Source of the DNA: Methanofollis tationis
Lineage (GTDB): Archaea > Halobacteriota > Methanomicrobia > Methanomicrobiales > Methanofollaceae
Direction of reading: 5' to 3'
NCBI RefSeq assembly: GCF_013377755.1
Contig: NZ_JABXWR010000001.1
Location: 62,001-126,000 of the forward strand
Length of the DNA stretch: 64,000 nt
In this document: piece by piece, positions 1 to 64,000 of the stretch
How positions within the stretch are numbered: position 1 is the stretch's first letter
How the letters are laid out: each line of letters opens with the position of its first letter
Translations under genes and position numbers: made by a program
The notes under the pieces: generated by a model
What the model saw: the letters and a program-made list of their open reading frames with translations, nothing else
Database searches by the model: none
What the model was told of the DNA's origin: nothing

Positions 1-1193
1 CAGTGCCAGCAGCCGACCCGCTCAAAGCCCATTTCATAGAGGGGGTTGTACGGCACCTTTCTCCACCAGAGGTACAGGAACACCTCAAGCGCCCGCCAGT
101 TCCTGATCGGTGAGATATTCAACTGCAGGGGGTTGAACGGGTTTTCCACAACCGGCGGGAGGGTCGAGCGCATGAACGACTCGTACCACCGGTTGCCCTG
201 CACGGTGACGCAGGGGCCCTGCCGGCTGAGCCAGTCCTTTACCGGCTGGAGCTTGAGCCGCTCACAGCACCAGCGGTCGTCCTTTCTTGGCAGATCGTAT
301 TTTTTAACGTCTCTCCAGAAGTCCCCGCCGCGGATGACCTTCTCGATCCCGGTCTCCTTCACGAACGCCTGCGTCTCCGGGAACTCCATGCCGGTGTCCA
401 CATAGTAGGCGTCGGTGATCCCGGCCCGTCTGGCGATTTCGAGGACCACGGTGCTGTCCTTGCCGCCGGAGAATGAGACGTTGGCGCGCGGCCGGTCGTC
501 CATGTGCTGCCTGATGAAGCGGACCGCCGTCCGCTCGAGGTCCTTGAGGGCGCGGACATTCACCCGCACGGCCTCTCCCCACGAGGGGTCGGGGAGGTCC
601 ACGGTCTCGACCTTCCCGATCTGTTTCACCCTCACCTCACCGTCCCTGAGGATCCCGGTGCCCCACCGCTCCCCGCTCCTGACGATGACCGGGCCGTTTG
701 AGATGTCGGTCCTGACGGCGACTTTTTTGCCGCCGATGCGCCGGTTCTCCTGTCTCTGCTCGGCCGCCGCTCCGGTGATGTCCACGATGCCCTTCGTAAT
801 GAAGGGGAGGAGGGAGCGCAGGGCGTCCTGCGAGAGATCGAGGGTATAGGATCCGCTGACCGGATCGTAGGTGAGACGGCCGAAAACGACGCCGTTTGCG
901 ATGATCATCTCCGTCCGGTCGACGCCGCCGATCTTGTTAAAAAGAATGATCTGAGGGATATGGTCGGTCCCGTAGCGCTCCTGGAGAAGGGACCTGAGCA
1001 GATCCATATCGTGGCCCAGGGCGGGCCTGAGGTCGTAGGGTTTCTGGAGAGGGATCTCCCCACCTTCGGCCCCGCATCTGCAGGTTCTGCCGATAAGTGG
1101 GAGATTGCACTGCCTGCACCAGTACAGGGTCTTTTTGACCGAAGGTTCCCGCATAGGATCAGGTACGATCGAGAGGCGGATAATAGGTTGCAT
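1..1193 (-). CDS. PAPS-reductase-family protein with N-terminal zinc ribbon (C-terminus beyond window)
   Basis: Partial gene whose C-terminus runs off the left edge. The N-terminus has a Cys-rich ribbon (WCRQCNLPL then CRCG). About residue 220 it has SGGKDSTVVLEIA, the PP-loop of the phosphoadenosine-phosphosulfate reductase/ATP pyrophosphatase superfamily, followed by YYVDTGMEFPET and WCCERLK, typical of PAPS reductases. Family knowledge: methanogens carry long proteins of this type with extra Zn/Fe-S domains and an uncertain role in sulfur metabolism or tRNA thiolation. Two in-frame ATGs are possible, at 1193 (GGAGGGG directly before it and a TTATATC box about 20 bp upstream, so possibly leaderless) and at 1154 (no Shine-Dalgarno). 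It is divergent from purH. The substrate cannot be assigned from sequence. Confidence 0.8.
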   Translation of the reverse strand, partial: MQPIIRLSIVPDPMREPSVKKTLYWCRQCNLPLIGRTCRCGAEGGEIPLQKPYDLRPALGHDMDLLRSLLQERYGTDHIPQIILFNKIGGVDRTEMIIANGVVFGRLTYDPVSGSYTLDLSQDALRSLLPFITKGIVDITGAAAEQRQENRRIGGKKVAVRTDISNGPVIVRSGERWGTGILRDGEVRVKQIGKVETVDLPDPSWGEAVRVNVRALKDLERTAVRFIRQHMDDRPRANVSFSGGKDSTVVLEIARRAGITDAYYVDTGMEFPETQAFVKETGIEKVIRGGDFWRDVKKYDLPRKDDRWCCERLKLQPVKDWLSRQGPCVTVQGNRWYESFMRSTLPPVVENPFNPLQLNISPIRNWRALEVFLYLWWRKVPYNPLYEMGFERVGCWH

Positions 1194-1240
1194 CCCCTCC
1201 CCTTGAAAGATATAAGATATTCCGGCTCCATACATTCATC

Positions 1241-2725
1241 ATGAAATGGGCACTTCTCTCGGTCTGGGACAAGGCCGGCATTGTGGACCTTGCAGCGACC
1301 CTCAGTGAGAACGGCTACCGCATCATCAGCTCGGGAGGGACAGGACGGGCCCTGAAGGAAGCAGGGATCGATTTTGTCGAAGTTTCCGATTATACGGGTT
1401 CGCCCGAGATCATGGACGGCAGGGTGAAGACCCTCCACCCGCGCATCCACGGCGGTCTTCTGGGCCGGCCCGAGATCGACGCTGAGGTGATGAAGGACCT
1501 CGCCATCAACCCGATCGACCTCGTCGTCGTCAACCTCTATCCCTTCGAGAAGATGTCGGGCGAGCACCTCGACCTGGACAGACTCATCGAGTTCATCGAC
1601 ATCGGCGGGCCGGCGATGATCCGGGCCTCGGCGAAGAACTTCAAGTACGTCTCGGTCGTCGTCGACCCTGCCGACTATCCCCTGGTGAAAGCGGCGGTGG
1701 CGAAGGGCGGGTTTACCTACGAGGAACGGCTCGCCCTTGCAAAGAAGGTCTTTGCACGGACCGCCGCGTACGACGCCGCCATCTCGAACTATCTCTCAGG
1801 CCTCGACGGCGGTTTCCCGGAGACCTACTCCTTCCAGTTCAGGAACGGCCGCTCCCTCCGCTACGGCGAGAACCCGCACCAGCAGGCGGCCGTCTATGGC
1901 GAGACCGGGATCGCCGGCCAGACCCCGATGCAGGGCAAGGAGATGTCGTACAACAACTACCTCGACGTGCACGCCGCCGTCTCCCTTCTCAGAGAATTTG
2001 ACGAGCCTGCATCGGTGATCGTCAAGCACAACAACCCCTGCGGCGTCGCCCTCGGCGCCGACGTCCTCGAGGCCTACATCGCCGCCCGCGAGGTCGATCC
2101 CGTCTCGGCCTACGGCTCGATCGTCGCCGTCAACGACGAGGTCGGGAAGGCGTTTGCCGAGGAGATCTGCGGCACCTTCGTCGAGGTGATCGTCGCCCCG
2201 TCGTACAGCCCCGAGGCGATCGAGACGATGAAGACCAAACCAAACATGCGTGTCCTCCTCCTGCCCGCGAAGATCGAGGCCGACGAGGTCAGGAGCATCG
2301 ACGGCGGCATCCTGGTCCAGCGGACCCCCGAACCACAGGAGGAGTGGCAGGTCGTCTCCGAGCGCGAACCGACCGAGAACGAGATCAGGGCGATGCGGTT
2401 TGCGATGAAAGTCTGCAAGCATACGAAGAGCAACGCGATCATCTATGCGACCGACCGTGCGGTGGTCGGCATCGGCGCCGGGCAGATGAACCGGGTCGAC
2501 TCGGCCAGGATCGCCGTTGAAAAGTCCCGCTCCCCGGTCACGGGCACGGTCGTCGCCTCCGACGCCTTCCTGCCCTTCCCCGACACCCTCGAAGTGGCGG
2601 CAGCGGCCGGGGCGACGGCCCTTGTCCAGCCCGGCGGCTCGATCAGGGACGCAGAGGTTATCGAGGCGGCGAACCGTCTGAACGTGGCGATGGTCTTTAC
2701 CGGTGTGCGCTATTTCAGGCACTAA
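1241..2725 (+). CDS. purH: Bifunctional AICAR formyltransferase / IMP cyclohydrolase
   Basis: This enzyme catalyses the last two steps of de novo purine synthesis: AICAR is formylated with 10-formyl-tetrahydrofolate (or an analogue) and cyclised to IMP in the cytoplasm. The 494 residues are near the usual 500-530. The N-terminal methylglyoxal-synthase-like cyclohydrolase domain covers about residues 1-130 (SGGTG at 31-35, VKTLHPRIHGG near 62-72). The transformylase domain follows, with RYGENPHQ at 207-214 and the catalytic KHNNPCGVA at 262-270. GAGQMNRVDSARIA lies near residue 410. Many archaea use separate PurP and PurO; a fused PurH is known in Methanomicrobiales. The ATG at 1241 follows a short leader with no strong ribosome site. 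It is complete and monocistronic. Confidence 0.96.
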   Translation: MKWALLSVWDKAGIVDLAATLSENGYRIISSGGTGRALKEAGIDFVEVSDYTGSPEIMDGRVKTLHPRIHGGLLGRPEIDAEVMKDLAINPIDLVVVNLYPFEKMSGEHLDLDRLIEFIDIGGPAMIRASAKNFKYVSVVVDPADYPLVKAAVAKGGFTYEERLALAKKVFARTAAYDAAISNYLSGLDGGFPETYSFQFRNGRSLRYGENPHQQAAVYGETGIAGQTPMQGKEMSYNNYLDVHAAVSLLREFDEPASVIVKHNNPCGVALGADVLEAYIAAREVDPVSAYGSIVAVNDEVGKAFAEEICGTFVEVIVAPSYSPEAIETMKTKPNMRVLLLPAKIEADEVRSIDGGILVQRTPEPQEEWQVVSEREPTENEIRAMRFAMKVCKHTKSNAIIYATDRAVVGIGAGQMNRVDSARIAVEKSRSPVTGTVVASDAFLPFPDTLEVAAAAGATALVQPGGSIRDAEVIEAANRLNVAMVFTGVRYFRH

Positions 2726-2785
2726 CCCCGGCCTCATCTCCTCTTTTGGGTTAATCCAATCTCATAACTCTCTCTTTTTTCGGTA

Positions 2786-2882
2786 GGTTTATATCTCAAA
2801 TGGTTACATCGAGATATGCATCGCGGAGGTGTTCTTGATGGATTACGGTTCAATGCTTGGAAATGCCTTTGAATATACAAAG
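2786..2882 (+). pseudogene. 5' end of a DUF4013 membrane-protein gene, cut by an IS
   Basis: A TATA-like TTTATAT (2788-2794), a GGAGGTG ribosome site (2824-2830) and an ATG at 2838 open a frame beginning MDYGSMLGNAFEYTKE. This is the start pattern of DUF4013 proteins, membrane proteins of unknown function common in methanogens. After 15 codons the frame enters the terminal repeat of the IS at 2883 and runs into the transposase. The rest of the gene is not downstream. The matching 3' part of a DUF4013 gene is at 35647-36012 on the other strand (see findings). The family call rests on few residues and is strengthened by that second fragment. Confidence 0.65.
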
Positions 2883-4029
2883 GAGGATTTCGAAATACCT
2901 CCCTCCGAAAGTACTATGTATTCTCGGATCGATCCTTTTTCAATGAGCACATTCTTCAATTTTGCAATTCGGGACGAATATGCCAAACTATCTGAACTCG
3001 GGAACACCCTGGGTGAAGTCTCCTCTTTGATCGACTGGGATGCCTTCCGCCCCCTCCTTTCTGATCTGTACACAAATGACGAGGGAAAAGGCGGCCGTCC
3101 GAACTATGATGTTGTCTTCATGATCAAACTTCTCGTTCTTCAGCAGTGGTATGGTCTTTCTGATCCGCAGCTCGAACGTGAAGCATATGATCGCCTTTCT
3201 TTCCGCCACTTTCTCGGGTACCCGACAAAAATCCCTGATAATTCGACGATCTGGCTCTTCCGCGAACGCCTGATCGCAACGGGAAAAGATACGGCCATCT
3301 GGGGGGAGTTGCAACGTCAGATCGACCAGAAAGGATTGACGATCCGGCGAGGCGTGATCCAGGACGCAAGTTTCATCACCTCAGATCCCGGTCATGCGCG
3401 TGCAGATACCCCTCGCGGAGACCAGGCAAAAACGCGGCGAAGCCGCGATGGCACCTGGACGAAGAAGGGTTCGAAATCGTATTTCGGATACAAACTCCAT
3501 ATTCTCCTGGACAAAGATCATCAACTCATCAGACGGATCACAACAACGACCGCTGCTCTCCACGACAGCCAGATCGACCTCTCAGAGAAGGGGGAGACGG
3601 TCTACCGGGACAAGGGATATTTCGGCGTGAAGCCCCGAGCATCCATGGACAAGACCATGCACCGCGCCGTCCGAAATCATCCGCTTTCCCTCAAGGAGAA
3701 ACGCAGAAACAAGGCAATCAGCAGGACGCGATCCCTGGTGGAGCGACCCTTTGCCGTGATCAAAACGGAATTTCGTGCAGGTTATGTCCGGGTGACAACC
3801 TGCGCACGAGCGCATGTCAAATGTCTCTTCTCGTGTCTTTCATTCAACCTGAAACAACTGCTGACAATTGAACGACAGACTGCTTGAGCGGCAGCTATCT
3901 TTCGTGAGAGAAAAAGGAGGGATAATAAAGTGAATTGAGAGGTGTGACGTAAAAATCGCGGGAATTCAACGAGGAATCGGGGGGTGAAGACCGATCTTTT
4001 GAAAAATGAGGGGGTTGATCGAAGTCCTC
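2883..4029 (+). mobile_element. IS5-family insertion sequence, copy A (1147 bp)
   Basis: The ends are set by comparison with copy B (36545-37691), which matches it throughout the stretches I compared and has the same length. Imperfect terminal inverted repeats are visible: GAGGATTTCGAAATACC on the left and, read inward, GAGGACTTCGATCAACC on the right (13 of 17 match). No target duplication is seen at its present flanks (AAAG left, GATT right), as expected if the flanks were exchanged by recombination. It carries one transposase gene and about 140 bp of non-coding 3' sequence. Confidence 0.88.
2916..3887 (+). CDS. IS5-family DDE transposase
   Basis: 323 residues from the first ATG inside the element; the ATG at 2943 (MSTFFNFAIRDEY) aligns with the start of the related transposase at 59239 and is equally plausible. 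The N-terminal DUF772-type domain (GRPNYDVVFMIKLLVLQQWY, LSFRHFLGYP) is followed by a DDE core: IQDASFITSD, the YRDKGYFG segment, and SRTRSLVERPFAVIK near the C-terminus carrying the glutamate. The frame is open upstream of the element only because it joins the truncated DUF4013 start. The protein is identical to that of copy B, so the copies are recent and probably active. Confidence 0.92.
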   Translation: MYSRIDPFSMSTFFNFAIRDEYAKLSELGNTLGEVSSLIDWDAFRPLLSDLYTNDEGKGGRPNYDVVFMIKLLVLQQWYGLSDPQLEREAYDRLSFRHFLGYPTKIPDNSTIWLFRERLIATGKDTAIWGELQRQIDQKGLTIRRGVIQDASFITSDPGHARADTPRGDQAKTRRSRDGTWTKKGSKSYFGYKLHILLDKDHQLIRRITTTTAALHDSQIDLSEKGETVYRDKGYFGVKPRASMDKTMHRAVRNHPLSLKEKRRNKAISRTRSLVERPFAVIKTEFRAGYVRVTTCARAHVKCLFSCLSFNLKQLLTIERQTA

Positions 4030-4031
4030 GA

Positions 4032-5069
4032 TTATAATTCAGGCTTCGTCTTCAGCGCCTCAACAAGCAGGGCGACCCCGCCCTCGAGGTCGGCGAGGTC
4101 CAGCACCTCGACCGGGGAGTGGATATAGCGGGTGGCGATGCTCAGCGTCGTGCTGGGGATCCCGCCGCGTTCGAGGTGGATCGAGGTGGCGTCGGTCGTC
4201 CCGCCCTTCCCGACCTCGAGCTGCACCTTGATCTCGCCCTCGGCGGCCGCCTTCTTCAGCCATGCGATCATCTTCCTGCTGGCGATCAGGCCGCGGCCGT
4301 TGTTGTCGATGATCGTGATCACCGGCCCCTCGCCCATCAGCAGGGAGACGTCCTTCCTCTCGATCCCCGGGTGGTCGCCGGGTATCGTCGTATCGGTGGC
4401 GATGGCGCAGTCCGGGTTGAGGCGGTAGGCGGCGGTCTTCGCCCCCTTGAGCCCGACCTCCTCCTGGACCGTGAAGACGCCGTAGATGGTGTGCGGTGAG
4501 TCGGCCAGCTGGAGGGCCTTGATCAGCATCGCGCACCCGGCCCGGTTGTCAAAGCACTTCCCGGTCACCCGGTTGTGCGCCAGTTCACGGAACTCACGGT
4601 CCAGGGTGACCGGCGTCCCGACCTCGATGCCGAGCCCGGCCGCCTCCTCCGCCGAGGTCGCCCCGACGTCGATGAACATATCATCCACCTTCAGCGGCTT
4701 TTTCCGGTCCTCGTCGGTCATCACGTGCGGGGGTTTCCCGCCGATCACGCCAGAGACCGTGCCCTTCGTCCCGTGCAGGACGACGCGCTGGGCATACAGG
4801 GTGGCGTCGAACCATCCGCCGACGGTGACGAAACGCACGAACCCGCGCTCGTCGATGAACTTCACCATCAGCCCGATCTCGTCCATGTGGGCCGCGAGCA
4901 GGATCGTGAAATCGTCGCCCTTCTTCACCGTGATCAGGTTGCCCATCGTGTCTTCCGTGATCTCGTCGACATACGCCGCAACCTCGCCGCGGATGACCTC
5001 CGCGACGCTTCCCTCGCTGCCCGAGATGCCGTGGGCATTGGAGAGTTTTTTGAGCAGTTCTTTTACCAT
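4032..5069 (-). CDS. M42-family glutamyl aminopeptidase/endoglucanase-type metallopeptidase
   Basis: Cytoplasmic di-metal aminopeptidase, of the family that forms dodecameric TET complexes digesting peptides released by the proteasome. The 345 residues have the usual M42 length. Metal and catalytic signatures are present: HMDEIG (His61), KCFDNRAG (Asp174), QEEVGLKGA (Glu203/Glu204), ATDTT (Asp226) and a late RYIHSPVE histidine. The ATG at 5069 follows GGGTGATC. It lies 12 bp after the aminotransferase in a probable hxlB-aminotransferase-peptidase operon. The copy-A IS end is only 2 bp beyond its stop codon, so its natural terminator has been lost. Confidence 0.93.
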   Translation of the reverse strand: MVKELLKKLSNAHGISGSEGSVAEVIRGEVAAYVDEITEDTMGNLITVKKGDDFTILLAAHMDEIGLMVKFIDERGFVRFVTVGGWFDATLYAQRVVLHGTKGTVSGVIGGKPPHVMTDEDRKKPLKVDDMFIDVGATSAEEAAGLGIEVGTPVTLDREFRELAHNRVTGKCFDNRAGCAMLIKALQLADSPHTIYGVFTVQEEVGLKGAKTAAYRLNPDCAIATDTTIPGDHPGIERKDVSLLMGEGPVITIIDNNGRGLIASRKMIAWLKKAAAEGEIKVQLEVGKGGTTDATSIHLERGGIPSTTLSIATRYIHSPVEVLDLADLEGGVALLVEALKTKPEL

Positions 5070-5081
5070 GTGATCACCCAG

Positions 5082-6203
5082 TTAATTCTTTCCGGACTCT
5101 TCCACGGCGGCGGCGATCCGGTCCAGCGCCCGCTTCAGGTCGTCCTGCGACGCCGCATAGCTGATCCGGGCGTAGCCGGGCGTGCGCGTCCCGAACGCCG
5201 AGCCCGGAACGATGATGACGCCTTTCTGGATAATGGCGTTGAAGAGATCGCCCTCGATCGGCAGGTAGACATAGAACGCACCCTCGGGCGTGGCAAACGA
5301 GAACCCGAGGTCACGCAGCCCCGTGCAGATGAGGTCCCGCCGTTTCCGGTATTCCTCGCGCATCGCGGCGACCGGCGCCTGGTCGCCGGCGATGGCGGCC
5401 ACAGCGGCGTACTGCGAGATCGAGGTGGCGCAGGCCTGGCAGTACTGGTGCACCTTCAGGCACTCCTCGACGATCTCCTTCGGGGCCGCAAGATAGCCCA
5501 GGCGCCACCCGGTCATCGAGTAGGTCTTCGAGGTGGCGTTGATCGTCACCACGTCCTCCCCGAAACGGGCGGCGCTGAAGTGGGGCTTTCCATAGGTGAA
5601 GTGCTCGTAGACCTCGTCTGAGACGACGGTCACGCCCGTATCTGCGGCATACTCCACCAGGGCCCGGATCGACTCCTCGCTCTCCACCATGCCGGTCGGG
5701 TTGGCCGGGGTGTTCAGCACAAAAAGGCGCGCCCCGTCCATCTGCTCCTTCGCCGCCTCCACGTCGATATGGAGGGTGGCATCGAGGGGCAGGCCCTCGG
5801 CCCGCCCGCCTGCGAGGGCGGCGAGAGCGGCGTACGAGACAAAACCCGGATCGGCCATCAGGACGCGGTCGCCCTGATCCACCATGGCCTGCATCACGAT
5901 ATGCAGGGCCTCGCTCGCCCCGGCCGTGACGATCACGCTGGAGGGGTCGTACCGGAGGCTGTTCTCGCGCAGCAACTTCTCCGCGATCGCCTCACGCAGT
6001 TCGGGTATCCCGGCGTTCACCGTATAGCCGGTTTTCCCCTCGTGGATCGCCCGGACCGCCGCCTCGCCGATATGCGCCGGCGTCGGGAAGTCGGGCTGGC
6101 CGAGGCCGAGGTTGATGGCGTCCTTCCCGGCCCCCTCGAACATCCGCCGGATCCCGGAGAGCTCGATGCCGCGCACCCGCTCTGCAAATCGTTCTGCTGC
6201 CAT
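5082..6203 (-). CDS. PLP-dependent class I/II aminotransferase (aspartate-aminotransferase type)
   Basis: Cytoplasmic transaminase that moves amino groups between an amino acid and 2-oxoglutarate. Family signatures are GLGQPDFPTP and GYTVNAGIPELREAIAEKLL at the N-terminus, VLNTPANPTG in the middle and SKTYSMTGWRLGY, in which the lysine binds pyridoxal phosphate. I chose the ATG at 6203 (MAAERFAERV, preceded by GAAGGCG) rather than 6254, because 6254 would overlap hxlB by 41 bp and adds residues unlike the family. This gives 373 residues. It begins 10 bp after hxlB. Exact substrate preference is not readable. Confidence 0.92.
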   Translation of the reverse strand: MAAERFAERVRGIELSGIRRMFEGAGKDAINLGLGQPDFPTPAHIGEAAVRAIHEGKTGYTVNAGIPELREAIAEKLLRENSLRYDPSSVIVTAGASEALHIVMQAMVDQGDRVLMADPGFVSYAALAALAGGRAEGLPLDATLHIDVEAAKEQMDGARLFVLNTPANPTGMVESEESIRALVEYAADTGVTVVSDEVYEHFTYGKPHFSAARFGEDVVTINATSKTYSMTGWRLGYLAAPKEIVEECLKVHQYCQACATSISQYAAVAAIAGDQAPVAAMREEYRKRRDLICTGLRDLGFSFATPEGAFYVYLPIEGDLFNAIIQKGVIIVPGSAFGTRTPGYARISYAASQDDLKRALDRIAAAVEESGKN

Positions 6204-6213
6204 AAAATCGCCT

Positions 6214-6813
6214 TCACTCGATATTGGCGTGCCGGCATTTGAGGTCTTCGACATCGGTCTCGGTGATCTCCATCAGGCGGGAGACGATCGCATCGGCGAG
6301 CACCATGCACGCCGTCTCAAAGATCGTCCCCAGGGGAGCGAACGACTTGTGCTCGCCCATCATCTGCCTGATCTCGAACTCCACCGACTCGTCCTTGACC
6401 TCGTCCCGGTGCGACTCGATCACCAGGACGCTGTCGGCGATCCGGCCGATCCGCGAGTCCTTGTTCGAGGTGATCAGGCAGAGGCGCCCGCCGATCTCTT
6501 TCGCGGTCTCGGCGAGTTCCGCCACCGTCTTCGTCTTCCCTGACCCGGAGAAGACGACCAGCACGTCGCCCTCTGCCATCGCCGGCGTCACGGTCTCCCC
6601 GACGACAAAGCACTGCAGCCCCAGGTGCATCAGCCGCATCGCAAAGGCCTTTGCCACAAGCCCCGAGCGGCCAGCCCCGAGGACGTAGATCCGCTTTCCG
6701 CAGAGGATCTCGTTCAAAAAGAGTTCCACCTCCTCTTTTGAGATGCTGTCGGCGATCGAGGCGATCTTCGACGCCATCAGCCGCATCATATCCTGTACTT
6801 CATGACCAGTCAT
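6214..6813 (-). CDS. hxlB: 6-phospho-3-hexuloisomerase
   Basis: SIS-domain isomerase of 199 residues that interconverts 3-hexulose-6-phosphate and fructose-6-phosphate. In archaea it works with 3-hexulose-6-phosphate synthase in the reverse ribulose-monophosphate route to make pentose phosphates. Supporting segments are VLGAGRSGLVAKAFAMRLMHLG, VFSGSGKTKT and ITSNKDSRIG. Known archaeal homologues have the same length and layout. It is first gene of the operon with the aminotransferase and M42 peptidase. The synthase partner is not in the window. Confidence 0.9.
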   Translation of the reverse strand: MTGHEVQDMMRLMASKIASIADSISKEEVELFLNEILCGKRIYVLGAGRSGLVAKAFAMRLMHLGLQCFVVGETVTPAMAEGDVLVVFSGSGKTKTVAELAETAKEIGGRLCLITSNKDSRIGRIADSVLVIESHRDEVKDESVEFEIRQMMGEHKSFAPLGTIFETACMVLADAIVSRLMEITETDVEDLKCRHANIE

Positions 6814-7064
6814 AATCGTCAGGAAAGATGGTCGTGCCAGCTACATTAGAATATCGTGCACCCCGCCGACAGCGGGATCGAGGCCGCCACCTTTTTTCAG
6901 GGCAAATTGGTATGTGGGGGGCGGTTGATCGCCGTGCATCCCTGAGCGGCTTCAGGCCCCCGGGGTCTGGTGGCCCCCCCCGTACCTGCCCATCCAGAAT
7001 ACGATCTTCGGGCGGGCGGCCCGGATCCCCTGCCTGAACCATCATCATCCTGGAGCGACCGGGC
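6814..7064. other. Intergenic region, GC-rich repeat-like
   Basis: No gene is seen. A C/G-run block near 6940-6990 (CAGGCCCCCGGGGTCTGG then a run of eight C) resembles the dispersed GC-rich repeats found at 15.2, 26.9, 31.3 and 35.4 kb. The segment just upstream of hxlB contains CTACATTAGAATATC, the only AT-rich stretch, and may hold its promoter. Confidence 0.4.
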
Positions 7065-7559
7065 TCAGATAAAACGCTCGAAGCGGTCAGATTTCGCCTT
7101 GCAGACCGGGCATACTTCGGGCGGCCCGTCCCGGGCGCAGAGATACCCGCAGACCCGGCACCGCCAGACCGGGAAGGGGAGAGCGCCGATACCTGTCGCA
7201 GGCGTCTCTTTCTTCTTCGGCCCGCCGGGCGGGCGCCGCTCGGGCACCGCCCCTGCTTTTTTCTTTCCAGCCGCGATCTCCCCGGAGACGTACAGGGCGC
7301 AGTAGCAGGCGCCGTACTCGGTCAGGTCGGGGTCGCGGTAGTCGCAGGGGCAGACGATATCGAGGTCCCGCTCCCTGACCCCGGCGGCAAGGCGGCAGGG
7401 GCAGGAGGGGTAGCCATAACGCCCGGTGTTTGCGAGCAGGCCGGAGACAAGCCCGTTCACGAACGCCCGGTCAGGGTTGAGGTGATACCCCCCGGCCTCC
7501 GCCTCTTTTTTCAGGCGGAGGTACTCCCGCTCGATCTCCGCGTCCGACGGCGGCGGCAT
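7065..7559 (-). CDS. Ferredoxin:thioredoxin reductase catalytic-chain domain fused to rubredoxin-like domain
   Basis: 164 residues. The N-terminal domain has the three paired cysteines of the FTR catalytic chain, CPC (53-55), CPC (70-72) and CYC (85-87), which hold a 4Fe-4S cluster next to a redox-active disulfide; CYC replaces the CHC of plant and cyanobacterial enzymes. A Lys/Pro-rich linker (about 98-122) leads to a rubredoxin-like CRVCGYLC...CPVC (Cys134, 137, 150, 153). Inferred role: passing electrons from ferredoxin or the rubredoxin domain to the glutaredoxin-like protein encoded just upstream. Its ATG overlaps that gene's stop as TGATG, implying translational coupling. Confidence 0.9.
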
Positions 7560-7837
7560 CAGATAAGCGCCTCCCTGATATCCTCCTCCTTGTAGCCGAC
7601 GATCACCCGCCCGTTGATCACGACGGTGGGAAACGACCCCAGGGGGTTGTAGCGCTTCATCATATCGGCGTACACCCGCTCCATCTCCTCCCTCGGGAGC
7701 TGGTCCACAAAAACGTAGTCATAGGCCACGCCAAGGTCGTTGAGAAGTTCTTTGGTCCTGGCGCACCAGCCGCAGGTGCTCAGGGCAAAGAGCATGACCC
7801 GGCCCTTATCGGTTCCGGCGACGTGTATCGGGTCCAT
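7559..7837 (-). CDS. Glutaredoxin/NrdH-like redox protein
   Basis: 92 residues with a thioredoxin fold. The CGWC active site (22-25) follows strand VMLFALST, the cis-proline segment is SFPTVVI, and IVGYKEEDI follows. It is probably the small dithiol carrier reduced by the FTR/rubredoxin protein whose start overlaps its stop by one base. In methanogens similar carriers receive electrons from FTR-like enzymes rather than glutathione (family knowledge; the pairing here is inferred from gene order). The ATG at 7837 is the only sensible start. Confidence 0.9.
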
Positions 7838-7880
7838 ATGTGATGGGGATTGCCGGGATCCGGTTTAAGGCTATCCCCCA

Positions 7881-8537
7881 TCAGGAGATCCCGATGATCG
7901 CGATCAGGTCGCGGATGCTCCCGAGCACATAATCCGGCCTGGACCCGAGGGAAACCGGGGTGTCGCTCTGGTCGCCGTACAGGGCATATGCCGTCCGCAT
8001 CCCGAGGGCCCGGCCCGGTTCGATCTCCCGCCTGATGCTGTCGCCGACCACCATCGCATCTGAAGGTGAGGCCGAGAGGGTGGAAAGGGCGTGAAGAAAC
8101 GACGCCGGGTCGGGTTTTCTCTGCCCCGAGATATCGGGCGAGACGATGCAGGCGAAGAGATCGTCGATACCGGCCTTCCGCAACCGCGAGTGCGCCTGGG
8201 AGGAATGGGCGTCGGTGACGACCGCAAGGGAGAGGTCTGCAGAGGCGAGGGCGTCAAGGGTCTCTCGCACGCCCGGATACGGGCGGATCGCGGCGATCTT
8301 CGCCTTCTCGTAGACCTTGCAGCACGGCATCACGCAGGAGCGGTCGGCGCCGATATCCAGGAGGTACTCGACCACGTTGGACGGGTCCTCGAACCCGACG
8401 CCCGGACGCCTGAAATAGGCGTACAACGCCTCTGCATCCCCGGCGCCCGCGTGCTCCACCACCGCCCGGCACGCCGCCCGCTTGGCCGCAACAAAATCCC
8501 AGAGGGTGTTGTCCATGTCGAAGAGCACGGCCTTCAC
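7881..8537 (-). CDS. HAD-superfamily hydrolase
   Basis: Phosphatase-type HAD protein, 218 residues. Motif I is VLFDMDNTLWDF (nucleophile and acid/base Asp), motif II is LAVVTDAHS, the motif III lysine is in GQRKPDP, and motif IV is MVVGDSIRREIEPG. I place the start at GTG 8537, which overlaps the upstream gene's stop in a GTGA arrangement and has GGGGAT upstream. The ATG at 8570 would overlap that gene by 37 bp. It is last gene of an operon with the PIN-domain and CARF-like genes. The substrate is unknown. Confidence 0.85.
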   Translation of the reverse strand: MKAVLFDMDNTLWDFVAAKRAACRAVVEHAGAGDAEALYAYFRRPGVGFEDPSNVVEYLLDIGADRSCVMPCCKVYEKAKIAAIRPYPGVRETLDALASADLSLAVVTDAHSSQAHSRLRKAGIDDLFACIVSPDISGQRKPDPASFLHALSTLSASPSDAMVVGDSIRREIEPGRALGMRTAYALYGDQSDTPVSLGSRPDYVLGSIRDLIAIIGIS

Positions 8538-9547
8538 CGCTCTATCCCCAGCGCCAGAAGTTTCCTGCATACCTCCACGTCCCTCGTAAACTCTGTATGC
8601 AGGTCTTCATCCATGAAGGTTAGCCTGAAGGCAGAGGAATCGTTCCCTTTGCCCCCGTACTCGCTGAATACCAGGACGGAACCGAGATCGATCACCCCGA
8701 AGATCACGGCGAGATAGGCGATGAGCCTGAAGAAGGCGTCGGCACCGGCGTTTGCAGGGCGTTCATGGTAGGGCGAGCGGAAGAGGAAGTACTCCACCCC
8801 TTCGGCATCGCAGAGGTCGGCCATGGCGGTGTCGGCCGTGAGCAGGACCGGCAGGCTGAAGCGCTCCTCCTCGAACCGCCTGAGTCCACGGACGATCAGC
8901 CCGTCGTTCTCCCGCGAGGTGTGGGCGGCGTCGGCGCCGGTTTCGAGGAGGAGGGCGCGGTCGCGCAGGTCACGGTATTCGGCCATCGCCAGGTAGGCCG
9001 CTTTCCTGGACTTTTTCTTCTTCCGGTTCTCGAACTCGGCGATCACGTCGGCGTGTGTGGGGGCGGACGCCTGGAGGTCGGCGGTGAAGCGGGACGAGTA
9101 TTTATGATTGAGGGCGTATTCGACCTCCTGCCTGACGATGTCAGGGAGGATCGTCTCTTCCGGGGCGATCGCCCCGGTGACCGTGACGAAGCGGTGGTAC
9201 AGGAGGTTGGTGTCGATGCCGAAGCGGACCTCCTTTTTTAACTCCCGGTAGATTCCGAGACGTCCGGCAAACTCCGCCAGGTTTTCGTAGGAGGTCACCC
9301 CGCTGGCGAGCAGGCACTCGTCGTAATCGGTAAACGAAGGCATCTCGGTTGCATGGGTGCCAAAAATTCTCCATCCACGCTCGAAATCTTCTTTTTCGGC
9401 GATGAACTCGATGCGATATCCGGCGCCCTCCGGCCCGACCGAAAAAAGGGCGAGATCATAGAGGGGATACGAGACGGTGAAGCGCCCGGAGAAAAGGTTT
9501 GCCAGGATCGGAAGCTCCTTTTCCTCGATCTCGACGGAGAGGCTCAT
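8534..9547 (-). CDS. PIN-domain protein with novel N-terminal domain
   Basis: 337 residues. I recognise no full-length family. The region 108-250 has the spaced acidic residues of PIN-domain ribonucleases: FGIDTNLLY (Asp112), PDIVRQEVEYALNHKY (Glu141), NDGLIVRGL (Asp215) and LLTADTAMADLC (Asp239). A basic stretch (ENRKKKKSRK, about 173-182) could contact RNA. Residues 1-100 match nothing I know, and the C-terminal 50 residues include a hydrophobic segment (RLIAYLAVIFGVIDLGSVLVF). It overlaps both neighbours by 4 bp, so production is coupled to the upstream CARF-like protein and the downstream HAD enzyme. RNase activity is inferred from the motif pattern only. Confidence 0.6.
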   Translation of the reverse strand: MSLSVEIEEKELPILANLFSGRFTVSYPLYDLALFSVGPEGAGYRIEFIAEKEDFERGWRIFGTHATEMPSFTDYDECLLASGVTSYENLAEFAGRLGIYRELKKEVRFGIDTNLLYHRFVTVTGAIAPEETILPDIVRQEVEYALNHKYSSRFTADLQASAPTHADVIAEFENRKKKKSRKAAYLAMAEYRDLRDRALLLETGADAAHTSRENDGLIVRGLRRFEEERFSLPVLLTADTAMADLCDAEGVEYFLFRSPYHERPANAGADAFFRLIAYLAVIFGVIDLGSVLVFSEYGGKGNDSSAFRLTFMDEDLHTEFTRDVEVCRKLLALGIER

Positions 9548-10029
9548 GCCCGTCCCCCGGCAAGGTCATGGAGGGGCTGGAGGTGGAGGGGGATCATCGG
9601 GTAGGGCCGCGCCATCCCCTCCTCGACCAGGAGACCGAGATAGTAGATATGCTCGGGTGCTATCCCGGCCGATGCAAGGGCGGTGCACGCCGAGACGATC
9701 GCCGCTTTTCTCCCGGGCGTGATGTCGAGGGCGATGACATATCCGTCCCGGGACAGGCGCTCCGCAAGCCTTAATACCGCCTCTCCTGCGGCGGCATAGT
9801 CCCCGCACGGCAGATCGACGGTCGAGATCAGGGGGCTGATCCCGTATCGCTCCGAGATGATCCCGATACCCTCGACGATGCCGGCGGGGCTGGAGCGGCA
9901 CGCCGCATCCATGAGGATAGAGACATCGGTGGGGGCATACACGCCCTCACGGAGGACGGCGTGGTAGGTGTTGAGGAGCGCCCAGCCTGACCTCCCGGCA
10001 AAGGTGATATAGGCCATCCGTTCCGCCAT
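9544..10029 (-). CDS. Rossmann-like protein with CARF-like signature
   Basis: 161 residues, no clear named family. It reads as a Rossmann-type alpha/beta domain: MAYITFAGRSG early, DVSILMDA as a second strand, and VIALDITPGRKAAIVSA (DITPGRKAA at 102-110) followed by a helix. That last element resembles the strand-loop-helix of CARF domains, where a similar T/P-G-x-K loop contacts cyclic oligoadenylate. This is a visual resemblance, not a database match. It heads a tightly overlapping operon with a PIN-type nuclease. A generic nucleotide-binding role is an alternative. Confidence 0.5.
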   Translation of the reverse strand: MAERMAYITFAGRSGWALLNTYHAVLREGVYAPTDVSILMDAACRSSPAGIVEGIGIISERYGISPLISTVDLPCGDYAAAGEAVLRLAERLSRDGYVIALDITPGRKAAIVSACTALASAGIAPEHIYYLGLLVEEGMARPYPMIPLHLQPLHDLAGGRA

Positions 10030-10075
10030 GGCTGAGGGTATCAGGGAGAAAAGGTAAAAAAATTGTGATCCTCGC

Positions 10076-10831
10076 TCACGCCACCGGGACGACGAGCGGG
10101 AGACCCCTGTGGGTGACCACCTCGACGGAAACGCCGTAGACCTCGCCGATCACCGCGGGGGTGACGATGCTGCGGTCGCCATGGGCGTAGACCCGCCCGT
10201 CTTTTAAGAAGATGAAGCGGTCGGCGTACCTGAGCGCCTGGTTGAGGTCGTGCATCGTCATCACCGCCGCGATCGTGTGCTGGCGGACGATCTGCACGAT
10301 CGTGGAGAGGATCTCGACCTGGTTTTTGAGGTCCAGGCTGCTGGTCGGTTCGTCGAGCAGGAGGATCTTGGGCTCCTGCACGAGCGCCCGGGCGATCGCC
10401 ACCTTCTGGAGTTCGCCGCCGCTCATCTCGTCGATGTAGGAGAGGCGGAGGTTGTCCATCGAGAGGCGGTGGAAGACGGCGTCGACGATCCTGAGGTCGC
10501 GATCGGTGATGTCCCAGCCGATATGGGGGCGGCGGCCCAGGAGGACGGCGTCGAAGGCGGTCAGCCGCCCGGTCTCGACCCGCTGGGGGACGTAGCCCAC
10601 CCGCCGGGCGATGTCCATCAGGTTCAGGCGGGAGAGGTCTTCGCCGTCGAGGTTGACGACGCCCCCTTTCGGCCTGAGGATCCGGTTGAGGCACTTTAAA
10701 AGCGTCGTCTTCCCGACACCGTTCGGACCCAGGATCGCCACCACCTCGCCGGCGTCGATCGTGAAGGCGATCTCGTTGAGGACGTCGTGGTTCCGGTACA
10801 GGAACGTGAGTTCGTCGACCGCGAGGATCAT
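10076..10831 (-). CDS. ABC transporter ATP-binding protein (iron-complex/cobalamin type)
   Basis: 251-residue ATPase of a FecCDE/BtuCDF-type importer on the cytoplasmic face. Walker A is GPNGVGKTT (35-43), the signature is MSGGELQK, Walker B is ILLLDEPTSSLD and the switch is MTMHDLNQA. It overlaps the permease gene by 4 bp and lies third in a binding protein-permease-ATPase operon. The substrate could be a siderophore, heme or a corrinoid; nothing in the sequence settles this. Confidence 0.95.
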   Translation of the reverse strand: MILAVDELTFLYRNHDVLNEIAFTIDAGEVVAILGPNGVGKTTLLKCLNRILRPKGGVVNLDGEDLSRLNLMDIARRVGYVPQRVETGRLTAFDAVLLGRRPHIGWDITDRDLRIVDAVFHRLSMDNLRLSYIDEMSGGELQKVAIARALVQEPKILLLDEPTSSLDLKNQVEILSTIVQIVRQHTIAAVMTMHDLNQALRYADRFIFLKDGRVYAHGDRSIVTPAVIGEVYGVSVEVVTHRGLPLVVPVA

Positions 10832-11943
10832 CGCCGGTACCCCCTGAGGAGCAGGTAGATGAAGACCGGCGCCCCCATGAACGCCGTCAGGACGGCGACC
10901 GGGAGGATGTAGGGCGCCACGATCACCCGGGCGACGGTGTCCGAGGCGAGGAGGAGGACACCGCCCATCACGCAGGAGCCCGGGATCAGGTAGCGCTGGT
11001 CGTCGCCGATGAGCCGTCTGACCATGTGCGGGCAGACGAGCCCGACAAACCCGATCACGCCGAGGAACGAGACGATCACGGCCGAGACGAGGGCGGCGAC
11101 GATCATCCCGATGTTGCGCACCCCCTCGACATTGACGCCGAGCCCTTTTGCGGCCTCGTCGCCGGCGTCGATGGAGTTGTAGTTCCAGCGGTTGGCGATG
11201 AAGAAGATGGTCGCCGCCACGACGACGAAGGACATGATCCCGAGTTCTGGCCAGTTGATCCGGCCGACGTCGCCGAAGGTCCAGAAGACGACGGCGGCGA
11301 GCTGGGCGTCGGAGGCGAAGTACTGCAGGAACATCGTGCCTGCGGTGAAGAGCGAGGAGAGCGCCACGCCGGCGAGCACCATCACCTCAGGGGACGCCCC
11401 GCGCACCCGGGAGATGAGCAGGATCACGCCGGTCGCAAGGAGGCAGAAGATGAAGGCGACGATCGTCGTCAGGTAGGGGTTGTTGAGGGTGACGGCGTCG
11501 GCGACCGTCGAGTGCATCTGCCCGGTGCCCAGGAGGATGACCGAGACCGCCGCCCCGAAGGCGCCGGCGTTCGAGATGCCGAGGGTGAACGGCGAACCGA
11601 GCGGGTTTCTCAGGATCGACTGCATGGCGACGCCGGCCACCGAGAGCCCGACGCCGGCGACGATCGCCGCGAGCGCCTGCGGGAGGCGGATGTTCCAGAT
11701 AATCAGGTCCCATTTGCCGGGCACGACCGTGGCGGCGGCGGGGTTGAGGAACCCGTTGACCCGGTCGATCATGCCGTTGACCAGGGAGAGCAGGACGTCG
11801 TATGCAGGGATATTGACCGCACCGATCGAGATGGAAAAGATGAAGAGAAGAAAGAGGAGGGCGATCCCTCCGAGGATCCAGAGGTACTTGCGCCGCGTGT
11901 ACGCCTGGTAGTCCGCGGGGACTGTCCCGTCTGCAAAGTGCAC
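10828..11943 (-). CDS. FecCD/BtuC-family ABC transporter permease
   Basis: 371-residue polytopic membrane protein with about ten hydrophobic segments, typical of FecCD permeases. Family segments are LPQALAAIVAGVGLSVAGVAMQSILRNPLGSPFTLGISNAG in the N-terminal half (several consecutive elements) and IGFVGLVCPHMVRRLIGDDQR near the C-terminus, where the coupling helix meets the ATPase. It follows the binding-protein gene after 43 bp and overlaps the ATPase gene by 4 bp. Confidence 0.95.
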   Translation of the reverse strand: MHFADGTVPADYQAYTRRKYLWILGGIALLFLLFIFSISIGAVNIPAYDVLLSLVNGMIDRVNGFLNPAAATVVPGKWDLIIWNIRLPQALAAIVAGVGLSVAGVAMQSILRNPLGSPFTLGISNAGAFGAAVSVILLGTGQMHSTVADAVTLNNPYLTTIVAFIFCLLATGVILLISRVRGASPEVMVLAGVALSSLFTAGTMFLQYFASDAQLAAVVFWTFGDVGRINWPELGIMSFVVVAATIFFIANRWNYNSIDAGDEAAKGLGVNVEGVRNIGMIVAALVSAVIVSFLGVIGFVGLVCPHMVRRLIGDDQRYLIPGSCVMGGVLLLASDTVARVIVAPYILPVAVLTAFMGAPVFIYLLLRGYRR

Positions 11944-11986
11944 GCCTTTACATCCTCCTTTGATATCTCGTGACGCTGATCATGGA

Positions 11987-13138
11987 TCACACCGAAATCT
12001 GCGCGAATCCGAGGTCGCTGTACTGACCGTTCAGGTCGCCGAAGTTCGGTTTCCCGATGAAGAAGGCAAATATTTCGTCGGCCTTCCGGGCCGGGTCGAC
12101 GTCCTCGAACCGCTCGGGATAGAGGGTCTTGCCAACAAAGTAGGCATTCGCGAGCACGGTCTCGTAGTTCGTGTTGTAGAAGTTGTACGGGAGGACGCCG
12201 TAGACCTTGCCGTTCTTCGACGCCGAGAGGCCCTGCAGTGCCGGGTCAGTCTTCAACTCGCCGATGGCGCCGTCGCTCTCCATCTGGATGGTGCCGACGT
12301 CGATGAAGATGTACTCCGGGTTCCAGTCGACGAGGGCTTCTTTGGCGATATCGGCATGCGCCGTGCCCATGCCGGCGGCGACGTTCTTCGCGTGCACCCA
12401 GAGGAAGGGCGGGTAGGCCGGTTCGGTGGAGATGATCCCGTGCGCCCCGGCCGAGGAGACGCCGCCAACGTAGACCTTCTTCTGTTCAGCTTCAGGGATG
12501 TCGCCGGTCCGCTTCTCGAGGTCGGCGATCGTCGCCTCGATGTAGGCGATCACCTCTTCGGCCCGGTCCTGCTCTCCGAGGACCTCGCCCATCAGCCGGA
12601 GGCCGCCGTACATCTCGGCCTTCTCGGCGTCGTTCCTCAGGGAGCCGTACGCGAAGGCGACGACCGGGATGCCGGTCTTCTCCTGGAGGGTGTCAGCCTC
12701 GGCGGCGCTGGTGCCGTAGGCCGTTCCGGTCGAACCGGTCTTGAAGACGACCTCAGGCCCGATCCCCAGGATCTTCTCGGGGTCGTCCTTGCCCCTGAAC
12801 TCGCCGATCAGGGGAAGGCCCTTCAACTGCGACCCGTATGCAAGGGCATAGGGGCGGCCCTCCATCGCCTGCTCTTTCTTCTCGTTGCTGTCCACGCCGA
12901 CGACCAGGTCCTGCCCGCCGAGGTAGACGAGGTAGCGGAGGCAGCCCGTGCCCGAGCAGACGACGCTCCCGGGGGGTGAGGGAACGGTGACCGTCCGGCC
13001 GAAGCCATCGGTCACGGTGAGTTCGGATGGTCCCGCCGGCGTGGTCGGCGCCACGTCGGTGCCGGTGCACCCGGCGCTTAAAGCGAGGGCCAGAACGACA
13101 CCTATCAATCCAAGAATAAGTACGATTTTTTTACTCAT
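11987..13138 (-). CDS. ABC transporter substrate-binding lipoprotein (FecB/BtuF type)
   Basis: 383 residues. The signal peptide (about 1-22) ends in a lipobox, ALSAGCTG, so the mature protein should be lipid-anchored on the outer face. A short Thr/Pro spacer is followed by LTVTDGFGRTVTVPSPP, the usual opening of periplasmic-binding-protein class III domains, and a second lobe with EYIFIDVGT. It is first gene of the importer operon. The TATA box lies 19-28 bp before the ATG, so the mRNA is probably leaderless, and a palindrome sits just upstream (separate entry). Confidence 0.93.
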   Translation of the reverse strand: MSKKIVLILGLIGVVLALALSAGCTGTDVAPTTPAGPSELTVTDGFGRTVTVPSPPGSVVCSGTGCLRYLVYLGGQDLVVGVDSNEKKEQAMEGRPYALAYGSQLKGLPLIGEFRGKDDPEKILGIGPEVVFKTGSTGTAYGTSAAEADTLQEKTGIPVVAFAYGSLRNDAEKAEMYGGLRLMGEVLGEQDRAEEVIAYIEATIADLEKRTGDIPEAEQKKVYVGGVSSAGAHGIISTEPAYPPFLWVHAKNVAAGMGTAHADIAKEALVDWNPEYIFIDVGTIQMESDGAIGELKTDPALQGLSASKNGKVYGVLPYNFYNTNYETVLANAYFVGKTLYPERFEDVDPARKADEIFAFFIGKPNFGDLNGQYSDLGFAQISV

Positions 13139-13156
13139 AGTTCTTCAACACGTAGG

Positions 13157-13187
13157 TTTTTATATGACCATATAACTTATTTAAGTT
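13157..13187 (-). promoter_or_regulatory. Promoter and palindromic operator of the ABC importer
   Basis: Read on the minus strand, CATATAAAAA (13157-13166) is a good archaeal TATA box, its nearest edge 19 bp before the ATG at 13138. Immediately upstream is AACTTATTTAAGTT (13174-13187), two perfect 6-bp arms around 2 bp. A palindrome next to the TATA/BRE site is a natural place for a metal-dependent repressor such as a DtxR-family protein. The regulator's identity is inferred from the operon's likely iron/cobalamin role. Confidence 0.5.
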
Positions 13188-13350
13188 AATTAATCTTACG
13201 ATATTTTAAAAGAATAAGAATTCATCCGGGCTCGCCCCACGCCATGTATTCTGCAGGAAGGCGCCTGGACGATCACGAAAAGATGCTGGCAACACGATGG
13301 TACTGAAAAAAAGCGGGCAGAAAAAGGAAGGAGTCGGGATCCCGATCTGA
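13188..13350. other. Intergenic region
   Basis: No gene or RNA recognised. The end nearest the importer is AT-rich (TTAATTAATC). The rest is GC-rich, with an A-run at 13307-13313 that, read on the minus strand, gives the T-run expected of a terminator after the small lipoprotein gene. Confidence 0.3.
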
Positions 13351-13656
13351 TCAGGCCGTCTCGATAGAGACGACCTCCACCGGCGTCCCCCACTGCTGGA
13401 TGGTGGCGACGTCCACCGGTTTGAGCGTGAACCTGACCCGAAGCCCGTCCTGCGCAAATGTGGGGTCGAGGTCCAGGGGCAGGTAGTGTGTGCCGTCGTC
13501 GGCGACGATGCCGTAGAACCCGCCCTCCAGGTCGATGTAGGTGACCGTGCCGATGCCGGTGACGGTCCCCTCCTCCCCTCCGGTGCACCCGCAGACGAAT
13601 GCCAGGGCGGCGACGACGATCAGAAGGGCCATGCCTGAATGTGATATTGTTCTCAT
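13351..13656 (-). CDS. Small secreted lipoprotein, unknown function
   Basis: 101 residues from the ATG at 13656, preceded by GGTGGTGAAAG; a TATA-like ATATATAT lies near 13696-13703. The signal sequence MALLIVVAALAFVCGCTGG ends in a lipobox. The mature part is a compact beta-rich domain (VTYIDLEGGFYGIVADDGTHYLP, then RVRFTLKPVDVATI), suggestive of a small OB- or SH3-like barrel. I do not recognise a named family. The longer upstream frame is unlikely because it lacks a signal peptide and would run antisense through the start of the next gene. Confidence 0.75.
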   Translation of the reverse strand: MRTISHSGMALLIVVAALAFVCGCTGGEEGTVTGIGTVTYIDLEGGFYGIVADDGTHYLPLDLDPTFAQDGLRVRFTLKPVDVATIQQWGTPVEVVSIETA

Positions 13657-13810
13657 ATCTTTCACCACCGTCCAGATACACAGGGAGGGGGCATATATAT
13701 TGTCATAACTGCGGGACCGTTCGCAGTCATCCGCCGGGTCAGGTATAAATATCTGGCCCGAGGATCGGGGTAATAATCGCCCTTCCGGGGCGGTTGGACT
13801 GGTGATATGG

Positions 13811-15178
13811 ATGATCCTTGAAAAAATTGTATCCGAGGGGCTCGCCCACAACTCGTACCTGGTCGGGGCCGACGGCGGCGCCGCCGTCATCGACCCGAAA
13901 CGGGACTGCGCCGTGTACCTTGAGATCGCTGAACGCCACGGCCTTTTGATCACGCACATCTTCGAGACGCATAGAAACGAGGACTACTGCATCGGGTCGC
14001 TCGAACTGGCGAAGCAGACCGGGGCCGCGATCCTGCACGGGGCGGCGATGGACTTCGCCTACGGGACGCCGGTCCATGACGGGGAGGAGTTCGCCGTCGG
14101 GTCCCTCCTGATCAGGGTGCTGGAGACGCCCGGCCATACCGACGAGAGCATATCGCTTGTCCTGACCGATACAGGCGTCTCGCCCGACCCCTACCTGGTC
14201 TTCACCGGCGACGCCCTCTTCGCGGGCGATGTCGGCCGGACCGATTTTTTCAAGGACCGCCTCGAGGAGATGGCCGGGAAACTCCACGACGCCCTCTGGC
14301 AGAAGATCCTCCCGCTCGGCGACGGGGTGATCATCTGCCCGGCCCATGGCGCCGGGTCGGTCTGCGGCGGCGGGATCAGCGACCTCCCCCTCACCACGGT
14401 CGGCTACGAGAAAAGGACAAATCCCCTCCTGCACCTTGACCGGGAGACCTTCATCAGGGAAAAGTCCACCGAGCACCACTATATCCCCCCCTATTTCACG
14501 ATGATGGAGCACTACAACCGGTCAGGCGTCCCCCCGCGTGCGGGGAGGCAGGTGATGCGCCCCCTCACCCCGGCGGAGGTCGAGGGTGCCGCAGACGAAG
14601 GAGCGCTCATCGTCGATATCAGGGGGCCTTCGGCCTTCGCCGGCGGGCATGTGCCCGGGAGCCTGAACATCTGGTCAGGAGGGCTCTCGTCGTTTCTCGG
14701 GTATTTCGCCTCGTACGACCGGCCGATCGTCTTCGTCGACGAGTTCAACCTCGCCCTCCGGTCGGCAGAGGTCCAGGCGCTGCGGATCGGCTTCGACCTG
14801 ATCGCCGGCTACCTCGGCGGCGGGATGGGAGCGTGGAACAAAAGCGGGCGCCCCATCGGGCGGTGCGGGACGTGCGCGGCGGGAGAGGTCGATCTCGACG
14901 CCGAAGGGCAGTTCATCCTGGATGTCAGGGACATACGCAACCGGACCGCCGCCGGGGCGATCCCCGGGTCCTATCACGTCTATGCGGGTGAGATCGAAGG
15001 TGGCCTCGCCGCCATCCCGAAGGACCGGCACGTCCTGGTCTACTGCGATGCCGGGTTCAAGGGCAGCCTTGCCGCCTCGGCGCTCCTGAGAAACGGCTAT
15101 GAGCGGGTGACCAACATCCTCGGTGGGATGGCCGCCTGGAAAAAGGCCGGGCTCCCGGTGGAATGGACCGGGGCGTGA
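13811..15178 (+). CDS. Metallo-beta-lactamase fold protein with two rhodanese domains
   Basis: 455 residues from ATG 13811 (GGTGAT site 4 bp upstream; an in-frame GTG at 13802 is less likely). The MBL domain (1-240) has PGHTDESI and FTGDALFAGDVGRTDF, but the usual HxHxDH motif is H54-R-N-E-D-Y, so two metal ligands are replaced. The first rhodanese domain (about 255-355) has VFVDEFNLALRS at its active loop and lacks the cysteine. The second (about 370-450) has VLVYCDAGFKG with the catalytic Cys. Persulfide-dioxygenase/sulfur-transfer relatives share this architecture; activity here may rest on the last rhodanese domain. It is monocistronic and divergent from the small lipoprotein gene. Confidence 0.88.
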   Translation: MILEKIVSEGLAHNSYLVGADGGAAVIDPKRDCAVYLEIAERHGLLITHIFETHRNEDYCIGSLELAKQTGAAILHGAAMDFAYGTPVHDGEEFAVGSLLIRVLETPGHTDESISLVLTDTGVSPDPYLVFTGDALFAGDVGRTDFFKDRLEEMAGKLHDALWQKILPLGDGVIICPAHGAGSVCGGGISDLPLTTVGYEKRTNPLLHLDRETFIREKSTEHHYIPPYFTMMEHYNRSGVPPRAGRQVMRPLTPAEVEGAADEGALIVDIRGPSAFAGGHVPGSLNIWSGGLSSFLGYFASYDRPIVFVDEFNLALRSAEVQALRIGFDLIAGYLGGGMGAWNKSGRPIGRCGTCAAGEVDLDAEGQFILDVRDIRNRTAAGAIPGSYHVYAGEIEGGLAAIPKDRHVLVYCDAGFKGSLAASALLRNGYERVTNILGGMAAWKKAGLPVEWTGA

Positions 15179-15568
15179 GGGGCGGCAGGCCCTCCGGGCC
15201 GGGGTTGCATCCCCGGACCTCCACATGCGATTGCCCCAGGACATGAGGGAGCGGGAGGGCAGAGCCTCTCTCGATGAAAAATAATGGATCGACGAGCCGG
15301 TGCGGTCTGTCCGTCCCTGCCCCAATCGCAGGTCTATGGGGCGGCCGGCCCCCCGGCAGAGGCAGAACCTGATTCCCGTAGCCTCACACAACGCCCACCT
15401 CGCGCCTGGGGTTGCCCCGGACATGCGGGATCGGTCGGGCCGGAGAGGCGATCATCCCCCAATCGCACCGGCGGATGGATCAATCAATGTTCGTTCAGAA
15501 ACACTTCACCCCATCAGGAGTGAAGGGCCAGAAAAAATAAGGAGAGCAGGGGAAGCCGCAACCCGGCG
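15179..15568. repeat. GC-rich dispersed intergenic repeat block
   Basis: 390 bp without a supported gene. It contains motifs shared with the blocks at 26.9, 31.3 and 35.4 kb: CCCCAATCGCA (15318-15328), a GGGGCGGCCGGCCCCCCGG palindrome-like core near 15338-15357, then GAACCTGATTCCCGTA and CTCACACAACGCCCACC. A second CCAATCGCA is near 15457-15465. Short frames through it are frame-shifted readings of the repeat. An A/T stretch near 15533-15540 probably terminates the fasciclin gene on the minus strand. Confidence 0.6.
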
Positions 15569-16132
15569 TCACGACGGCAGCATCACGGCATCGATGACGT
15601 GAATGACGCCGTTGCTGCATTCGATGTCGGCGGTCGTGACGTTCGCACCGCCCACTTTCACCCCCCCGTCTGTCGTGATGGCGAGATCAGACCCCTCGAG
15701 GCTCGTGAGGCTGCTCATGCCCACGATCTCCGTGGACAGGTATTTCCCTGCGACCACATGGTAGGTGAGCACGCGGCTCAACTCGGTCGTGTTCGCAAGA
15801 AGGCCGTCGAGCGCTCCCGCGGGAAGCGCTTCAAACGCCGCATCGGTCGGTGCAAACACCGTGAACGGACCGTCGCCCTTCATTGTTTCGGTCAGTTTTG
15901 CCGCATCGAGGGCGGTGAGCAGGGTCGTAAATGCCCCGGCCTCGGTCGCCGTTTCGACGATGTCCTTCTCCGCCGGGGGCGCAGTCGTCTGTTCGGTCGT
16001 CGGTTCGGCAGTCGGTTCGGTGGTCGCCACCGTCGTCGGGGGTGTCGTGGTCTCGCCGGTACACCCGCATATCAGGATAGCCGCGACAACAAGCGCAGCC
16101 ATAACAATCGTTACTATTTTTTTCATACTCAT
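15569..16132 (-). CDS. Fasciclin (FAS1)-domain lipoprotein
   Basis: 187 residues. A signal peptide with lipobox ILICGCTG anchors the protein to the membrane. A Thr/Pro/Glu-rich linker (about 25-55) holds the domain away from the cell surface. The FAS1 domain (about 57-187) has the H1 motif GPFTVFAPTDAAFEAL, the LTYHVV segment and the closing NGVIHVIDAVMLP. FAS1 domains mediate adhesion in many organisms; in methanogens these short single-domain lipoproteins are common but little studied. No operon partner. Confidence 0.93.
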   Translation of the reverse strand: MSMKKIVTIVMAALVVAAILICGCTGETTTPPTTVATTEPTAEPTTEQTTAPPAEKDIVETATEAGAFTTLLTALDAAKLTETMKGDGPFTVFAPTDAAFEALPAGALDGLLANTTELSRVLTYHVVAGKYLSTEIVGMSSLTSLEGSDLAITTDGGVKVGGANVTTADIECSNGVIHVIDAVMLPS

Positions 16133-16174
16133 CCCCCCCAGGGACAGTGCATATCTGGAGTTAATGATATTATA

Positions 16175-18250
16175 TTATTTTCTGAATAATTTTCCCTCGC
16201 TCAATATTTTCTCCAGATCTTCAGGAGAGGTCACCGGCTGCTCGCAGGCTTTTTCTCTGCAGAGATATGCCGTCGCCTTCCCGCCCTGCGCGGACATGAG
16301 CGCGGTGTGCGGGGCCACCTCTGCAAGAATATCGGCGCTCCTCCGATCTTTCAGGAGGACGGTGAGGGTGGGGCGGTAGGATGAGGCGACCAGGGCGAGC
16401 ATCTTTCGGGTCGCCGGGTCGTCGCCTTCGCCCGCGATCACGAGTTCGTCTGATCTCGTCGAGGCAGCAAGGAGCGCCGCCATGTACCAGGCATGGGCAG
16501 AGGGGTTTCTTTCGGCATCCCCTGCAAACGCATCGAAACCGGAGGCAGCGGCGTCCCGGTAACGGCTCAATCCGGTCAGGCAAAAGAGCGTGACCAGGGC
16601 ACAGAGGGCCATGGAATTCCCCGAGGGGAGTGCGCCGTCGTAGATCTCCTTCTGCCTGAGGATCAGCGGCTCGCCGTCAGCAGGGACCGTATAAAACCCC
16701 CCTCCGGAGGGGTCCCCGAACCGCTCGATCATCGCGTCGGCAAGGCGGCAGGCCTCCCGGAGGATCTCGGGGTCGAACGACGCCTCATAGACCTCTGCAA
16801 GCGCCCAGATGAGGTACGCATAGTCGGCGAGCATCCCGGGAACCGCCGCCTCCCCGTCCATATACCGGTGGAGAAGGCGCCCGTCTGGCCCGCGCAGGAG
16901 CCCGAGGAGAACGTCTGCCGCCCCCTGTGCTGCCGCCACGTACCCCGTCCTGCCGGAGAACCGGCCGGCACGGGCAAGCGCCGCGACCATCAGGGCGTTC
17001 CAGTCGAGAAGGACCTTCTCGTCCCGGTGCGGCCGTACCCTCCTGCTCCGGGTCGAGAGGAGTTTTTCCCGCACCGCCTCAAGCCTGCGCCTGATCTCGT
17101 CCTCGGGGATGCCGGTGGCGCGGGAGAGGGCCTGCGGCGATACGGCCCGGTGGGGGATATCCCCTGATCCCTCCCCGATCCCGTATGCCTCGATGAAGAG
17201 AGCCGCATCGTCGCCGCTGGCGGCAGAGCGCACCTCCTCTGCGGTCCAGAGATAGAACTTCCCCTCGACCCCCTCGCTGTCCGCATCCTCCGCGGTGTAA
17301 AACACCCCTTCAGGAGAGGCGAGGTCCCTCTGGACATAGGTGAAGATCTCGTCGGCGGCGCTCAGGTAGAAGGCGTCGCCGGTCGCCATATGCGCCTCGG
17401 TGAAGGCGAGGGCGAGCATCGCCTGGTCGTAGAGCATCTTCTCGAAGTGGGGGACGAGCCATTTGCGGTCGGTCGCATACCGGTGGACGCCGAAGCCGAT
17501 CTGGTCGAAGATCCCGCCGCCCCGCACCTCCCTGAGCGTCTGTTCGGCCATCGCAAGGGCCCCGGGATCGCCGGTCCAGTGCCAGTACCGGATCAGGAAG
17601 ATGATCATATGGGGGGAGGGGAACTTCGGCGACCGGTCAAAGCCGCCATACGAGGGATCGTAGCGCCGTTTCATCTCGGCATACGCCTCCCGGAGAAGAC
17701 CGGATTCGGCCTTCCCCCGCAGGGAGGCCCCGGCCCCGAGGTCGTCGACGATCTCCTGTGCCGACCCGACGAGGTCGTCGCGCCTGGTCTCCCAGAGATT
17801 GCGGATCTTTTTGAGGACGTCGATCAGCCCGGTCACCCCGAGCCTCGTCTCTTTCGGGAGATAGGTGGCGGCGAAAAACGGAAGCCGTTCCGGGGTCATG
17901 ACGATCGTCAGCGGCCACCCGCCGCGGCCGGTGAGGGCGAGGCAGACCTGCATGTAGACGGCGTCGATGTCCGGCCGCTCCTCACGGTCGACCTTGACGG
18001 CGACGAAACCCTCGTTGAGGACCTCCGCCACCCCTTCGTCCTCGAAGGACTCTTCGGCCATCACATGGCACCAGTGGCAGGTGGAATAGCCGATCGAAAG
18101 AAAAACGGGTTTATCTTCATCCCGCGCCTTTTTGAAGGCCTCCTCACCCCAGGGATACCAGTCCACCGGGTTCTGGGCGTGCTGCTTGAGGTACGGACTT
18201 TTCTCCCCGACGAGACGGTTGGCTCGCCCCTCTGATCCCCCCATCATCAC
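16175..18250 (-). CDS. DUF255/YyaL-type protein: thioredoxin domain plus alpha/alpha-barrel
   Basis: 691 residues, normal for this family, whose human relative is SPATA20. The N-terminal thioredoxin-like domain (about 1-165) opens with the conserved [13 protein letters not shown] and carries STCHWCHVM, a CxxC site. The rest is a six-hairpin (N-acylglucosamine 2-epimerase-like) barrel with [27 protein letters not shown] and [12 protein letters not shown]. The biochemical function is unsettled in all organisms. It stands alone, divergent from nothing and transcribed toward the fasciclin gene. The ATG at 18250 is the second of two close in-frame candidates. Confidence 0.92.
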
Positions 18251-18313
18251 AAACGATCAGCACGCCGGCGGCGGATATAACTCTTTGGCAGAGGGCGAGA
18301 GAGGCCGGAGGCC

Positions 18314-18778
18314 TCACCGCCCGTAGAGCACGTAGGTCTCCCCGTACTGGACCACGTGCCCTTCCATCGCCTGGAGAAGCGCTTTTTTATCGGCACCGGC
18401 CTGGAGATCGAGAACGGCATCGAGGCCGAAGACCTTGAACTCATAGCGGTGATCGCGCCCCTTCGGCGGGCACGGGCCGCTGTAGCCGATCCGGCCAAAC
18501 GAGTTCGTCCCCTGCCGCGCCGCGAAGGGAAAAGAAACCTCGGGCTCCTTTGCAATCGCTTCCGGGATGATCCGGACCGGTTCGATGTTCCAGATCAACC
18601 AGTGCGTGAAGTCGCCCCCGCCGGGCGCATCGGGATCGTTGACGATGACCGCAAGGCTTTTTGTCACCGAGGCGTCGACGCCGCCGAGCGTGATCGCAGG
18701 CGAGATGTCGGCGCCGTCGCAGGTGTAGTTGTACGGCAGTTTCAGGACCGCAATTTCAACGGATATTTTTCCGACCAT
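18314..18778 (-). CDS. YbhB/YbcL family Raf-kinase-inhibitor-like (PEBP) protein
   Basis: 154 residues from ATG 18778 (purine-rich GGGGGTGGGGG upstream). Family signatures are FTCDGADISP-like YTCDGADISPAITL, the DPDAPGGGDFTHWLIWNI ligand-site motif, and GYSGPCPPKGRDHRYEFKVFGLD. The longer frame from 18961 would run antisense across the start of the RecQ-like helicase and has no family similarity there. The bound ligand in prokaryotes is unknown. It is divergent from the helicase gene. Confidence 0.92.
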   Translation of the reverse strand: MVGKISVEIAVLKLPYNYTCDGADISPAITLGGVDASVTKSLAVIVNDPDAPGGGDFTHWLIWNIEPVRIIPEAIAKEPEVSFPFAARQGTNSFGRIGYSGPCPPKGRDHRYEFKVFGLDAVLDLQAGADKKALLQAMEGHVVQYGETYVLYGR

Positions 18779-18973
18779 AATGGTGAGTCCCCCACCCCCC
18801 TGTGGAGAGCCCCGGAGATATACCTTGCGGAGTGCGGTGCCGGGCGACACTTCCGCCACGCATGGAAAGGTTATATCCTGTCCTCCAGAAGATCCAGTGA
18901 ACAACCGATTGCGTGGAGACCAGATCCCCGCCGCGCCTGACGCACGCAGGTGTCCATGCACACAGGAGACCCT

Positions 18974-21148
<2,175 letters not shown>

Positions 21149-21294
21149 TCTGGCAATCGCCAGATGTCAGAAAGTCACCTCTCTTCTGGCGTTGCAGCCG
21201 TCGAGGACCGGCGGTGTGCTCCCCACGACGTGCGGGCAAAATGGGCGTATATTATTATCATTCATATCCAAACACCGTGAGAGAAGGTACACCC

Positions 21295-22179
21295 GTGGCA
21301 GCATTAGACGATTTTCTCGAACCCCTGCACAACGGTGTCTGGGAAGTGGAGGTGCTAAAGGCGTCGGTCACCGAACCCCTCGATCCCGGGTGGAAACGGT
21401 CGGGGATCAACGTCCCGACGCCCGGGACGATCGCCAGTTACCGGAAGGGGCGCTACCACGTGCACGAGACCGCCACCGAATGGAAGGTCCACCTGGACCG
21501 CTACGACCCCGCGGTCCACCCGGTGATGCACCTGGTGGACGACGCCCCCCTCATCTTCATGATCGCCGCCACCTTCGTGGCGCTCGTCGACGACGTCTGG
21601 AGAACGAATCCGGAAAACACCCGGGCGGTCCTGAAGGAGCAGACGGCCGCCTGGCAGATGCTCGTGCTCTTCGGCCTGGCCGGGATGACGACCGGGGCGT
21701 TTGTCGTGCTCAACCCGCTTCTCTCGTTTTCGTCGATCGTCCATCTCCTGATGCCCCTGGCATTCATCGCCCTGGGCATCCTGATCGTCGGGGAGGGCAT
21801 ACAGATCAGGCCCTTCCAGATGGTTTCGGCCAGACGGATCCTTTCCGGCATCATGGTGATCTTCATCGGCGTCATCTCCTACGACCTCGCGGTGGAGGAC
21901 TGGGGCGCGATCATCTTCGTCCTGATCGGGATATGGGCCCTCGGGAGTGCGGCAATGACGTTCAGGCGCCTCTCCCGCGGCCGCAAGGCCGTTCCCGAGG
22001 GGTTTTACACCTGGTGCGCTATCGGCTGTCTCTCCCTTTTGCTTGCCCTCCTGATCGTCATGACGCCGGTGGCCCTGGTCGCCCTCATGACGATGGTCCT
22101 GGGGGCGATCGCCCTCCTGGCAGGGCTCACGCTGGTGGCGAACGGGCTTCGCCTGCGGGGCCGGATGAAGCGCCGGTAA
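21295..22179 (+). CDS. Membrane protein with DUF308/HdeD-like C-terminal region
   Basis: 294 residues from GTG 21295 (GAGAGAAGGT 8 bp upstream; AT-rich promoter region near 21246-21270). The N-terminal 80 residues are soluble, with a charged first part. From about residue 75 there are roughly eight hydrophobic segments in two-helix repeats (LIFMIAATFVALVDDVW, then LLFGLAGMTTGAFVV-type pairs), resembling DUF308/HdeD membrane proteins, which are linked to acid stress in bacteria. The resemblance is by hydropathy pattern; the function is unknown. Its 3' end overlaps the convergent gene by 53 bp. Confidence 0.7.
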   Translation: MAALDDFLEPLHNGVWEVEVLKASVTEPLDPGWKRSGINVPTPGTIASYRKGRYHVHETATEWKVHLDRYDPAVHPVMHLVDDAPLIFMIAATFVALVDDVWRTNPENTRAVLKEQTAAWQMLVLFGLAGMTTGAFVVLNPLLSFSSIVHLLMPLAFIALGILIVGEGIQIRPFQMVSARRILSGIMVIFIGVISYDLAVEDWGAIIFVLIGIWALGSAAMTFRRLSRGRKAVPEGFYTWCAIGCLSLLLALLIVMTPVALVALMTMVLGAIALLAGLTLVANGLRLRGRMKRR

Positions 22180-23344
22180 TGGGGTGCGCCTCGCGCCTCG
22201 TGAAAAAGAGGGAGGCGTACCGCTCCGCGATGCGGGGATGGAGAGAGGGTTTCTCTGCGTCAAGCCATTCATAGAACCCCGCCATCGTGTGTGCGGGCGT
22301 CCGACTGCTCTCGAAGGCAAGGTCACCCCCTGCGTCCAGGACTATCTTCAGGTACTCGTCTTTCCCCCGCACCTTGAAGTAGATGACAGGGGTGTAGGCC
22401 GGGATATCGAACGCGATCACCACCCTGCAAAAGCACCCGACCACGTCGTCGGCAGAGAGGACGGCGTCCTTTATCCTGACCCCCCGGTCGCGGAGCATTG
22501 TGCGGACGCCGGACTCGTCCAGCGTGCCCAGCATGATCTTCTTCGAGAGGGGGTTGACGACCGACGCTATCGCCTCCATCCCGTCGTCTGTACGGGCGGA
22601 GAGCATGGCCCAAACGACCCTCTCCCGGTTGCCGTCATGGACCTCCTTATAGTCGAAGGAATTTTGCGGGCGGAAAGGGGTGAGGCCGACGGCCTTCTGG
22701 TGCGGACCTGGCCTTTCCGGCCTTCTCCGCAGCGACCCCTCGTAGATCAGGTCCCTCATCTCCTCGACCGGGTTTGTGATCAGGACGAGGCAGTCGGGTT
22801 CCTCAGCGATCCTCTGGACGCTGGCATACTGCGAGACGTCGACCGACGAGACCAGGACGAAGGGGACGGTCTTCTGCCCGAGCAGGGTGCCCAGCAGCAT
22901 CTTCTTGTAGCAGACCTCTTCGTGAAACGTCTTCAGGCCCATGGCCGAGGTGATCACCTCGAAAAAGCCCATGTTCCCGAGGTTGTCCACGAAGAGGAGG
23001 TCCATCTCGGCGATCGTCTGCCCGTTCCCCCTGACCGTCAGGTTCCCCTTCTCCGAGTAAAAAAATCCGTTCTGGCCGGGGTGCGTCGCGATATGGGGTT
23101 CCTGCATGTCGTTCCCTTTCCTGACGACAGAGCGTATGAGGTCGGTCTGGAGGGAGAGGTCGAGCATGATCTCGTACACGAGACACTCGTACCAGTGCCC
23201 TTCGGCCCCGCGCTGGACGGCGTAGTCCTCGGAGAAGAGACCCCATTTCTCATGGTATCCCAGGTGGCGGAGGGCCCTCTGCGCCACATTCTCGTCGAAA
23301 AAATCGCGGGGGAATGTGTGATCCAGCCAGGTCAAAAACTCCAT
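22127..23344 (-). CDS. Unknown protein with PD-(D/E)XK-nuclease-like region
   Basis: 405 residues from ATG 23344; the longer frame upstream runs through the CDF-transporter gene. No named family recognised. Residues 50-190 look like a restriction-endonuclease fold: GHWYECLVYEIMLD (Glu-bearing helix), AEMDLLFVDNLG (Asp) and FFEVITSAMGLKTFHEE (E-x-I/T, with Lys displaced), then a helix and VPFVLVSSVDVS strand. DUF1887-type CARF/nuclease proteins look partly similar. The C-terminal half has a second alpha/beta region (VVIAFDIPAYTPVIYFKV). It is convergent with the membrane-protein gene, overlapping 53 bp. Confidence 0.65.
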   Translation of the reverse strand: MEFLTWLDHTFPRDFFDENVAQRALRHLGYHEKWGLFSEDYAVQRGAEGHWYECLVYEIMLDLSLQTDLIRSVVRKGNDMQEPHIATHPGQNGFFYSEKGNLTVRGNGQTIAEMDLLFVDNLGNMGFFEVITSAMGLKTFHEEVCYKKMLLGTLLGQKTVPFVLVSSVDVSQYASVQRIAEEPDCLVLITNPVEEMRDLIYEGSLRRRPERPGPHQKAVGLTPFRPQNSFDYKEVHDGNRERVVWAMLSARTDDGMEAIASVVNPLSKKIMLGTLDESGVRTMLRDRGVRIKDAVLSADDVVGCFCRVVIAFDIPAYTPVIYFKVRGKDEYLKIVLDAGGDLAFESSRTPAHTMAGFYEWLDAEKPSLHPRIAERYASLFFTRREAHPITGASSGPAGEARSPPA

Positions 23345-23459
23345 GTTCAGATGAGAGAGTGACGGTGATGACACATTATCGTTTCTGTTTTGCCGGGCAG
23401 GGGCACACCTCCGTCTCCTTCCGCAAGAGGTATAAATGGGCAGCAGGATATTCCACGGC

Positions 23460-24692
23460 ATGGCAGGCGATGGAGACAGCAGATGCGCAGACGCCGTCAT
23501 CATGCGGGTGGCCTGGGTCTCGCTCGCCGTGAATGCCGGGCTCGTCCTGATAAAACTCTTCCTTGCCGGGATCACCGGGAGCCTGGCACTCGAGGCCGAC
23601 GCCGTCCACTCGTCTCTGGACGTGCTCGCCTCCGTCGCCCTCCTCGCCGGGATATGGCTCTCGTCCCGCCGGAGCAGGGAGTTCCCGTACGGGCTGTATA
23701 AGGTGGAAAACATCGTCTCGGTGGCGATCGCCCTCCTGGTCTTTCTCACCGCAGGGGAGATCGCCGCGGAGGCCCTCACCGGGGAGGGGACGGCCCTGCC
23801 CTTTGGCGGGTGGGTGCTCGTCGCCGTCGCCGCCCTGGTGGTTGTCCCCTACCTGCTTGGCACCTGGGAGGTGCGGGTGGGAACGGCCTACCATTCTCCC
23901 AGCCTGATCGCCGACGGGAGACAGCACCGGGTGGATGTGCTCTCGACCTCGGTGGTTTTCTTCGCCCTTCTCGCCCGGTATTTCGGGCTCCCCATCGATC
24001 ACCTTGCGGCCGTGATCATCGCCGCATTCATCGCGTACGCCGGCTGGGACATCCTGAAGGACAGCATGCGCACCCTCCTCGACGCCTCGATCGATCACGA
24101 AACGCGCGACACCATCAGGTCTGCGATCCTCGCCGATCCGATGGTGATCGGGATAAAAGACCTGACCGGCCGGAACTCTGGAAGGTATATCTTTGTCGAG
24201 GCCGGTGTCGTGATGAAGCAGACCGATCTTGCTGAGGCGGCGCTGGTGAGCGAACGCATCCAGGCCCGTATCCGAGAAACGGTCCAGAACGTGGAGCGGG
24301 TGGTCATCCACGCCGAAGCCGGAGAACGCTCGCACCTGCGCTATGCCGTCCCGCTCAGCGACCTGGAGGGTACGATCAGTCCCCACTTCGGTGAAGCGCC
24401 CTATTTCGCCCTGCTCGATTTCGGCGTGAAGGAGGGGAGGCTGGAGCGCAAGGAGATCCTCTCCAACCCGGTCAGGGACCTTGAAAAACAGAAAGGGCTC
24501 CGTGCGGCAGAACTGCTCCTGCAGCAGAAACCCGACGTCGTCGTCTCGCGCCAGCCCCTTGCCGGCAAGTCGCCGGAGTATGTCTTCGAGTCGGCCAGGA
24601 TCATGGTGAGGATAACCGAGGCGGAGCGGCTTTCTGACCTCGTGGGAGAGATCGAGGGGGAGATGCGGGAGGAGCGGGCCGCGGGGGCGTGA
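23460..24692 (+). CDS. Cation-diffusion-facilitator transporter with C-terminal NifX/NifB-like domain
   Basis: 410 residues. The start is ATG 23460: TATAAAT at 23431-23437 lies 26 bp upstream, giving a leaderless mRNA, and the earlier ATG at 23436 overlaps the TATA box. Membrane part (about 15-205): LEADAVHSSLDVLASVALLAG supplies the metal-site His/Asp pair and SLIADGRQHRVDVLST the second. A cytoplasmic ferredoxin-like dimerisation domain follows (about 205-285). Residues about 290-400 (ISPHFGEAPYFALLDF, KPDVVVSRQPLAGKSPEYVFES) form a dinitrogenase iron-molybdenum-cofactor-type domain. Fe(II), Zn(II) or Mn(II) export is likely; the extra domain could sense or bind metal or cluster. Confidence 0.92.
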   Translation: MAGDGDSRCADAVIMRVAWVSLAVNAGLVLIKLFLAGITGSLALEADAVHSSLDVLASVALLAGIWLSSRRSREFPYGLYKVENIVSVAIALLVFLTAGEIAAEALTGEGTALPFGGWVLVAVAALVVVPYLLGTWEVRVGTAYHSPSLIADGRQHRVDVLSTSVVFFALLARYFGLPIDHLAAVIIAAFIAYAGWDILKDSMRTLLDASIDHETRDTIRSAILADPMVIGIKDLTGRNSGRYIFVEAGVVMKQTDLAEAALVSERIQARIRETVQNVERVVIHAEAGERSHLRYAVPLSDLEGTISPHFGEAPYFALLDFGVKEGRLERKEILSNPVRDLEKQKGLRAAELLLQQKPDVVVSRQPLAGKSPEYVFESARIMVRITEAERLSDLVGEIEGEMREERAAGA

Positions 24693-24739
24693 TGATCCCC
24701 TCGTATCACATAATATATAATTGATAAAATATCTCCGTT

Positions 24740-26827
24740 ATGGCACGTTATTGCGGCAGGGTGCACAATACCTGCATTTTCTGGGTGCTGGTCGTCCTGA
24801 TCGGCATCTGCCTCGTCGCCGGGGCCCAGGCGCAGCGGGCGAATCTCCAGGTGCAGTCAAATGACGGCGTCACGACCAAAACCGATCTCCTTGCGAGCGG
24901 GTACTATCCGCTCCAGCACACCTATTCGATCAGCGCATACAATATGGACGACGACAGCGATACGGTGCTTGGAAACATCACCTATAGTCTCGGGCTTCTG
25001 GATATGTCCCACGTCGTCACGATAGACAGGAAAGATTATGCAACAGTGAACGGGAGCGCCGTTCAATGGGTGTTTCCGGGGGACGTCACCATCCCCGAGA
25101 ACAATCACATTATCGTCGGGGTAAAGACCGATTATTATGACCTGCAGTATGTGCCCGTCACCCTGCAGAGGCAGTTGAACAGCACCCGCTTTACTTCCGA
25201 CGGCTACCAGATGGCGCGTTTCAACATTACCTTCGAAGACCTTTCCCGTGCAACCGGGGATCTCCCCTGCACCTCCATCTGGGTCGGACTCACTGCAGGT
25301 CGGTCGGGCACAGTGAACGCCTCGTTTGTTCCCGGGACGTTCACCACCGATCTCCCTCTCAGTCGTCCCATCGATTCTGGAGAGATCCATTACCTCTCTT
25401 TTGCCCCGGATCTCTCGCAGCTGGAGGAGAACCGGGTCTACATGATTGAAACGGTGGTGAAGATCGATCTTCCGGGTGATGAGGTGCAACCTGTAGAGTA
25501 CAGGCCGTATCTCGGCGTTGGTCTTGGCAATTCGAGAGGTTATGTCGACACCGGGACAGCGTATACGACGGCCATGCCCGAAGATCTGCTCCCGCCGGGC
25601 GTCACCCACGCTGCTGTATCGACCAACGTCTCAAACAGGTGGTCGTATTCGGTAAACTACATGAAAATGATTTCTCTTTCACAGATCAGCAGAACAGACA
25701 GGGAAGAAGAGGCGGAGTTTGAGATACAACTGCAAAAAATCACCAGAACGGATGCAGATCTTCTTGAGTCCGGGTATTACCCGCTTCAGCATCGTTATTT
25801 GATCAGAGTGTCCAATGATGACGATTCCAGCGATACCATCCTCGGAAACGTCACGTACACCCTTGGACTTCAGGATATGTCTTGCATCGTTGAGATAGAG
25901 GACAGCGACTATGCAACAGTAGATCAAAGCGCTGTTCGATGGGTATTTCCGGAGGAAATTGTTATCCACGAGGATAGATATCTTGGTTCCAAGGTAAAAA
26001 CCGATAAATACGAGACGCAATACGTGCCTCTCACTCTCAGGCGGGAGATGAACAACACGAATTTTTACTCCGACGGTTATCAGCAGGCGAACTTTAGCAT
26101 CACCTTTGAAGACATATCCCATGCGACCGAAGATCTGCCCTGCACCTCCATTTTGATCGGACTTACTGCGTCTCAGGCCGACATAGTGAACGCATCCTTC
26201 GTGCCCGAGAGCGTCATCACTGATTTACCCCTACGGCGTCTCAGCAGTTCCGACATCCACCATCTCTCCTTTTACCCGAAGATGGAGCAGATTGAGGAGA
26301 ACCAGACCTACACGATCAAGACGGTGGTGAAGATCGACCTGCCGGACGAGGACGCACTACCCGTTGAGTACAAACCATATATCGTCATCTACCTGCGCAA
26401 TGAAAATGATAGTGAGGGCGCTGTGAAGGCACATATGACGACCATGCCGGAGGATATGCTCCCGCCGGGCGTCATCTATGCCAGTGCATCGACCAATGTC
26501 TCAAACCGCTGGTCATATGAGTTGATGTACAAAAAAGAGGCCGCTCTTTCTGAAATCCGCAGGTATGCTCAGGACATCCCCACCGCACACTTTACCGCAA
26601 ACACCACCACCGGTCCCGCCCCGCTCACCGTGCAGTTCACCGACACCGGCACGATCGAAAACGCCGCCGCCTGGCGGTGGGACTTCGGCAACGGCTTTCT
26701 CTCGAAGGTGCGCAATCCTCTCTTCACCTACCATGGGGCAGGGGCCTACAACGTCTCGCTGACCGTCACCGACGCGGAAAACCGGACGTGGAAGACGGTA
26801 CAGGAGAACTATATCACCGTGACGTGA
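24740..26827 (+). CDS. Secreted surface protein, tandem ~290-residue repeats plus PKD domain
   Basis: 695 residues. A signal peptide (about 1-32, cleavage near AQAQR) follows a TATA-rich AATATATAATT. Residues about 45-330 and 340-625 are an internal duplication: LLASGYYPLQHTYSI / LLESGYYPLQHRYLI, LPCTSIWVGLTA / LPCTSILIGLTA and MPEDLLPPGV / MPEDMLPPGV. A PKD domain closes the protein (FGNGFLSKVRNPLFTYHGAGAYNVSLTV). Asn-x-Ser/Thr sites are frequent, as in glycosylated archaeal surface proteins. No C-terminal membrane anchor or sorting signal is visible. A structural or adhesive envelope role is an inference. Confidence 0.88.
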   Translation: MARYCGRVHNTCIFWVLVVLIGICLVAGAQAQRANLQVQSNDGVTTKTDLLASGYYPLQHTYSISAYNMDDDSDTVLGNITYSLGLLDMSHVVTIDRKDYATVNGSAVQWVFPGDVTIPENNHIIVGVKTDYYDLQYVPVTLQRQLNSTRFTSDGYQMARFNITFEDLSRATGDLPCTSIWVGLTAGRSGTVNASFVPGTFTTDLPLSRPIDSGEIHYLSFAPDLSQLEENRVYMIETVVKIDLPGDEVQPVEYRPYLGVGLGNSRGYVDTGTAYTTAMPEDLLPPGVTHAAVSTNVSNRWSYSVNYMKMISLSQISRTDREEEAEFEIQLQKITRTDADLLESGYYPLQHRYLIRVSNDDDSSDTILGNVTYTLGLQDMSCIVEIEDSDYATVDQSAVRWVFPEEIVIHEDRYLGSKVKTDKYETQYVPLTLRREMNNTNFYSDGYQQANFSITFEDISHATEDLPCTSILIGLTASQADIVNASFVPESVITDLPLRRLSSSDIHHLSFYPKMEQIEENQTYTIKTVVKIDLPDEDALPVEYKPYIVIYLRNENDSEGAVKAHMTTMPEDMLPPGVIYASASTNVSNRWSYELMYKKEAALSEIRRYAQDIPTAHFTANTTTGPAPLTVQFTDTGTIENAAAWRWDFGNGFLSKVRNPLFTYHGAGAYNVSLTVTDAENRTWKTVQENYITVT

Positions 26828-27264
26828 CCGGCGGGGATCGGTAAGGTCGGCGGCAGGGGGCCTGCTGCCCCGTAGAACTGCGATAGGGGGGGGAAGGGTA
26901 AATCATGCCGGAACGCCCACCAGGATTTTTTCTGGCAGAGGCTCTGCCCGGCCCATACCCGCATGTCAGAGGTAATCGCACGCTGAGCGGGTGTTGCGTG
27001 AGCGTACGGGAAATCTGGTTACGCCTCTACCGGGGGGCCTGCTGCCCCCCGGTCCCCCCGCAAAATACGATAGGGGCAGGGACAGGAAAGCCACTAAGAA
27101 ATGCATATCCATCATTTCTCATCGAGAGATCCCTCGCCCGCCCGTACCCTCATGTCCTGGGCAATTGCCCCCAGCGCGAAGATGAATGACTCACGCTCGC
27201 ATCCGGAAAAGGGGTGATTCTAAAAACCCTGAAAAAAAGATATACCGGGTATCCCGGAATTATT
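26828..27264. repeat. GC-rich dispersed intergenic repeat block
   Basis: 437 bp with no supported gene. It contains two copies of a related unit: GGGGGCCTGCTGCCCCGTAG with TGCGATAGGGG (26857-26888) and GGGGGGCCTGCTGCCCCCCGG with TACGATAGGGG (27034-27076). On the other strand CCCCCCGGTAGAGGCGTAACC then GATTTCCCGTACGCTCACG (near 27034-26985) matches the GAACCTGATTCCCGTAC/CTCAC segment of the blocks at 15.3 and 35.6 kb. Confidence 0.6.
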
Positions 27265-28857
27265 CTACTCGCTTCTGCCCTGGGCCGGGGTCATGTCCAC
27301 CGGGAAACCCCGGATCGTCTTACCCTTCATGCCTTCGAGTACCTGCACCGCCATGTTCTCCGGGATATCGACAAAGGAGCAGGTCTCCCTGATGTTGATC
27401 GCCCCGATCGCACGTCCGGGTATCCCGGTCTCGCCGGCAATCGCCCCGACGATGTCTTTGGGCCTGATCTGCTGTTTCCTGCCGATGTCAATATAGAACC
27501 TGACCATGCCGGGCTCAGCGCCGGTGTCCCCCATCTGGATGGCCGGGACGCGTTCGGGTTCGGCGCCGGTATCGAGCTGGAGCTTCAGGAGTGCGGCGGC
27601 GATATCGAGGGAGGTGTACTCCTCCACCATCAGGCGCTCGGCTGCCTCAATATAGCGTTCAAGCCCGCCCTCTTCGATGGTCTGCTTCACCTTCTTGGCA
27701 AGGTTCTTCGTCTTTGTCTCGGCCACATCGTCCGCCGTCGGGAGAGGAATGCGGCCGATGGTGATCTTTGCGTATTTCTGGATCGTCCTGAGTTTGAAGA
27801 TCTCCTTCGGCCCGACAAAGGTGACGGCTCTGCCTGACCTGCCGGCCCGCGCCGTCCTGCCGATACGGTGGACATAATATTCCACGTCCTGCGGCACATC
27901 ATAGTTGATCACGGTGTCCACGTCATCCACATCGATCCCCCGTGCCGCCACGTCGGTGGCGATGAGCACATCGATGTTCCCGCTCCTGAACTTCGCCATG
28001 ACGCGGTCCCGCTGGACCTGCTTCATGTCGCCGTGCAGCCCTTCGGCAAAGTAGCCGCGCGCCTGGAGCTGCGAGGTCACCTCATCGACCGCCATCTTCG
28101 TGTTGCAGAAGACCAGCGCGAGGGCGGGGTCGTAGATATCGAGAATCCTTGAGAGGATCTCGAGTTTGTCACCCTTGCGCACCTCGAGGTACGACTGTTC
28201 GATCTGCGGGACGGTCAGCTGCTTGTGCGGCACCTTGATAAAGACCGGATTCTTCTGGAACCGCCCGGAGATCTCAAGGATCGGTTTTGGAAGCGTTGCA
28301 GAGAAGAGGACGGTCTGGCGGCCCGCCGGCGTATCGCTGAGAATCTTCTCGATGTCCTCGAGAAAACCCATGTCCAGCATCTGGTCGGCCTCGTCCAGGA
28401 TCACCATCCGCACATCTGAGAGCGAGAGCGTGCCCCGGTCAAGGTGATCGAGCACCCGCCCCGGCGTGCCGACGACGATCTGGACGCCCTGCCTGAGCGC
28501 CCTGAACTGGCGCTCAATGGGCTGACCGCCATAGACCGGCAGGACAGAGATTCTTCCGCGGTATTTTGCCAGGCGGCCGAACTCCTCTGCCGTCTGGATG
28601 GCAAGTTCCCGGGTCGGCGAGAGCACGATCACCTGTGTGCTCTGAGCATTGAGGTCCACCACTTCGATTGCCGGAATGCCGAATGCAGCCGTCTTTCCGG
28701 TGCCGGTCTGGGCCTGTCCGGTGATGTCCTGACCCTTGAGGATCGGTGGGATAGCAAGAACCTGGATGGGCGTAGGCTCCTCAAAACCCATGTCCTCGAT
28801 GGCCCGGAGTATTTCCGGGGATATAGGAAAATCTGAAAATAGTGCTGGAGATTCCAT
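27265..28857 (-). CDS. DEAD-box ATP-dependent RNA helicase
   Basis: 530 residues. Core motifs: the Q motif FEEPTPIQVLAIP, AQTGTGKT (Walker A), PTRELAIQ, VILDEADQMLDMGF (DEAD), SATLP, and RGIDVDDV plus HRIGRTARAGR. After a linker (about 375-450) the C-terminal 75 residues match the DbpA-type RNA-binding domain (IVGAIAGETGIPGRAIG, then IRETCSFVDIPENMA), so it resembles bacterial DeaD/CsdA. Likely roles are rRNA or mRNA remodelling, especially in the cold. AATAATATAAG lies just before the ATG at 28857, consistent with a short leader. Confidence 0.95.
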   Translation of the reverse strand: MESPALFSDFPISPEILRAIEDMGFEEPTPIQVLAIPPILKGQDITGQAQTGTGKTAAFGIPAIEVVDLNAQSTQVIVLSPTRELAIQTAEEFGRLAKYRGRISVLPVYGGQPIERQFRALRQGVQIVVGTPGRVLDHLDRGTLSLSDVRMVILDEADQMLDMGFLEDIEKILSDTPAGRQTVLFSATLPKPILEISGRFQKNPVFIKVPHKQLTVPQIEQSYLEVRKGDKLEILSRILDIYDPALALVFCNTKMAVDEVTSQLQARGYFAEGLHGDMKQVQRDRVMAKFRSGNIDVLIATDVAARGIDVDDVDTVINYDVPQDVEYYVHRIGRTARAGRSGRAVTFVGPKEIFKLRTIQKYAKITIGRIPLPTADDVAETKTKNLAKKVKQTIEEGGLERYIEAAERLMVEEYTSLDIAAALLKLQLDTGAEPERVPAIQMGDTGAEPGMVRFYIDIGRKQQIRPKDIVGAIAGETGIPGRAIGAINIRETCSFVDIPENMAVQVLEGMKGKTIRGFPVDMTPAQGRSE

Positions 28858-28959
28858 TCTTATATTATTTGTGCTTCAGCTTCTTTAGCCATTGGATCGA
28901 TCCAGTCTTCAAGCACAGGATCCGGGTGTCGGAGAGGGGAGGAAAAACCGGGTGCGCGC

Positions 28960-29268
28960 TTATCCTTCACCGAGATCGGCCCTTATTTTTTCGATCTCAC
29001 CGGGCCGGGCATCCATCTCCATAACAGCCGTCCCGAAACAGGGTCTTGTAAAGGGAAAGAGGATCTTCTGTTTGCGCACCAACACGCCCACCACCATCGG
29101 CGATTTGCCGAGAACGACGACGTCGCGGATCGCATAGTCTGGCGGCATCTCGTAGTTCTCCTTTGCACGGGCGCGGATGTACTCGTTTGCCTCTGCCGGC
29201 GAGATGTCCTTGATGAGTGTCCGGGCAGGGATCCTCTTGATACAGTGCGGTTTACCCATGTCGGCCAT
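28960..29268 (-). CDS. DUF1894-like small methanogen protein
   Basis: 102 residues, function unknown. SPAEANEYIRARAKENYEMPPDYAI and the closing LFPFTRPCFGTAVMEMDA resemble DUF1894, a family restricted to methanogens, from memory of its PY/FTKPC-G pattern. The ATG at 29268 follows GGGAGA; an in-frame ATG four codons later is also possible. No signal or membrane segment. It lies between the DEAD-box and symporter genes on the same strand with about 100 bp gaps on each side, so it is probably a separate unit. Confidence 0.75.
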   Translation of the reverse strand: MADMGKPHCIKRIPARTLIKDISPAEANEYIRARAKENYEMPPDYAIRDVVVLGKSPMVVGVLVRKQKILFPFTRPCFGTAVMEMDARPGEIEKIRADLGEG

Positions 29269-29371
29269 GCGTGTCTCCCGGGATTCTCATCACCATTGTG
29301 AAGGCCGGGATATAAATGCTCTCCCTGAGGAGAGAAGGCGGCCCGATCTGAAAAATGCGTGGAAAAAAGGG

Positions 29372-30874
29372 TTACCTGGGCTGAATAAATCCGCCGGTCA
29401 GGGTGGCGTCGAGCACCCGGTGATCGGTCTTGTGCGTGGCGAGGCTGACCACCACCATCGCAACCGCCGAGAGAATGACCGCATACAGGCTGAAATGGAC
29501 CGGGAACTTCTCGACCAGGTAATACCAGTAGCCAAGACTCCCGCCCGCCACAAGGCCGACGACCATCGATGCGATGGCACCCTGCCGCGTCGCCCCGCGC
29601 CAGTAAAGACCGGCGATCAGGGGGACGGCAAAGGTGGAGAGCATGATCCCGATCGCCGACCACATCAGCCATGCGAGCATCTGGGGCGGGTTGAGGGCCA
29701 GAAGGAGCGTGCCGCCCGCCGCCAGCACCACCGAGACCCGGGATACGAGCAGGATCTCCCGGTCGCTCGCCTCCGGCCTGAAGATGTTCTTCCAGATATC
29801 CCAGGAGAACATCGTCCCAACCGTGAGCATCAGGCGGTCGGTCGTCGACATCACGGCGGCGAGCACGATCACCGCGAAGAACGACCAGACCCAGAGGTTC
29901 GGGATCGCGTACTGGATCCCGGAGACGAAGATGTAGTCCTGGGCGTTCGGGACGCTCGGGAGGACGATCTGCCCCTCCTCGACAAGGGCGCGGCCGGCAA
30001 ACCCGGCGAACTTCACCAGGAGCATGATCACGGCGTAGGCGGCGAAGGCGATGAGCGGCGACCACTTGAAGTAGCGCTCCTCCTTTGCGGCAAGGACGTT
30101 GTTGATCACGTGGGGGGCGCAGGCAAGCCCGACGGTGAGCATCAGCCCGAACGAGACGAGGAACCAGGGGGTGTAGGCGTTCCCTGATATGAGGTAGGGC
30201 TGGACCAGTGTCGGGTTGACCCCGGTCATCACCTCGTTGACATGGGAGAGGCCGCCGGCTTTCATGATGAGGACCGGGGCGATGGCGATGACGCCGACGA
30301 TCAGGAGACCGCCCTGGATCACGGTGGTCCATGAAACGGCGTAGAGCCCGCCGACGACGGTGTATGCGGTGATGATAAACCCGGCCAGGAGGAGGGCCTG
30401 CCAGTGGGGCACCTCGAAGAGCCAGACGAGGACGATGGAGATCGCCGTGTACTGCCCGATCAGGTAGATCAGGGAGACGATGATCCCGGCGAGGGCGGCA
30501 AGGCCGCGCATCGCCCTGGGGCTCTCGAAGCGGTTTGCAAGGTAGTCCTCGACGGTCATGTAGTTGTTTTTCTTGCTGATCCGGTGGAGCTTCACGCCGA
30601 AGACGATGATACAGAAAGAGGCCGCAAGGGGTACGAAGAGCTGCTCCCAGATCGTCGGCCACCCGCTCGTGAACCCGAGGCCGCTGACCCCGAGGAGCGT
30701 CATGCCCGAGCAGATCGAGGAGATCATCAGGATGGTGAAGACCCAGAAGCCAAGGGAGCGGCCGGCAACGATGTAGTCCTCGGTGTTATGGATCTTGCGG
30801 GACGCCCAGGCGCCCACAACGACCAGCACAAGAAGATAGAGGACGACGATGCCGGCGGTTACCGGCTCGATCAT
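29372..30874 (-). CDS. Sodium:solute symporter (SSS family)
   Basis: 500 residues, about 13 membrane helices, the size of the PutP/PanF family. Signatures are SRKIHNTEDYIVAGRSLGFW at the N-terminus, SSICSGMTLLGVSGLGF, AGFIITAYTVVGGLYAVSWTTVIQG and VLAAVMSTTDRLMLTVGTMF, a sodium-site region. It would import a small organic solute with Na+; the substrate (pantothenate, proline, acetate or similar) cannot be read. Its ATG overlaps the stop of a 36-residue gene as ATGA, so the two are co-translated. Confidence 0.93.
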   Translation of the reverse strand: MIEPVTAGIVVLYLLVLVVVGAWASRKIHNTEDYIVAGRSLGFWVFTILMISSICSGMTLLGVSGLGFTSGWPTIWEQLFVPLAASFCIIVFGVKLHRISKKNNYMTVEDYLANRFESPRAMRGLAALAGIIVSLIYLIGQYTAISIVLVWLFEVPHWQALLLAGFIITAYTVVGGLYAVSWTTVIQGGLLIVGVIAIAPVLIMKAGGLSHVNEVMTGVNPTLVQPYLISGNAYTPWFLVSFGLMLTVGLACAPHVINNVLAAKEERYFKWSPLIAFAAYAVIMLLVKFAGFAGRALVEEGQIVLPSVPNAQDYIFVSGIQYAIPNLWVWSFFAVIVLAAVMSTTDRLMLTVGTMFSWDIWKNIFRPEASDREILLVSRVSVVLAAGGTLLLALNPPQMLAWLMWSAIGIMLSTFAVPLIAGLYWRGATRQGAIASMVVGLVAGGSLGYWYYLVEKFPVHFSLYAVILSAVAMVVVSLATHKTDHRVLDATLTGGFIQPR

Positions 30875-30981
30875 GCACGGTCCTCTTTAAACGTCATGGC
30901 CCACGCAAAGAGGACAGCAGTAGCTCCAAGGAAAGCGGTTCCGACGATGGCGAACGTCTCAAAGGGAAGTCCGATCAGCAT
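30871..30981 (-). CDS. 36-residue single-helix partner of the symporter
   Basis: The small frame runs from ATG 30981 (MLIGLPFETFAIVGTAFLGA, then a helix end with FAWAMTFKEDRA) to a TGA at 30871-30873 that overlaps the symporter's ATG by 4 bp. It is a single hydrophobic helix with a charged C-terminus. A TATA-like TTATATGTTA lies about 25-30 bp before the ATG, making this the first gene of the transcript. Similar tiny genes precede SSS symporters in other archaea and are annotated as symporter small accessory proteins (family knowledge). Likely a membrane subunit aiding assembly or stability. Confidence 0.75.
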   Translation of the reverse strand: MLIGLPFETFAIVGTAFLGATAVLFAWAMTFKEDRA

Positions 30982-31502
30982 AGTATGTCAATGTGTGCCA
31001 TGCTAACATATAACATGATCGGTCGCCGCAGGGAACGGTGAAAAACCGCACCGTGAAGCGTGAGATAACGCCCGGATATCTGGAGGAAAAAAGGGGCTCT
31101 TCGCTCCTTTGTGTGGGTAGCCATGATACCTTCATCTGACTCCCTCAGGTGACCGGGGAAATCATACGCGAAAGACCGCGATTTTTAGAGGCGGGAAGCA
31201 TCTCAAGAGGAACATGTCAACGGGTTGATCGGCGTCCCGGTGCCGGCCGTCCCATAGGCCTGCGATTGGGGGGATGGATGACAGACCTCCTCCCTGGACA
31301 TCGCCCCCCGCCTTCCCGGTCCAATCGTGCGCGGGGGTCAGGGGGCAAAAGCCCCCGGCGGGCAGCGTGGGGAAGGCGGGGGACCGGTACGCCCGGATGG
31401 AGAGAGAACCTGAACACGGCATGCCGGGGACTGACCGCAGGGAGAGGATCATGTCGGCATCACCCACATGAAACAGCGAAGAGCCAAAAAAAAGGTGTGA
31501 GA
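30982..31502. repeat. Symporter promoter, dispersed repeat and ilvH terminator
   Basis: 521 bp without a supported gene. The symporter promoter is near 31000-31015. From about 31200 to 31400 lies a GC-rich repeat in the opposite orientation to the 35.4-kb block: reverse-complemented, 31303-31380 closely follows 35436-35517 (CCGCCTTCCCCACGCTGCC, GGGGGCTTTTGCCC, CGATTGGACCGGGAAGG). An A8 run at 31486-31493, followed upstream by CGAAGAGCC, gives the T-run terminator of ilvH on the minus strand. GGCTCTTCGC recurs at 31088-31097 and, inverted, near 35616-35625. Confidence 0.6.
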
Positions 31503-32006
31503 TTATTTCTGTGCCTTCGCCCCTTTCGAGCCGCGCAGGAGGGCGATCTTGCCGGTCCGCACGAACTCCTTGATGCCGTACTGGCGGAGAAGGGTCTCGA
31601 GGGCATCGATCTTCTCGGTGTCGCCGGTCACCTCGAGGATGACGCTTCGCGTCCCCACATCGATGATCTGGGCGCGGAAGATGCTGGCAATCTGCATCAC
31701 CTCGGCGCGGGAGTCGCCGGCCTCGGCTGCGACCTTGATGAGGGCGAGTTCCCGGTCCACCGTGCTCCGCTCGGTGATGTCGGAGACCTTGATCACGTCG
31801 ATGAGCTTGTTTAACTGTTTTTTGACCTGCTCCACCTCGGCATCGTCCCCGAGGACGACGATGGTCATCCGGCTCATGCCGGGCTCCTCGCAGGTGCCGA
31901 CAGTCAGGCTCTCGATGTTGAAACCGCGCCTCGAAAAGAGGCCGGCCACGCGCGAGAGGACGCCGGCCTTGTTCTCGACGAGCACCTGCAGGGTGTGCGC
32001 CTTCAT
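31503..32006 (-). CDS. ilvH: Acetolactate synthase small (regulatory) subunit
   Basis: 167 residues from ATG 32006, which overlaps the ilvB stop as ATGA. It is the regulatory subunit that activates the catalytic subunit and confers valine feedback control. The N-terminal ACT domain has LQVLVENKAGVLSRVAGLFSRRGFNIESLTVG, with the Gly/Asn positions used for effector binding. The C-terminal domain has AEVMQIASIFRAQIIDVG and LLRQYGIKEFVRTGKIAL. It is the last gene of the operon, with a T8 terminator just downstream. Confidence 0.96.
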   Translation of the reverse strand: MKAHTLQVLVENKAGVLSRVAGLFSRRGFNIESLTVGTCEEPGMSRMTIVVLGDDAEVEQVKKQLNKLIDVIKVSDITERSTVDRELALIKVAAEAGDSRAEVMQIASIFRAQIIDVGTRSVILEVTGDTEKIDALETLLRQYGIKEFVRTGKIALLRGSKGAKAQK

Positions 32007-33676
32007 CTCTGCCGCCTCCCGATCATCTCGTTGATCGCAGCGCCGGCCGGCACCATCGGGAAGACGTTCGCTTCCCGCTCGATCCTGAAGTCGAGCACGA
32101 AGGGGCCGTCGCTCTCGAACGCCGCCAGCAGGGCAGGACGGACGTCGGCTTTCTCCTCGACCCGCATGCCGTCGACGCCGTAGGCGCGGGCGATGCCCAC
32201 GAAGTCGACCGGCGGGAGCTCGGTGTAGGAATACCGGCGGTCGTAGAAGAGCTCCTGCCACTGCCGCACCATCCCGAGGTACATGTTGTTGAGGATGACG
32301 ACCTTCACCGGGATGTGGTAATGGGCGACGGTGCCCAGCTCCTGGATGTTCATCTGGAAGCTGCCGTCGCCGGCGACATCGACGACCGTCTCATCAGGCC
32401 GTGCGAAGTGGGCGCCGATCGCCGCGGGGAAGCCGTAGCCCATCGTCCCGAGACCGCCCGAGGAGATCCAGGTGCGGGGCCGCCTGAAGCAGTAGTGCTG
32501 GGCCGCCCACATCTGGTTCTGGCCGACCTCGGTGACGATGATCCCGTTCTCGCCCAGGAGATCGCTCATCTCCGCAAGGATGTAGGCCGGGCCGAGGGCG
32601 GCGGACGTGTCCGTTCCCAAAGCCGCGGCCTCCTTCCAGCGGCGGACACGGTCGAGCCAGCCCTCCCGCCCTTCCTTCTTGACGAGACGGTGGAGGATCC
32701 GCTGCAAAACGGACTTCGCGTCCCCGACGATCGGGACGTCGACCGGCTTGTTCTTGCCGATCTCGGCCGGGTCGATGTCGATGTGGATCACCCGCGCGTT
32801 CGGGGCGAAGGCCTCGATCTTCCCGGTCACCCGGTCGTCGAAACGGACGCCGACGGCGATGAGCAGGTCGCACTCGGTGACGGCGTAGTTCGCCGCCTCG
32901 GTGCCGTGCATCCCGATCATCCCGAGGCTTAAGGGGTGGTCGCAGGGAATGGCGCCAAGCCCCATCAGGGTCGTGGTGATCGGGATGAGCATCAGCTCGG
33001 CAAGCCTGGCCACCTCCCCGGACGCCCCGGCGGCGATCACCCCGCCGCCGACATAGAGGACGGGGCGGGCGGCATCTGCGATCAGGCCGACCGCTTTCTC
33101 GATCTGGAGGGCGTGCCCCTCGTAGGTGGGCTGGTAGCCCCGGAGCCGGGCGGTGCCGACCGGCGGAACCTCCTCGAGCTGGGCGGTCATCACGTCCTTC
33201 GGGATGTCGATGAGCACCGGGCCCTGCCTGCCGGTGCCGGCGATGTAGAAGGCGTCCCTCACCGCCTGCGGGAGGTCGGCGGCATGCTTGACCAGGTAGT
33301 TGTGCTTGGTGATCGGCATCGTGATCCCGGTGATGTCCGACTCCTGGAAGGCGTCGTTGCCGAGCATGGAGGTCGGCACCTGCCCGGTGATCGCCACCAT
33401 CGGGACCGAGTCCATGTAGGCGGTGGCGATGCCGGTGACCAGGTTGCAGGCGCCAGGGCCCGAGGTGGCGAGACATACCCCTACGCGCCCCGATGCCCGT
33501 GCATACCCGTCGGCGGCATGGGCAGCGGCCTGCTCATGCCGTACAAGAATATGCTGGATCTCTGAGTCGTAGAGTTCGTCGTAGATCGGCAGGACCGAGC
33601 CGCCGGGGTAGCCGAAGATCGTCTCCACTCCCTCGCGCTGCAGGCCCTCTAAGAGTATTCTGGCTCCTGTTTTCAT
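32003..33676 (-). CDS. ilvB: Acetolactate synthase large (catalytic) subunit
   Basis: 557 residues, the full length for a thiamine-diphosphate-dependent acetohydroxyacid synthase, which condenses pyruvate with pyruvate or 2-oxobutyrate in valine/leucine/isoleucine synthesis. The catalytic Glu is in VRHEQAAAHAADGYARASG. TSGPGACNLVTGIATAYMDS and GQVPTSMLGNDAFQE are typical, and the ThDP/Mg site is VAGDGSFQMNIQELGT with NNMYLGMVRQWQ. Its ATG overlaps the stop of the upstream citramalate/isopropylmalate synthase by 4 bp. ilvC is not in the window. Confidence 0.97.
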   Translation of the reverse strand: MKTGARILLEGLQREGVETIFGYPGGSVLPIYDELYDSEIQHILVRHEQAAAHAADGYARASGRVGVCLATSGPGACNLVTGIATAYMDSVPMVAITGQVPTSMLGNDAFQESDITGITMPITKHNYLVKHAADLPQAVRDAFYIAGTGRQGPVLIDIPKDVMTAQLEEVPPVGTARLRGYQPTYEGHALQIEKAVGLIADAARPVLYVGGGVIAAGASGEVARLAELMLIPITTTLMGLGAIPCDHPLSLGMIGMHGTEAANYAVTECDLLIAVGVRFDDRVTGKIEAFAPNARVIHIDIDPAEIGKNKPVDVPIVGDAKSVLQRILHRLVKKEGREGWLDRVRRWKEAAALGTDTSAALGPAYILAEMSDLLGENGIIVTEVGQNQMWAAQHYCFRRPRTWISSGGLGTMGYGFPAAIGAHFARPDETVVDVAGDGSFQMNIQELGTVAHYHIPVKVVILNNMYLGMVRQWQELFYDRRYSYTELPPVDFVGIARAYGVDGMRVEEKADVRPALLAAFESDGPFVLDFRIEREANVFPMVPAGAAINEMIGRRQR

Positions 33677-35160
33677 CCTCGTTCCTCAAGCAGTCTGTTC
33701 ATTCCCGAGACCATCGCCTCGACGCTCCCCATGATGATGTCGGTCCGCGCCCCGCGGGAGGTGAGCATCCGCCCATCCCTGCTCAGGCAGACCGTGACAT
33801 CGACAAGGGCATCGGTGCCGCCGGTGATGGCGTCGACCCGATAGTCTTCGAGGCGTATGTCCCCGGCGCCGGCGACCGCACGGCGCAGGGCCTCGATCGC
33901 GGCGTCCACCGGCCCGTTGCCGGTGGCTGCGCAGGTGACCTCGCCGCCGTTGACGGTGAGCGTGACCGATGCCGTCGGAATGACATTGCTTCCTGATACG
34001 ACGGTCACCTGCTTTAAAGTGATCACCGGCTCCCGCACCAGATCGAGCACGCTGTCGGCGACGGCCATCAGGTCGGCGTCGGTGACCCGTCGCCCCTCGT
34101 CGCCGATCGCCTTGACCCGGGCAACGATCTCGGCAATCTGGCCCTCGTCGCAGGCGTAGCCGAGCTCGTGCAGGGCGGCCTGCACCGAAGCGGTGCCCGA
34201 GTGCTTGCCGAGCAGGATCCGGCGCGTCCGGCCCACCTGCTCCGGCCTGATCGGTTCGTAGGTGCTGGCGTTGCGCAGCACGCCGTGGGCGTGGATCCCG
34301 CTCTCGTGGGTGAAGGCCATCTCCCCGACGATCGCCTTGTTTAAGGGGAGGGGGACGCCGGTCATCTTCGAGACGGCGGTGGCGACATGGTAGAGGCCCG
34401 CCGTATCGATCCCGGTCTCCACCCCGTAGAGCACCTCGAGCGCCATCACGAGTTCCTCGATGGGCATGTTGCCGGCCCGCTCGCCGAGACCGTTCACGGT
34501 CACGTGGGCTGCGCTCGCCCCGGCCTTCAGGGCAGCGAGGGTGTTGGTCATCGCCATGCCGAGGTCGTCGTGGCAGTGGATGCTCAGGGGCGCAAAGAGG
34601 AGGCCGGGGATCACCTCTGCCACCCGTTCGGGCGTGAGGATCCCGACGGTGTCGCAGAAGCAGAGCCGATCGGCCCCGCGTTCCACGCCCCCGCGGAAGA
34701 GCCCGGCAAGGTAGTCGGGGTCGGCGCGGGAGGCGTCCTCCCCGGAGAGTTCAACGACAAGGCCGCGCTCCTTGGCGTACTCGACGGCGTCCCATGCCAT
34801 CTCGCAGACCTGCTCGCGGCTCTTCCTGAGCTTCGCTCCGATATGGAGGTCGCTTACCGGTACGACGAGGTGGACGCAATCGGCGCCGCAGTCGGCGGCG
34901 TAGTCGATGTCCAGGGGCAGGGCCCGCACGAAGGTTGCGATCTCTGCGGAGAGTCCGGCACCGGCGACCAGCCTGAGGGCTTCGCGTTCGCCTTCGGAAG
35001 CGGCGGCAGAGCCTGCCTCGATCGTAGAAACGCCGAGTTCGGCGAGCATGGTTGCAATCTCAACTTTCTGGGAGGGTTTCAGCGAGACGCCCGGCGTCTG
35101 TTCTCCGTCCCGTAAGGTCGTGTCAAAAAAGCGGATTTTATCGACAAATAAAGCAATCAC
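33673..35160 (-). CDS. (R)-citramalate synthase / 2-isopropylmalate synthase
   Basis: 495 residues from a GTG at 35160. The TIM-barrel acyltransferase has FFDTTLRDGEQTPGVSL at the N-terminus, IHCHDDLGMAMTNTL (metal histidines) and GLGERAGNMPIEELVMAL. The C-terminal regulatory LeuA dimerisation domain is present (about 390-495), which excludes the shorter homocitrate synthase AksA. In methanogens the CimA and LeuA paralogues look alike; location ahead of ilvBH fits either isoleucine precursor (citramalate) or leucine synthesis. A TATA-like TTTTTATAC lies about 40-45 bp upstream. Confidence 0.9.
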   Translation of the reverse strand: MIALFVDKIRFFDTTLRDGEQTPGVSLKPSQKVEIATMLAELGVSTIEAGSAAASEGEREALRLVAGAGLSAEIATFVRALPLDIDYAADCGADCVHLVVPVSDLHIGAKLRKSREQVCEMAWDAVEYAKERGLVVELSGEDASRADPDYLAGLFRGGVERGADRLCFCDTVGILTPERVAEVIPGLLFAPLSIHCHDDLGMAMTNTLAALKAGASAAHVTVNGLGERAGNMPIEELVMALEVLYGVETGIDTAGLYHVATAVSKMTGVPLPLNKAIVGEMAFTHESGIHAHGVLRNASTYEPIRPEQVGRTRRILLGKHSGTASVQAALHELGYACDEGQIAEIVARVKAIGDEGRRVTDADLMAVADSVLDLVREPVITLKQVTVVSGSNVIPTASVTLTVNGGEVTCAATGNGPVDAAIEALRRAVAGAGDIRLEDYRVDAITGGTDALVDVTVCLSRDGRMLTSRGARTDIIMGSVEAMVSGMNRLLEERG

Positions 35161-35646
35161 TCATAGTGGAATCACCGGCTATTATGTCGCCGGGCGCGGT
35201 ATAAAAAGGTTCTTGAAGAGGAGCGGGCAGTTCCCCCGGATTTCCATACATGCTCAACCCGATCTCCCATACGCTCACACAACGCCCGCCTCTGCCCGGG
35301 GGTTGCACCCCATTGGAGCAGATTGGGCCGGGAAGGCAGCACAAGGAGTCCGAATGGATCACCACCATCCCCGCACCAATCGCAGTTCTGCGGGGCGGCA
35401 GGCCCCCCGGTATCAGCATGCCGATCGACCGCCTTCCCCACGCTGCCGCCCGGGGGCTTTTGCCCTCTGACCCCCGCATACGATTGGACCGGGAAGGCCG
35501 GGGCGATGTCCAGAGGAGGAGTCACACGCATCTCCCCTCAATCGCATTCGGCAGGGGGTCCGGGGGGCTGCAGGCCCCCCGGTAGAGAGGCAGAACCTGA
35601 TTCCCGTACACTCACGCGAAGAGCCAAAAAAAGAAGGAAGCAGGGT
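35161..35646. repeat. GC-rich dispersed intergenic repeat block
   Basis: 486 bp without a supported gene. The end nearest 35160 holds the promoter of the synthase operon (TATACCGC region about 35200). The rest is repeat: CTCACACAACGCCCGCC (35274-35290), ACCAATCGCAGTTCTGCGGG (35384-35403), GGCAGGCCCCCCGGTATC, the 35436-35517 segment that is inverted at 31.3 kb, then TCAATCGCATTCGG, GGGGGGCTGCAGGCCCCCC (a perfect hairpin stem near 35562-35580) and GAACCTGATTCCCGTAC. CGAAGAGCC followed by A7 (35617-35632) could terminate the DUF4013 fragment. Confidence 0.65.
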
Positions 35647-36012
35647 TTACGCCTCAGCACTCTCGTAGATGAGGGTCAGATACCGCGCCTCAAAGACGCC
35701 GATGAAGGGGCCGATGAGGATCGCAACGGCGGCGATCAGGATGAGGGCAAGAAGCCAGCCGACGAGCGGGATCAGCGCAAGGATGAACGAGACGATGCCC
35801 ATGGCAATGAGGAAGATCATAACCGCAACGACAAGGACGATCCACACGATGATCAGGGCAAGGATGTAGTTGAGCCACCCGATCCTGCCGATGTGGGCCA
35901 GAATCGCCGAGATGTTGAATGCCTCACCGAAGCTGTCGGTCCGCGCAAACCTGATCAGGGCCATAATGGCGATGAGCGAGAAGAGGAAGTAGACGATCGC
36001 GCCAACGCTCAT
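35647..36012 (-). pseudogene. 3' part of a DUF4013 membrane-protein gene
   Basis: The frame gives 121 residues, starting at an internal ATG and very hydrophobic: ALIRFARTDSFGEAFNISAI, then a helix ending IGRIGWLNYILALIIVW, and the closing LIGPFIGVFEARYLTLIYES. This is the C-terminal half of DUF4013 proteins, which are normally about 200-240 residues. The 5' part is absent: the sequence beyond 36012 becomes the end of an IS256-type element. It faces away from the truncated DUF4013 start at 2838-2882, as expected if the intervening segment was inverted. Two different paralogues remain possible. Confidence 0.7.
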
Positions 36013-36544
36013 CGCGATAGTGTAACGAATTTTCTGTAAAAATAATTTGGCCTTGAATCCAACCTAGATTTGGAAAAAGGAGAAACAGGGCCATGGATCC
36101 CTTAGCGTTAATCGAAGATTATCTTTCCGATAATGAGAATGGCATGAAGACCCTCATCACCTGGTTCCTCAACCAGGTGATGCTGCTCGAAGCCCTCCAC
36201 CAGGCGGGAGCCGAGCAGTATGAACGAACCGATGCGCGGAAGGCTCACCGAAACGGCTACAAGAAGCGATCTCTGAAAACCCGATATGGAGAAACGATCC
36301 TCCAGAAACCGCAGTTCCGAGAATTTCCCTTCGAAACACAGGTATTTGGACGCTATTCCCGGGTTGAGAAGGCTCTTGAGAATGCTATCTTTGAATCCTA
36401 CCTTCAGGGAGTCTCAACCCGCCGGATCCAGGAGATTGTTGCTCATTTTGGCATCGAACAACTCTCTCCTGCTTCAGTATCCAGGATAGCAAAGGACCTC
36501 GATGAACAGGTCCATGCATTCCTTCAGAGGCCTATTGAACAGGA
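36013..36544 (+). pseudogene. Truncated IS256-family (mutator type) transposase
   Basis: From ATG 36093 (AGGAGA upstream) about 150 residues of an IS256-type transposase remain: RKAHRNGYKKRSLKTRYGETILQ-like N-terminal segment, FGRYSRVEKALENAI, the YLQGVSTRRIQEIV motif and LSPASVSRIAKDLDEQV. The catalytic domain is missing because the copy-B IS begins at 36545; the frame then reads into IS sequence and stops at 36608. The 80 bp before the ATG should include the element's left end, but no partner repeat survives to define it. Confidence 0.85.
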
Positions 36545-37691
36545 GAGGACTTCGATCAACCCCCTCATTTTTCAAAAGATCGGTCTTCACCCCCCGATTC
36601 CTCGTTGAATTCCCGCGATTTTTACGTCACACCTCTCAATTCACTTTATTATCCCTCCTTTTTCTCTCACGAAAGATAGCTGCCGCTCAAGCAGTCTGTC
36701 GTTCAATTGTCAGCAGTTGTTTCAGGTTGAATGAAAGACACGAGAAGAGACATTTGACATGCGCTCGTGCGCAGGTTGTCACCCGGACATAACCTGCACG
36801 AAATTCCGTTTTGATCACGGCAAAGGGTCGCTCCACCAGGGATCGCGTCCTGCTGATTGCCTTGTTTCTGCGTTTCTCCTTGAGGGAAAGCGGATGATTT
36901 CGGACGGCGCGGTGCATGGTCTTGTCCATGGATGCTCGGGGCTTCACGCCGAAATATCCCTTGTCCCGGTAGACCGTCTCCCCCTTCTCTGAGAGGTCGA
37001 TCTGGCTGTCGTGGAGAGCAGCGGTCGTTGTTGTGATCCGTCTGATGAGTTGATGATCTTTGTCCAGGAGAATATGGAGTTTGTATCCGAAATACGATTT
37101 CGAACCCTTCTTCGTCCAGGTGCCATCGCGGCTTCGCCGCGTTTTTGCCTGGTCTCCGCGAGGGGTATCTGCACGCGCATGACCGGGATCTGAGGTGATG
37201 AAACTTGCGTCCTGGATCACGCCTCGCCGGATCGTCAATCCTTTCTGGTCGATCTGACGTTGCAACTCCCCCCAGATGGCCGTATCTTTTCCCGTTGCGA
37301 TCAGGCGTTCGCGGAAGAGCCAGATCGTCGAATTATCAGGGATTTTTGTCGGGTACCCGAGAAAGTGGCGGAAAGAAAGGCGATCATATGCTTCACGTTC
37401 GAGCTGCGGATCAGAAAGACCATACCACTGCTGAAGAACGAGAAGTTTGATCATGAAGACAACATCATAGTTCGGACGGCCGCCTTTTCCCTCGTCATTT
37501 GTGTACAGATCAGAAAGGAGGGGGCGGAAGGCATCCCAGTCGATCAAAGAGGAGACTTCACCCAGGGTGTTCCCGAGTTCAGATAGTTTGGCATATTCGT
37601 CCCGAATTGCAAAATTGAAGAATGTGCTCATTGAAAAAGGATCGATCCGAGAATACATAGTACTTTCGGAGGGAGGTATTTCGAAATCCTC
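36545..37691 (-). mobile_element. IS5-family insertion sequence, copy B (1147 bp)
   Basis: Same length and same ends as copy A at 2883-4029, in opposite orientation, and matching it throughout the stretches I compared. One end lies in the IS256 transposase remnant (36544), the other is followed by a 35-bp direct duplication of its own end (37692-37726). No 4-bp target duplication is seen between the present flanks (AGGA and ATAG), unlike the related element at 59176-60314. Confidence 0.88.
36687..37658 (-). CDS. IS5-family DDE transposase (copy B)
   Basis: The protein is residue-for-residue the same as that at 2916-3887, 323 residues from the first ATG in the element (or from 37631, MSTFFNFAIRDEY). 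All DDE motifs are intact. The frame remains open upstream to 37760 through the duplicated IS end, but that extension is accidental. It could mobilise in trans the related copies and remnants in this window. Confidence 0.9.
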   Translation of the reverse strand: MYSRIDPFSMSTFFNFAIRDEYAKLSELGNTLGEVSSLIDWDAFRPLLSDLYTNDEGKGGRPNYDVVFMIKLLVLQQWYGLSDPQLEREAYDRLSFRHFLGYPTKIPDNSTIWLFRERLIATGKDTAIWGELQRQIDQKGLTIRRGVIQDASFITSDPGHARADTPRGDQAKTRRSRDGTWTKKGSKSYFGYKLHILLDKDHQLIRRITTTTAALHDSQIDLSEKGETVYRDKGYFGVKPRASMDKTMHRAVRNHPLSLKEKRRNKAISRTRSLVERPFAVIKTEFRAGYVRVTTCARAHVKCLFSCLSFNLKQLLTIERQTA

Positions 37692-37726
37692 ATAGTACTT
37701 TCGGAGGGAGGTATTTCGAAATCCTC
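37657..37726. repeat. 35-bp tandem duplication at the IS end
   Basis: The last 35 bp of copy B (37657-37691, beginning ATAGTACTTTCGG and ending AAATCCTC) are repeated directly and perfectly at 37692-37726. The second unit therefore ends in a second terminal repeat. It may be left from two IS copies in tandem, one since deleted, or from aberrant transposition. Confidence 0.85.
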
Positions 37727-37732
37727 TGCAGT

Positions 37733-38077
37733 ATGTGCCAGGCAAAACTTCCCCATGCAAAAGAATGGGTGACGGATCACAAGAAGATGAGAGAGTCCCT
37801 GAAGAAAGGTGACAGAAAAATCGAGAAGGTGCTGCACGAATGCCTGGGCGACGAGACGTTCAGGAGCCGTATCTTCTTCCTCTTCCTCGCCCGCGCATGT
37901 GAGAGGACACAAGATCCTCCCTTCACCTGTGAGCGCTACCTGAGGGAGGAGATCCTCGCACTGGTGGTTCTGGAGGCGCTCAGGGGGGGATGGGCTAACT
38001 GTGCTGAGTGTCCGGGAGCGGGGGAGAGCGCCGGTACAGTCGAAGACCGGGAAGTCGATCACGATCGCCTCGACTGA
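37733..38077 (+). CDS. Small hypothetical protein
   Basis: 114 residues, unrecognised. Residues 15-80 look protein-like: KKMRESLKKGDRKIEKVLHE, RSRIFFLFLARACERT, then a helix YLREEILALVVLEALRGG. The C-terminal 30 residues are low complexity. The start lies 7 bp after the duplicated IS end, so the gene may have lost its 5' end and its original promoter. No partner nearby. An antisense frame also exists, so the call is tentative. Confidence 0.35.
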   Translation: MCQAKLPHAKEWVTDHKKMRESLKKGDRKIEKVLHECLGDETFRSRIFFLFLARACERTQDPPFTCERYLREEILALVVLEALRGGWANCAECPGAGESAGTVEDREVDHDRLD

Positions 38078-38162
38078 GGGAATGTGTCGGTGCCGGGGCA
38101 TGAGGAGATCACGATCGGGGTGAATGTGTACAGAAAAAAGTGAGAGTGTCATAAGAGGAGGC

Positions 38163-41100
38163 TTATGCCTCCCCTGAAATCTCCCGGCACACCTGCTCTG
38201 CCTGCATGAGCACCAGCTGCGTGGCCTCCTCCTGTTTGTCAGGCGGGTATTTATACTGCCTCAGAATCCTTTTGATTGTCCTCCGCATCCGTGCCCTGAC
38301 ATTTTCTTTGCGTGACCAGTCGATGGTGACATTCTCCTGCACTTTGACGACCAGTTCGCTGGCAATCTTCCGCAGGTCCTCGTCGGCCATCACCTCACGG
38401 GCGCTCTGGTTGTTTGCGAGAGCGTCGTAGAAGGCGATCTCGGCCTCTGAGAGGCCCATTTTCTCGCCCCGCTTGACCTCCTCGCGGATCTGGCGTGCGG
38501 TCTCGATCAACTGCTCGATAATGACCGCCGTCTCGACCGAGCGGTTCTCGTAGTTCAGGATTGTCTGGTCGAGCATCTCGGAGAATTTTCTGGACTGGAC
38601 CACGTTTTTCCGCATCCTGGTCTTGATCTCGTCGTTGATCAGTTTCCGCAGGAGTTCAACGGCGAGGTTTTTTTGCGGAAGTCCTCTGACTTCTGCAAGG
38701 AACTCGTCTGAGAGGATGGAGATGTCGGGGTTGCTCAGGCCGGCGGCCTTGAAGATCTCGACCGGGCCGTCGAGAGCGATGGCCCCTGAGATCAACTGGT
38801 TGACGGCATGGTCGAGGACGTCGGCAGGTTTACCTTTCCTGACGGTGTTTTTGAGGATCGAGGCACGGACCGACTGGAAGAAGGTGACGTCGTCCCTGAT
38901 CTCCCCTGCTGCTTCTTCGGTGACGGCCAGGGCATAGGCCGCCGAGAGTTGCATGACGGTGTCCAGGAAGTCTTCCTTGCCGTCGGGTTGTTTGAGGATG
39001 TGGTTCATGCCGCCGGTGATCAGGGCAAGCCGGCCCATCGGGTCGCCGCTCTTCCATTCTGACCATTTGAAGCCGTGCATCAGGTCGCAGCAGATCTGGT
39101 GCTTCTCCAGCATCATGGCGACGGCCTCTTCGAGTTCGTAGACGGTAAGGCCCTTGTGTTTCGTTGTGGTGTATTCGGCGAGGGCCGTCTTCATCCTGGG
39201 TGCGATACCGATGTAGTCGACCACAAGGCCACCTGGTTTGTCCTTGAAGACGCGGTCCACGCGGGCGATGGTCTGCATCAGGCCGTGGCCCTGCATGGGT
39301 TTGTCGACGTACATGGTGGTGAGGCAGGGGGCGTTGAAGCCGGTGTTCCACATGTCACGGACGATGACGATCGTGAAGGGATCGTCGGGGTCTTTGAACC
39401 GTTTTCTCAGGCCCCGGATCTGCTGTTTTGTCCGGATGTGTTTCTGCCAGTCCAGCCTCTCTCCGGGGGTGCCGGACATGATGACCTTGATGGCGCCGGC
39501 GGTGTCGTCGTCGCTGTCCCATTCGGGGTGGAGGCGGACGAGGGCGTTGTACATCTCGACACAGATCCGGCGGCTCATGCAGACGATCATGGCCTTGCCG
39601 GGGAGGACTTCCTGCTGTTGTGCGAAGTGGCGGTCGATGTCTGCGGCGATGGTCTCGATCCGGTGCGGTGTGCCGACGACGGCTTCGAGGGCGGCCCATT
39701 TGGATTTTATTTTGCCTCTGGTGTCTTCGTCCTCTTCTGAGACGATGTCGTCGAGTTCTTCGTCGAGTTTTGGCTTTTCTTCGTCGGGGAGGTCGAGTTT
39801 GACGTGCCGCCCTTCGTAGTAGATGGGGACGGTGACGTGGTCTTTTTGTGCCTGGAGGACGTCGTAGGTGCTGATGTCGTCGCCGAAGACCTGCCGGGTG
39901 TCGCGGTCCTTGAGGGAGATGGGGGTGCCGGTGAAGCCGATGGCGGTGGCGTTGGGGAGGGCCTGCCTGATGTATGCGGCAAAGCCGTATCTGATGTGGC
40001 CGGTCTTTTCGTTGATATGGCCTGTGAAGCCGTACTGGCTTTCGTGGGCTTCGTCGGCGATTAAGATGATGTTGCGCCGGTCGGAGAGGAGGGGGTGGTG
40101 TGCTTCTTCTTTGGTGGGGAAGAATTTCTGGACGGTGGAGAAGACGATGCCGCCGGCCTGCCGGCCGTGGAGGAGGTCCCTGAGGTTGGCCCGGCTTGCG
40201 GCCTGGACGGGTTCCTGCCTGAGGTGGTCCTGGCATTCGGCGAAGGTGTCGAAGAGCTGGTCGTCGAGGTCGTTCTGGTCGGTGAGGACGACGATGGTCG
40301 GGTTTTTCAGGTCAGCGGCGAGGGCGAGTTTGCGGGCGTAGAATACCATGGTAAGACTTTTGCCCGAGCCCTGGGTGTGCCAGATGACGCCGCCTTTCTG
40401 GTCGCCGCCCGTTGATGCGGCGCGGATGGTGCTTTCGATGGCGGCTTTGACGGCGAAGAACTGGTGGTAGCCGGCATTGATCTTGGTGAGGCTGGTGCCG
40501 CTGTTCTGGAAGAGGATGAAGTCCTGGAGGTATTCGGTGAGGCGGTGGGGGTGGAAGAGGCCGTGGATGAGGACGTCGAGTTCCGGGGTGGCCTCGGGGG
40601 CGGTGGTGTCGCCGTCGACCGTGCGCCAGGGCATGAAGTATTCTCTGCCGGCGGTGAGCGATCCGGTGCGGGCCTCGACGCCGTCGGAGATGACGAGGAG
40701 TTCGTTGGTGGCGAAGAGGGAGGGGATCTGTTGTATGTAGGTCTGGAGCTGGTTGTAGGCGGTCCAGATGTCAGTGGCGGGGTCGGCGGGGTTTTTGAGT
40801 TCGATCACGGCGATGGGGAGGCCGTTGACGAAGATGACGATGTCGGGCCGACGGTTACGGTTGTTCTCGGTGACGGTGTACTGGTTGACGGCGAGCCATT
40901 CGTTGTTTTCAGGGGTGGCAGGATCGAAGATCCGGACCGGGGCGCTGCGGATGCGGCCGTCTGGACCGCGGTATTCGACGGTGACGCCTTCGGTGAGGTG
41001 CTGGTGGAAGGTGCGGTTGGTTTCGATGAGGGAGGGGGAGGCGGTGCGGATGAGTTTCCTGAAGGCCTCGTCGAGGGCCTCGCGCGGGAGGTCGGGGTTG

Positions 41101-41279
41101 ATCCTGGCGATGGCGTCCTGCAACCGTCGGGTGAGGAGGGGCTGGTCGTAGTTTTCGCGCTCCGGGGTTGTTCCGTCGGGGGCGATGTCAGGGCCGTGGA
41201 GGATGGTGTAGCCCATCTCTGCAAACCAGGCGAGCGCCGCGGTCTCGACTTCGTCTTCGGTGAAGGTGTGGTGTCCCAT
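38163..41279 (-). CDS. hsdR: Type I restriction enzyme, restriction/translocation subunit
   Basis: 1038 residues from ATG 41279 (MGHHTFTEDEVE), 8 bp after fic. HsdR cuts unmodified DNA after ATP-driven translocation by the HsdR2M2S complex. The N-terminal nuclease domain has RRPDIVIFVNGLPIAVIELK (Asp146, Glu160, Lys162). Helicase motifs are TQGSGKSLTMV (304-308), IADEAHESQYG (DEAH at 409-412) and IGFTGTPI. A long C-terminal helical region (EENVTIDWSRKENVRARMRRTIKRIL-type end) binds the methylase core. It is the last gene of the type I operon and appears intact. Confidence 0.96.
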   Translation of the reverse strand: MGHHTFTEDEVETAALAWFAEMGYTILHGPDIAPDGTTPERENYDQPLLTRRLQDAIARINPDLPREALDEAFRKLIRTASPSLIETNRTFHQHLTEGVTVEYRGPDGRIRSAPVRIFDPATPENNEWLAVNQYTVTENNRNRRPDIVIFVNGLPIAVIELKNPADPATDIWTAYNQLQTYIQQIPSLFATNELLVISDGVEARTGSLTAGREYFMPWRTVDGDTTAPEATPELDVLIHGLFHPHRLTEYLQDFILFQNSGTSLTKINAGYHQFFAVKAAIESTIRAASTGGDQKGGVIWHTQGSGKSLTMVFYARKLALAADLKNPTIVVLTDQNDLDDQLFDTFAECQDHLRQEPVQAASRANLRDLLHGRQAGGIVFSTVQKFFPTKEEAHHPLLSDRRNIILIADEAHESQYGFTGHINEKTGHIRYGFAAYIRQALPNATAIGFTGTPISLKDRDTRQVFGDDISTYDVLQAQKDHVTVPIYYEGRHVKLDLPDEEKPKLDEELDDIVSEEDEDTRGKIKSKWAALEAVVGTPHRIETIAADIDRHFAQQQEVLPGKAMIVCMSRRICVEMYNALVRLHPEWDSDDDTAGAIKVIMSGTPGERLDWQKHIRTKQQIRGLRKRFKDPDDPFTIVIVRDMWNTGFNAPCLTTMYVDKPMQGHGLMQTIARVDRVFKDKPGGLVVDYIGIAPRMKTALAEYTTTKHKGLTVYELEEAVAMMLEKHQICCDLMHGFKWSEWKSGDPMGRLALITGGMNHILKQPDGKEDFLDTVMQLSAAYALAVTEEAAGEIRDDVTFFQSVRASILKNTVRKGKPADVLDHAVNQLISGAIALDGPVEIFKAAGLSNPDISILSDEFLAEVRGLPQKNLAVELLRKLINDEIKTRMRKNVVQSRKFSEMLDQTILNYENRSVETAVIIEQLIETARQIREEVKRGEKMGLSEAEIAFYDALANNQSAREVMADEDLRKIASELVVKVQENVTIDWSRKENVRARMRRTIKRILRQYKYPPDKQEEATQLVLMQAEQVCREISGEA

Positions 41280-41287
41280 TTGTTCGC

Positions 41288-42622
41288 CTATTTCTTTTTC
41301 TCGTCCCAGAGGTCGCATCCTTCGTTGAAGATGAAGATGAACTCCCGGCCGCGTTTTTCTTTTCTGATGTAGCCCTGGTCGGCGAGGCTGAGGAGGTCGG
41401 TCCTGGCCGTCTGGTAGACGACGCCGTGGGTCTCCGAGACCTCTCTGATGGTGAAATACTCGTCGCTGTGCTCCATCATCTGTCGCAGGATGTCTGCCTG
41501 CCTTTGATTGATGTTTTGGATAGTTTTAATTATCGCTTTTGTTGCGTTCTGCTCGCTCTGTTTTTTCTCGATGTAGGCGAGCAGGTCTCTCCGGGCCTCA
41601 TCGATGCACCGGATATGATACTGGATGAAGTAGGTAAGGTCCATCTCGTCGTATTCGGTGTGGAGGTAGGCGAGGGCGTAGTCTTTCTTGGACCGGAGGA
41701 TGATCCGGGAGATGGGCATGTACTCGAAGAGCCAGTAGCCCCGAGAGAGGACGTACCAGTAGAAGATGCTGCGTGCGGTCCTGCCGTTGCCGTCCTCGAA
41801 GGGGTGGATGTAGCCGATGAGGAAGTGGAGGATGATCCCCTTTATGATGGGGTGGATGAATGTGCCGGCATCGTCGTCAGGGGCGTTTGCAAACCGGCAG
41901 AGTTCTTCGATCATCTCCCAGATTCTGGTGTGCTCCGGGGGTGTGTGGTGGACGACGCCGGTGACCGGGTCGGCGACGACAATCTCATCGTTGTCTCTGA
42001 ACCGCCCGACGGCCCCCTCGTCCAGGGTGTTCTCGGTGACAAAGAGGTGGATGTCGATGATGAACTCCGGGGTGAGGGGAGTGTCCTTCTGGTCCCGGAT
42101 GTAGCGCATCGCCCGGTAGTTGTTGACGATCATCTGCTCGGACTTATCCCGTGGCTCTCTCCCCTTCCGGAGCATCTCTTTGGCGACCCTGTGGGTGGTC
42201 GCCGCCCCTTCGAGGACGCTGGAAGCGATGGCCTCCTCCATGAGCGAGTTGATGATGTAGGACTGTTCGAGCCTGATGGTCTTGTTATGGATCTGGATCG
42301 TGCCGGAGAGGTACTGGTCGAAGATGTGGAGGCTGCGCGAGATTTCGGGTGTGGTCGAGTATTTCAGGTCGAGGGGCGGGTAGGGGACGGGTTCGTAGCG
42401 CATGGTACGGAGTATCTTCATCGTCGCCCAGGTGGCCATCCGCTTCTCGGCGTCGGGGACGCGGTACCTGAGGTCGTCCCAGGAGAGGTAGCGGGCGTTG
42501 TATTCGGTCACCGCCTGTCTGAACTCCGGGTCGCGCTGGACTGTATTGATCGTGCGGAGGGCGGTTTCGTCCCACGTTGTGGGTGGCTTTTCCGGGAGTT
42601 TTTTCATGGGTCGACCTGCCAA
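41288..42622 (-). CDS. Fic-domain protein with N-terminal inhibitory motif and C-terminal winged helix
   Basis: 444 residues from TTG 42622, or 439 from ATG 42607. The Fic catalytic motif is HPFEDGNGR (273-281), which transfers AMP from ATP to a hydroxyl on a target protein. SSVLEGA (134-140) matches the inhibitory (S/T)xxxEG helix, so this is a self-inhibited Fic protein. The C-terminal 80 residues (QRQADILRQMMEHSDEYFTIREV, RTDLLSLADQGYI) form a winged-helix DNA-binding domain. It lies between hsdS and hsdR, 8 bp before hsdR, directly after a duplicated palindrome it may bind. The target, perhaps an Hsd subunit, is unknown. Confidence 0.93.
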   Translation of the reverse strand: MAGRPMKKLPEKPPTTWDETALRTINTVQRDPEFRQAVTEYNARYLSWDDLRYRVPDAEKRMATWATMKILRTMRYEPVPYPPLDLKYSTTPEISRSLHIFDQYLSGTIQIHNKTIRLEQSYIINSLMEEAIASSVLEGAATTHRVAKEMLRKGREPRDKSEQMIVNNYRAMRYIRDQKDTPLTPEFIIDIHLFVTENTLDEGAVGRFRDNDEIVVADPVTGVVHHTPPEHTRIWEMIEELCRFANAPDDDAGTFIHPIIKGIILHFLIGYIHPFEDGNGRTARSIFYWYVLSRGYWLFEYMPISRIILRSKKDYALAYLHTEYDEMDLTYFIQYHIRCIDEARRDLLAYIEKKQSEQNATKAIIKTIQNINQRQADILRQMMEHSDEYFTIREVSETHGVVYQTARTDLLSLADQGYIRKEKRGREFIFIFNEGCDLWDEKKK

Positions 42623-42623
42623 A

Positions 42624-42712
42624 TACTAATTTGATACAGTTTAGTATTTCATTAGTATTTCGATCCCGATCGATAAAATACTAATTTTACACAAATTAGT
42701 AGTTCGTTAGTA
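42624..42712 (-). promoter_or_regulatory. Duplicated palindromic operator before fic-hsdR
   Basis: Two units 55 bp apart. In each, TACTAATTT is followed after 5 bp by its inverse: 42624-42632/42638-42646 (AGTTTAGTA, two mismatches) and 42679-42687/42693-42701 (AAATTAGTA, perfect). Each unit also has an extra half-site TTAGTA at the same offset (42652-42657 and 42707-42712). The near unit touches the start codon, so a bound protein would block transcription or translation of fic-hsdR. The repressor may be the Fic winged helix (inference). Confidence 0.75.
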
Positions 42713-42768
42713 TTTCACGGGGGGAGAATAAGGGTCGGGGGAGGGATGGCGTCTTTCCCTTCTGAGGT

Positions 42769-44151
42769 TCACCATCGACGTGCCTGTGTCTGTTCTATGG
42801 TGGCTCTCTCTCCTTCGTCAACCGGCACCCTGACCTCCCCGGAGATGAGTCTGGGGAGGAGGGTGTCGCGGAGGGCGGCGAGGGTGCGGGATTCTTCGTC
42901 CTTCTGCTTGATAAGCACCATAATAGATTTTACAATCCTCTCAAAACTTTTTGCAATGTCAGAGGACGGAACAACAACCAGATAGTTCTCAAAACAAGAA
43001 GCGGAGACCCTCTGCCGTCCACTTGTTCCAGTCATATTCAGGATTGCATATGTTCGGAGTTCTTCCGATCTCGCAAGGCAGTAGCCATATTCCTTTGGCA
43101 GAGGAGGCTTTGGTCGGAATACAATGTATTCGGTAGATCCCCACCCTACCTGATCGTCCTTCAGGAAATCGACATATGCAGTTTTTCCGTTTTCAAGGCA
43201 TGGGGTGATTCGAGCGAGAAGGGTATCACCATTCATGAACTTGACACCAGATCCGAATGGTCGGTCCACCCATTCGATAGCGCGATGCCCTTGCATGGGC
43301 ATGTTCTTCATATCAAGGTAAGGAGCGACCTCCCCTTTCGACAGAGAAACACGTGGGTTAACTTCGATGACCTCAGTAAGAGGTGCAACTCTCCACCCAA
43401 CCGGCACCTCCCGTCCATCCACCTCCTCAAACCCATCAGGAAACAGCGCCGCCGTCTCCTCGTCCATGCCAGCGGGCGCCCGCCCCTCGGCCTTCGCCCG
43501 CACCGGGTCGAAGTCCACGAACCATGATGTGAAGAGCGCCTGCGCCATCGCTTCGAGGGTGGCGTTTATTTTGCGGTTCAGTTCGATTTTGTCGTCGAGG
43601 GAGGAGAGGATGCGGGCGATGGCGTGTTGTTCGGGGAGAGGGGGATAGTATATCGGAATGTCGCTGAGAATTTTGGTATTCAATGAAGGCATTGTGGCCC
43701 CAACTGCAATACTTCGGATGTATTCTTTAAACGAATCCAAACCGAAAAAATACGACAAATAAACGGGATCAATAACTTCTCGATTCACCCTGACGCGAAG
43801 GCATCTGCCCGAAAAAAGCCATCCATCTTCTGTTTTTCGGACCAGTGCCCTTCGATCCACAGATCCTACACGGCTAAAAACAATGTCTCCGCACTTCAGA
43901 GAATATTTTTTCAATCTAATTCTATCTTCATCAGAAACAAAAGGCGTATTTTCATGGAGTATTCGATTCTCTCCTAAATGTTCAACTGTTATTATCGGCG
44001 TTCCTGATTCAACATAATCTTCATTATGCAACTGACTCCCAAATGGGCCAGTTTGGACTCCAACTTTTGGTATGCAAATCTGTTCTAGTTTTGACTCAGA
44101 GAAATCACACGAAATATGGCCATAGAGAGTTAATTGGGTTTTTACTGTCAT
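42769..44151 (-). CDS. hsdS: Type I restriction enzyme specificity subunit
   Basis: 460 residues from ATG 44151 (GGTGGT 4 bp upstream). HsdS binds DNA through two target-recognition domains and dictates the sequence methylated and restricted. The first TRD is about 10-165 (VGVQTGPFGSQLHNEDY opening), and it ends in the conserved helix PPLPEQHAIARILSSLDDKIEL (about 180-205). The second TRD is about 245-400 (VNPRVSLSKGE, then GSGVKFMNGDTLLARITPCLENGK), followed by a second helix with LAALRDTLLPRLISGEV. Two complete TRDs imply a functional bipartite target. hsdM lies 10.5 kb upstream, across inserted material. Confidence 0.94.
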   Translation of the reverse strand: MTVKTQLTLYGHISCDFSESKLEQICIPKVGVQTGPFGSQLHNEDYVESGTPIITVEHLGENRILHENTPFVSDEDRIRLKKYSLKCGDIVFSRVGSVDRRALVRKTEDGWLFSGRCLRVRVNREVIDPVYLSYFFGLDSFKEYIRSIAVGATMPSLNTKILSDIPIYYPPLPEQHAIARILSSLDDKIELNRKINATLEAMAQALFTSWFVDFDPVRAKAEGRAPAGMDEETAALFPDGFEEVDGREVPVGWRVAPLTEVIEVNPRVSLSKGEVAPYLDMKNMPMQGHRAIEWVDRPFGSGVKFMNGDTLLARITPCLENGKTAYVDFLKDDQVGWGSTEYIVFRPKPPLPKEYGYCLARSEELRTYAILNMTGTSGRQRVSASCFENYLVVVPSSDIAKSFERIVKSIMVLIKQKDEESRTLAALRDTLLPRLISGEVRVPVDEGERATIEQTQARRW

Positions 44152-44152
44152 A

Positions 44153-44440
44153 TTACCACCAAATCTCTTTAAGTATTGCAGCAGCAACTGTTCCTGCCAT
44201 GTCACCGATGAACATCTCTGGAAGAGCATCAACAAAAATTTCAATCGCGTTTGAAATAATCTCTACACTCTCCTCTATTGATTCAGGTTTAACAAATAAT
44301 AATAAAATAAGGGGAATAAGGAGAATAAATGACCCTATATCTGAGTAGATTTTGTAAATATTATATCCACAGAGAATAGTTGTGCCAAATCCTAGAATAG
44401 CAAAGAGAACGCAAACTAAAAAAAATGATAAATAATCCAT
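44153..44440 (-). CDS. Small membrane protein upstream of hsdS
   Basis: 95 residues, unrecognised. Two N-terminal hydrophobic segments (about 3-25, FFLVCVLFAILGFGTTILCG, and 34-51, SFILLIPLILLLFV) precede an acidic amphipathic region (ESIEESVEIISNAIEIFVDAL). It is AT-richer than its neighbours. The stop is 1 bp from the hsdS start, so the two are co-translated. It could be a membrane-linked defence effector or a leader acquired with the insertion. Confidence 0.55.
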   Translation of the reverse strand: MDYLSFFLVCVLFAILGFGTTILCGYNIYKIYSDIGSFILLIPLILLLFVKPESIEESVEIISNAIEIFVDALPEMFIGDMAGTVAAAILKEIWW

Positions 44441-44604
44441 CCTGCTCCCCTAATTAATTCTATTAAAGAACTCTGTTCTTATTTTCAAAGCCAAATGAGC
44501 ACCAAAGGAAATTTATAGGGTCTTTCTTCTCCATAGTCTCATTTATTATTTTCTTCATTAAAAGAGATAAATTCCAAAAACATCTTTCCCATCTCTGTTG
44601 TTCT

Positions 44605-45543
44605 TGAACCCAAACTCCTCAAGCATTAGGGAATATATCGAGTTCCAGTTTCTCCGCGATCTTCCGCACCCCCTTCGGCACCTCGGTGATCCGTCTCTCC
44701 TCCCCCGCTCCCACCGCGTACACCTTTGAGAGTTTCAGCAGCAGCCCCTGCGGTGACAGGTGCGCTGTCATCCCCGCCCTCTTGATCCGGTTCAGGATCC
44801 GGCAGTAGAGATAGAGACAGAGAAACCCGACAAAGACATGGCCGAACACCGCCGTTGCGTCCCGGAGGTAGAGCTTGTCTGCCTGGATCAAACTCTTGAA
44901 CGCAGCAAAATGGTCCTCGACCAGGTTTCTCGACTTATACATCTGGTAGATCTCCTGGGGCTCCGCCTTCACCGAGGAGAGGATCAGGATCCGGCCCGCA
45001 CGCTTCAGCCTCACGTTCAGCGCTTCCCGATCGATCTCTCCCTCCTCCAGCAGGCGGTAGAGGGTCTTCTCCTCTTCGACCTTCAGGTCGGCATCCTCGT
45101 AGAGATAGAGTGTCAGTCCGTCGATCTCCCTTTTACCGGCATGGATCAGCCGTTTGTGGTAGAAGAAGTGGTCGGTGAGATGGATCCTGATCTCGTACCT
45201 GGTGCTATTGCGGCGTTGCGGGAGGACGAACGGGATCTTCGCCTTGATCAGGGCTGCTTCATTCTTCTCTGAGACGAATCCACGATCGAGGACAAGGATC
45301 CCTCCTGGTGCTGCGATCTCGGCGAGGGATCCAACGAGAGTCGAGACATCCCTGACCGAACCCGGCAGGGCGCGGATCATCACCGGAAGGCCGGTGTCCA
45401 TGGCGCTGAAGAGTGCAATGTTCACCTGGGGCAGCCAGACCCCTTCAGCGTTGTAGCCGAACTCTGCCAGGTTTACGGTGTCGGAGGAAGAGAAGATGAA
45501 CGAGAGGTCGTAGATGAGCCGGTTCGATTGTGAGGAGAGGTAC
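44605..45543 (-). mobile_element. 5'-truncated IS4/IS1634-type element
   Basis: This is a truncated copy of the element at 51151-52589, nearly identical until the match ends at 45543 after GAGGAGAGGTAC. About the first 165 residues of the transposase and the left end of the element are missing. The retained end begins CCCAAACTCCTCA, as in the complete copy. The frame at 44619-45584 starts in foreign sequence (MNEMRGRKELEKYW) and is presumably inactive. Confidence 0.85.
44619..45543 (-). pseudogene. Truncated DDE transposase (IS4/IS1634 type)
   Basis: It retains the central and C-terminal DDE core: NLAEFGYNAEGVWLPQVN, GGILVLDRGFVSEKN (second Asp) and the Glu in SRNLVEDHFAAFKSLI. The N-terminal DNA-binding third and probably the first catalytic Asp region are incomplete. 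Differences from the complete copy at 51162-52589 are few (for example KAKIPF against EAKIPF), so the truncation is recent. Confidence 0.85.
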
Positions 45544-45605
45544 CAGTACTTCTCTAATTCCTTCCTCCCTCTCATTTCATTCAACGGCGTTTCTCGCTCC
45601 CTTTC

Positions 45606-46763
45606 CTAAACAGGATTCCTTAACACAGGAATGGCTCTGGCACCCCTCATCGATGTGCGGATCGCCTCCCAGATTATGCACATGAAGGAGCTGAACCGGA
45701 AGCCGCGCACCTCAATGGTTTGTGGTCCCTGTTTCACGGGGGAAAAGTGCTTCCAGAGTAGATCGATCCAGATATTCTTGAGGAGGAACGATATTATGGC
45801 GTAGAGATACCGGATGACCGGGTTTTTTGTGCTCGTACGGGGTTTCACCTGGTTGCGCATCCGATAGGACGATTCAATCGAGAACCTGGACCGATAGGTC
45901 TGATGGACCCGATGGGGATTCCACCGGAGGTTTCCCACGACGTAACCCAGATTCTCAACGCCGCGCTTACCCCGTTTTCCTTTTGCATACTTCACGGCAA
46001 TCGCAATCTTCAGGACCAGCACCGGTTTTCCGTGCATCCGATATTCAGCATACCGGGAGTGGGTTCCCTGGAGGACTTGTTTCATCCTTTTCCCGTGTTT
46101 CCTGACAGGAACGATGAACGGCACCTGGACGTCCATCAGAAACCCGAGCACCTTCCGGGTGTAGAACTCCCGATCCAGGCAGAGAACTTCGATGCGAAGA
46201 CCGAGTTCAGTGATCCGATCGAGACATTGCGCGATGTATCCGACCTTCGAGGTATCCCGGCGCACCGGGAACACGGCCAGCGTCATCTGCCGGTTCCTGG
46301 TGGTCACATACAGAGTGATGTAGGAATAAAACTCATTTGTTGACTTTTTACGCTTACTTCGCACGATATAGGCTTCGTTCTCCTCATCGGTTGACCCGTA
46401 GTACGGATCGTTGGTAAAGTCAATCGCAAACTGATAGGCGTACCCCGGTTTGAGGACGTGGTGCATATGGGTGGTGAGGATCGAGGTGTTATTCTGCTCC
46501 AAATCGGCCATATCGAGTTTTTTGAGGTGGTAGCGAACGGACGTTTCGCACGGTACCCGATCCAGGATGTGGGTGATTGAGTGAACTGACTGATTCATTA
46601 CAGCCATGCCGACCAAAGAAGAAATCAAGTCCGTTTGAGTGAGTTTTCCCTGAATGGGAATGGTTAGATGCTGATCCAGTGCCGAAACAACAGGGGCGCA
46701 ACAGTCTTTAGGTTTCAGAATGTTGCTCTTTCTGCAGGTCACCCTCGATTTAGGTAAAGGCAT
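45606..46763 (-). CDS. ISH3-type DDE transposase
   Basis: 385 residues, complete. It resembles ISH3-family transposases of haloarchaea and methanogens: SVHSITHILDRVPCETSVRYHL at the N-terminus, FAIDFTNDPYYG (first Asp), ITELGLRIEVLCLDREFYTRKV (second Asp) and YRSRFSIESSYRMRNQVKPRTST (the Glu). The terminal repeats were not found with certainty; the element probably spans about 45.59-46.80 kb. It sits between a truncated IS and the HNH gene, whose 5' end it may have removed. Confidence 0.85.
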   Translation of the reverse strand: MPLPKSRVTCRKSNILKPKDCCAPVVSALDQHLTIPIQGKLTQTDLISSLVGMAVMNQSVHSITHILDRVPCETSVRYHLKKLDMADLEQNNTSILTTHMHHVLKPGYAYQFAIDFTNDPYYGSTDEENEAYIVRSKRKKSTNEFYSYITLYVTTRNRQMTLAVFPVRRDTSKVGYIAQCLDRITELGLRIEVLCLDREFYTRKVLGFLMDVQVPFIVPVRKHGKRMKQVLQGTHSRYAEYRMHGKPVLVLKIAIAVKYAKGKRGKRGVENLGYVVGNLRWNPHRVHQTYRSRFSIESSYRMRNQVKPRTSTKNPVIRYLYAIISFLLKNIWIDLLWKHFSPVKQGPQTIEVRGFRFSSFMCIIWEAIRTSMRGARAIPVLRNPV

Positions 46764-46858
46764 GAGGGGAAGCCTGCAATCTATATAGATCTTTCGATTT
46801 TGGGCGGGCTTCGGGCGGTAGAGGGGGATTTGGGGTCTCTAAAATTAGCGAAGTACTG

Positions 46859-47296
46859 ATGCCGACGACCGAACGGGCGATCGCCGATGCACGGGGGATC
46901 TACCGCTCGGCCCTTGAGGGCGGCGGGCTCAGGTGCGTCTGGTCGGGGCGGACGATCCCTTCGGCATCGGAGATGCACATCGACCACCTCCTCCCCTTCT
47001 CGATCTGGAGGAACAACGACCTCTGGAACCTCCTGCCCACCCTCGGATCGGTCAATACAAAAAAGAGCGACCGCATCCCCGACCCCCATTTCCTGAAGAG
47101 GCGAAAGGAGGAGATCGTCGGGTGCTGGGATCTGCTCCATGACCGCCTCCCCGGCCGGTTCGAGGAGGAGATCAGGATCTCCCTCATCGGCCCCCGTGCA
47201 CCCTGGAGCGACTGGCAGGACCTGGCGATCGAGCACCTCGCCGACAAATGCACATACTTAATTGAGATCCGGGGCTACGAGGCATGGGCGCTATGA
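46859..47296 (+). CDS. HNH endonuclease-domain protein, possibly 5'-truncated
   Basis: 145 residues. The HNH core is LRCVWSGRTI, then HIDHLLPFSIWRNNDLWNLLP and VNTKKSDRIP: His-Asp-His and the downstream Asn/His metal site, with one cysteine in place of the usual zinc knuckle. Related proteins with this pattern are often 250-400 residues with an extra N-terminal region. Here no ribosome site precedes the ATG, and the frame stays open upstream into the ISH3 flank, so the original start may be lost. The stop overlaps the HIT gene by 13 bp. Confidence 0.7.
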   Translation: MPTTERAIADARGIYRSALEGGGLRCVWSGRTIPSASEMHIDHLLPFSIWRNNDLWNLLPTLGSVNTKKSDRIPDPHFLKRRKEEIVGCWDLLHDRLPGRFEEEIRISLIGPRAPWSDWQDLAIEHLADKCTYLIEIRGYEAWAL

Positions 47297-47661
47297 CCTG
47301 TCCGTTCTGCACCCCCGAACCCTCAGAGGTCGTGCTCGCAAACGACCTCTGCTATGCCAGATACGACCGCTACCCGGTGAACCCCGGCCACCTGCTGATC
47401 ATCCCGTTCAGGCATGTTGCAGACTTCTTCGACGCCACCGCCGAGGAGCAGGAGGCCCTGCTCGCCCTGGTCAGGGAGGCGAAGGCCCACCTCGACCGCG
47501 AGTTCAGCCCCGACGGCTACAACCTCGGCGTGAATGTCGGGGAGGCCGCCGGCCAGACGGTGATGCACCTGCACATCCACCTGATCCCCCGGTACCGGGG
47601 GGATATCGAGAACCCGCGGGGCGGGGTGCGGGGGGTTATTCCGGAGAAGCGGGTGTATTGA
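47284..47661 (+). CDS. HIT-family nucleotide hydrolase
   Basis: 125 residues from ATG 47284 (or 47293, MTCPFC). A CPFC pair opens the protein. The histidine-triad motif is HLHIHLIPR, with the earlier NPGHLLIIPFRHV strand and NVGEAAGQTV typical of HIT hydrolases, which act on AMP- or ADP-linked substrates such as Ap4A or adenylylated residues. It overlaps the HNH gene on the same strand. A role in removing AMP from an adenylylated end or protein, relevant to the nearby Fic, is only a speculation. Confidence 0.88.
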   Translation: MGAMTCPFCTPEPSEVVLANDLCYARYDRYPVNPGHLLIIPFRHVADFFDATAEEQEALLALVREAKAHLDREFSPDGYNLGVNVGEAAGQTVMHLHIHLIPRYRGDIENPRGGVRGVIPEKRVY

Positions 47662-47706
47662 GGGGAGAGATCCGATCGAATAGGGGGAAAGATTGCGCCC
47701 ATCCTA

Positions 47707-47763
47707 TGGTCTGGCTGGAGGCATCTTTGCCCTAACAGGGCGACGTCATAACCGGCCAGACCA
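47707..47763. other. Nested inverted repeat, possible structured RNA or terminator
   Basis: Outer arms TGGTCTGGC (47707-47715) and GCCAGACCA (47755-47763) pair perfectly. Inside is a short perfect hairpin GCCCT-AAC-AGGGC (47729-47741). It follows the HIT gene by 45 bp. It could be a transcript end, a small RNA, or the scar or attachment site of an insertion. No T-run follows, so a simple terminator is less likely. Confidence 0.45.
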
Positions 47764-47884
47764 GACCAGGTGTATCAAGATCCAATAACACTCAGTGATT
47801 ATTGCATCCACGCCCTCACACCCTACGGCGAGCAGAACGATAGAGTATTTTAAAATCCTCAAGAATAAAATCGGAAGATTAAAT

Positions 47885-48196
47885 ATGCCCGATATATTTG
47901 ATCAGCGTATGCGAAACGAGATCAGAGTATTCGCGGCGCTGATAATCTTTTGCGCCCTGGTCGCGGGCATCGTCGCATGGTCCGGGGCGGCGGAGGCCGG
48001 GGGCGCTACCGTATGCGTTGACGGATATTGCACGCCGGCGGAGGCGGCAGCGGGGTGTATTGCGGCGGCGTCAATATCTATTCTCACCGCGTGGTCTTCG
48101 GCCCGATCCCGGCGGGGGAGGCGGTTAGAGATGTTTCTGTTGTTTCTCTCTCCCTCTCGCCGTCCGAGGTGGCTGGCGGGGATCGCCTGGAGTTGA
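47885..48196 (+). CDS. Small putative membrane protein
   Basis: 103 residues from ATG 47885, preceded by AT-rich sequence without a clear ribosome site. One hydrophobic segment (VFAALIIFCALVAGIVAW) and a second weaker one (AAAGCIAAASISILTAW) flank a short Cys-containing loop. The C-terminus is Arg-rich and may be out-of-frame sequence; the gene may be broken. Unrecognised. Confidence 0.35.
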   Translation: MPDIFDQRMRNEIRVFAALIIFCALVAGIVAWSGAAEAGGATVCVDGYCTPAEAAAGCIAAASISILTAWSSARSRRGRRLEMFLLFLSPSRRPRWLAGIAWS

Positions 48197-48318
48197 GGAT
48201 TGATGAGGTCGCTGTCGATGCGGCCGCTCAGCCGTCCGGGTGAGATCCCTCAATCGCAACCACTGCCCCTGGGGGAGGAGCCGCCGAGAGGCGGCAGGCG
48301 GGGAATGTCGGGGGGATG

Positions 48319-49401
48319 TTAGATCCCTTCATCATAAAAAGCAGTCATAGCAGTTGTAAGCAAAAACAATTCCTCTTCACTGAAATCATTTTTAATCCAA
48401 GTTGGTAAACTTTTTTGAGGGAACTGCAATTTTGAAAGAGCCATTGAAAGTTCCCTGATCTTCTTATTAACTCCTCCTTCAACAGATTTTCTATCAATTC
48501 CTATTGAAAGTGCCTTTGATAGCCCAAGCAATATTTCAAGAAATACATGTTGTGCCGAGCTTGGATCAGTAGGACTCCCCATAAAGGCCCAATATTCTAT
48601 CCCAATTTTCCGATATACCCGAACAGTTCTAGTTTCTCTATCTATCAAGACACCAGGACATCGTTCCCGGTCTTCCTCAACGAAACCATTGTCCAATAAT
48701 TTTGCGAGGATCTGATTCTCTTTATTATTAGTGGTCTTGTCAGTCCCATAAGTAAGGCCAACAACCACATCAATCGATTTTACAGATCTATTGTTTCTTT
48801 TTGACTCATTGATCCAAGTTTTGTAATTATTTCTTATAGCATCCGTCATTGCTTGGACTTGACTGTCATTGATAGTATTAGGCCCACTTTTTATGGTAAC
48901 AAAATATCTATGGTCACCTACTACAACAGACTTGTCGATCTCCCGCCAAACCGATCCCACTCGTTTCTGAGCTTTTTCCTCGCGAGTAAACCCTTCAAGC
49001 CCTTTAAACTCTGCAATTTTCTCCAAGGGTTCTTCCCAATGTGTTGTTGAGTTAATTGGATATTGCCCAACAAATGCTGATTCAATAGATTTACCAAATG
49101 AGGTCTCAAGGGCCATGTAAAACTTGCTATTAAATATAAAGTCCGCAAATCTGGCCGGGTCATCAAGATCCAAGACGCTCGCGGATGTCAATAAGACATA
49201 AGGATTTGTACGATAGTCTGCTAAATTTTCTCTCTTATCAAAGGCTTTTGGCAAATTGTCCCGAATATATACAGATACAGATTCAGCAATCCTATCGACT
49301 CTTTCTTTATCAACATGAGAAAACAAATCCGAAATTTTTGACGTCTCAAAAACACTTTTTTTAGATTTTAGGATCCTGTAAAAGGAATTTTTTGCTACCA
49401 T
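48319..49401 (-). CDS. Type II restriction endonuclease (PmeII-like)
   Basis: 360 residues. The central VWREIDKSVVVGDHRYFVTIKSGPNTINDSQ supplies an Asp and an I-K pair spaced as in PD-(D/E)XK nucleases, and the surrounding pattern recalls the PmeII-type restriction enzymes (recalled, not searched). It lies 11 bp downstream of a cytosine-5 DNA methyltransferase on the same strand, the classic arrangement of a type II system. It is AT-rich compared with the chromosome, consistent with acquisition by transfer. Confidence 0.8.
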   Translation of the reverse strand: MVAKNSFYRILKSKKSVFETSKISDLFSHVDKERVDRIAESVSVYIRDNLPKAFDKRENLADYRTNPYVLLTSASVLDLDDPARFADFIFNSKFYMALETSFGKSIESAFVGQYPINSTTHWEEPLEKIAEFKGLEGFTREEKAQKRVGSVWREIDKSVVVGDHRYFVTIKSGPNTINDSQVQAMTDAIRNNYKTWINESKRNNRSVKSIDVVVGLTYGTDKTTNNKENQILAKLLDNGFVEEDRERCPGVLIDRETRTVRVYRKIGIEYWAFMGSPTDPSSAQHVFLEILLGLSKALSIGIDRKSVEGGVNKKIRELSMALSKLQFPQKSLPTWIKNDFSEEELFLLTTAMTAFYDEGI

Positions 49402-49412
49402 AACAAACAGAC

Positions 49413-50837
49413 CTAAGACATACTGCGGTTCTTACGTTTGGTTTTCGGTTGAGAATATTTAGCCCCTCCGTTTTGCTTTCCATCCTCCCATACGATCGTT
49501 TCTCCTTTTTTATACCACTGACGGGTTCTGACGTGAGATTGAATATATGTGATTTTGAAATTTTCACTTCGAGCAGGATATGGTTGCCAGTCCCTTACTT
49601 TCAGTTTTTCTAGGTACGAAACTATTACTTCGCCAGCAACCTTGCCAAGACGGACAGGGACAGCGTTTCCGACTTGAGCATATTGTTGGGCCACCGTTCC
49701 AACCAGTTCCCAATCATCAGGGAACTCTTGAATCCTCGCATATTCTCGGAGTGTTAGTGTACGGACATCTTGAGGATGGCAAAGAGCCATTGAAGCATGG
49801 TTGGGCATCGTTAACAATGTAGGACAAGGGAGGTCGTAACTTAACCTTCTCCACCACCCTGATCTGCCACCTTTCGCATACCAAGCTTTCCCCATAGATT
49901 CTTTCTGATCCTCAATAGGGAGGCTTCGCCAGTTTGAACCCTCTGGTACTTTGCTGAGATAATATTTTTTTCGAGGGCTGAAATCTAGTATAACTGGATC
50001 TTCCTCCTTCAAATATCCTATTGCATCTCTGAGAGTTTTCCAAGGTTTAAGTTCTTGATCCTCTGGGCCGGGGAGTTTACTCTGACCATAATTTGCCTGG
50101 CGAGAGCCATGGGTCGGATCCGGGAAATTTACTAGAGTATTATATCTATTCCCAATAAACAGAACCCTCTCACGGATCTGAGGAGCCCCATAATTAACAG
50201 CATTTACCTCAAAACAGTCGAAGCAATAGGAATGACCATTAATCTTTTTCAAATCCTCGGCAAAAAGACGGACAACTGATCCTGGTTGTTCATCGTCTTC
50301 AAGTGGTGCTCCTCCATTTTCTGGCCTCTCTGCGATGGGCCTGTGCCTCAGGGCAGCGGACATCAGCCCCCTTACGTTCTCCATAAGGAAGAAACGGGGT
50401 TGTATCTCCTTGATGAAACGTAAATACTCCCATAAGAGGGTTCCACGAGGATCTTGAACGGTACCCCTCTTACCAGCAGTACTGAAGGACTGACATGGTG
50501 GACCCCCCGCGATAAGATCAACTTCTCCGGGCCTGAGGCCGACCGCGTCCAATATCTCTTGTGGACTGATATTCCGAATATCTCCCTCAAATATTTTCAG
50601 ATCTTTGGATAGGCGACCCTTTTCCTGGTTCAGACGTATTGTGTCACAAAAAACCTTCTCTTTTTCTACGCAGGCGATTATTTCAAATCGTCCTGTACAT
50701 TCTAAGCCAAGGTCAAGGCCCATCGCCCCGGAAAATAATGATATTACATTAAATTTAGTCTGCGGGAACTTGGTAACAAATGTAGTATTATCAGGCATTA
50801 TATCACCGACAGGGCAAAACGCACATAGTGAATTCAT
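49413..50837 (-). CDS. DNA (cytosine-5-)-methyltransferase
   Basis: 474 residues from ATG 50837, or 461 from ATG 50798 (MPDNTTF). It transfers a methyl group from S-adenosylmethionine to C5 of cytosine. Motif I is NVISLFSGAMGLDLGLE, motif IV is GGPPCQSFSTAGKRG with the catalytic Cys, motif VI is FFLMENVRG, motif VIII is QIRERV and motif X is QVGNAVPVRLG. It is partner to the restriction enzyme at 48319. Low GC against the rest of the window. The target sequence is not readable from motif content. Confidence 0.95.
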   Translation of the reverse strand: MNSLCAFCPVGDIMPDNTTFVTKFPQTKFNVISLFSGAMGLDLGLECTGRFEIIACVEKEKVFCDTIRLNQEKGRLSKDLKIFEGDIRNISPQEILDAVGLRPGEVDLIAGGPPCQSFSTAGKRGTVQDPRGTLLWEYLRFIKEIQPRFFLMENVRGLMSAALRHRPIAERPENGGAPLEDDEQPGSVVRLFAEDLKKINGHSYCFDCFEVNAVNYGAPQIRERVLFIGNRYNTLVNFPDPTHGSRQANYGQSKLPGPEDQELKPWKTLRDAIGYLKEEDPVILDFSPRKKYYLSKVPEGSNWRSLPIEDQKESMGKAWYAKGGRSGWWRRLSYDLPCPTLLTMPNHASMALCHPQDVRTLTLREYARIQEFPDDWELVGTVAQQYAQVGNAVPVRLGKVAGEVIVSYLEKLKVRDWQPYPARSENFKITYIQSHVRTRQWYKKGETIVWEDGKQNGGAKYSQPKTKRKNRSMS

Positions 50838-50907
50838 TTCTAATTTTTAAAGACATTATTGATGTTCATTATGTGATTTCAACATGAAGTACGTGTCGCA
50901 GTTATTC

Positions 50908-51151
50908 GAGGACTTCGATCAACCCCCTCATTTTTCAAAAGATCGGTCTTCACTCCCCGATTCCTCGTTGAATTCCCGGGATTTTTACGTCACGCCTCTC
51001 AATTCCCTCTATTATCCCTCCTTTTTCTCTCACGAAAGATAGCTACCGCTCAAGCAGTCTGTCGTTCAATCGTCAGCAGTTGTTTCAGGTTGAATGAAAG
51101 ACACGAGAAGAGATATTTCACATGCGCTCGTGCGCAGGTTGTCACCCGGAC
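50908..51151 (-). mobile_element. IS5-family remnant (right end only)
   Basis: 244 bp matching the right end of copies A and B, with several substitutions (for example CACTCCCC for CACCCCCC). It begins with the terminal repeat GAGGACTTCGATCAACC and stops inside the transposase C-terminus at 51151, where the IS4/IS1634-type element starts. It is older than copies A and B and was broken by that element. Confidence 0.85.
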
Positions 51152-52605
51152 CCCAAACTCCTCACGCATTAGGGAATATATCGAGTTCCAGTTTCTCCGC
51201 GATCTTCCGCACCCCCTTCGGCACCTCGGTGATCCGTCTCTCCTCCCCCGCTCCCACCGCGTACACCTTTGAGAGTTTCAGCAGCAGCCCCTGCGGCGAC
51301 AGATGCGCCGTTATCCCCGTCCTCTTGATCCGGTTCAGGATCCGGCAGTAGAGATAGAAACAGAGAAACCCGACAAAGACATGGCCGAACACCGCCGTTG
51401 CGTCCCGGAGGTAGAGCTTGTCTGCCTGGATCAAACTCTTGAACGCAGCAAAATGGTCCTCGACCAGGTTTCTCGACTTATACATCTGGTAGATCTCCTG
51501 GGGCTCCGCCTTCACCGAGGAGAGGATCAGGATCCGGCCCGCACGCTTCAGCCTCACGTTCAGCGCTTCCCGATCGATCTCTCCCTCCTCCAGCAGGCGG
51601 TAGAGGGTCTTCTCCTCTTCGACCTTCAGGTCGGCATCCTCGTAGAGATAGAGTGTCAGTCCGTCGATCTCCCTTTTACCGGCATGGATCAGCCGTTTGT
51701 GGTAGAAGAAGTGGTCGGTGAGATGGATCCTGATCTCGTACCTGGTGCTATTGCGGCGTTGCGGGAGGACGAACGGGATCTTCGCCTCGATCAGGGCTGT
51801 TTCGTTCTTCTCCGAGACGAATCCACGATCGAGGACAAGAATGCCTCCTGGTGCTGCGATCTCGGCGAGGGATCCAACGAGAGTCGAGACATCCCTGACC
51901 GAACCCGGCAGGGCGCGGATCATCACCGGAAGGCCGGTATCCATGGCGCTGAAGAGTGCAATGTTCACCTGGGGCAGCCAGACCCCTTCAGCGTTGTAGC
52001 CGAACTCTGCCAGGTTTACGGTGTCGGAGGAAGAGAAGATGAACGAGAGGTCGTAGATGAGCCGGTTCGATTGTGAGGAGAGGTACTGGAACACCTGCTG
52101 CTGGGCATGACGATCGCCGCCGATCGCGGTGAGCGTACGCGAGAGAGCGCGGGGATCGCAGGACGGCGCGATCTCAAGGCCGTTATTGAGTTTCTCCCAG
52201 GCATCATTGACCCGGGAGAGCGGCGTGTACCCGGAGATCCGGGTGAAGGTGAGGGCGACGATCTCCTGCCAGTGGCCCGGGAAGGCGTCTTTCAGGATGG
52301 GGAGAAGGTCACTGGACTCTTCTTCCAGCAGGGCAGCGTTGCCATATTCGTGGATGGTGCAGGGCTGGATGGTTGGCGTTCGCGCACCTTTGGGTACCAG
52401 GCCATGATCTTTCGTGAGCCGGCCGAGGTACGTGCTCACCTTCCGGGGGGATTTGCTCGCTTTGTCGTAGACGCTTGTCGAACGGTAGACGTAGGGTTTG
52501 TCCTGGATGTACTTGATCTCAAGGCACTTCTCGCCCTTCCGGCGTTGGTCTTCCAGCCACCCGCGAGCCCACTCGTCCATATGATACAATATTAGGGAAT
52601 ATAAT
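51152..52605 (-). mobile_element. Complete IS4/IS1634-type insertion sequence
   Basis: The left boundary is CCCAAACTCCTCA, where it joins the IS5 remnant. The right end is not defined with certainty, but lies near or shortly beyond the transposase start at 52589. ATTAGGGAATATA occurs at both ends in the same orientation (about 51169-51181 and 52593-52605), one copy being inside the transposase's last codons. Whether this is chance or part of the mechanism is unclear. Confidence 0.7.
51162..52589 (-). CDS. DDE transposase (IS4/IS1634 type)
   Basis: 475 residues, complete. The N-terminal 160 residues (YIQDKPYVYRSTSVYDKASK, RKVSTYLGRLTKDHG) match the DNA-binding region of IS1634-like transposases. 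The DDE core has NLAEFGYNAEG, GGILVLDRGFVSEKN and SRNLVEDHFAAFKSLIQ, and the C-terminus has KLSKVYAVGAGEERRITEVPKGV. It is the intact version of the frame truncated at 44619-45543 and is a plausible source of it. Confidence 0.92.
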   Translation of the reverse strand: MYHMDEWARGWLEDQRRKGEKCLEIKYIQDKPYVYRSTSVYDKASKSPRKVSTYLGRLTKDHGLVPKGARTPTIQPCTIHEYGNAALLEEESSDLLPILKDAFPGHWQEIVALTFTRISGYTPLSRVNDAWEKLNNGLEIAPSCDPRALSRTLTAIGGDRHAQQQVFQYLSSQSNRLIYDLSFIFSSSDTVNLAEFGYNAEGVWLPQVNIALFSAMDTGLPVMIRALPGSVRDVSTLVGSLAEIAAPGGILVLDRGFVSEKNETALIEAKIPFVLPQRRNSTRYEIRIHLTDHFFYHKRLIHAGKREIDGLTLYLYEDADLKVEEEKTLYRLLEEGEIDREALNVRLKRAGRILILSSVKAEPQEIYQMYKSRNLVEDHFAAFKSLIQADKLYLRDATAVFGHVFVGFLCFYLYCRILNRIKRTGITAHLSPQGLLLKLSKVYAVGAGEERRITEVPKGVRKIAEKLELDIFPNA

Positions 52606-52675
52606 ATATGGATCTTTCTATCCTGCTGGGGGCGTTCGGGAAAAGAAGCGGATAGGGGAGAGTATGTGCCCTAAA

Positions 52676-53347
52676 TCATGCGGTGTTTGGGCTTGAAGCA
52701 AACATCCCCTGTTCTGTCATTGTAGTGTGAAGGAATGAATCTGAATTTATGAGTCCATTCGAATACAAATCATTCACGATTTGATCATAAAACCCTCTCC
52801 TCCCCTTTAACTCAGGAAATGTATGTTCTAACACCGTGGCGGATCCTCCCATTGACCAGTTAGGGTACTTTATCTTTCGATTCTCACCAAATTTACGCGG
52901 ATCGTCCAAGAACTTCAAAATAATCAAGTGCCAGGGAGTATATCGATCAACGAAATTTATAAAAATTAATTGCAGATTCGCATCTACATCAGGCATTATT
53001 AGAGTATTTGTGACCGCATTTCTCAAAGCTTCAATTTTTTCATGCTGATGTGTTCTCATCGCAATTGTTGTAGCATAGAACAATGTACTGATGAAATTTT
53101 CATTTTCAGCAAGTCTTTCTATCTTTAATCCCACAACAGTTTCTTCTAAATACTGTAATCTCTGGTATATTTCTATTAACCATTCAGTTCGTCTTTTTTC
53201 AAGAGGTGGCGCTATAACAACTGAAAAAAACTCAGATATAGGGGAACCTACGAACGGAATAGCAGATAATGCTACTTTGACTCCTTTGTGAACATAATCC
53301 CCAGAGCTTAACTTTAAATCCGTCTCAATATCCCTTTCATTATCCAC
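52676..53347 (-). CDS. Uncharacterised protein with hydrophobic N-terminal segment, defence-island type
   Basis: 223 residues, no named family. Residues 22-45 form a hydrophobic stretch (VALSAIPFVGSPISEFFSVV) followed by APPLEKRRTEWLIEIYQRLQYLEE, a segment I recall in uncharacterised proteins of defence islands. The middle is helical (ENFISTLFYATTIAMRTHQHEKIEALRNAV), and the C-terminal part (about 150-205) may be winged-helix-like. AT-rich, with no overlapping partner. It lies between an IS and the DUF1016/hsdM genes. A membrane-acting effector is possible but unproven. Confidence 0.6.
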   Translation of the reverse strand: MDNERDIETDLKLSSGDYVHKGVKVALSAIPFVGSPISEFFSVVIAPPLEKRRTEWLIEIYQRLQYLEETVVGLKIERLAENENFISTLFYATTIAMRTHQHEKIEALRNAVTNTLIMPDVDANLQLIFINFVDRYTPWHLIILKFLDDPRKFGENRKIKYPNWSMGGSATVLEHTFPELKGRRGFYDQIVNDLYSNGLINSDSFLHTTMTEQGMFASSPNTA

Positions 53348-53660
53348 GCTATTACCTCCCCATAATCAATTAGGAATCTAATATGATCTAATCATTCAAT
53401 TTGTATGATGTATATTTCTATTTAATCATAAGAATGTAATTGCAGATTTATCAATATTGTACTCCCGTTAAATCAATCCATTGACGAGAACGACTATTCT
53501 GGAACCCTCCATGTCTCCGCATACATCACCGGCCAGTTACATACTAGTTACATACCCTAAATCACGCACCACACAGAGAAAGACCCGAATGAACGCCGCC
53601 CTGCAACCTGACGCACCCATCAGATCGCACCCACGACCGGCACAGAGTACATATCCCCAT
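53348..53660. other. Intergenic region, AT-rich then GC-rich
   Basis: 313 bp. The first 120 bp is AT-rich and carries TATA-like runs suited to the promoter of the 223-residue gene (minus strand). The remainder is GC-rich downstream of the DUF1016 gene. No gene, RNA or repeat recognised. Confidence 0.4.
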
Positions 53661-54689
53661 TCACTCCTCCCCCCGCTCCAGTTCTTCCTCCAGTTCATCC
53701 ACCGTCGGCAGCCTCCCGGCCATCTCCTCGGGCAGCGCCGAGGTCAGCGCATACCCGGCCACCCCGATCGGCCTCGCCATATCCCGCAGGGCGTACTCGG
53801 CGATCACGCGGTTCTTCGCCTTGCAGAGCACGATCCCGATGCTCGGGTTGTCCGAGGAGTGGGTCAGGAGGTCATCCACCGCCGAGAGATAGAAGTTCAT
53901 CTTCCCTGCATACTCAGGGATGAACTCACCCACCTTCAGGTCGATCACCACATAGGACCTGAGTTTTAAGTGGTAGAAGAGGAGGTCCAGGTAATAGTCC
54001 TGGCCCCCGACCTCCAGGTGATACTGGCTCCCCACAAACGCGAACCCCACGCCGAGTTCCAGGAGAAACTCGCGGATGTGGTCGAGAAGCCCTCGCTCCA
54101 GTTCGCTCTCCCGCACCTTCTCCCCCATCTGGAGAAAATCAAAGACATAGGGGTCCTTCAGGGTCTGGAGGGCGAGGTCAGACTGCTCCGCCGGGAGAGT
54201 CGCCGAAAAATTCGTCACCGCCCGCCCCTCACGCTCGATAAGCCCGCTCTCGATCTGGTGGACGAGCACGTTCCTCGACCACCCGTTCGCGATAGTCTTG
54301 TGGATATACCACTCGCGCCGGAGCGGGTCCTTCACCTTGTCGAGCAGCGTGACCGTATGATACCACGTAATTTGTGCAAGCACCTCCTGCACAAATTCCT
54401 CGTCCGGGTACGCCCGTGCGACCGCACTCATGTACTTGAGATTTCTCGGGGAAAACCCCTTTACATCGGGAAACTCCCTCCTCAGGTCGGCAGAGAGGCG
54501 GTCGATCACCTTTGCGCCCCACCCCTCCTGCTCCTGCCTCACCACGATCTCCCGTCCGATCTGCCAGTAGAGCAGGATCAGTTCGCGGTTCGCCAGGAGC
54601 ACCGCCCGGACCTGCGCCTCGCGGATCCGCACCTTCAGGTCTGAGAGAAGGGCCGGGTAATCGGCAGGGAGGAGATCATTGGAGGACAT
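53661..54689 (-). CDS. DUF1016 PD-(D/E)XK nuclease-domain protein (YhcG type)
   Basis: 342 residues. The N-terminal domain (about 1-160) has [30 protein letters not shown] and the [10 protein letters not shown] motif of DUF1016_N. The C-terminal nuclease domain (about 185-320) has [21 protein letters not shown] (Asp and the Asp-x-Lys pair of a PD-(D/E)XK site) and [10 protein letters not shown]. Such genes often sit between hsdM and hsdS, and an accessory role in DNA restriction or repair is suspected. Its start overlaps hsdM by 14 bp. A broken relative lies at 56940-57200. Confidence 0.93.
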
Positions 54690-56295
54690 ACCCGATCCCC
54701 CGCAGGTTCTCCCTGATCTCCCCTTCCAGCCTCGCCGACTCGACGAACTGCTCCTGCAGTTCAGCCGTCAACCGCTCCATCCGCTCCTCAAACGGTTCCC
54801 CGTCGTCCTCGACCTCCCCGGCCCCGACATACCGCCCAGGCGTGAGCACATACCCCTGCTCGGCCACCTCCTCGACGGTCACGCTCCGGCAGAAACCGGG
54901 CACGTCCTCGTACTCACCCGCACCCTCGTCCCCCCGCCAGGCATGATAGGTCCCGGCGATCCGCTCGATATCCTCGTCGGTCAGGTCCCGGTGGGTGCGG
55001 TCGGTCATCACGCCCATCTTTCTCGCGTCGATGAAGAGGACCTGGCGGCGGCGGTCGCGGAAGGAATGGTTCTTCTTGTCCCGCGAGAGGAACCAGAGGC
55101 AGGCCGGAATCTGCGTCGTGTAGAAGAGTTGTCCGGGCAGGGCGACCATGCAGTCCACCAGATCGTCCTCGACGATGTTCTTGCGGATCTCCCCCTCGCC
55201 CGAGGTATTCGAGGACATCGACCCGTTCGCCAGCACGATCCCCGCCTGTCCCGTCGGCGTGAGGTGGTGGATCATGTGCTGCATCCAGGCAAAGTTGGCG
55301 TTGTTCTTCGGCGGGATGCCGTAGCGCCAGCGGGCGTCGCCCTGGAGATGCTCCGCCCCCCAGTCCTTCAGGTTGAAGGGGGGATTTGCCAGAATATAGT
55401 CAGCCCTGACGGTCTTGTGCAGGTCGTTGAGGAAACTATCGGCATTTTCTTTCCCGAGGTCTCCGGTGATCCCCCGGATCGCCAGGTTCATCTTCGCCAG
55501 GCGCCAGGTCGTGGCATTCGACTCCTGCCCGTACACGCTGATGTCGTCCCGGCGCCCGCCATGCGCCTCCACGAATTCCTCGCTCTGGACGAACATCCCC
55601 CCCGACCCGCAGCACGGGTCGTATATCCGGCCCTGATACGGGGCGAGCATCGCCACCAGCGTCCTGACGATGCACCGGGGCGTGTAGAACTGCCCGCCTT
55701 TCTTCCCCTCGGCACTCGCAAACTGCGAAAGGAAGTACTCATACACCCGCCCGAGCACATCCTTCGACCTGCTCTCCCGGTCCCCGACCGCAATGCTTCC
55801 GACAAGGTCTACCAGTTCACCGAGGCGCTGCTTGTCCAGACTCGCCCGGCCAAAATCCTTCGAGAGCACACCCTTCAGCGAGGGGTTGCACCCCTCAATC
55901 GCCACCATCGCATCGTCGATCAGCACCCCGATCTTCGGCGACCTGGCATTATCCTGCAGATGCGACCACCGCGCCTCCTTCGGGACCCAGAAGACATTCT
56001 CGGCACGGTACTCATCCGGGTCCTCCACCACCTCATACCGCTGTTCAGGTTCGGCCACATACCACTCGCTCGCCGGATCGCTGACCTCCTGCCAGAGATG
56101 TGCACTCTGCTCCTCAAATGCATCAGAGATATATTTCAGGAAGATCAGACCCAGGACGACATGCTTGTACTCCGCCGCATCCATATTGGAGCGGAGTTTG
56201 TCGGCTGCATCCCAGAGTTTGGACTCAAAGCCGAGGGTGACACCAGTTGGTCGCTGTGGTTCGTGCGTTTTGGTGGGAAGGGCGGTCTGTTTCAT
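54676..56295 (-). CDS. hsdM: Type I restriction-modification methyltransferase subunit
   Basis: 539 residues from ATG 56295 (MKQTALPTK), preferred over 56541 because the family similarity begins with [34 protein letters not shown]. It is an adenine-N6 methylase: SAM site [11 protein letters not shown] (226-235) and catalytic NPPF (304-307), after [12 protein letters not shown]. The C-terminus is a helical region that binds HsdS. It is first gene of the type I operon but separated from hsdS by about 10.5 kb of inserted DNA. Divergent from the EVE gene. Confidence 0.96.
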
Positions 56296-56422
56296 GGTGA
56301 TGTCTCTGTTTGTAAGTAATACTCCGGACAGAGAGAGAAATATTTTGTCAAACGGGTTCATTCCTTTCTTTTGTGAGGCAGGTCCGATACATTTTTGCCA
56401 GAGAGATGGAAAATGCCATGCA

Positions 56423-56881
56423 ATGACCCGCTGGCTCGCCATCTCCAACCGCACAAACTCAGACGTCACGATCAAAAAACACCTCTGGGGCGTCCCAAAG
56501 CGCGCCATCAACCAGATCAGCAAGACCCGCCCCGGCGACACCCTCCTCGTCTATGTCGGGCAGCAGGTGATCGACAGGGACACCACCCTCCCGCCGGCGA
56601 TCACCGGATGCTTCGAGATCACCTCGGAGGTCTATGAGGACGCGAAACCGATCTTCACTGCGCCGCCCAAACTCGGGGCCGAGGTCTTCCCCCTCAGGAT
56701 CAGGGTGAAGACGATCGAGGTCTTCGACCCCTCGGTGGAGTTCAAGCCCCTGATCCCGCATCTCGCCTTCATCACCAACAAAAAGCAGTGGTCCGGGCAC
56801 ATCAGGGGGCAGGCGATGCGGGCGATCCCCGAAGAAGACCACGCCTCCATCATGAAAGCGGCAGAGACGCCGCGGGACTGA
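56423..56881 (+). CDS. EVE-domain (PUA-like) protein
   Basis: 152 residues from ATG 56423; the long frame upstream runs antisense through hsdM. The EVE fold is indicated by the start [43 protein letters not shown], the [15 protein letters not shown] segment and [30 protein letters not shown] domains bind modified bases in DNA or RNA and are common beside restriction systems, where they can sense modified phage DNA. Divergent from hsdM, 127 bp apart, sharing the promoter region. Confidence 0.9.
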
Positions 56882-56925
56882 CCCGGGAGGTGAGAACAGT
56901 TCTCCCTGATCACACTTACCTCCCC

Positions 56926-57200
56926 CTCTGCTCCAGTTCACGCTCCGCGATCACCCGTTCTAGATCGTCCCCCGGATAGACCGCTCCCGCTCCGCCTGCC
57001 CATAGAGTATGTCCAGGATCACGCGGGTGTAAGATCGGGGCATATGTGCAGCAGCCCGCTGCACAAATTCAGGGTCCGGCCATGCCCCGGCAAACGAGTG
57101 CGTCTGCCATTCGCGCCGCACCGTATCCTTCACGTCATCGAGCAGCGTGACCATGTGATACCACGTAATGTGTGCAAGCACCTCCTGCACAAATAAATCC
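56926..57200 (-). pseudogene. Remnant of a second DUF1016 gene
   Basis: A minus-strand frame reads FVQEVLAHITWYHMVTLLDD and VKDTVRREWQTHSF, matching [19 protein letters not shown] and [14 protein letters not shown] of the intact DUF1016 protein at 53661. It then diverges, and the nuclease part is missing; a short piece near 56926-56970 (RVIAERELEQRG) may be its C-terminal end. It is evidence that the gene has been duplicated or exchanged at this locus. Confidence 0.75.
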
Positions 57201-57238
57201 GCGACCTTAATCTATCCCGCCAGAAAAAGAGGAACCAT

Positions 57239-57667
57239 ATGACCACGATCACCGGCGCCACCTTCCCCATCCCCAAACCCTTCATGCCCCGCTTCTTCGA
57301 CGGCGGCAAAACCGTCCTCATCAAACCCGCCACCGTCTTCAAAGAACTCAAGCCCGGCATGCGACTCGTCTTCTACCAGTCCCACGAGGACACCGGCTAT
57401 GTCGGCGAGGCCAGGATCAAGCGGGTCATCATCACCGACGACCCCCTCACCTTCTTCGAGACCTTCGGCGACGCCGTCTTCCTCACGCGGGAGGAAGCAG
57501 AGGCCTACGTCCGGAACCAGGAACGATGGAAGGGCGTCCGGGTCAGGAAGGGCGACGGGAAGCGGAAGCCCTGGATAGCGCTCGAACTCGAAGCGGTCCG
57601 CCGGTATAAAACAGTCCAGAAACCCGAGAGGTTCGTCCCGGTCGGCGGCAAGTATCTGAGGGAATAA
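57239..57667 (+). CDS. DUF365 protein (PUA/ASCH-like)
   Basis: 142 residues, an archaeal family of unknown function: IPKPFMPRFFDGGKTVLIKP, ELKPGMRLVFYQSHEDTGYVGEARIKRVI, FLTREEAEAYVRNQERWKG and the C-terminal RYKTVQKPERFVPVGGKYLR. The beta-barrel layout (LVFYQS, GYVGEARIKRVI) resembles ASCH/PUA nucleic-acid-binding domains. The ATG at 57239 follows AGAGGAAC. It shares strand and general fold with the nearby EVE protein; a link to modified-base recognition is an inference. Confidence 0.88.
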   Translation: MTTITGATFPIPKPFMPRFFDGGKTVLIKPATVFKELKPGMRLVFYQSHEDTGYVGEARIKRVIITDDPLTFFETFGDAVFLTREEAEAYVRNQERWKGVRVRKGDGKRKPWIALELEAVRRYKTVQKPERFVPVGGKYLRE

Positions 57668-57681
57668 GGCTCACTCTCTTT

Positions 57682-58053
57682 TTAAGTACCTTCCTTACCC
57701 GCATTCACCACCCCCACCACCGCCATCACCCAGTAAAACCCGAACATCACCACCACATACGGGTTTCCCGTCACCGCCCCGTACGCCACCCAGAACACAT
57801 TCCCGATCACCCGGGCGCCAAAACCCGCACTCCCGCCCCCCTGCCTGAACGCCGGGGACACAGGCCCGGCCCGCTCACAGAGGTCGACCATATCGGGGGT
57901 GTCGGCCTTCTCGATATAGCGGGTCAGAAACAGCGGTTCTGCACGGAGGGGATTGTGCAGAATCAAGGCATTCGGAGCACGGAGCCCCTCGGGCGTGAGC
58001 GTCCTGCCGGCACCTGCCCCGGACTCCCCCCCCAAGAGTCTGCGGCGGAACAA
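57682..58053 (-). CDS. Hypothetical protein with C-terminal hydrophobic segment
   Basis: Up to 123 residues. The frame opens at a TTG directly behind the T-run that ends the upstream gene, without a ribosome site, so the true start may be internal. LTPEGLRAPNALILHNPLRAE and RYIEKADTPDMVDLCERAG look protein-like; the end is a membrane-like helix (YVVVMFGFYWVMAVVGVVN). Unrecognised. Confidence 0.4.
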   Translation of the reverse strand: MFRRRLLGGESGAGAGRTLTPEGLRAPNALILHNPLRAEPLFLTRYIEKADTPDMVDLCERAGPVSPAFRQGGGSAGFGARVIGNVFWVAYGAVTGNPYVVVMFGFYWVMAVVGVVNAGKEGT

Positions 58054-58062
58054 AAAAAAGAA
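58050..58062 (-). terminator. T-run terminator after the regulator/partner operon
   Basis: On the minus strand, TTTTTTTT (58052-58059) follows the stop codon of the gene at 58063-58482 by 3 bp. U-runs without a stem are the usual archaeal terminator. Confidence 0.6.
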
Positions 58063-58482
58063 TTACAGTTTCAAAAGCCCTTTCTCACGCAGGTAATTCC
58101 CCGGCCCGGTCGTTGCATACATCGCCGCCAGGATCTGCTCCAGAGAAAGGAGGATTGAATCGCCGGATTCAAACGCATCTGCAAGCATCTTCAGGCCGTC
58201 CTGGATGCGTTCAAAATGAATCGGCTGAAGTTCGACCGTTGCATCTCCCGAGCGGATGCGTTTGTAGCGTTCCATCAGTCCGTTATACGAGGTATTCAGA
58301 ACAAAATCCGCCAGCAGATAATCTTCCGTAAAGGAATACCTGAGTGTACGGCTGGTGATCCCGTATGCTGCGGAAAGATAGTAGATCTTTTTCTCGACCT
58401 TCTCCTCCCTTCTCATAGATAATTCTACACGCCGCAACTCTGCGACCAGTTCTTTTCTGAAGAAATCATCCCGTGACATCAT
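58063..58482 (-). CDS. Hypothetical partner of the winged-helix regulator
   Basis: 139 residues from ATG 58482 with GGAGGCGA just upstream, 8 bp after the regulator's stop. Mostly helical: FRKELVAELRRVELSMRREEKVEKKIYYLSAAYGI contains a charged helix, then RTLRYSFTEDYLLADFVLNTSYNGLMERYKR. No known family or catalytic motif. Co-transcription suggests it works with, or is controlled by, the regulator, perhaps as a binding or antitoxin-like partner. Confidence 0.75.
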   Translation of the reverse strand: MMSRDDFFRKELVAELRRVELSMRREEKVEKKIYYLSAAYGITSRTLRYSFTEDYLLADFVLNTSYNGLMERYKRIRSGDATVELQPIHFERIQDGLKMLADAFESGDSILLSLEQILAAMYATTGPGNYLREKGLLKL

Positions 58483-58490
58483 TTCGCCTC

Positions 58491-59009
58491 CTATTGGATA
58501 TATCCTGGAAATTCGTTATTGTAGTCATCTGCCGTTGCAGGTGGAGAGATGGGGTAGAGAGGGCCGGAGCCGCTGGCGCCGCATGGGTCTCCTGTTCCCC
58601 ATCCAATGCCGGGCTCTGGCATCTCCGGGCAGTACGGCCATGCAGGGTCGTTTGAGGTATCCATTTCCAGAGCGCTGGCCGCTGGAGTGTGCTCGAGGAT
58701 AGAGTCCCGGATCTCCTGGACCTTTTCGTCACCAAGCATCCGACCGATCAACGAATTGTTCATGATCTCAAGCGACCGGACGATCGGCGACGCCGGATTA
58801 ATGGAGTACTGGGGGATATGGTCATCGGTGGCGGTGAGGATGCCCCATTCGACAAACTTCTTCACCACCCGCCCGACCGTGACCCGGCTTACGCCTGCTT
58901 CTTCCGAGAGTTCGGTGATGTTGAACGCCATGCCCTCGAGTGGCAACAGGAATTCAAGAAGTCTTAATTCACAGGTGTTCCCGAACACCCCTTCAAAGGG
59001 ACGAGTCAT
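58491..59009 (-). CDS. Winged-helix transcriptional regulator
   Basis: 172 residues. Residues about 8-65 form a winged helix: LRLLEFLLPLEGMAFNITELSEEAGVSRVTVGRVVKKFVEWGILTA-type HTH and wing, with VSRVTVGRVVKKF as recognition helix. A short ligand- or partner-binding segment follows, then a Pro/Gly/Tyr-rich tail (about 115-172) with no known fold. A perfect 16-bp palindrome 102 bp upstream of its ATG could be its own operator. First gene of a two-gene operon. Confidence 0.85.
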   Translation of the reverse strand: MTRPFEGVFGNTCELRLLEFLLPLEGMAFNITELSEEAGVSRVTVGRVVKKFVEWGILTATDDHIPQYSINPASPIVRSLEIMNNSLIGRMLGDEKVQEIRDSILEHTPAASALEMDTSNDPAWPYCPEMPEPGIGWGTGDPCGASGSGPLYPISPPATADDYNNEFPGYIQ

Positions 59010-59110
59010 ATCTATCTCAAGGTTGGATTTTGATCAATCAGTCCATTCAGTCACCCTGCAATGGTGACGATGCAGACAGACGCATACATACTGCGTAGTG
59101 ATAAATCATA

Positions 59111-59126
59111 TTATCACATGTGATAA
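59111..59126. promoter_or_regulatory. Perfect 16-bp palindrome upstream of the regulator
   Basis: TTATCACATGTGATAA is a perfect inverted repeat between the regulator (start 59009, minus strand) and the IS5-family element. On the minus strand TAATATGATTTATC follows it and may hold the TATA element. A dimeric winged-helix protein would bind such a site; self-regulation by the downstream regulator is inferred. Confidence 0.6.
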
Positions 59127-59175
59127 AAATATTTTGCATTGTTCCCATGGTTAATGTTACAGGCCCTTGAGGGTA

Positions 59176-60314
59176 GAGAATTTCGAACAACCCCACCTCA
59201 CCCAAAGTACTTTATAGTCCCGGATCGACCTTTTTCCCATGAGCACGTTTACCAATTTCGCGATCCACCACGAATATGCCAGCCTTGCAGCTCTGGGTGA
59301 TCGGCTGGGTGAGGTCAGCGGTCTGATCGACTGGGATGCCTTCCGCCCTCTCCTTGCTGACCTCTACACCAACGCCGAGGGGCGAGGCGGCCGTCCGAAC
59401 TATGACGTCGTTCTGATGATCCGGCTGCTGGTGCTTCAGCAGTGGTATGGCCTGTCTGACCCCGAACTGGAGCGTCAGGCGACCGACCGGATCTCGTTCC
59501 GTCACTTCCTGGGATATCCGGAAACCATTCCGGATCGGTCGACGGTCTGGCTGTTCCGGGAACGCTTGGCGCAAACCGGGAAGGATACCGCGATCTGGGA
59601 TGAGTTCCAGCGGCAACTCGAAGTACAAGGGCTCGCCATCAAACGCGGTGTCATGCAGGACGCGACGTTCATCACCGCCGATCCCGGGCATGCTCCTGCC
59701 GGCACGCCCCGGGGAGATCAGGCAGAGACGCGGCGCAGCCGCGACGGCACCTGGGCCAAGAAGGGCTCGAAGTCACAGTTCGGGTACAAACTTCACATCC
59801 TGCTCGACAAGGACAGTCAGCTGATCCGCCGGATTGAGACCACCACGGCGTCACTCCATGACAGCAGGATCGATCTCTCCCGGGAAGGTGAGACGGTCTA
59901 TCGCGATAAAGGCTATTTTGGGGTGAAACCGCAGGCATCTATGGACAAGACCATGCACCGGGCCGTTCGCAACCATCCCCTCTCCATCAAGGAGAACCGG
60001 CGGAACAAGGCCATCAGCAGAACACGATCGCTGGTGGAACGACCGTTTGCCGTGATCAAGCGGGTGTTCCATGCAGGCCACCTCATGGTCACGACGGTTG
60101 CCAGAGTGCACGTCAAGAACATCTTCTCCTGCATGAATTTCAACTTCAGGCAACTTCTTACCCTCAAAGCGCAAGCTGCCGAGCGATAGCTCTCGAGAAA
60201 ATCCAAAAAACCCTCTAAATGCAGGGGTTCAGGAAGGAAACGGCTGAACAGCGAGGGGAAGAGGGCAGTCGGGAGCGAGTATCTGATGGCAGGGAGGAGT
60301 TAATCGCAATTCTC
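59176..60314 (+). mobile_element. Complete IS5-family insertion sequence (1139 bp), related copy C
   Basis: Terminal repeats GAGAATTTCGAACAACC on the left and, read inward, GAGAATTGCGATTAACT on the right (13 of 17 match) are flanked by a 4-bp direct duplication GGTA (59172-59175 and 60315-60318). It is a diverged relative of copies A/B. Clean ends and duplication show a simple transposition. It cuts the last codons of the gene at 60300. Confidence 0.9.
59239..60189 (+). CDS. IS5-family DDE transposase (copy C)
   Basis: 316 residues starting MSTFTNFAIHHEY. It aligns along its whole length with the transposases of copies A and B: FRPLLADLYTNAEGRGGRPNYDVV-type N-terminal domain, GVMQDATFITADPGHAPAGTPRG, YRDKGYFGVKPQASMDKTMHRAV and ISRTRSLVERPFAVIK. 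All catalytic positions are kept, so it is probably functional. Its codon use is more GC-rich than copies A/B, suggesting longer residence in a high-GC genome. Confidence 0.93.
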   Translation: MSTFTNFAIHHEYASLAALGDRLGEVSGLIDWDAFRPLLADLYTNAEGRGGRPNYDVVLMIRLLVLQQWYGLSDPELERQATDRISFRHFLGYPETIPDRSTVWLFRERLAQTGKDTAIWDEFQRQLEVQGLAIKRGVMQDATFITADPGHAPAGTPRGDQAETRRSRDGTWAKKGSKSQFGYKLHILLDKDSQLIRRIETTTASLHDSRIDLSREGETVYRDKGYFGVKPQASMDKTMHRAVRNHPLSIKENRRNKAISRTRSLVERPFAVIKRVFHAGHLMVTTVARVHVKNIFSCMNFNFRQLLTLKAQAAER

Positions 60315-60587
60315 GGTAGTAAATCCATGGTTATACAGTGCCAATTGTGCTTTATTGATGTCAGAAATATAGTATTTGTCCTCTTTTTTCTTAATTGTTG
60401 TAATGTATCCCTTTTTCAGCAGTATTTTAATGGCATCTCTAAATGAAGGGTGGTCCCGGCCAGAAAATTTTTTCGTGTATAGTTTGTTCAGTTTCTCAGA
60501 ATGATATCCTCTATCTGATCTCAGGTTTCTGTTTTTATAGAGTATATTAAGAATAAAGAGGGTTTCTTCGGTGAGTCCGCACGACAT
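60300..60587 (-). CDS. Small winged-helix-like protein, C-terminus rewritten by the IS
   Basis: 95 residues. GLTEETLFILNILYKNRNLRSDRGYHSEKLNKLY and FRDAIKILLKKGYITTIKKKEDKYYISD read as a winged helix with its wing. The last four residues and stop (ENCD) come from the terminal repeat of copy C. Removing the IS and one GGTA duplication restores an ending LKGL and stop, so the IS changed only the tail. Promoter-like AT-rich sequence lies upstream near 60605-60650. DNA-binding role inferred. Confidence 0.6.
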   Translation of the reverse strand: MSCGLTEETLFILNILYKNRNLRSDRGYHSEKLNKLYTKKFSGRDHPSFRDAIKILLKKGYITTIKKKEDKYYISDINKAQLALYNHGFTTENCD

Positions 60588-60826
60588 GGGGGTCTTTGAG
60601 AAGTTAGAATTTCATATTATTTATATATTGCACCGCTATCGAAATTCAACAATTAATTATGCCCATGATGCTTGATTCCATGCCCCCAACAGCCGGAATC
60701 ACCCGGGAACAAAACTACCACGCCCGCACCAACCGCGCATAACACCCCTCGCAGAGCCGGGCTCGCCCCCTCATCCCGCCTCTGGCGCCCCTATCCATCA
60801 TCACTCTCCAACCGCTCCACCCCCCC
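60588..60826. other. Intergenic region
   Basis: No gene supported. The first 70 bp is AT-rich (TTATTTATATATTGCACC near 60619) and fits a promoter for the small winged-helix gene on the minus strand. The rest is C-rich and lies downstream of the primase gene. Confidence 0.4.
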
Positions 60827-61999
60827 TCACCCCCACCGCCCCCGACAATACCCCACCGTCCGCAAAAACGCCTCCCCCCGCAGGGGCATCCCCTCGTCAC
60901 CGAGAAACCCCTGCTCCAGGGCGATCAGTTTGAGCAGGTTCCCTGACTTCCCGGCCTCGTTCCCGCCGTGAAACGAGGTCCAGGTCTCGCCGTCTGCCGA
61001 GACTGCGAAGTTGTCGCCGTGCGTCGACCCGTAGACCGGGTGCGCCCCCCTCCGCCCGGCGGCGATCCCGGTGTAGGCGGAAAGGGAGGGCATGCACCGC
61101 TTCAGGTCCTCGAGATCGCCGCCGCCCTTCTTCCCCTGCCGCGGGACGGCCGACCTGAGGTTCGCCACCCCGGCCAGGATCGCCTGCCGCCGCTCCTCCC
61201 GCACGCCCGGGTGTTCGGCGGCCGGCACCGCCGCCGCAAGGACCCGGGCGAGGTCGCCGCCCTCCCGGAGATAGTCGTTCACGTCCACCTTCTCGATCCC
61301 GTCGGGCCGCGGCAGCGTCCCGATATACACCCGCTCGATCCCGTGCGCCAGGAGGGCGTGCGCCGTCTTCGCCGCCCCCGCCATCCCGGCCCCGCTCTCC
61401 TCGCTGTCCATCACGACGTAGACCGCCCCGGCCCGCCGGCAGCATGCCGCCGCCGCCTCGATCCGCTCCCGCTTGAACCGCGTCGTCACCGGCGAGATGC
61501 ACGGCCGGCAGTCCTGCAGCACCGCGAGGGCGTCGGCGATCCCCTCGGTGACGATCAGGGGGGCGCCGTCGATCACCGACCAGGCACCGAAGATCGGCTC
61601 TCTCGGCCCGGTCTCCGTGACGATCTGTTTCACGTACTTCGCCGGCGGCCGGTCGCCGTGCGCCGGGGTCTCGCCGGTCGCCCGGGCGATGAAATACTCC
61701 GGTCTTCCCTCGCCGTCCAGGTAGGGAAAGACGATCCGCCCCCTGAAGTGATCGCCGGCCCCCGTCCGGCCGTCCCGCTCCCACCGCACGGCGAGGCCTG
61801 AGCCGACGATCTCCTCCCCGCCATATCCCCGGTCCATCAGGTGCAGGATGAGGGCCGCCCCCTCGGCCGGGGCGTAGCCGATCCGCGCCCTCTCTGAAAA
61901 AGCCGGCCAAAAACCGTAACGGGCGAGGAGAAAGGCCCGGTGTTCGCCGGTCAGGTGCCGCTCGAAGAACCGGCAGGCGTCCTCCATGAGCTCCCTCAC
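60827..61999 (-). CDS. DnaG-type Toprim primase-like protein, domains permuted
   Basis: 390 residues. The N-terminal part resembles the DnaG catalytic core (RIGYAPAEG, FRGRIVFPYLDGEGRPEYFIARA), followed by a Toprim domain with LIVTEGIADALA (Glu152) and VYVVMDSEES (Asp198), the metal-binding acids. The C-terminal 80 residues (HPVYGSTHGDNFAVSADGET, WTSFHGGNEAG, LLKLIALEQG) look like the CHC2 DNA-binding domain that normally begins DnaG, but its cysteines are missing. It overlaps the helicase gene by 4 bp: a replication module of virus or plasmid type. Confidence 0.8.
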   Translation of the reverse strand: MRELMEDACRFFERHLTGEHRAFLLARYGFWPAFSERARIGYAPAEGAALILHLMDRGYGGEEIVGSGLAVRWERDGRTGAGDHFRGRIVFPYLDGEGRPEYFIARATGETPAHGDRPPAKYVKQIVTETGPREPIFGAWSVIDGAPLIVTEGIADALAVLQDCRPCISPVTTRFKRERIEAAAACCRRAGAVYVVMDSEESGAGMAGAAKTAHALLAHGIERVYIGTLPRPDGIEKVDVNDYLREGGDLARVLAAAVPAAEHPGVREERRQAILAGVANLRSAVPRQGKKGGGDLEDLKRCMPSLSAYTGIAAGRRGAHPVYGSTHGDNFAVSADGETWTSFHGGNEAGKSGNLLKLIALEQGFLGDEGMPLRGEAFLRTVGYCRGRWG

Positions 62000-63720
62000 G
62001 CCGCCACCCCCGCGAGCACCGGGCAGACCGGCCCCTCCCCGAAATCCAGGAGGAGGAGGGCGTGGGAGGCGCGGGTCGCCCCGACATAATAGACCCGCCG
62101 CTCCTCGGCCCGCCGCACCGGGTCGGCGAGGTCGTCCAGGCGGTTCTTCAGGTAGCCGGTGTGCAGGAGCACCACCGCCGCCTCAAGCCCTTTTGCGGCG
62201 TGGACCGTGTCCACCCGCACCATATCGGGCGGGATCTCTGAGCCCCGCTGCCGCTCCCGGGCGAGACATGCGTGGATCTGCGAGACGATCCAGGGGCGCA
62301 GGTTCAGGGCGTCGAAGATCCGCACCCCCTGCCGCCCCCCGGTCAGGGCATAGAGATCGCCCATCCGCACCGGCCCCTGCTTTGCCCTGATCCGCAGGGC
62401 GGTGAGGGCGGCGGTCCGCTCCCGCCCGTCGAGAGTCGAGAGGACCAGGGCCTCGGCCTCGACGGTCGGCACCGGATCGATCTCGCACCCGGCGAGGTAC
62501 CGGGCGATCGCCCGCGTCAGGGTCCACGGGCTGACCGTCACGGTCTCGAGGGCGCCCCGGTCCCGGCCGATCCGCACCCCGGTCCAGAACCGCACCCGGC
62601 CGGCCCTGATCCCGCTGCACGGGACGCCCGCGGCAGAGAGGGCATGGGCGAGGCTGCCGGCCCCCTTCCGGTAGCGGGAGAGGATAAACACCGGATGGCG
62701 CTCTCCCGGCAGGGTGCGGGCGTAGGCGATCGCGTTCTCTACCTGCCGGGCAAGCCCTTCGGCCGTCCCCGGGCAGACGTGGTGCACCTGCCCGTCCCGG
62801 TCGCACGGGGAGACGTTCGCCGGGCGGCTCAGGATCGTCTCGGCCGCCGCCATGATCCGGGACGGGCAGCGGTGCGAGACCGGGCGGGACGCCGGCCCGG
62901 TCGCCCCCCGGTCCTCGGCGTCGATGGTGAGGAAGAGTGCGGGATCGCACCCCCGGAACCCGTATATCGACTGGTCCTCGTCCCCGGCCACATAGATCCG
63001 GCAGGTCTCCGGGCGGGCGGCCCACTGCCGGATCAGGGCGTCCTGCGCCGGGGAAACGTCCTGGTACTCGTCCACGACCAGGACCCGGGCCGGCGGGGGG
63101 AGTTCGTGGTCGAGGGCCAGGCGCACGTAGTCCTCATGCTCGAAGAGGCCGCGTTCGGTTTTATATGCCGACCATGCGTCGAGGAGGTCTTCGATAGGCC
63201 AGGCATACCCCGGGACCGAGAGCCCCAGGGCGGCCGCCGCCTCCCGCCAGTCTTTGGGCGGGCGCAGGGTCGCCGAGAGGTAGGCGGCGAGGGCGATCAC
63301 CTGGTTGCCGACCGGGAGGTCGGAACGGGTGCGCTCCTCCTCGTCGTCGGCTCCGATCGCCGGGTCGAAGGCGAGAGCGTATGCATCCATGAAGGTCCGG
63401 TAGACCCCGGCCTTTTTCCGGTCGCCGGGCTGGAGCACCTGCTCACGCGGGCTCTCGATCAGGCCGGCGGCCAGGCACTGCCTGAGGGCCGCACCGTGGA
63501 TTGTCGTGCACATCGCCGCGATCGCCCTCGCGTCGGCGTCGGGAAAGACCGCGGCGTGCAGGCGGGCGGCCAGGTCGGCGGCCTGCGAGCGGGAGAAGGT
63601 CATCACTGCCAGGTCTGAGGTCCCGGCCCCGGCGGCCGCTTCGGTCCGGCAGTACTCGATCAGGGTCGAAGACTTCCCGGCGCCCGGTCCGCCCCGCCAC
63701 CGGATCAGGTCGGCCGTCAT
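61996..63720 (-). CDS. UvrD/Rep-type superfamily 1 DNA helicase
   Basis: 574 residues from ATG 63720 (GGAGGCGG 8 bp upstream; the frame continues to 63861 without family similarity). It is an ATP-driven 3'-5' helicase. Walker A is GGPGAGKSSTLIEY (10-23), VMTFSRSQA is motif Ia, VVDEYQDVSPAQ (DEYQD 217-221) is motif II, AGDEDQSIYGFRG motif III, and VRVDTVHAAKGLEA with YVGATRA motifs V-VI. It is shorter than chromosomal UvrD (about 700), like helicases of mobile elements. It is translationally coupled to the Toprim primase. Confidence 0.92.
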   Translation of the reverse strand: MTADLIRWRGGPGAGKSSTLIEYCRTEAAAGAGTSDLAVMTFSRSQAADLAARLHAAVFPDADARAIAAMCTTIHGAALRQCLAAGLIESPREQVLQPGDRKKAGVYRTFMDAYALAFDPAIGADDEEERTRSDLPVGNQVIALAAYLSATLRPPKDWREAAAALGLSVPGYAWPIEDLLDAWSAYKTERGLFEHEDYVRLALDHELPPPARVLVVDEYQDVSPAQDALIRQWAARPETCRIYVAGDEDQSIYGFRGCDPALFLTIDAEDRGATGPASRPVSHRCPSRIMAAAETILSRPANVSPCDRDGQVHHVCPGTAEGLARQVENAIAYARTLPGERHPVFILSRYRKGAGSLAHALSAAGVPCSGIRAGRVRFWTGVRIGRDRGALETVTVSPWTLTRAIARYLAGCEIDPVPTVEAEALVLSTLDGRERTAALTALRIRAKQGPVRMGDLYALTGGRQGVRIFDALNLRPWIVSQIHACLARERQRGSEIPPDMVRVDTVHAAKGLEAAVVLLHTGYLKNRLDDLADPVRRAEERRVYYVGATRASHALLLLDFGEGPVCPVLAGVAA

Positions 63721-64000
63721 GCAGACCGCCTCCATCGATCGCGCGCGAGGGTTGAAGGCTCCTCTCTTTTCTGCATCGTCCCGGGTCGCGGTCCCGTACA
63801 GGAGAGCACCTGTTCCGGGTGTACCGGGATGCACGATCCGAAGGTGGAACAGAAAAACCATGCACCTGGGTATCCGATTCGCATACTATCGAATATGCGT
63901 CGAGGTGATCCGCCTGTTCCACCTGTACCGGGTAAAAACATCCTCGCACGTTTTCGTGCAGGCCTCTCCCTCGCGTGCGGTACAGAGGGGGCATCCCGGA
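63721..64000. promoter_or_regulatory. Repeat-rich region upstream of the helicase/primase operon
   Basis: 280 bp without a supported gene. Two 20-bp direct repeats (63809-63828 and 63913-63932), CCTGTTCC-NNN-TGTACCGGG, match at 17 positions. AGGTGGAACAG (63842-63852) and CTGTTCCACCT (63914-63924) form an 11-bp inverted repeat, and CGCATA (63880-63885) with TATGCG (63894-63899) a second inside it. The pattern suits an operator or a replication origin for the module downstream. No coding frame across it is convincing. Confidence 0.5.

Follow-up and report, generated by a model that had tools for sequence, protein, structure and literature searches.

The window analyzed here, a 64,000-nucleotide stretch of Methanofollis tationis DNA, contains three overlapping genes (Table 1) coding, in the order of transcription, for a CARF sensor, a predicted PIN-domain nuclease, and a HAD-family phosphatase-like protein. 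The layout given in the first-pass annotation was recovered in every particular, including the DITPGRKAA stretch in the CARF ORF. The PIN start overlaps the end of the CARF gene by 4 nt in 48/60 loci of the class, and the HAD ATG, placed 37 nt inside the PIN ORF in the window's sequence, occupies the same position in all 55 loci of the class where both genes are readable; such conservation indicates that the overlaps are not due to chance. Neighbors of the CARF and PIN genes (hereinafter the pair) in the window include an ABC transporter, a glutaredoxin, a ferredoxin-thioredoxin reductase, and similar genes, with no type III CRISPR genes among them.

Table 1. Features of the three-gene locus, in window coordinates.
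Feature	Coordinates	Strand	Basis
CARF_m1 sensor gene, 161 aa	9544..10029	-	PADLOC profile, AlphaFold model, conserved motif
PIN-domain nuclease gene (predicted), 337 aa	8534..9547	-	Profiles, model, invariant acids
HAD-family phosphatase-like gene, 229 aa	7881..8570	-	Pfam HAD_2, conserved catalytic motifs
ATGA overlap, 4 nt, CARF stop/PIN start	9544..9547	-	Sequence

A CARF sensor and a predicted PIN nuclease encoded by separate genes

The first protein strongly matches the PADLOC CARF_m1 profile (PDLC01971; E 7e-39, 131.5 bits, positions 2-153 of 156) and presents the motif D102-I-T-P-G-R-K108 directly after the strand formed by residues 98-102 (core strand 4), which fits the signature [DN]X[ST]XXX[RK] described for this position in PMC4012209. 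Nearly all loci retain the ligand-loop residues D102, T104, G106, and K108. When its AlphaFold model (pLDDT 86.9) was compared with solved structures using Foldseek, the top 20 matches were all CARF proteins, and VIA-align 2 superimposed it on residues 1-139 of SiRe_0806 (Z 13.9, rmsd 2.7, 134 aligned). Searches of solved structures with a profile of the CARF alignment recovered the ring nuclease SSO2081 (E 0.0013) and SiRe_0806 (E 0.17); the TAL-repeat matches of the same profile (E down to 7e-12) were discarded as artefacts, being sums of many sub-threshold repeats of which none is significant alone. Single-sequence searches of solved structures with the individual proteins returned nothing useful, and neither the CARF nor the PIN protein matched a meaningful family in NCBIfam. 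Profile, signature motif, and fold all identify the first protein as a CARF_m1 sensor domain, in agreement with its initial description as a CARF-like Rossmann protein. That description had been held vulnerable to a predicted structure lacking a CARF-like pocket; the model, examined at the level of the fold, is of the CARF type.

The second protein has the PIN fold and retains a complete four-acid site, and is hence a predicted nuclease. The four spaced acids recognized in the first-pass annotation (D112, E141, D215, and D239) are invariant in 18 aligned sequences and conserved as far as Thermococcus and the Asgard archaea, so that the proposed challenge of poor conservation in homologs did not bear out. 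Across sets of 59, 57, 18, 5, and 7 loci, which overlap one another, D112 and E141 occur in every row and D215 and D239 in every covered row. The PIN core (approximately residues 98-261) resembles many PIN structures (e.g., 3i8o: Z 11.9, rmsd 3.2, 122 aligned). Profile matches are weaker: the Pfam PIN_4 score falls below the curated cut-off (16.7 vs 21.9 bits), the PADLOC CARF_m1--CARF_PIN profile yields E 1.6e-9, and a profile of the PIN alignment returned nothing significant among solved structures. The five best Foldseek matches of the AlphaFold model (pLDDT 91.5) are all chains of SiRe_0806, and those ranking after it include PIN domains of RNA-processing proteins such as Rrp44 and SMG6. 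VIA-align 2 matched the protein over its full length to SiRe_0806 residues 151-418 (Z 16.5, rmsd 4.2, 247 aligned); accordingly, its N-terminal part, previously taken to be a novel domain, is probably not novel. The Foldseek alignment to the same protein (TM 0.46/0.39 at rmsd 11.6) suggests that the domains may be placed differently from those of SiRe_0806.

SiRe_0806 is a CARF-PIN protein of Sulfolobus islandicus (PDB 9jxw, and 9jxx with cA4). As the CARF and PIN models match adjacent parts of it (1-139 and 151-418), we interpret the pair as a split CARF-PIN effector, upholding the earlier proposal of a split sensor and nuclease. The domain order is identical; however, SiRe_0806 is a single chain whereas the pair is encoded by two genes, sequence identity is only ~15-20%, and the window's genome lacks a type III system. 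Likewise, in the PADLOC collection the sensor strongly matches CARF_m1--CARF, and the PIN half of CARF_m1--CARF_PIN matches the nuclease; the latter fused profile is matched at positions 3-146 by the CARF protein and at 227-443 by the PIN protein, although the separate PIN partner met only fused CARF_PIN profiles, and those weakly. A literature search found no paper naming SiRe_0806 or CARF_m1, and among the matches listed for genus names the sole paper with the term 'CARF' concerns Cas10.

Two other known arrangements were considered and set aside. In VapBC systems, a short PIN toxin is paired with a small antitoxin that binds DNA. VapC-type toxins share the PIN fold and its acids, and appear among the structural matches at lower Z; yet the PIN protein has 337 aa as against about 130, and its upstream partner is a CARF protein rather than a DNA-binding antitoxin. 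The second is RtcR, which, as proposed for the sensor of the pair, is a CARF protein operating outside CRISPR, where it controls an RNA repair operon, according to PMC7790460. RtcR is, in contrast, a transcription factor combining CARF, AAA+, and HTH domains, whereas the protein studied here is a single CARF domain of 161 aa with no fused AAA+ or HTH.

Inheritance of the pair and its linkage to the HAD gene

The CARF and PIN genes were detected in one and the same set of 59/232 genomes of the class; in a second collection the CARF match adjoins PIN in 56/57 loci. The two genes are inherited together, and their range extends over Methanomicrobiales, Methanosarcinales, Archaeoglobi, Thermococcales, and Asgard archaea. 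All 12 genomes of Methanofollis carry the pair in one chromosomal neighborhood, with flanking genes common to all 12, and it is thus a fixed chromosomal feature of the genus. Comparisons with three congeners gave dN/dS values of 0.11-0.40 for the two genes, which by this measure are under purifying selection. Searches of viral contigs, PLSDB plasmids, and phages yielded no relative of the PIN protein (26 viral stretches fit the search pattern, none of them a relative); given this and the identical flanking genes of the 12 loci, we rejected a mobile defense island.

Fixation in whole genera, together with the RNA-processing PIN domains among the structural matches, would also fit an RNA-processing enzyme that is active constitutively, its CARF-like subunit serving only to bind RNA or to keep the dimer intact and no second messenger being involved. 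We regard this as improbable: the ligand-loop residues are retained in nearly all loci, the gene is missing from 173/232 genomes of the class, and the dN/dS of the CARF gene, at 0.27-0.40 the highest of the three operon genes, is more like that of a sensor than of a core processing component.

The HAD protein is a clear member of its superfamily (Pfam HAD_2, E 6.1e-25, 88.8 bits). The catalytic motifs of HAD enzymes are DxD, S/T, K, and GD, and residues D18, D20, T119, K152, and D177 are invariant in 15 sequences. As the 37-nt overlap indicates, it is probably co-translated with the pair, and their linkage extends to Methanolobus and Archaeoglobus. The first-pass annotation had proposed that the phosphatase ends the signal. 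In such a three-part module, the HAD enzyme would break down either the ligand or a product of cleavage, a reading to which the invariant overlap, the breadth of the linkage, and the intact motifs lend some weight. Against it, the HAD family is present in 200/232 genomes of the class, mostly without the pair; the gene is absent downstream of the pair in 14/14 Thermococcales and 2/2 Asgard loci; and none was detected beside seven further pairs (L144-L150) read as haloarchaeal from their sequences. Moreover, linked and unlinked HADs are not cleanly separated in a tree with a weak backbone. The presence of a phosphatase-like gene with intact motifs therefore stands, but it is probably a general phosphatase not specific to the pair, which leaves the dedicated signal-ending role without support; the three-part module has, in our estimate, about as poor a chance as the constitutive enzyme.

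Relationship to type III CRISPR systems

Cas10 was not detected in the window's genome by either of two models (PF22335 and PDLC01529), nor was any type III RAMP, and the usual source of cyclic oligoadenylate is accordingly missing; type I-E CRISPR genes are present, about 1.9 Mb away. The co-occurrence with type III CRISPR suggested as a check on the first-pass annotation did not emerge in the class: Cas10 occurs in 5/59 pair-bearing genomes vs 16/173 others (Fisher p = 1.0), and RAMPs in 5/59 vs 18/173 (p = 0.80). The lack of Cas10 in the genome and of type III neighbors speaks against the window's pair being a type III ancillary effector.

Elsewhere in the family, Cas10 lies beside a relative in Methanosalsum and beside a sister clade, with type III-adjacent relatives in five genomes (G456, G370, G452, G334, and G413). 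Outside the class, 16 genomes gave a strong PIN match and 7 of them also carry Cas10; for parts of the family, a type III ligand is thus plausible. For instance, four loci (L140-L143, families f8 and f9) code for CARF/PIN pairs with Cas10 about 5-6 kb away. These share the two-gene CARF-then-PIN order and the same four acids but form a separate clade of the PIN tree (support 100/100). Of the two whose neighbors were scanned, L140 is flanked by RAMP genes on one side and a Csm6-HEPN gene on the other, and a RAMP gene lies near L143.

Such relatives, the CARF_m1 membership, a nearest fold solved with cA4, and the few pair-bearing genomes with Cas10 are what one would expect if the pair were an ordinary type III effector responsive to cA4 or some other cyclic oligoadenylate, with Cas10 lost, transient, or supplied in trans from mobile elements. 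The absence of Cas10 and RAMPs from the window's genome, and of Cas10 from 54/59 pair-bearing genomes, the lack of association in the class, the single neighborhood throughout the genus, and purifying selection weigh against this reading and make it unlikely. A divergent cyclic-oligoadenylate source could have been missed in the genome searches. As for other nucleotide synthases, the search of the window's genome covered the SMODS and DAC domains. The sole SMODS match (E 6e-4, below the cut-off) is the CCA-adding enzyme and was rejected as an alternative synthase; a DAC (c-di-AMP synthase) domain is encoded, and nothing ties it to the pair.

A proposed ligand-gated nuclease in two pieces

We propose, with a probability of about two in three, that the two genes jointly specify a single nuclease, divided into two proteins and gated by a ligand, which is decoupled from type III CRISPR. 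The CARF and PIN proteins would assemble into a SiRe_0806-like complex, in which a CARF dimer carries the PIN subunits. A small nucleotide or oligonucleotide would occupy the predicted CARF pocket near S14 and D102-K108 and switch on the PIN ribonuclease, which may then cut cellular RNA and slow growth. Given that Cas10 is missing from the window's genome and from 54 of the 59 genomes of the class with the pair, a type III cyclic oligoadenylate is probably not the ligand in these methanogens; an endogenous stress- or damage-linked nucleotide species would be more likely.

A related possibility is an RNA-damage sensor comparable to RtcR, wherein the CARF domain binds RNA or tRNA fragments ending in 2',3'-cyclic phosphate and licenses the PIN domain to trim or destroy damaged RNA. 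Although the chromosomal, ancient, and Cas10-independent character of the pair in the class accords with it, CARFs of the RtcR type are divergent and in most cases have no basic residue following strand 4, according to PMC4012209, whereas K108 is conserved in the pair; we consider it unlikely too, if slightly less so than activation by cyclic oligoadenylate.

As to the broader suggestion of a nucleotide-signalling defense or stress system, the choice between defense and stress is pulled both ways. The pair is chromosomal in a genome without Cas10, yet it has relatives in or near type III loci.

Nearly all work on CARF sensors has treated them as receptors for the alarm signal of type III CRISPR. 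The pair described here retains both its sensor motif and its active site, and is fixed in whole methanogen genera that for the most part have no Cas10. The split CARF-PIN nuclease might thus belong to an ancient archaeal second-messenger or RNA-fragment pathway operating wholly without CRISPR, in which it would respond to an endogenous nucleotide, a view to which we give somewhat less than even odds. If it is true, type III CARF effectors may derive from, or have been released into, housekeeping stress circuits. The pair makes it possible to test which nucleotide is sensed by CARF proteins that are free of CRISPR, and what produces it; together with its type III-adjacent sister clade, it offers a natural comparison of the CRISPR-coupled and uncoupled forms of one enzyme.

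A CARF sensor and a PIN nuclease encoded by adjacent genes

The three overlapping ORFs reported in the first-pass annotation, coding for a CARF protein, a PIN protein and a HAD enzyme, are present on the minus strand of the window (see the table). The PIN start overlaps the CARF stop by 4 nt (ATGA), and the HAD start lies 37 nt within the PIN ORF.

Coordinates of the operon, its neighbors and sister-clade pairs close to Cas10
Feature	Sequence	Positions	Strand	Length	Remark
CARF ORF	window	9544-10029	minus	161 aa	
PIN ORF	window	8534-9547	minus	337 aa	
HAD ORF	window	7881-8570	minus	229 aa	
ABC transporter ATPase ORF	window	10076-10831			upstream neighbor; named from its own sequence
Glutaredoxin	window	7559-7837			downstream
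Ferredoxin-thioredoxin-reductase/rubredoxin-like protein	window	7065-7559			downstream
Sister-clade pair	locus L140 (genome G456)	1970-3502			close to Cas10
Sister-clade pair	locus L141 (genome G370)	2854-4379			close to Cas10
Sister-clade pair	locus L142 (genome G452)	2859-4404			close to Cas10

The sensor is a CARF protein, in line with the first proposal: it matched the PADLOC profile CARF_m1 (E 7e-39, 131.5 bits). It yielded no Pfam match at E <= 1. A multiple alignment of 20 CARF sequences showed invariant G12, R13, W16, N20, I103, T104, G106, R107 and K108, with S14 and D102 kept in at least 90%. In the model predicted from 20 sequences (pLDDT 86.9), strand 98-102 is followed by D102-I-T-P-G-R-K108, which matches the CARF signature [DN]X[ST]XXX[RK] given in PMC4012209. 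The top 20 Foldseek rows for this model were all CARF proteins, headed by Cam1 with cA4 (E 6.9e-7, TM 0.63/0.66). VIA-align 2 aligned it with residues 1-139 of SiRe_0806, the single-chain CARF-PIN protein of Sulfolobus islandicus (9jxx; Z 13.9, rmsd 2.7, 134 aligned), at a rank shared with several other CARF proteins.

The PIN protein matched Pfam PIN_4 below threshold, and its residues 72-302 recovered the fused CARF_m1--CARF_PIN profile of PADLOC (E 1.6e-9). The four spaced acids ascribed to it, D112, E141, D215 and D239, do not vary across an alignment of 18 sequences or in any covered row of the wider sets described below. The five best Foldseek matches of its predicted model (pLDDT 91.5) were all SiRe_0806 (E 1.2e-6 to 3.7e-4; TM 0.46/0.39, rmsd 11.6 for the best), and VIA-align 2 placed residues 1-333 on SiRe_0806 151-418 (Z 16.5, rmsd 4.2, 247 aligned), the next rows in rank covering the PIN core alone (about 98-261). 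As the whole-protein model spans this stretch from residue 1, the novel N-terminal domain earlier assigned to the nuclease is probably not needed. The predicted models of the two proteins thus match successive, non-overlapping stretches of one solved chain; from these separate matches, they would represent consecutive parts of a CARF-PIN chain, carried in one polypeptide by SiRe_0806 but encoded by two genes in the window. Both the CARF_m1 family and the CARF-PIN architecture are already known; PADLOC profiles cover both, and PIN RNases are among the type III effectors listed in PMC12669027. The literature searched, to which the 2020 CARF classification did not belong, yielded no published description of a split form that occurs genus-wide, mostly without Cas10, and keeps the HAD overlap.

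Conservation of the pair and its linkage to the HAD gene

In the class, the CARF (PDLC01971) and PIN (profile of alignment A2) families were detected in an identical set of 59 of 232 genomes, including 12/12 of Methanofollis and 34/35 of genus group g11 (the exception is G068), with scattered occurrences in families f2 and f6. PIN adjoins CARF in all 60 loci read and HAD is present in 55; in four of the remaining five the PIN match reaches the contig end, and the fifth (L044) is a true gap: the genome concerned has its HAD match ~6.5 kb off. A start giving the 4-nt CARF-PIN overlap occurs in 48/60 loci (L030 has no PIN start close to the CARF end), and the 37-nt PIN-HAD overlap in 55/55. A scan of genome_contigs recovered 57 loci from, among others, Methanofollis, Methanoculleus, Methanosarcinales, Archaeoglobus, Thermococcus, a Thermoplasmatales MAG and two Asgard MAGs, with CARF adjoining PIN in 56; a CARF match was also found in 16 of 18 further strong loci from the phylum search. 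The two genes are ~650 nt apart in some Archaeoglobi (L122, L124, L129).

Across five overlapping locus sets, in which certain genomes are counted more than once, D112 and E141 were retained in 59/59, 57/57, 18/18, 5/5 and 7/7 loci, D215 in 57/57, 56/56, 18/18, 5/5 and 7/7 covered rows, and D239 in 57/57, 56/56, 17/17, 5/5 and 7/7; CARF K108 is conserved in every row except one. The 12 Methanofollis loci place the operon among common flanking genes, with local inversions. Against three congeners, dN/dS was 0.11-0.20 for PIN, 0.27-0.40 for CARF, 0.19-0.25 for HAD and 0.07-0.34 for flanking genes; the pair is under purifying selection and CARF is the fastest-evolving of the three operon genes. 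Separately, genome G438 carries on contig 76 a second CARF-PIN-HAD operon copy in which a stop codon and changes of frame interrupt the coding sequence (L138), and another PIN copy elsewhere (L128).

The linkage of HAD to the pair is old, being found in Archaeoglobi, Methanosarcinales and Methanomicrobiales, and the HAD catalytic motifs are conserved. The family is nevertheless present in 200/232 genomes of the class at E <= 1e-60, and most carriers therefore lack the pair. Conversely, no HAD lies downstream of the pair in 14/14 Thermococcales and 2/2 Asgard loci, and none was detected beside the pairs read as haloarchaeal. In a 37-row HAD tree with a weak backbone, linked versus unlinked HADs require at least four label changes. 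A phosphatase dedicated to ending the signal, the role first suggested, thus finds no support; until shown otherwise, we regard HAD as a conserved passenger or a co-expressed general phosphatase.

Association with type III CRISPR systems

In the window's genome, the pair has no tie to type III CRISPR. Cas10 (PF22335, which may over-call since it also matches in E. coli) was not found there and is present in 21/232 genomes of the class; a second Cas10 model likewise had no match in this genome while matching in four of the control genomes. With kinship ignored, Cas10 occurs in 5/59 pair-bearing genomes (G056, G059, G088, G092, G154) versus 16/173 others (Fisher p = 1.0), and the independent RAMP marker in 5/59 versus 18/173 (p = 0.80). 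The genome does code for type I-E components (Cas3e, Cas8e, Cas11e, Cas7e, Cas5e) at G000:C1:2031000-2047000 (L152), beside ~7 kb of ORFs resembling a translated repeat array. A further Cas1 gene, ~27 kb before the window (G000:C1:34997-35800; L151 6968-7903), adjoins a 1,201-aa ORF and has no recognized cas neighbors among the listed ORFs.

Across the wider family, the tie holds in part. Among 294 phylum genomes drawn, PIN matched in 51 and Cas10 in 54; of 16 genomes from beyond the class whose PIN match is strong, 7 carry Cas10 (G286, G342, G363, G413, G438, G452, G461; kinship ignored). Weaker PIN matches came from 14 genomes outside the class, of which 12 were read (L139-L150; G310 and G386 were left out): CARF precedes PIN in 11, and L139 has no CARF match in the 3,990 bases covered. 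Cas10 lies ~5-6 kb from the pair in four of these genomes (G370, G452, G456, G334). In L140 the pair is preceded by RAMP genes and followed by a Csm6-HEPN gene, and a RAMP gene also lies near the pair in L143. The loci read as haloarchaeal (L144-L150; families f13, f17, f21, f27) share the two-gene order and all four PIN acids, and visual inspection of the 6 kb covered showed no type III genes. In a 43-row PIN tree, the Cas10-near and haloarchaeal pairs separate from the window's kind (100/100) at a split where long branches meet. The main groups of the window's clade (the genus, the Methanoculleus group, Thermococcales, Methanosarcinales, Archaeoglobi) track taxonomy, with weak deep branches. 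One member of this clade, Methanosalsum natronophilum AME2 (G413; L114 2-7008), has a Cas10 fragment and a CARF4-PDDEXK nuclease gene upstream, within ~6 kb of the pair, and repeat-like ORFs after it.

Candidate ligands and a proposed mechanism

As no Cas10 was found in the window's genome, Cas10-made cyclic oligoadenylate is unlikely to be the regular ligand source there. The pair could instead sense RNA fragments with cyclic phosphate ends, for which RtcR provides a CRISPR-free CARF precedent (PMC7790460); however, the window's CARF retains a basic residue that, according to PMC4012209, RtcR proteins mostly lack. Alternatively, c-di-AMP is a possible ligand, a DAC domain in the window's genome being the sole point in its favor. 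Whichever the ligand, by analogy to SiRe_0806 two CARF proteins would dimerize and form a pocket close to S14 and the loop D102-K108; the PIN proteins may dock where SiRe_0806 carries its C-terminal part, and ligand binding would shift the PIN subunits into an active, RNA-cutting arrangement.

Follow-up and report, generated by a model that had tools for sequence, protein, structure and literature searches.

Two palindromic units ahead of fic

The 64,000-nucleotide stretch of DNA analysed here (the window) carries two tandem palindromic units immediately ahead of a fic gene, which is itself followed by the restriction gene hsdR. The question raised by this locus is which protein reads the two units and what is controlled from them. 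The genome holding the repeat contains two mcrA genes and is that of a methanogen. The palindromes, at 42624-42646 and 42679-42701, are offset by exactly 55 bp; the first has two mismatches against TACTAATTT-N5-AAATTAGTA and the second is a perfect copy, and each unit contains an additional TTAGTA at an equal offset (42652-42657 and 42707-42712). These features had been described in the first-pass annotation and were all confirmed in the window sequence. Read on the minus strand, which encodes fic, the unit is TACTAA-N5-TACTAA-N11-TTAGTA, composed of one inverted pair and one direct accessory half-site one helical turn off. The proximal predicted operator palindrome, TACTAA-N11-TTAGTA on the minus strand, occupies positions -39 to -17 relative to the fic ATG, and its accessory half-site TACTAA lies 11 bp from the first half-site of the palindrome. 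Both palindromes, as well as the accessory half-site of the distal unit, are conserved in orthologues. The repeat is real and far beyond chance: none of 100 shuffled windows gave a match to the palindrome with up to three mismatches allowed, and exact TACTAA-N5-TACTAA occurs only twice in the 2.25-Mb genome, both times in the window units. No element of an archaeal promoter could be placed confidently.

The hsd genes around the units, all on the minus strand, belong to a type I restriction-modification system. The specificity gene hsdS (42769-44244; Pfam Methylase_S, PADLOC Specificity_I) lies upstream of the palindromes, and hsdR, encoding the restriction subunit (38163-41279; Pfam HSDR_N and T1RH-like_C, NCBIfam hsdR), follows fic. 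The open frame of hsdR extends to 41318, and its likely start is the ATG at 41279, 8 bp after the fic stop codon; hsdR is probably co-transcribed with fic from a common promoter. The modification gene hsdM (54676-56541; N6_Mtase, 379 bits in its own genome) is about 10 kb away from hsdS, separated from it by insertions, and the next gene after it encodes a DUF1016/YhcG nuclease (53661-54689). Neither hsdS nor hsdM, both upstream, has units of its own; no TACTAA unit was found near hsdM, the motif being unique to fic in this genome. The type I operon looks split into hsdM-DUF1016 and hsdS-fic-hsdR, with about 9 kb in between (44619-52589). Within this interval lie two IS transposase genes that are nearly identical, along with a type II system comprising a C5 methylase (49413-50837) and an EcoO109I-like nuclease (48319-49401). 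A small ORF at 46859-47296, which has a weak match to the HNH region of Cas9 (E 4.6e-5, far under the cut-off), probably encodes a stand-alone HNH protein.

The Fic protein and its winged helix

The fic gene (41288-42607, minus strand) encodes a protein of 439 residues. The ATG at 42607 was taken as the start, since it coincides with the beginning of homologues, which read MKKLPEKPP from there, and the TTG at 42622, given as the start in the first-pass annotation, is unlikely. The Fic domain was identified by Pfam PF02661 with 67.6 bits (cut-off 24). The active-site motif HPFEDGNGRTAR, of the HPFx[DE]GNGRxxR type, is near-invariant over 15 relatives; in the N-terminal inhibitory helix motif SSVLEG, of the [S/T]xxxE[G/N] type, the residues S129/S130, E133 and G134 are invariant. 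As judged from these motifs, the window Fic is predicted to be an intact class II AMPylase. It matches the PADLOC SoFic profile with an E-value of 6.9e-51 but does not reach the NCBIfam SoFic equivalog cut-off (72.5 versus 550 bits), and we describe it by sequence as resembling SoFic, not as SoFic proper.

The AF2 model of the window Fic has a pLDDT of 88.6, and a Foldseek search with this model gave SoFic (3zec, 3zcn and 3eqx) and CbFic2 (8cil) as the best matches. The C-terminal part of the model consists of three helices (368-379, 387-394 and 398-410) and two strands (414-419 and 422-427), which, together with these structural matches, bears out the earlier statement that Fic ends in a winged helix. 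The match of the C terminus to the Pfam winged-helix family DUF6293_C is weak and below the cut-off. The putative recognition helix, residues 398-410 (41378-41416, minus strand), starts with Y398-Q399-T-A-R-T-D-L and was found to covary with the half-site, as described below.

Conservation of the units at fic in Methanomicrobia

Homologues of Fic are present in 91 of the 232 genomes of the class. Every intact locus that was examined and whose Fic is 57-88% identical to that of the window has at least one TACTAA-N11-TTAGTA, with no more than one mismatch, just 5' of fic; usually there are two units, and restriction genes are normally absent. Over 61 loci, the exact palindrome occurs 77 times inside the region from -260 to +60 of the fic start, versus 7 times in the remaining flank of about 1.0 Mb. 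The reversed pattern served as the control and gave no match in 12 genomes of the own genus, none in family f4 and some in AT-rich genomes; isolated exact matches in AT-rich genomes were therefore left uncounted. In most orthologues, 34 to 44 bp separate the start of the proximal palindrome from the ATG. Searching for the motif upstream of fic-hsdR in related genomes had been suggested as a check in the first-pass annotation; the palindrome is conserved at fic in dozens of genomes.

Base-by-base comparison of the 77 units revealed conservation only in the half-sites, in an A-tract beside TTAGTA and in the accessory half-site, the rest being near random. The accessory half-site, with at most one mismatch, is found at -10 or -11 in 74 of the 77 orthologous units. 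The exact spacing of 55 bp is common to only some orthologues (7 cases), and the unit-to-unit distance is otherwise 57, 59, 61, 65, 66, 68, 69, 72 or 78 bp. The proposal that a 55-bp period would place the dimers on one face of the helix therefore does not hold in general and was rejected, as the spacing in orthologues ranges from 55 to 78 bp. Two genomes from a single methanogen genus (G036 and G070) have tandem arrays of 4 to 7 TACTAA-N11 units, with a 90-bp period, directly downstream of fic (L138, 3576-4137; L139, 4379-4671). The phage collection yielded no informative homologue beyond one unverified metagenome clone.

Restriction genes at fic loci

The locus had been suggested to offer a way of timing restriction after modification, with a Fic switch delaying restriction until the host genome is modified. 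Such a switch would agree with the arrangement in the window, where a single predicted operator precedes the neighbouring genes fic and hsdR and no units accompany hsdM and hsdS upstream, and the pairing of fic with hsdR recurs in three families (the window, L056, L072 and L083, with remnants at L143 and L149). However, these are only a few of about 45 loci. The neighbouring genes vary between fic loci, hsdR being the only recurring neighbour family of note, and most orthologous fic genes have no hsdR. In two genomes (G001 and G194; loci L143 and L149), the unit is retained before hsdR although fic is gone. In addition, a self-repressor is at zero on entry into a naive cell. Because negative autoregulation alone starts without repressor, fic and hsdR would be made at once, which is the opposite of a delay, unless another factor acts. 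We consider a timing switch quite improbable, since the operator appears to belong to fic. An element specific to restriction-modification control was likewise rejected as a general reading, as hsdR is mostly absent at the loci. At the window locus itself, restriction is probably under the control of Fic, with hsdR probably co-repressed with fic, which suggests that some restriction genes have been brought under Fic control.

A DUF1828/DUF1829 gene lies ahead of the unit or of fic-hsdR at L072, L133, L137 and L149, in two families, and at L137 it is preceded by a DUF6978 gene. This arrangement is a recurrent hsd-associated cassette.

Correspondence between recognition helix and half-site

Fic proteins at 40-50% identity have other palindromes of the same architecture at the same position, namely TATCAA-N11-TTGATA with an extra TGATA, TGTAAA-N11-TTTACA, often in two units, and TACCAA-N11-TTGGTA. 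The half-site letters appear to follow the recognition helix of the C-terminal winged helix of Fic. The helix Y[QE]TAR(TDL) goes with the half-site TACTAA at 57 of 57 loci, a count that omits three further conforming Y[QE]TAR loci whose helix was mis-parsed by the script. The helix (VA)Y[GA]TAR goes with TATCAA or TATCAG, and [SA][LMI][PQ]TAR with TGTAAA, in both cases at all loci, where two loci with an extra TACTAA unit further upstream were scored by the proximal site. The helices ARESAR and VYDTAR go with TACCAA. The rule held in 23 of the 23 archaeal loci read after it was noticed (L156-L174, and L026 and L138-L140 on re-reading). The sole odd helix in the TATCAA clade, NATAR at L034, is accompanied by the absence of the TATCAA site.

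The same correspondence was found in bacteria. All seven bacterial Y[QE]TAR Fics with readable upstream DNA, at about 40% identity, have a TACTAA palindrome with at most one mismatch beside fic; they come from Archangiaceae, an unplaced proteobacterium, Marinobacter, Rhodocyclales, Dechloromonas, Planctomycetota and Frankiaceae, and the chance level for such palindromes is 0 to 4 of 400 shuffles. At L186, the helix SIPTAR goes with TGTAAA, and bacterial Fics with differing helices have other palindromes (TCCTAA, TGCTAA, AGCTAA, TGTATA and TGTCAA). Homologues on Vibrio and Aeromonas plasmids (35-37% identity) have no clear palindrome; the rule therefore has limits, and some HTH-bearing Fics fall outside it. 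A different perfect palindrome, AACTCAATTTTCGTCAAAATTGAGTT, lies beside the start of a Fic with the helix SYNTAR that is encoded on a 109-kb Klebsiella plasmid (L256, 1459-1484).

With the winged helix excluded from the tree, the operator types need 10 changes, versus 41 with shuffled labels. The classes of helix and operator are largely clades, and shared descent may lie behind part of the agreement. Close neighbours on the tree can differ in both: L100, with ARESAR and TACCAA, stands beside L097, with YQTAR and TACTAA, and the distal unit of L097 is a TACCAA/TTAGTA hybrid. A tree-based test of independent pairs gave 3 to 0 and 2 to 0, too few contrasts for significance.

These observations bear on whether the palindromes might be operators for a different regulator, encoded by the host or by the island, that governs fic and hsdR. 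It is common for defence genes to be controlled by a separate protein, and the case for direct binding by Fic comes from sequence. However, no other gene is common to the loci, and the half-site shifts in step with the helix of Fic itself in archaea and in several bacterial phyla. A separate regulator is therefore very improbable.

Units without an intact fic gene

Many genomes without an intact fic still hold a unit, and outside fic or deleted fic loci the TACTAA palindrome is nearly absent. At L141 and L144, what remains of fic after the unit is its last 15 codons. L142 retains two units and then the first 11 codons, and as far as the end of these codons its sequence is 91% identical to that of the intact locus L057. 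Remnants of fic are also found at L129, L137, L145 and L150. Several solo units are thus, from their sequence context, interpreted as scars of fic deletion. At all of these loci fic seems to have been lost through internal deletions or insertions that spared the operator and one coding end, and such repeated loss suggests that the gene is costly. One TACTAA unit lies about 130 bp before an MNT-like nucleotidyltransferase gene in a genome where no fic was detected (L122, 3045-3519) and is possibly a borrowed operator.

About a dozen solo units are not explained as fic scars, several of them with a common left flank in one genus. The units at L130, L131, L132, L134, L135 and L072, about one per genome in this genus, have the left flank GCTGCCGCGAACTACTAA in common, which recurs beside the distal unit in the fic promoter at L070. 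The presence of solo units in genomes without fic, some sharing this flank, would be expected if the unit were a small dispersed repeat of the REP or MITE kind that lies beside fic by chance. However, the solo units number about one per genome and several are demonstrable deletion scars, and a dispersed repeat would not switch its half-site along with the helix of Fic. A dispersed repeat was rejected on these grounds and has a very slight probability, with about a dozen solo units left over. Least probable of all is an RNA hairpin in the fic leader acting in translation control or attenuation, which was also rejected: the proximal palindrome, 17-39 nt before the ATG, could fold in this way, but the inner positions of the 77 units are no more complementary than shuffled columns and show no covariation, the letters themselves are conserved while the centre varies and the accessory direct half-site stays unpaired, and the distal unit may sit 95 nt or more upstream.

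Proposed autoregulation of fic

We consider it highly likely that the Fic protein encoded just downstream uses the window palindromes as its operators, in negative autoregulation of its gene. Since the site is conserved at fic and its half-site tracks the recognition helix, it is very probable that Fic recognises this sequence specifically and thereby represses the gene that encodes it. The autoregulated Fic put forward in the first-pass annotation is supported by the same two observations and by the near-confinement of the palindrome to fic or deleted fic loci. A Fic dimer would engage the inverted half-sites of TACTAA-N11-TTAGTA through its pair of C-terminal winged helices, and a further Fic subunit may take the direct half-site one helical turn away, with the direct half-site and the second unit used cooperatively. 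With two units lying between the start codon and the gene upstream, binding would block transcription of fic, and hsdR, probably on the same promoter, would be repressed along with it. In this model we infer the binding, the dimer stoichiometry, the co-transcription of hsdR, and repression instead of activation, the last from the position of the site and the precedent of CccR.

A further possibility is that dimeric Fic bound to its own promoter is held inactive or de-AMPylating, so that the operator array would act as a built-in antitoxin. Release from the DNA during infection would then free the enzyme and de-repress fic and hsdR. Such a reading would fit two observations, the recurrent deletions within fic that spare the operator and the switch in activity that DNA induces in CbFic2 (PMC10628234), but we regard it as improbable.

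A cognate predicted DNA site can now be proposed for dozens of Fic relatives, with a simple rule from helix to half-site that spans methanogens to proteobacteria and planctomycetes. Specific binding, self-repression and the coupling of DNA binding to AMPylation thereby become directly testable in many laboratory systems.

Comparison with known systems

The controller (C) proteins of restriction-modification systems are small HTH proteins that act as activator/repressor switches on tandem palindromes (C-boxes). They are self-regulating DNA binders encoded just upstream of the restriction gene. In contrast, the window Fic is a 439-residue enzyme, not a small stand-alone HTH controller tied to restriction-modification, and its operator mostly occurs without any restriction gene.

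SoFic-type Fic proteins have been reported from about 31% of near-complete archaeal genomes (PMC12988326). The C-terminal domain of SoFic has been studied as a regulator of toxicity, and the portion of that report considered here describes no operator (PMC12249575). SoFic (SO_4266 of Shewanella; EcSofic), a Fic of the defence type, has the same domain order and the same active-site and inhibitory motifs as the window Fic and is its best PADLOC and structural match, although the two are only about 20% identical.

For CbFic2 of Coxiella, we know of no specific DNA site. It resembles the window Fic in combining a Fic domain with a winged helix, in binding DNA and in its DNA-induced dimerisation (PMC10628234). 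CbFic2 was assayed on random DNA only, which it binds, and a host-directed role was proposed (PMC10628234); sequence specificity can therefore not be assumed for every relative.

The closest precedent is CccR (YPK_0951) of Yersinia pseudotuberculosis, a FIC protein with a C-terminal HTH; it acts as an autorepressor by binding an inverted repeat in the promoter of its own gene (PMC9755527). This was demonstrated by EMSA, footprint, lacZ fusion and palindrome mutation, so that an autoregulated Fic, part of what the first-pass annotation called a new way to time restriction, had already been shown experimentally (PMC9755527). CccR and the window Fic are alike as class II Fics with a C-terminal HTH, a dimer (predicted for the window Fic) and an inverted repeat in the own promoter. 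However, the CccR site is a single inverted pair with a 26-bp spacer, AGATAATCAT-N26-ATGATAATCT, whereas the predicted site of the window Fic has 6-bp half-sites, an 11-bp spacer and an accessory direct half-site, usually in two units. CccR is also a T6SS effector, and nothing similar is suggested for the window Fic. Our literature searches for Fic operators returned CccR only. One Fic-HTH autorepressor was thus already known; the novelty lies in a predicted operator of its own that accompanies Fic across the family, in archaea as well as in bacteria, in the arrangement of three half-sites with an 11-bp spacer, and in the apparent covariation between recognition helix and half-site.
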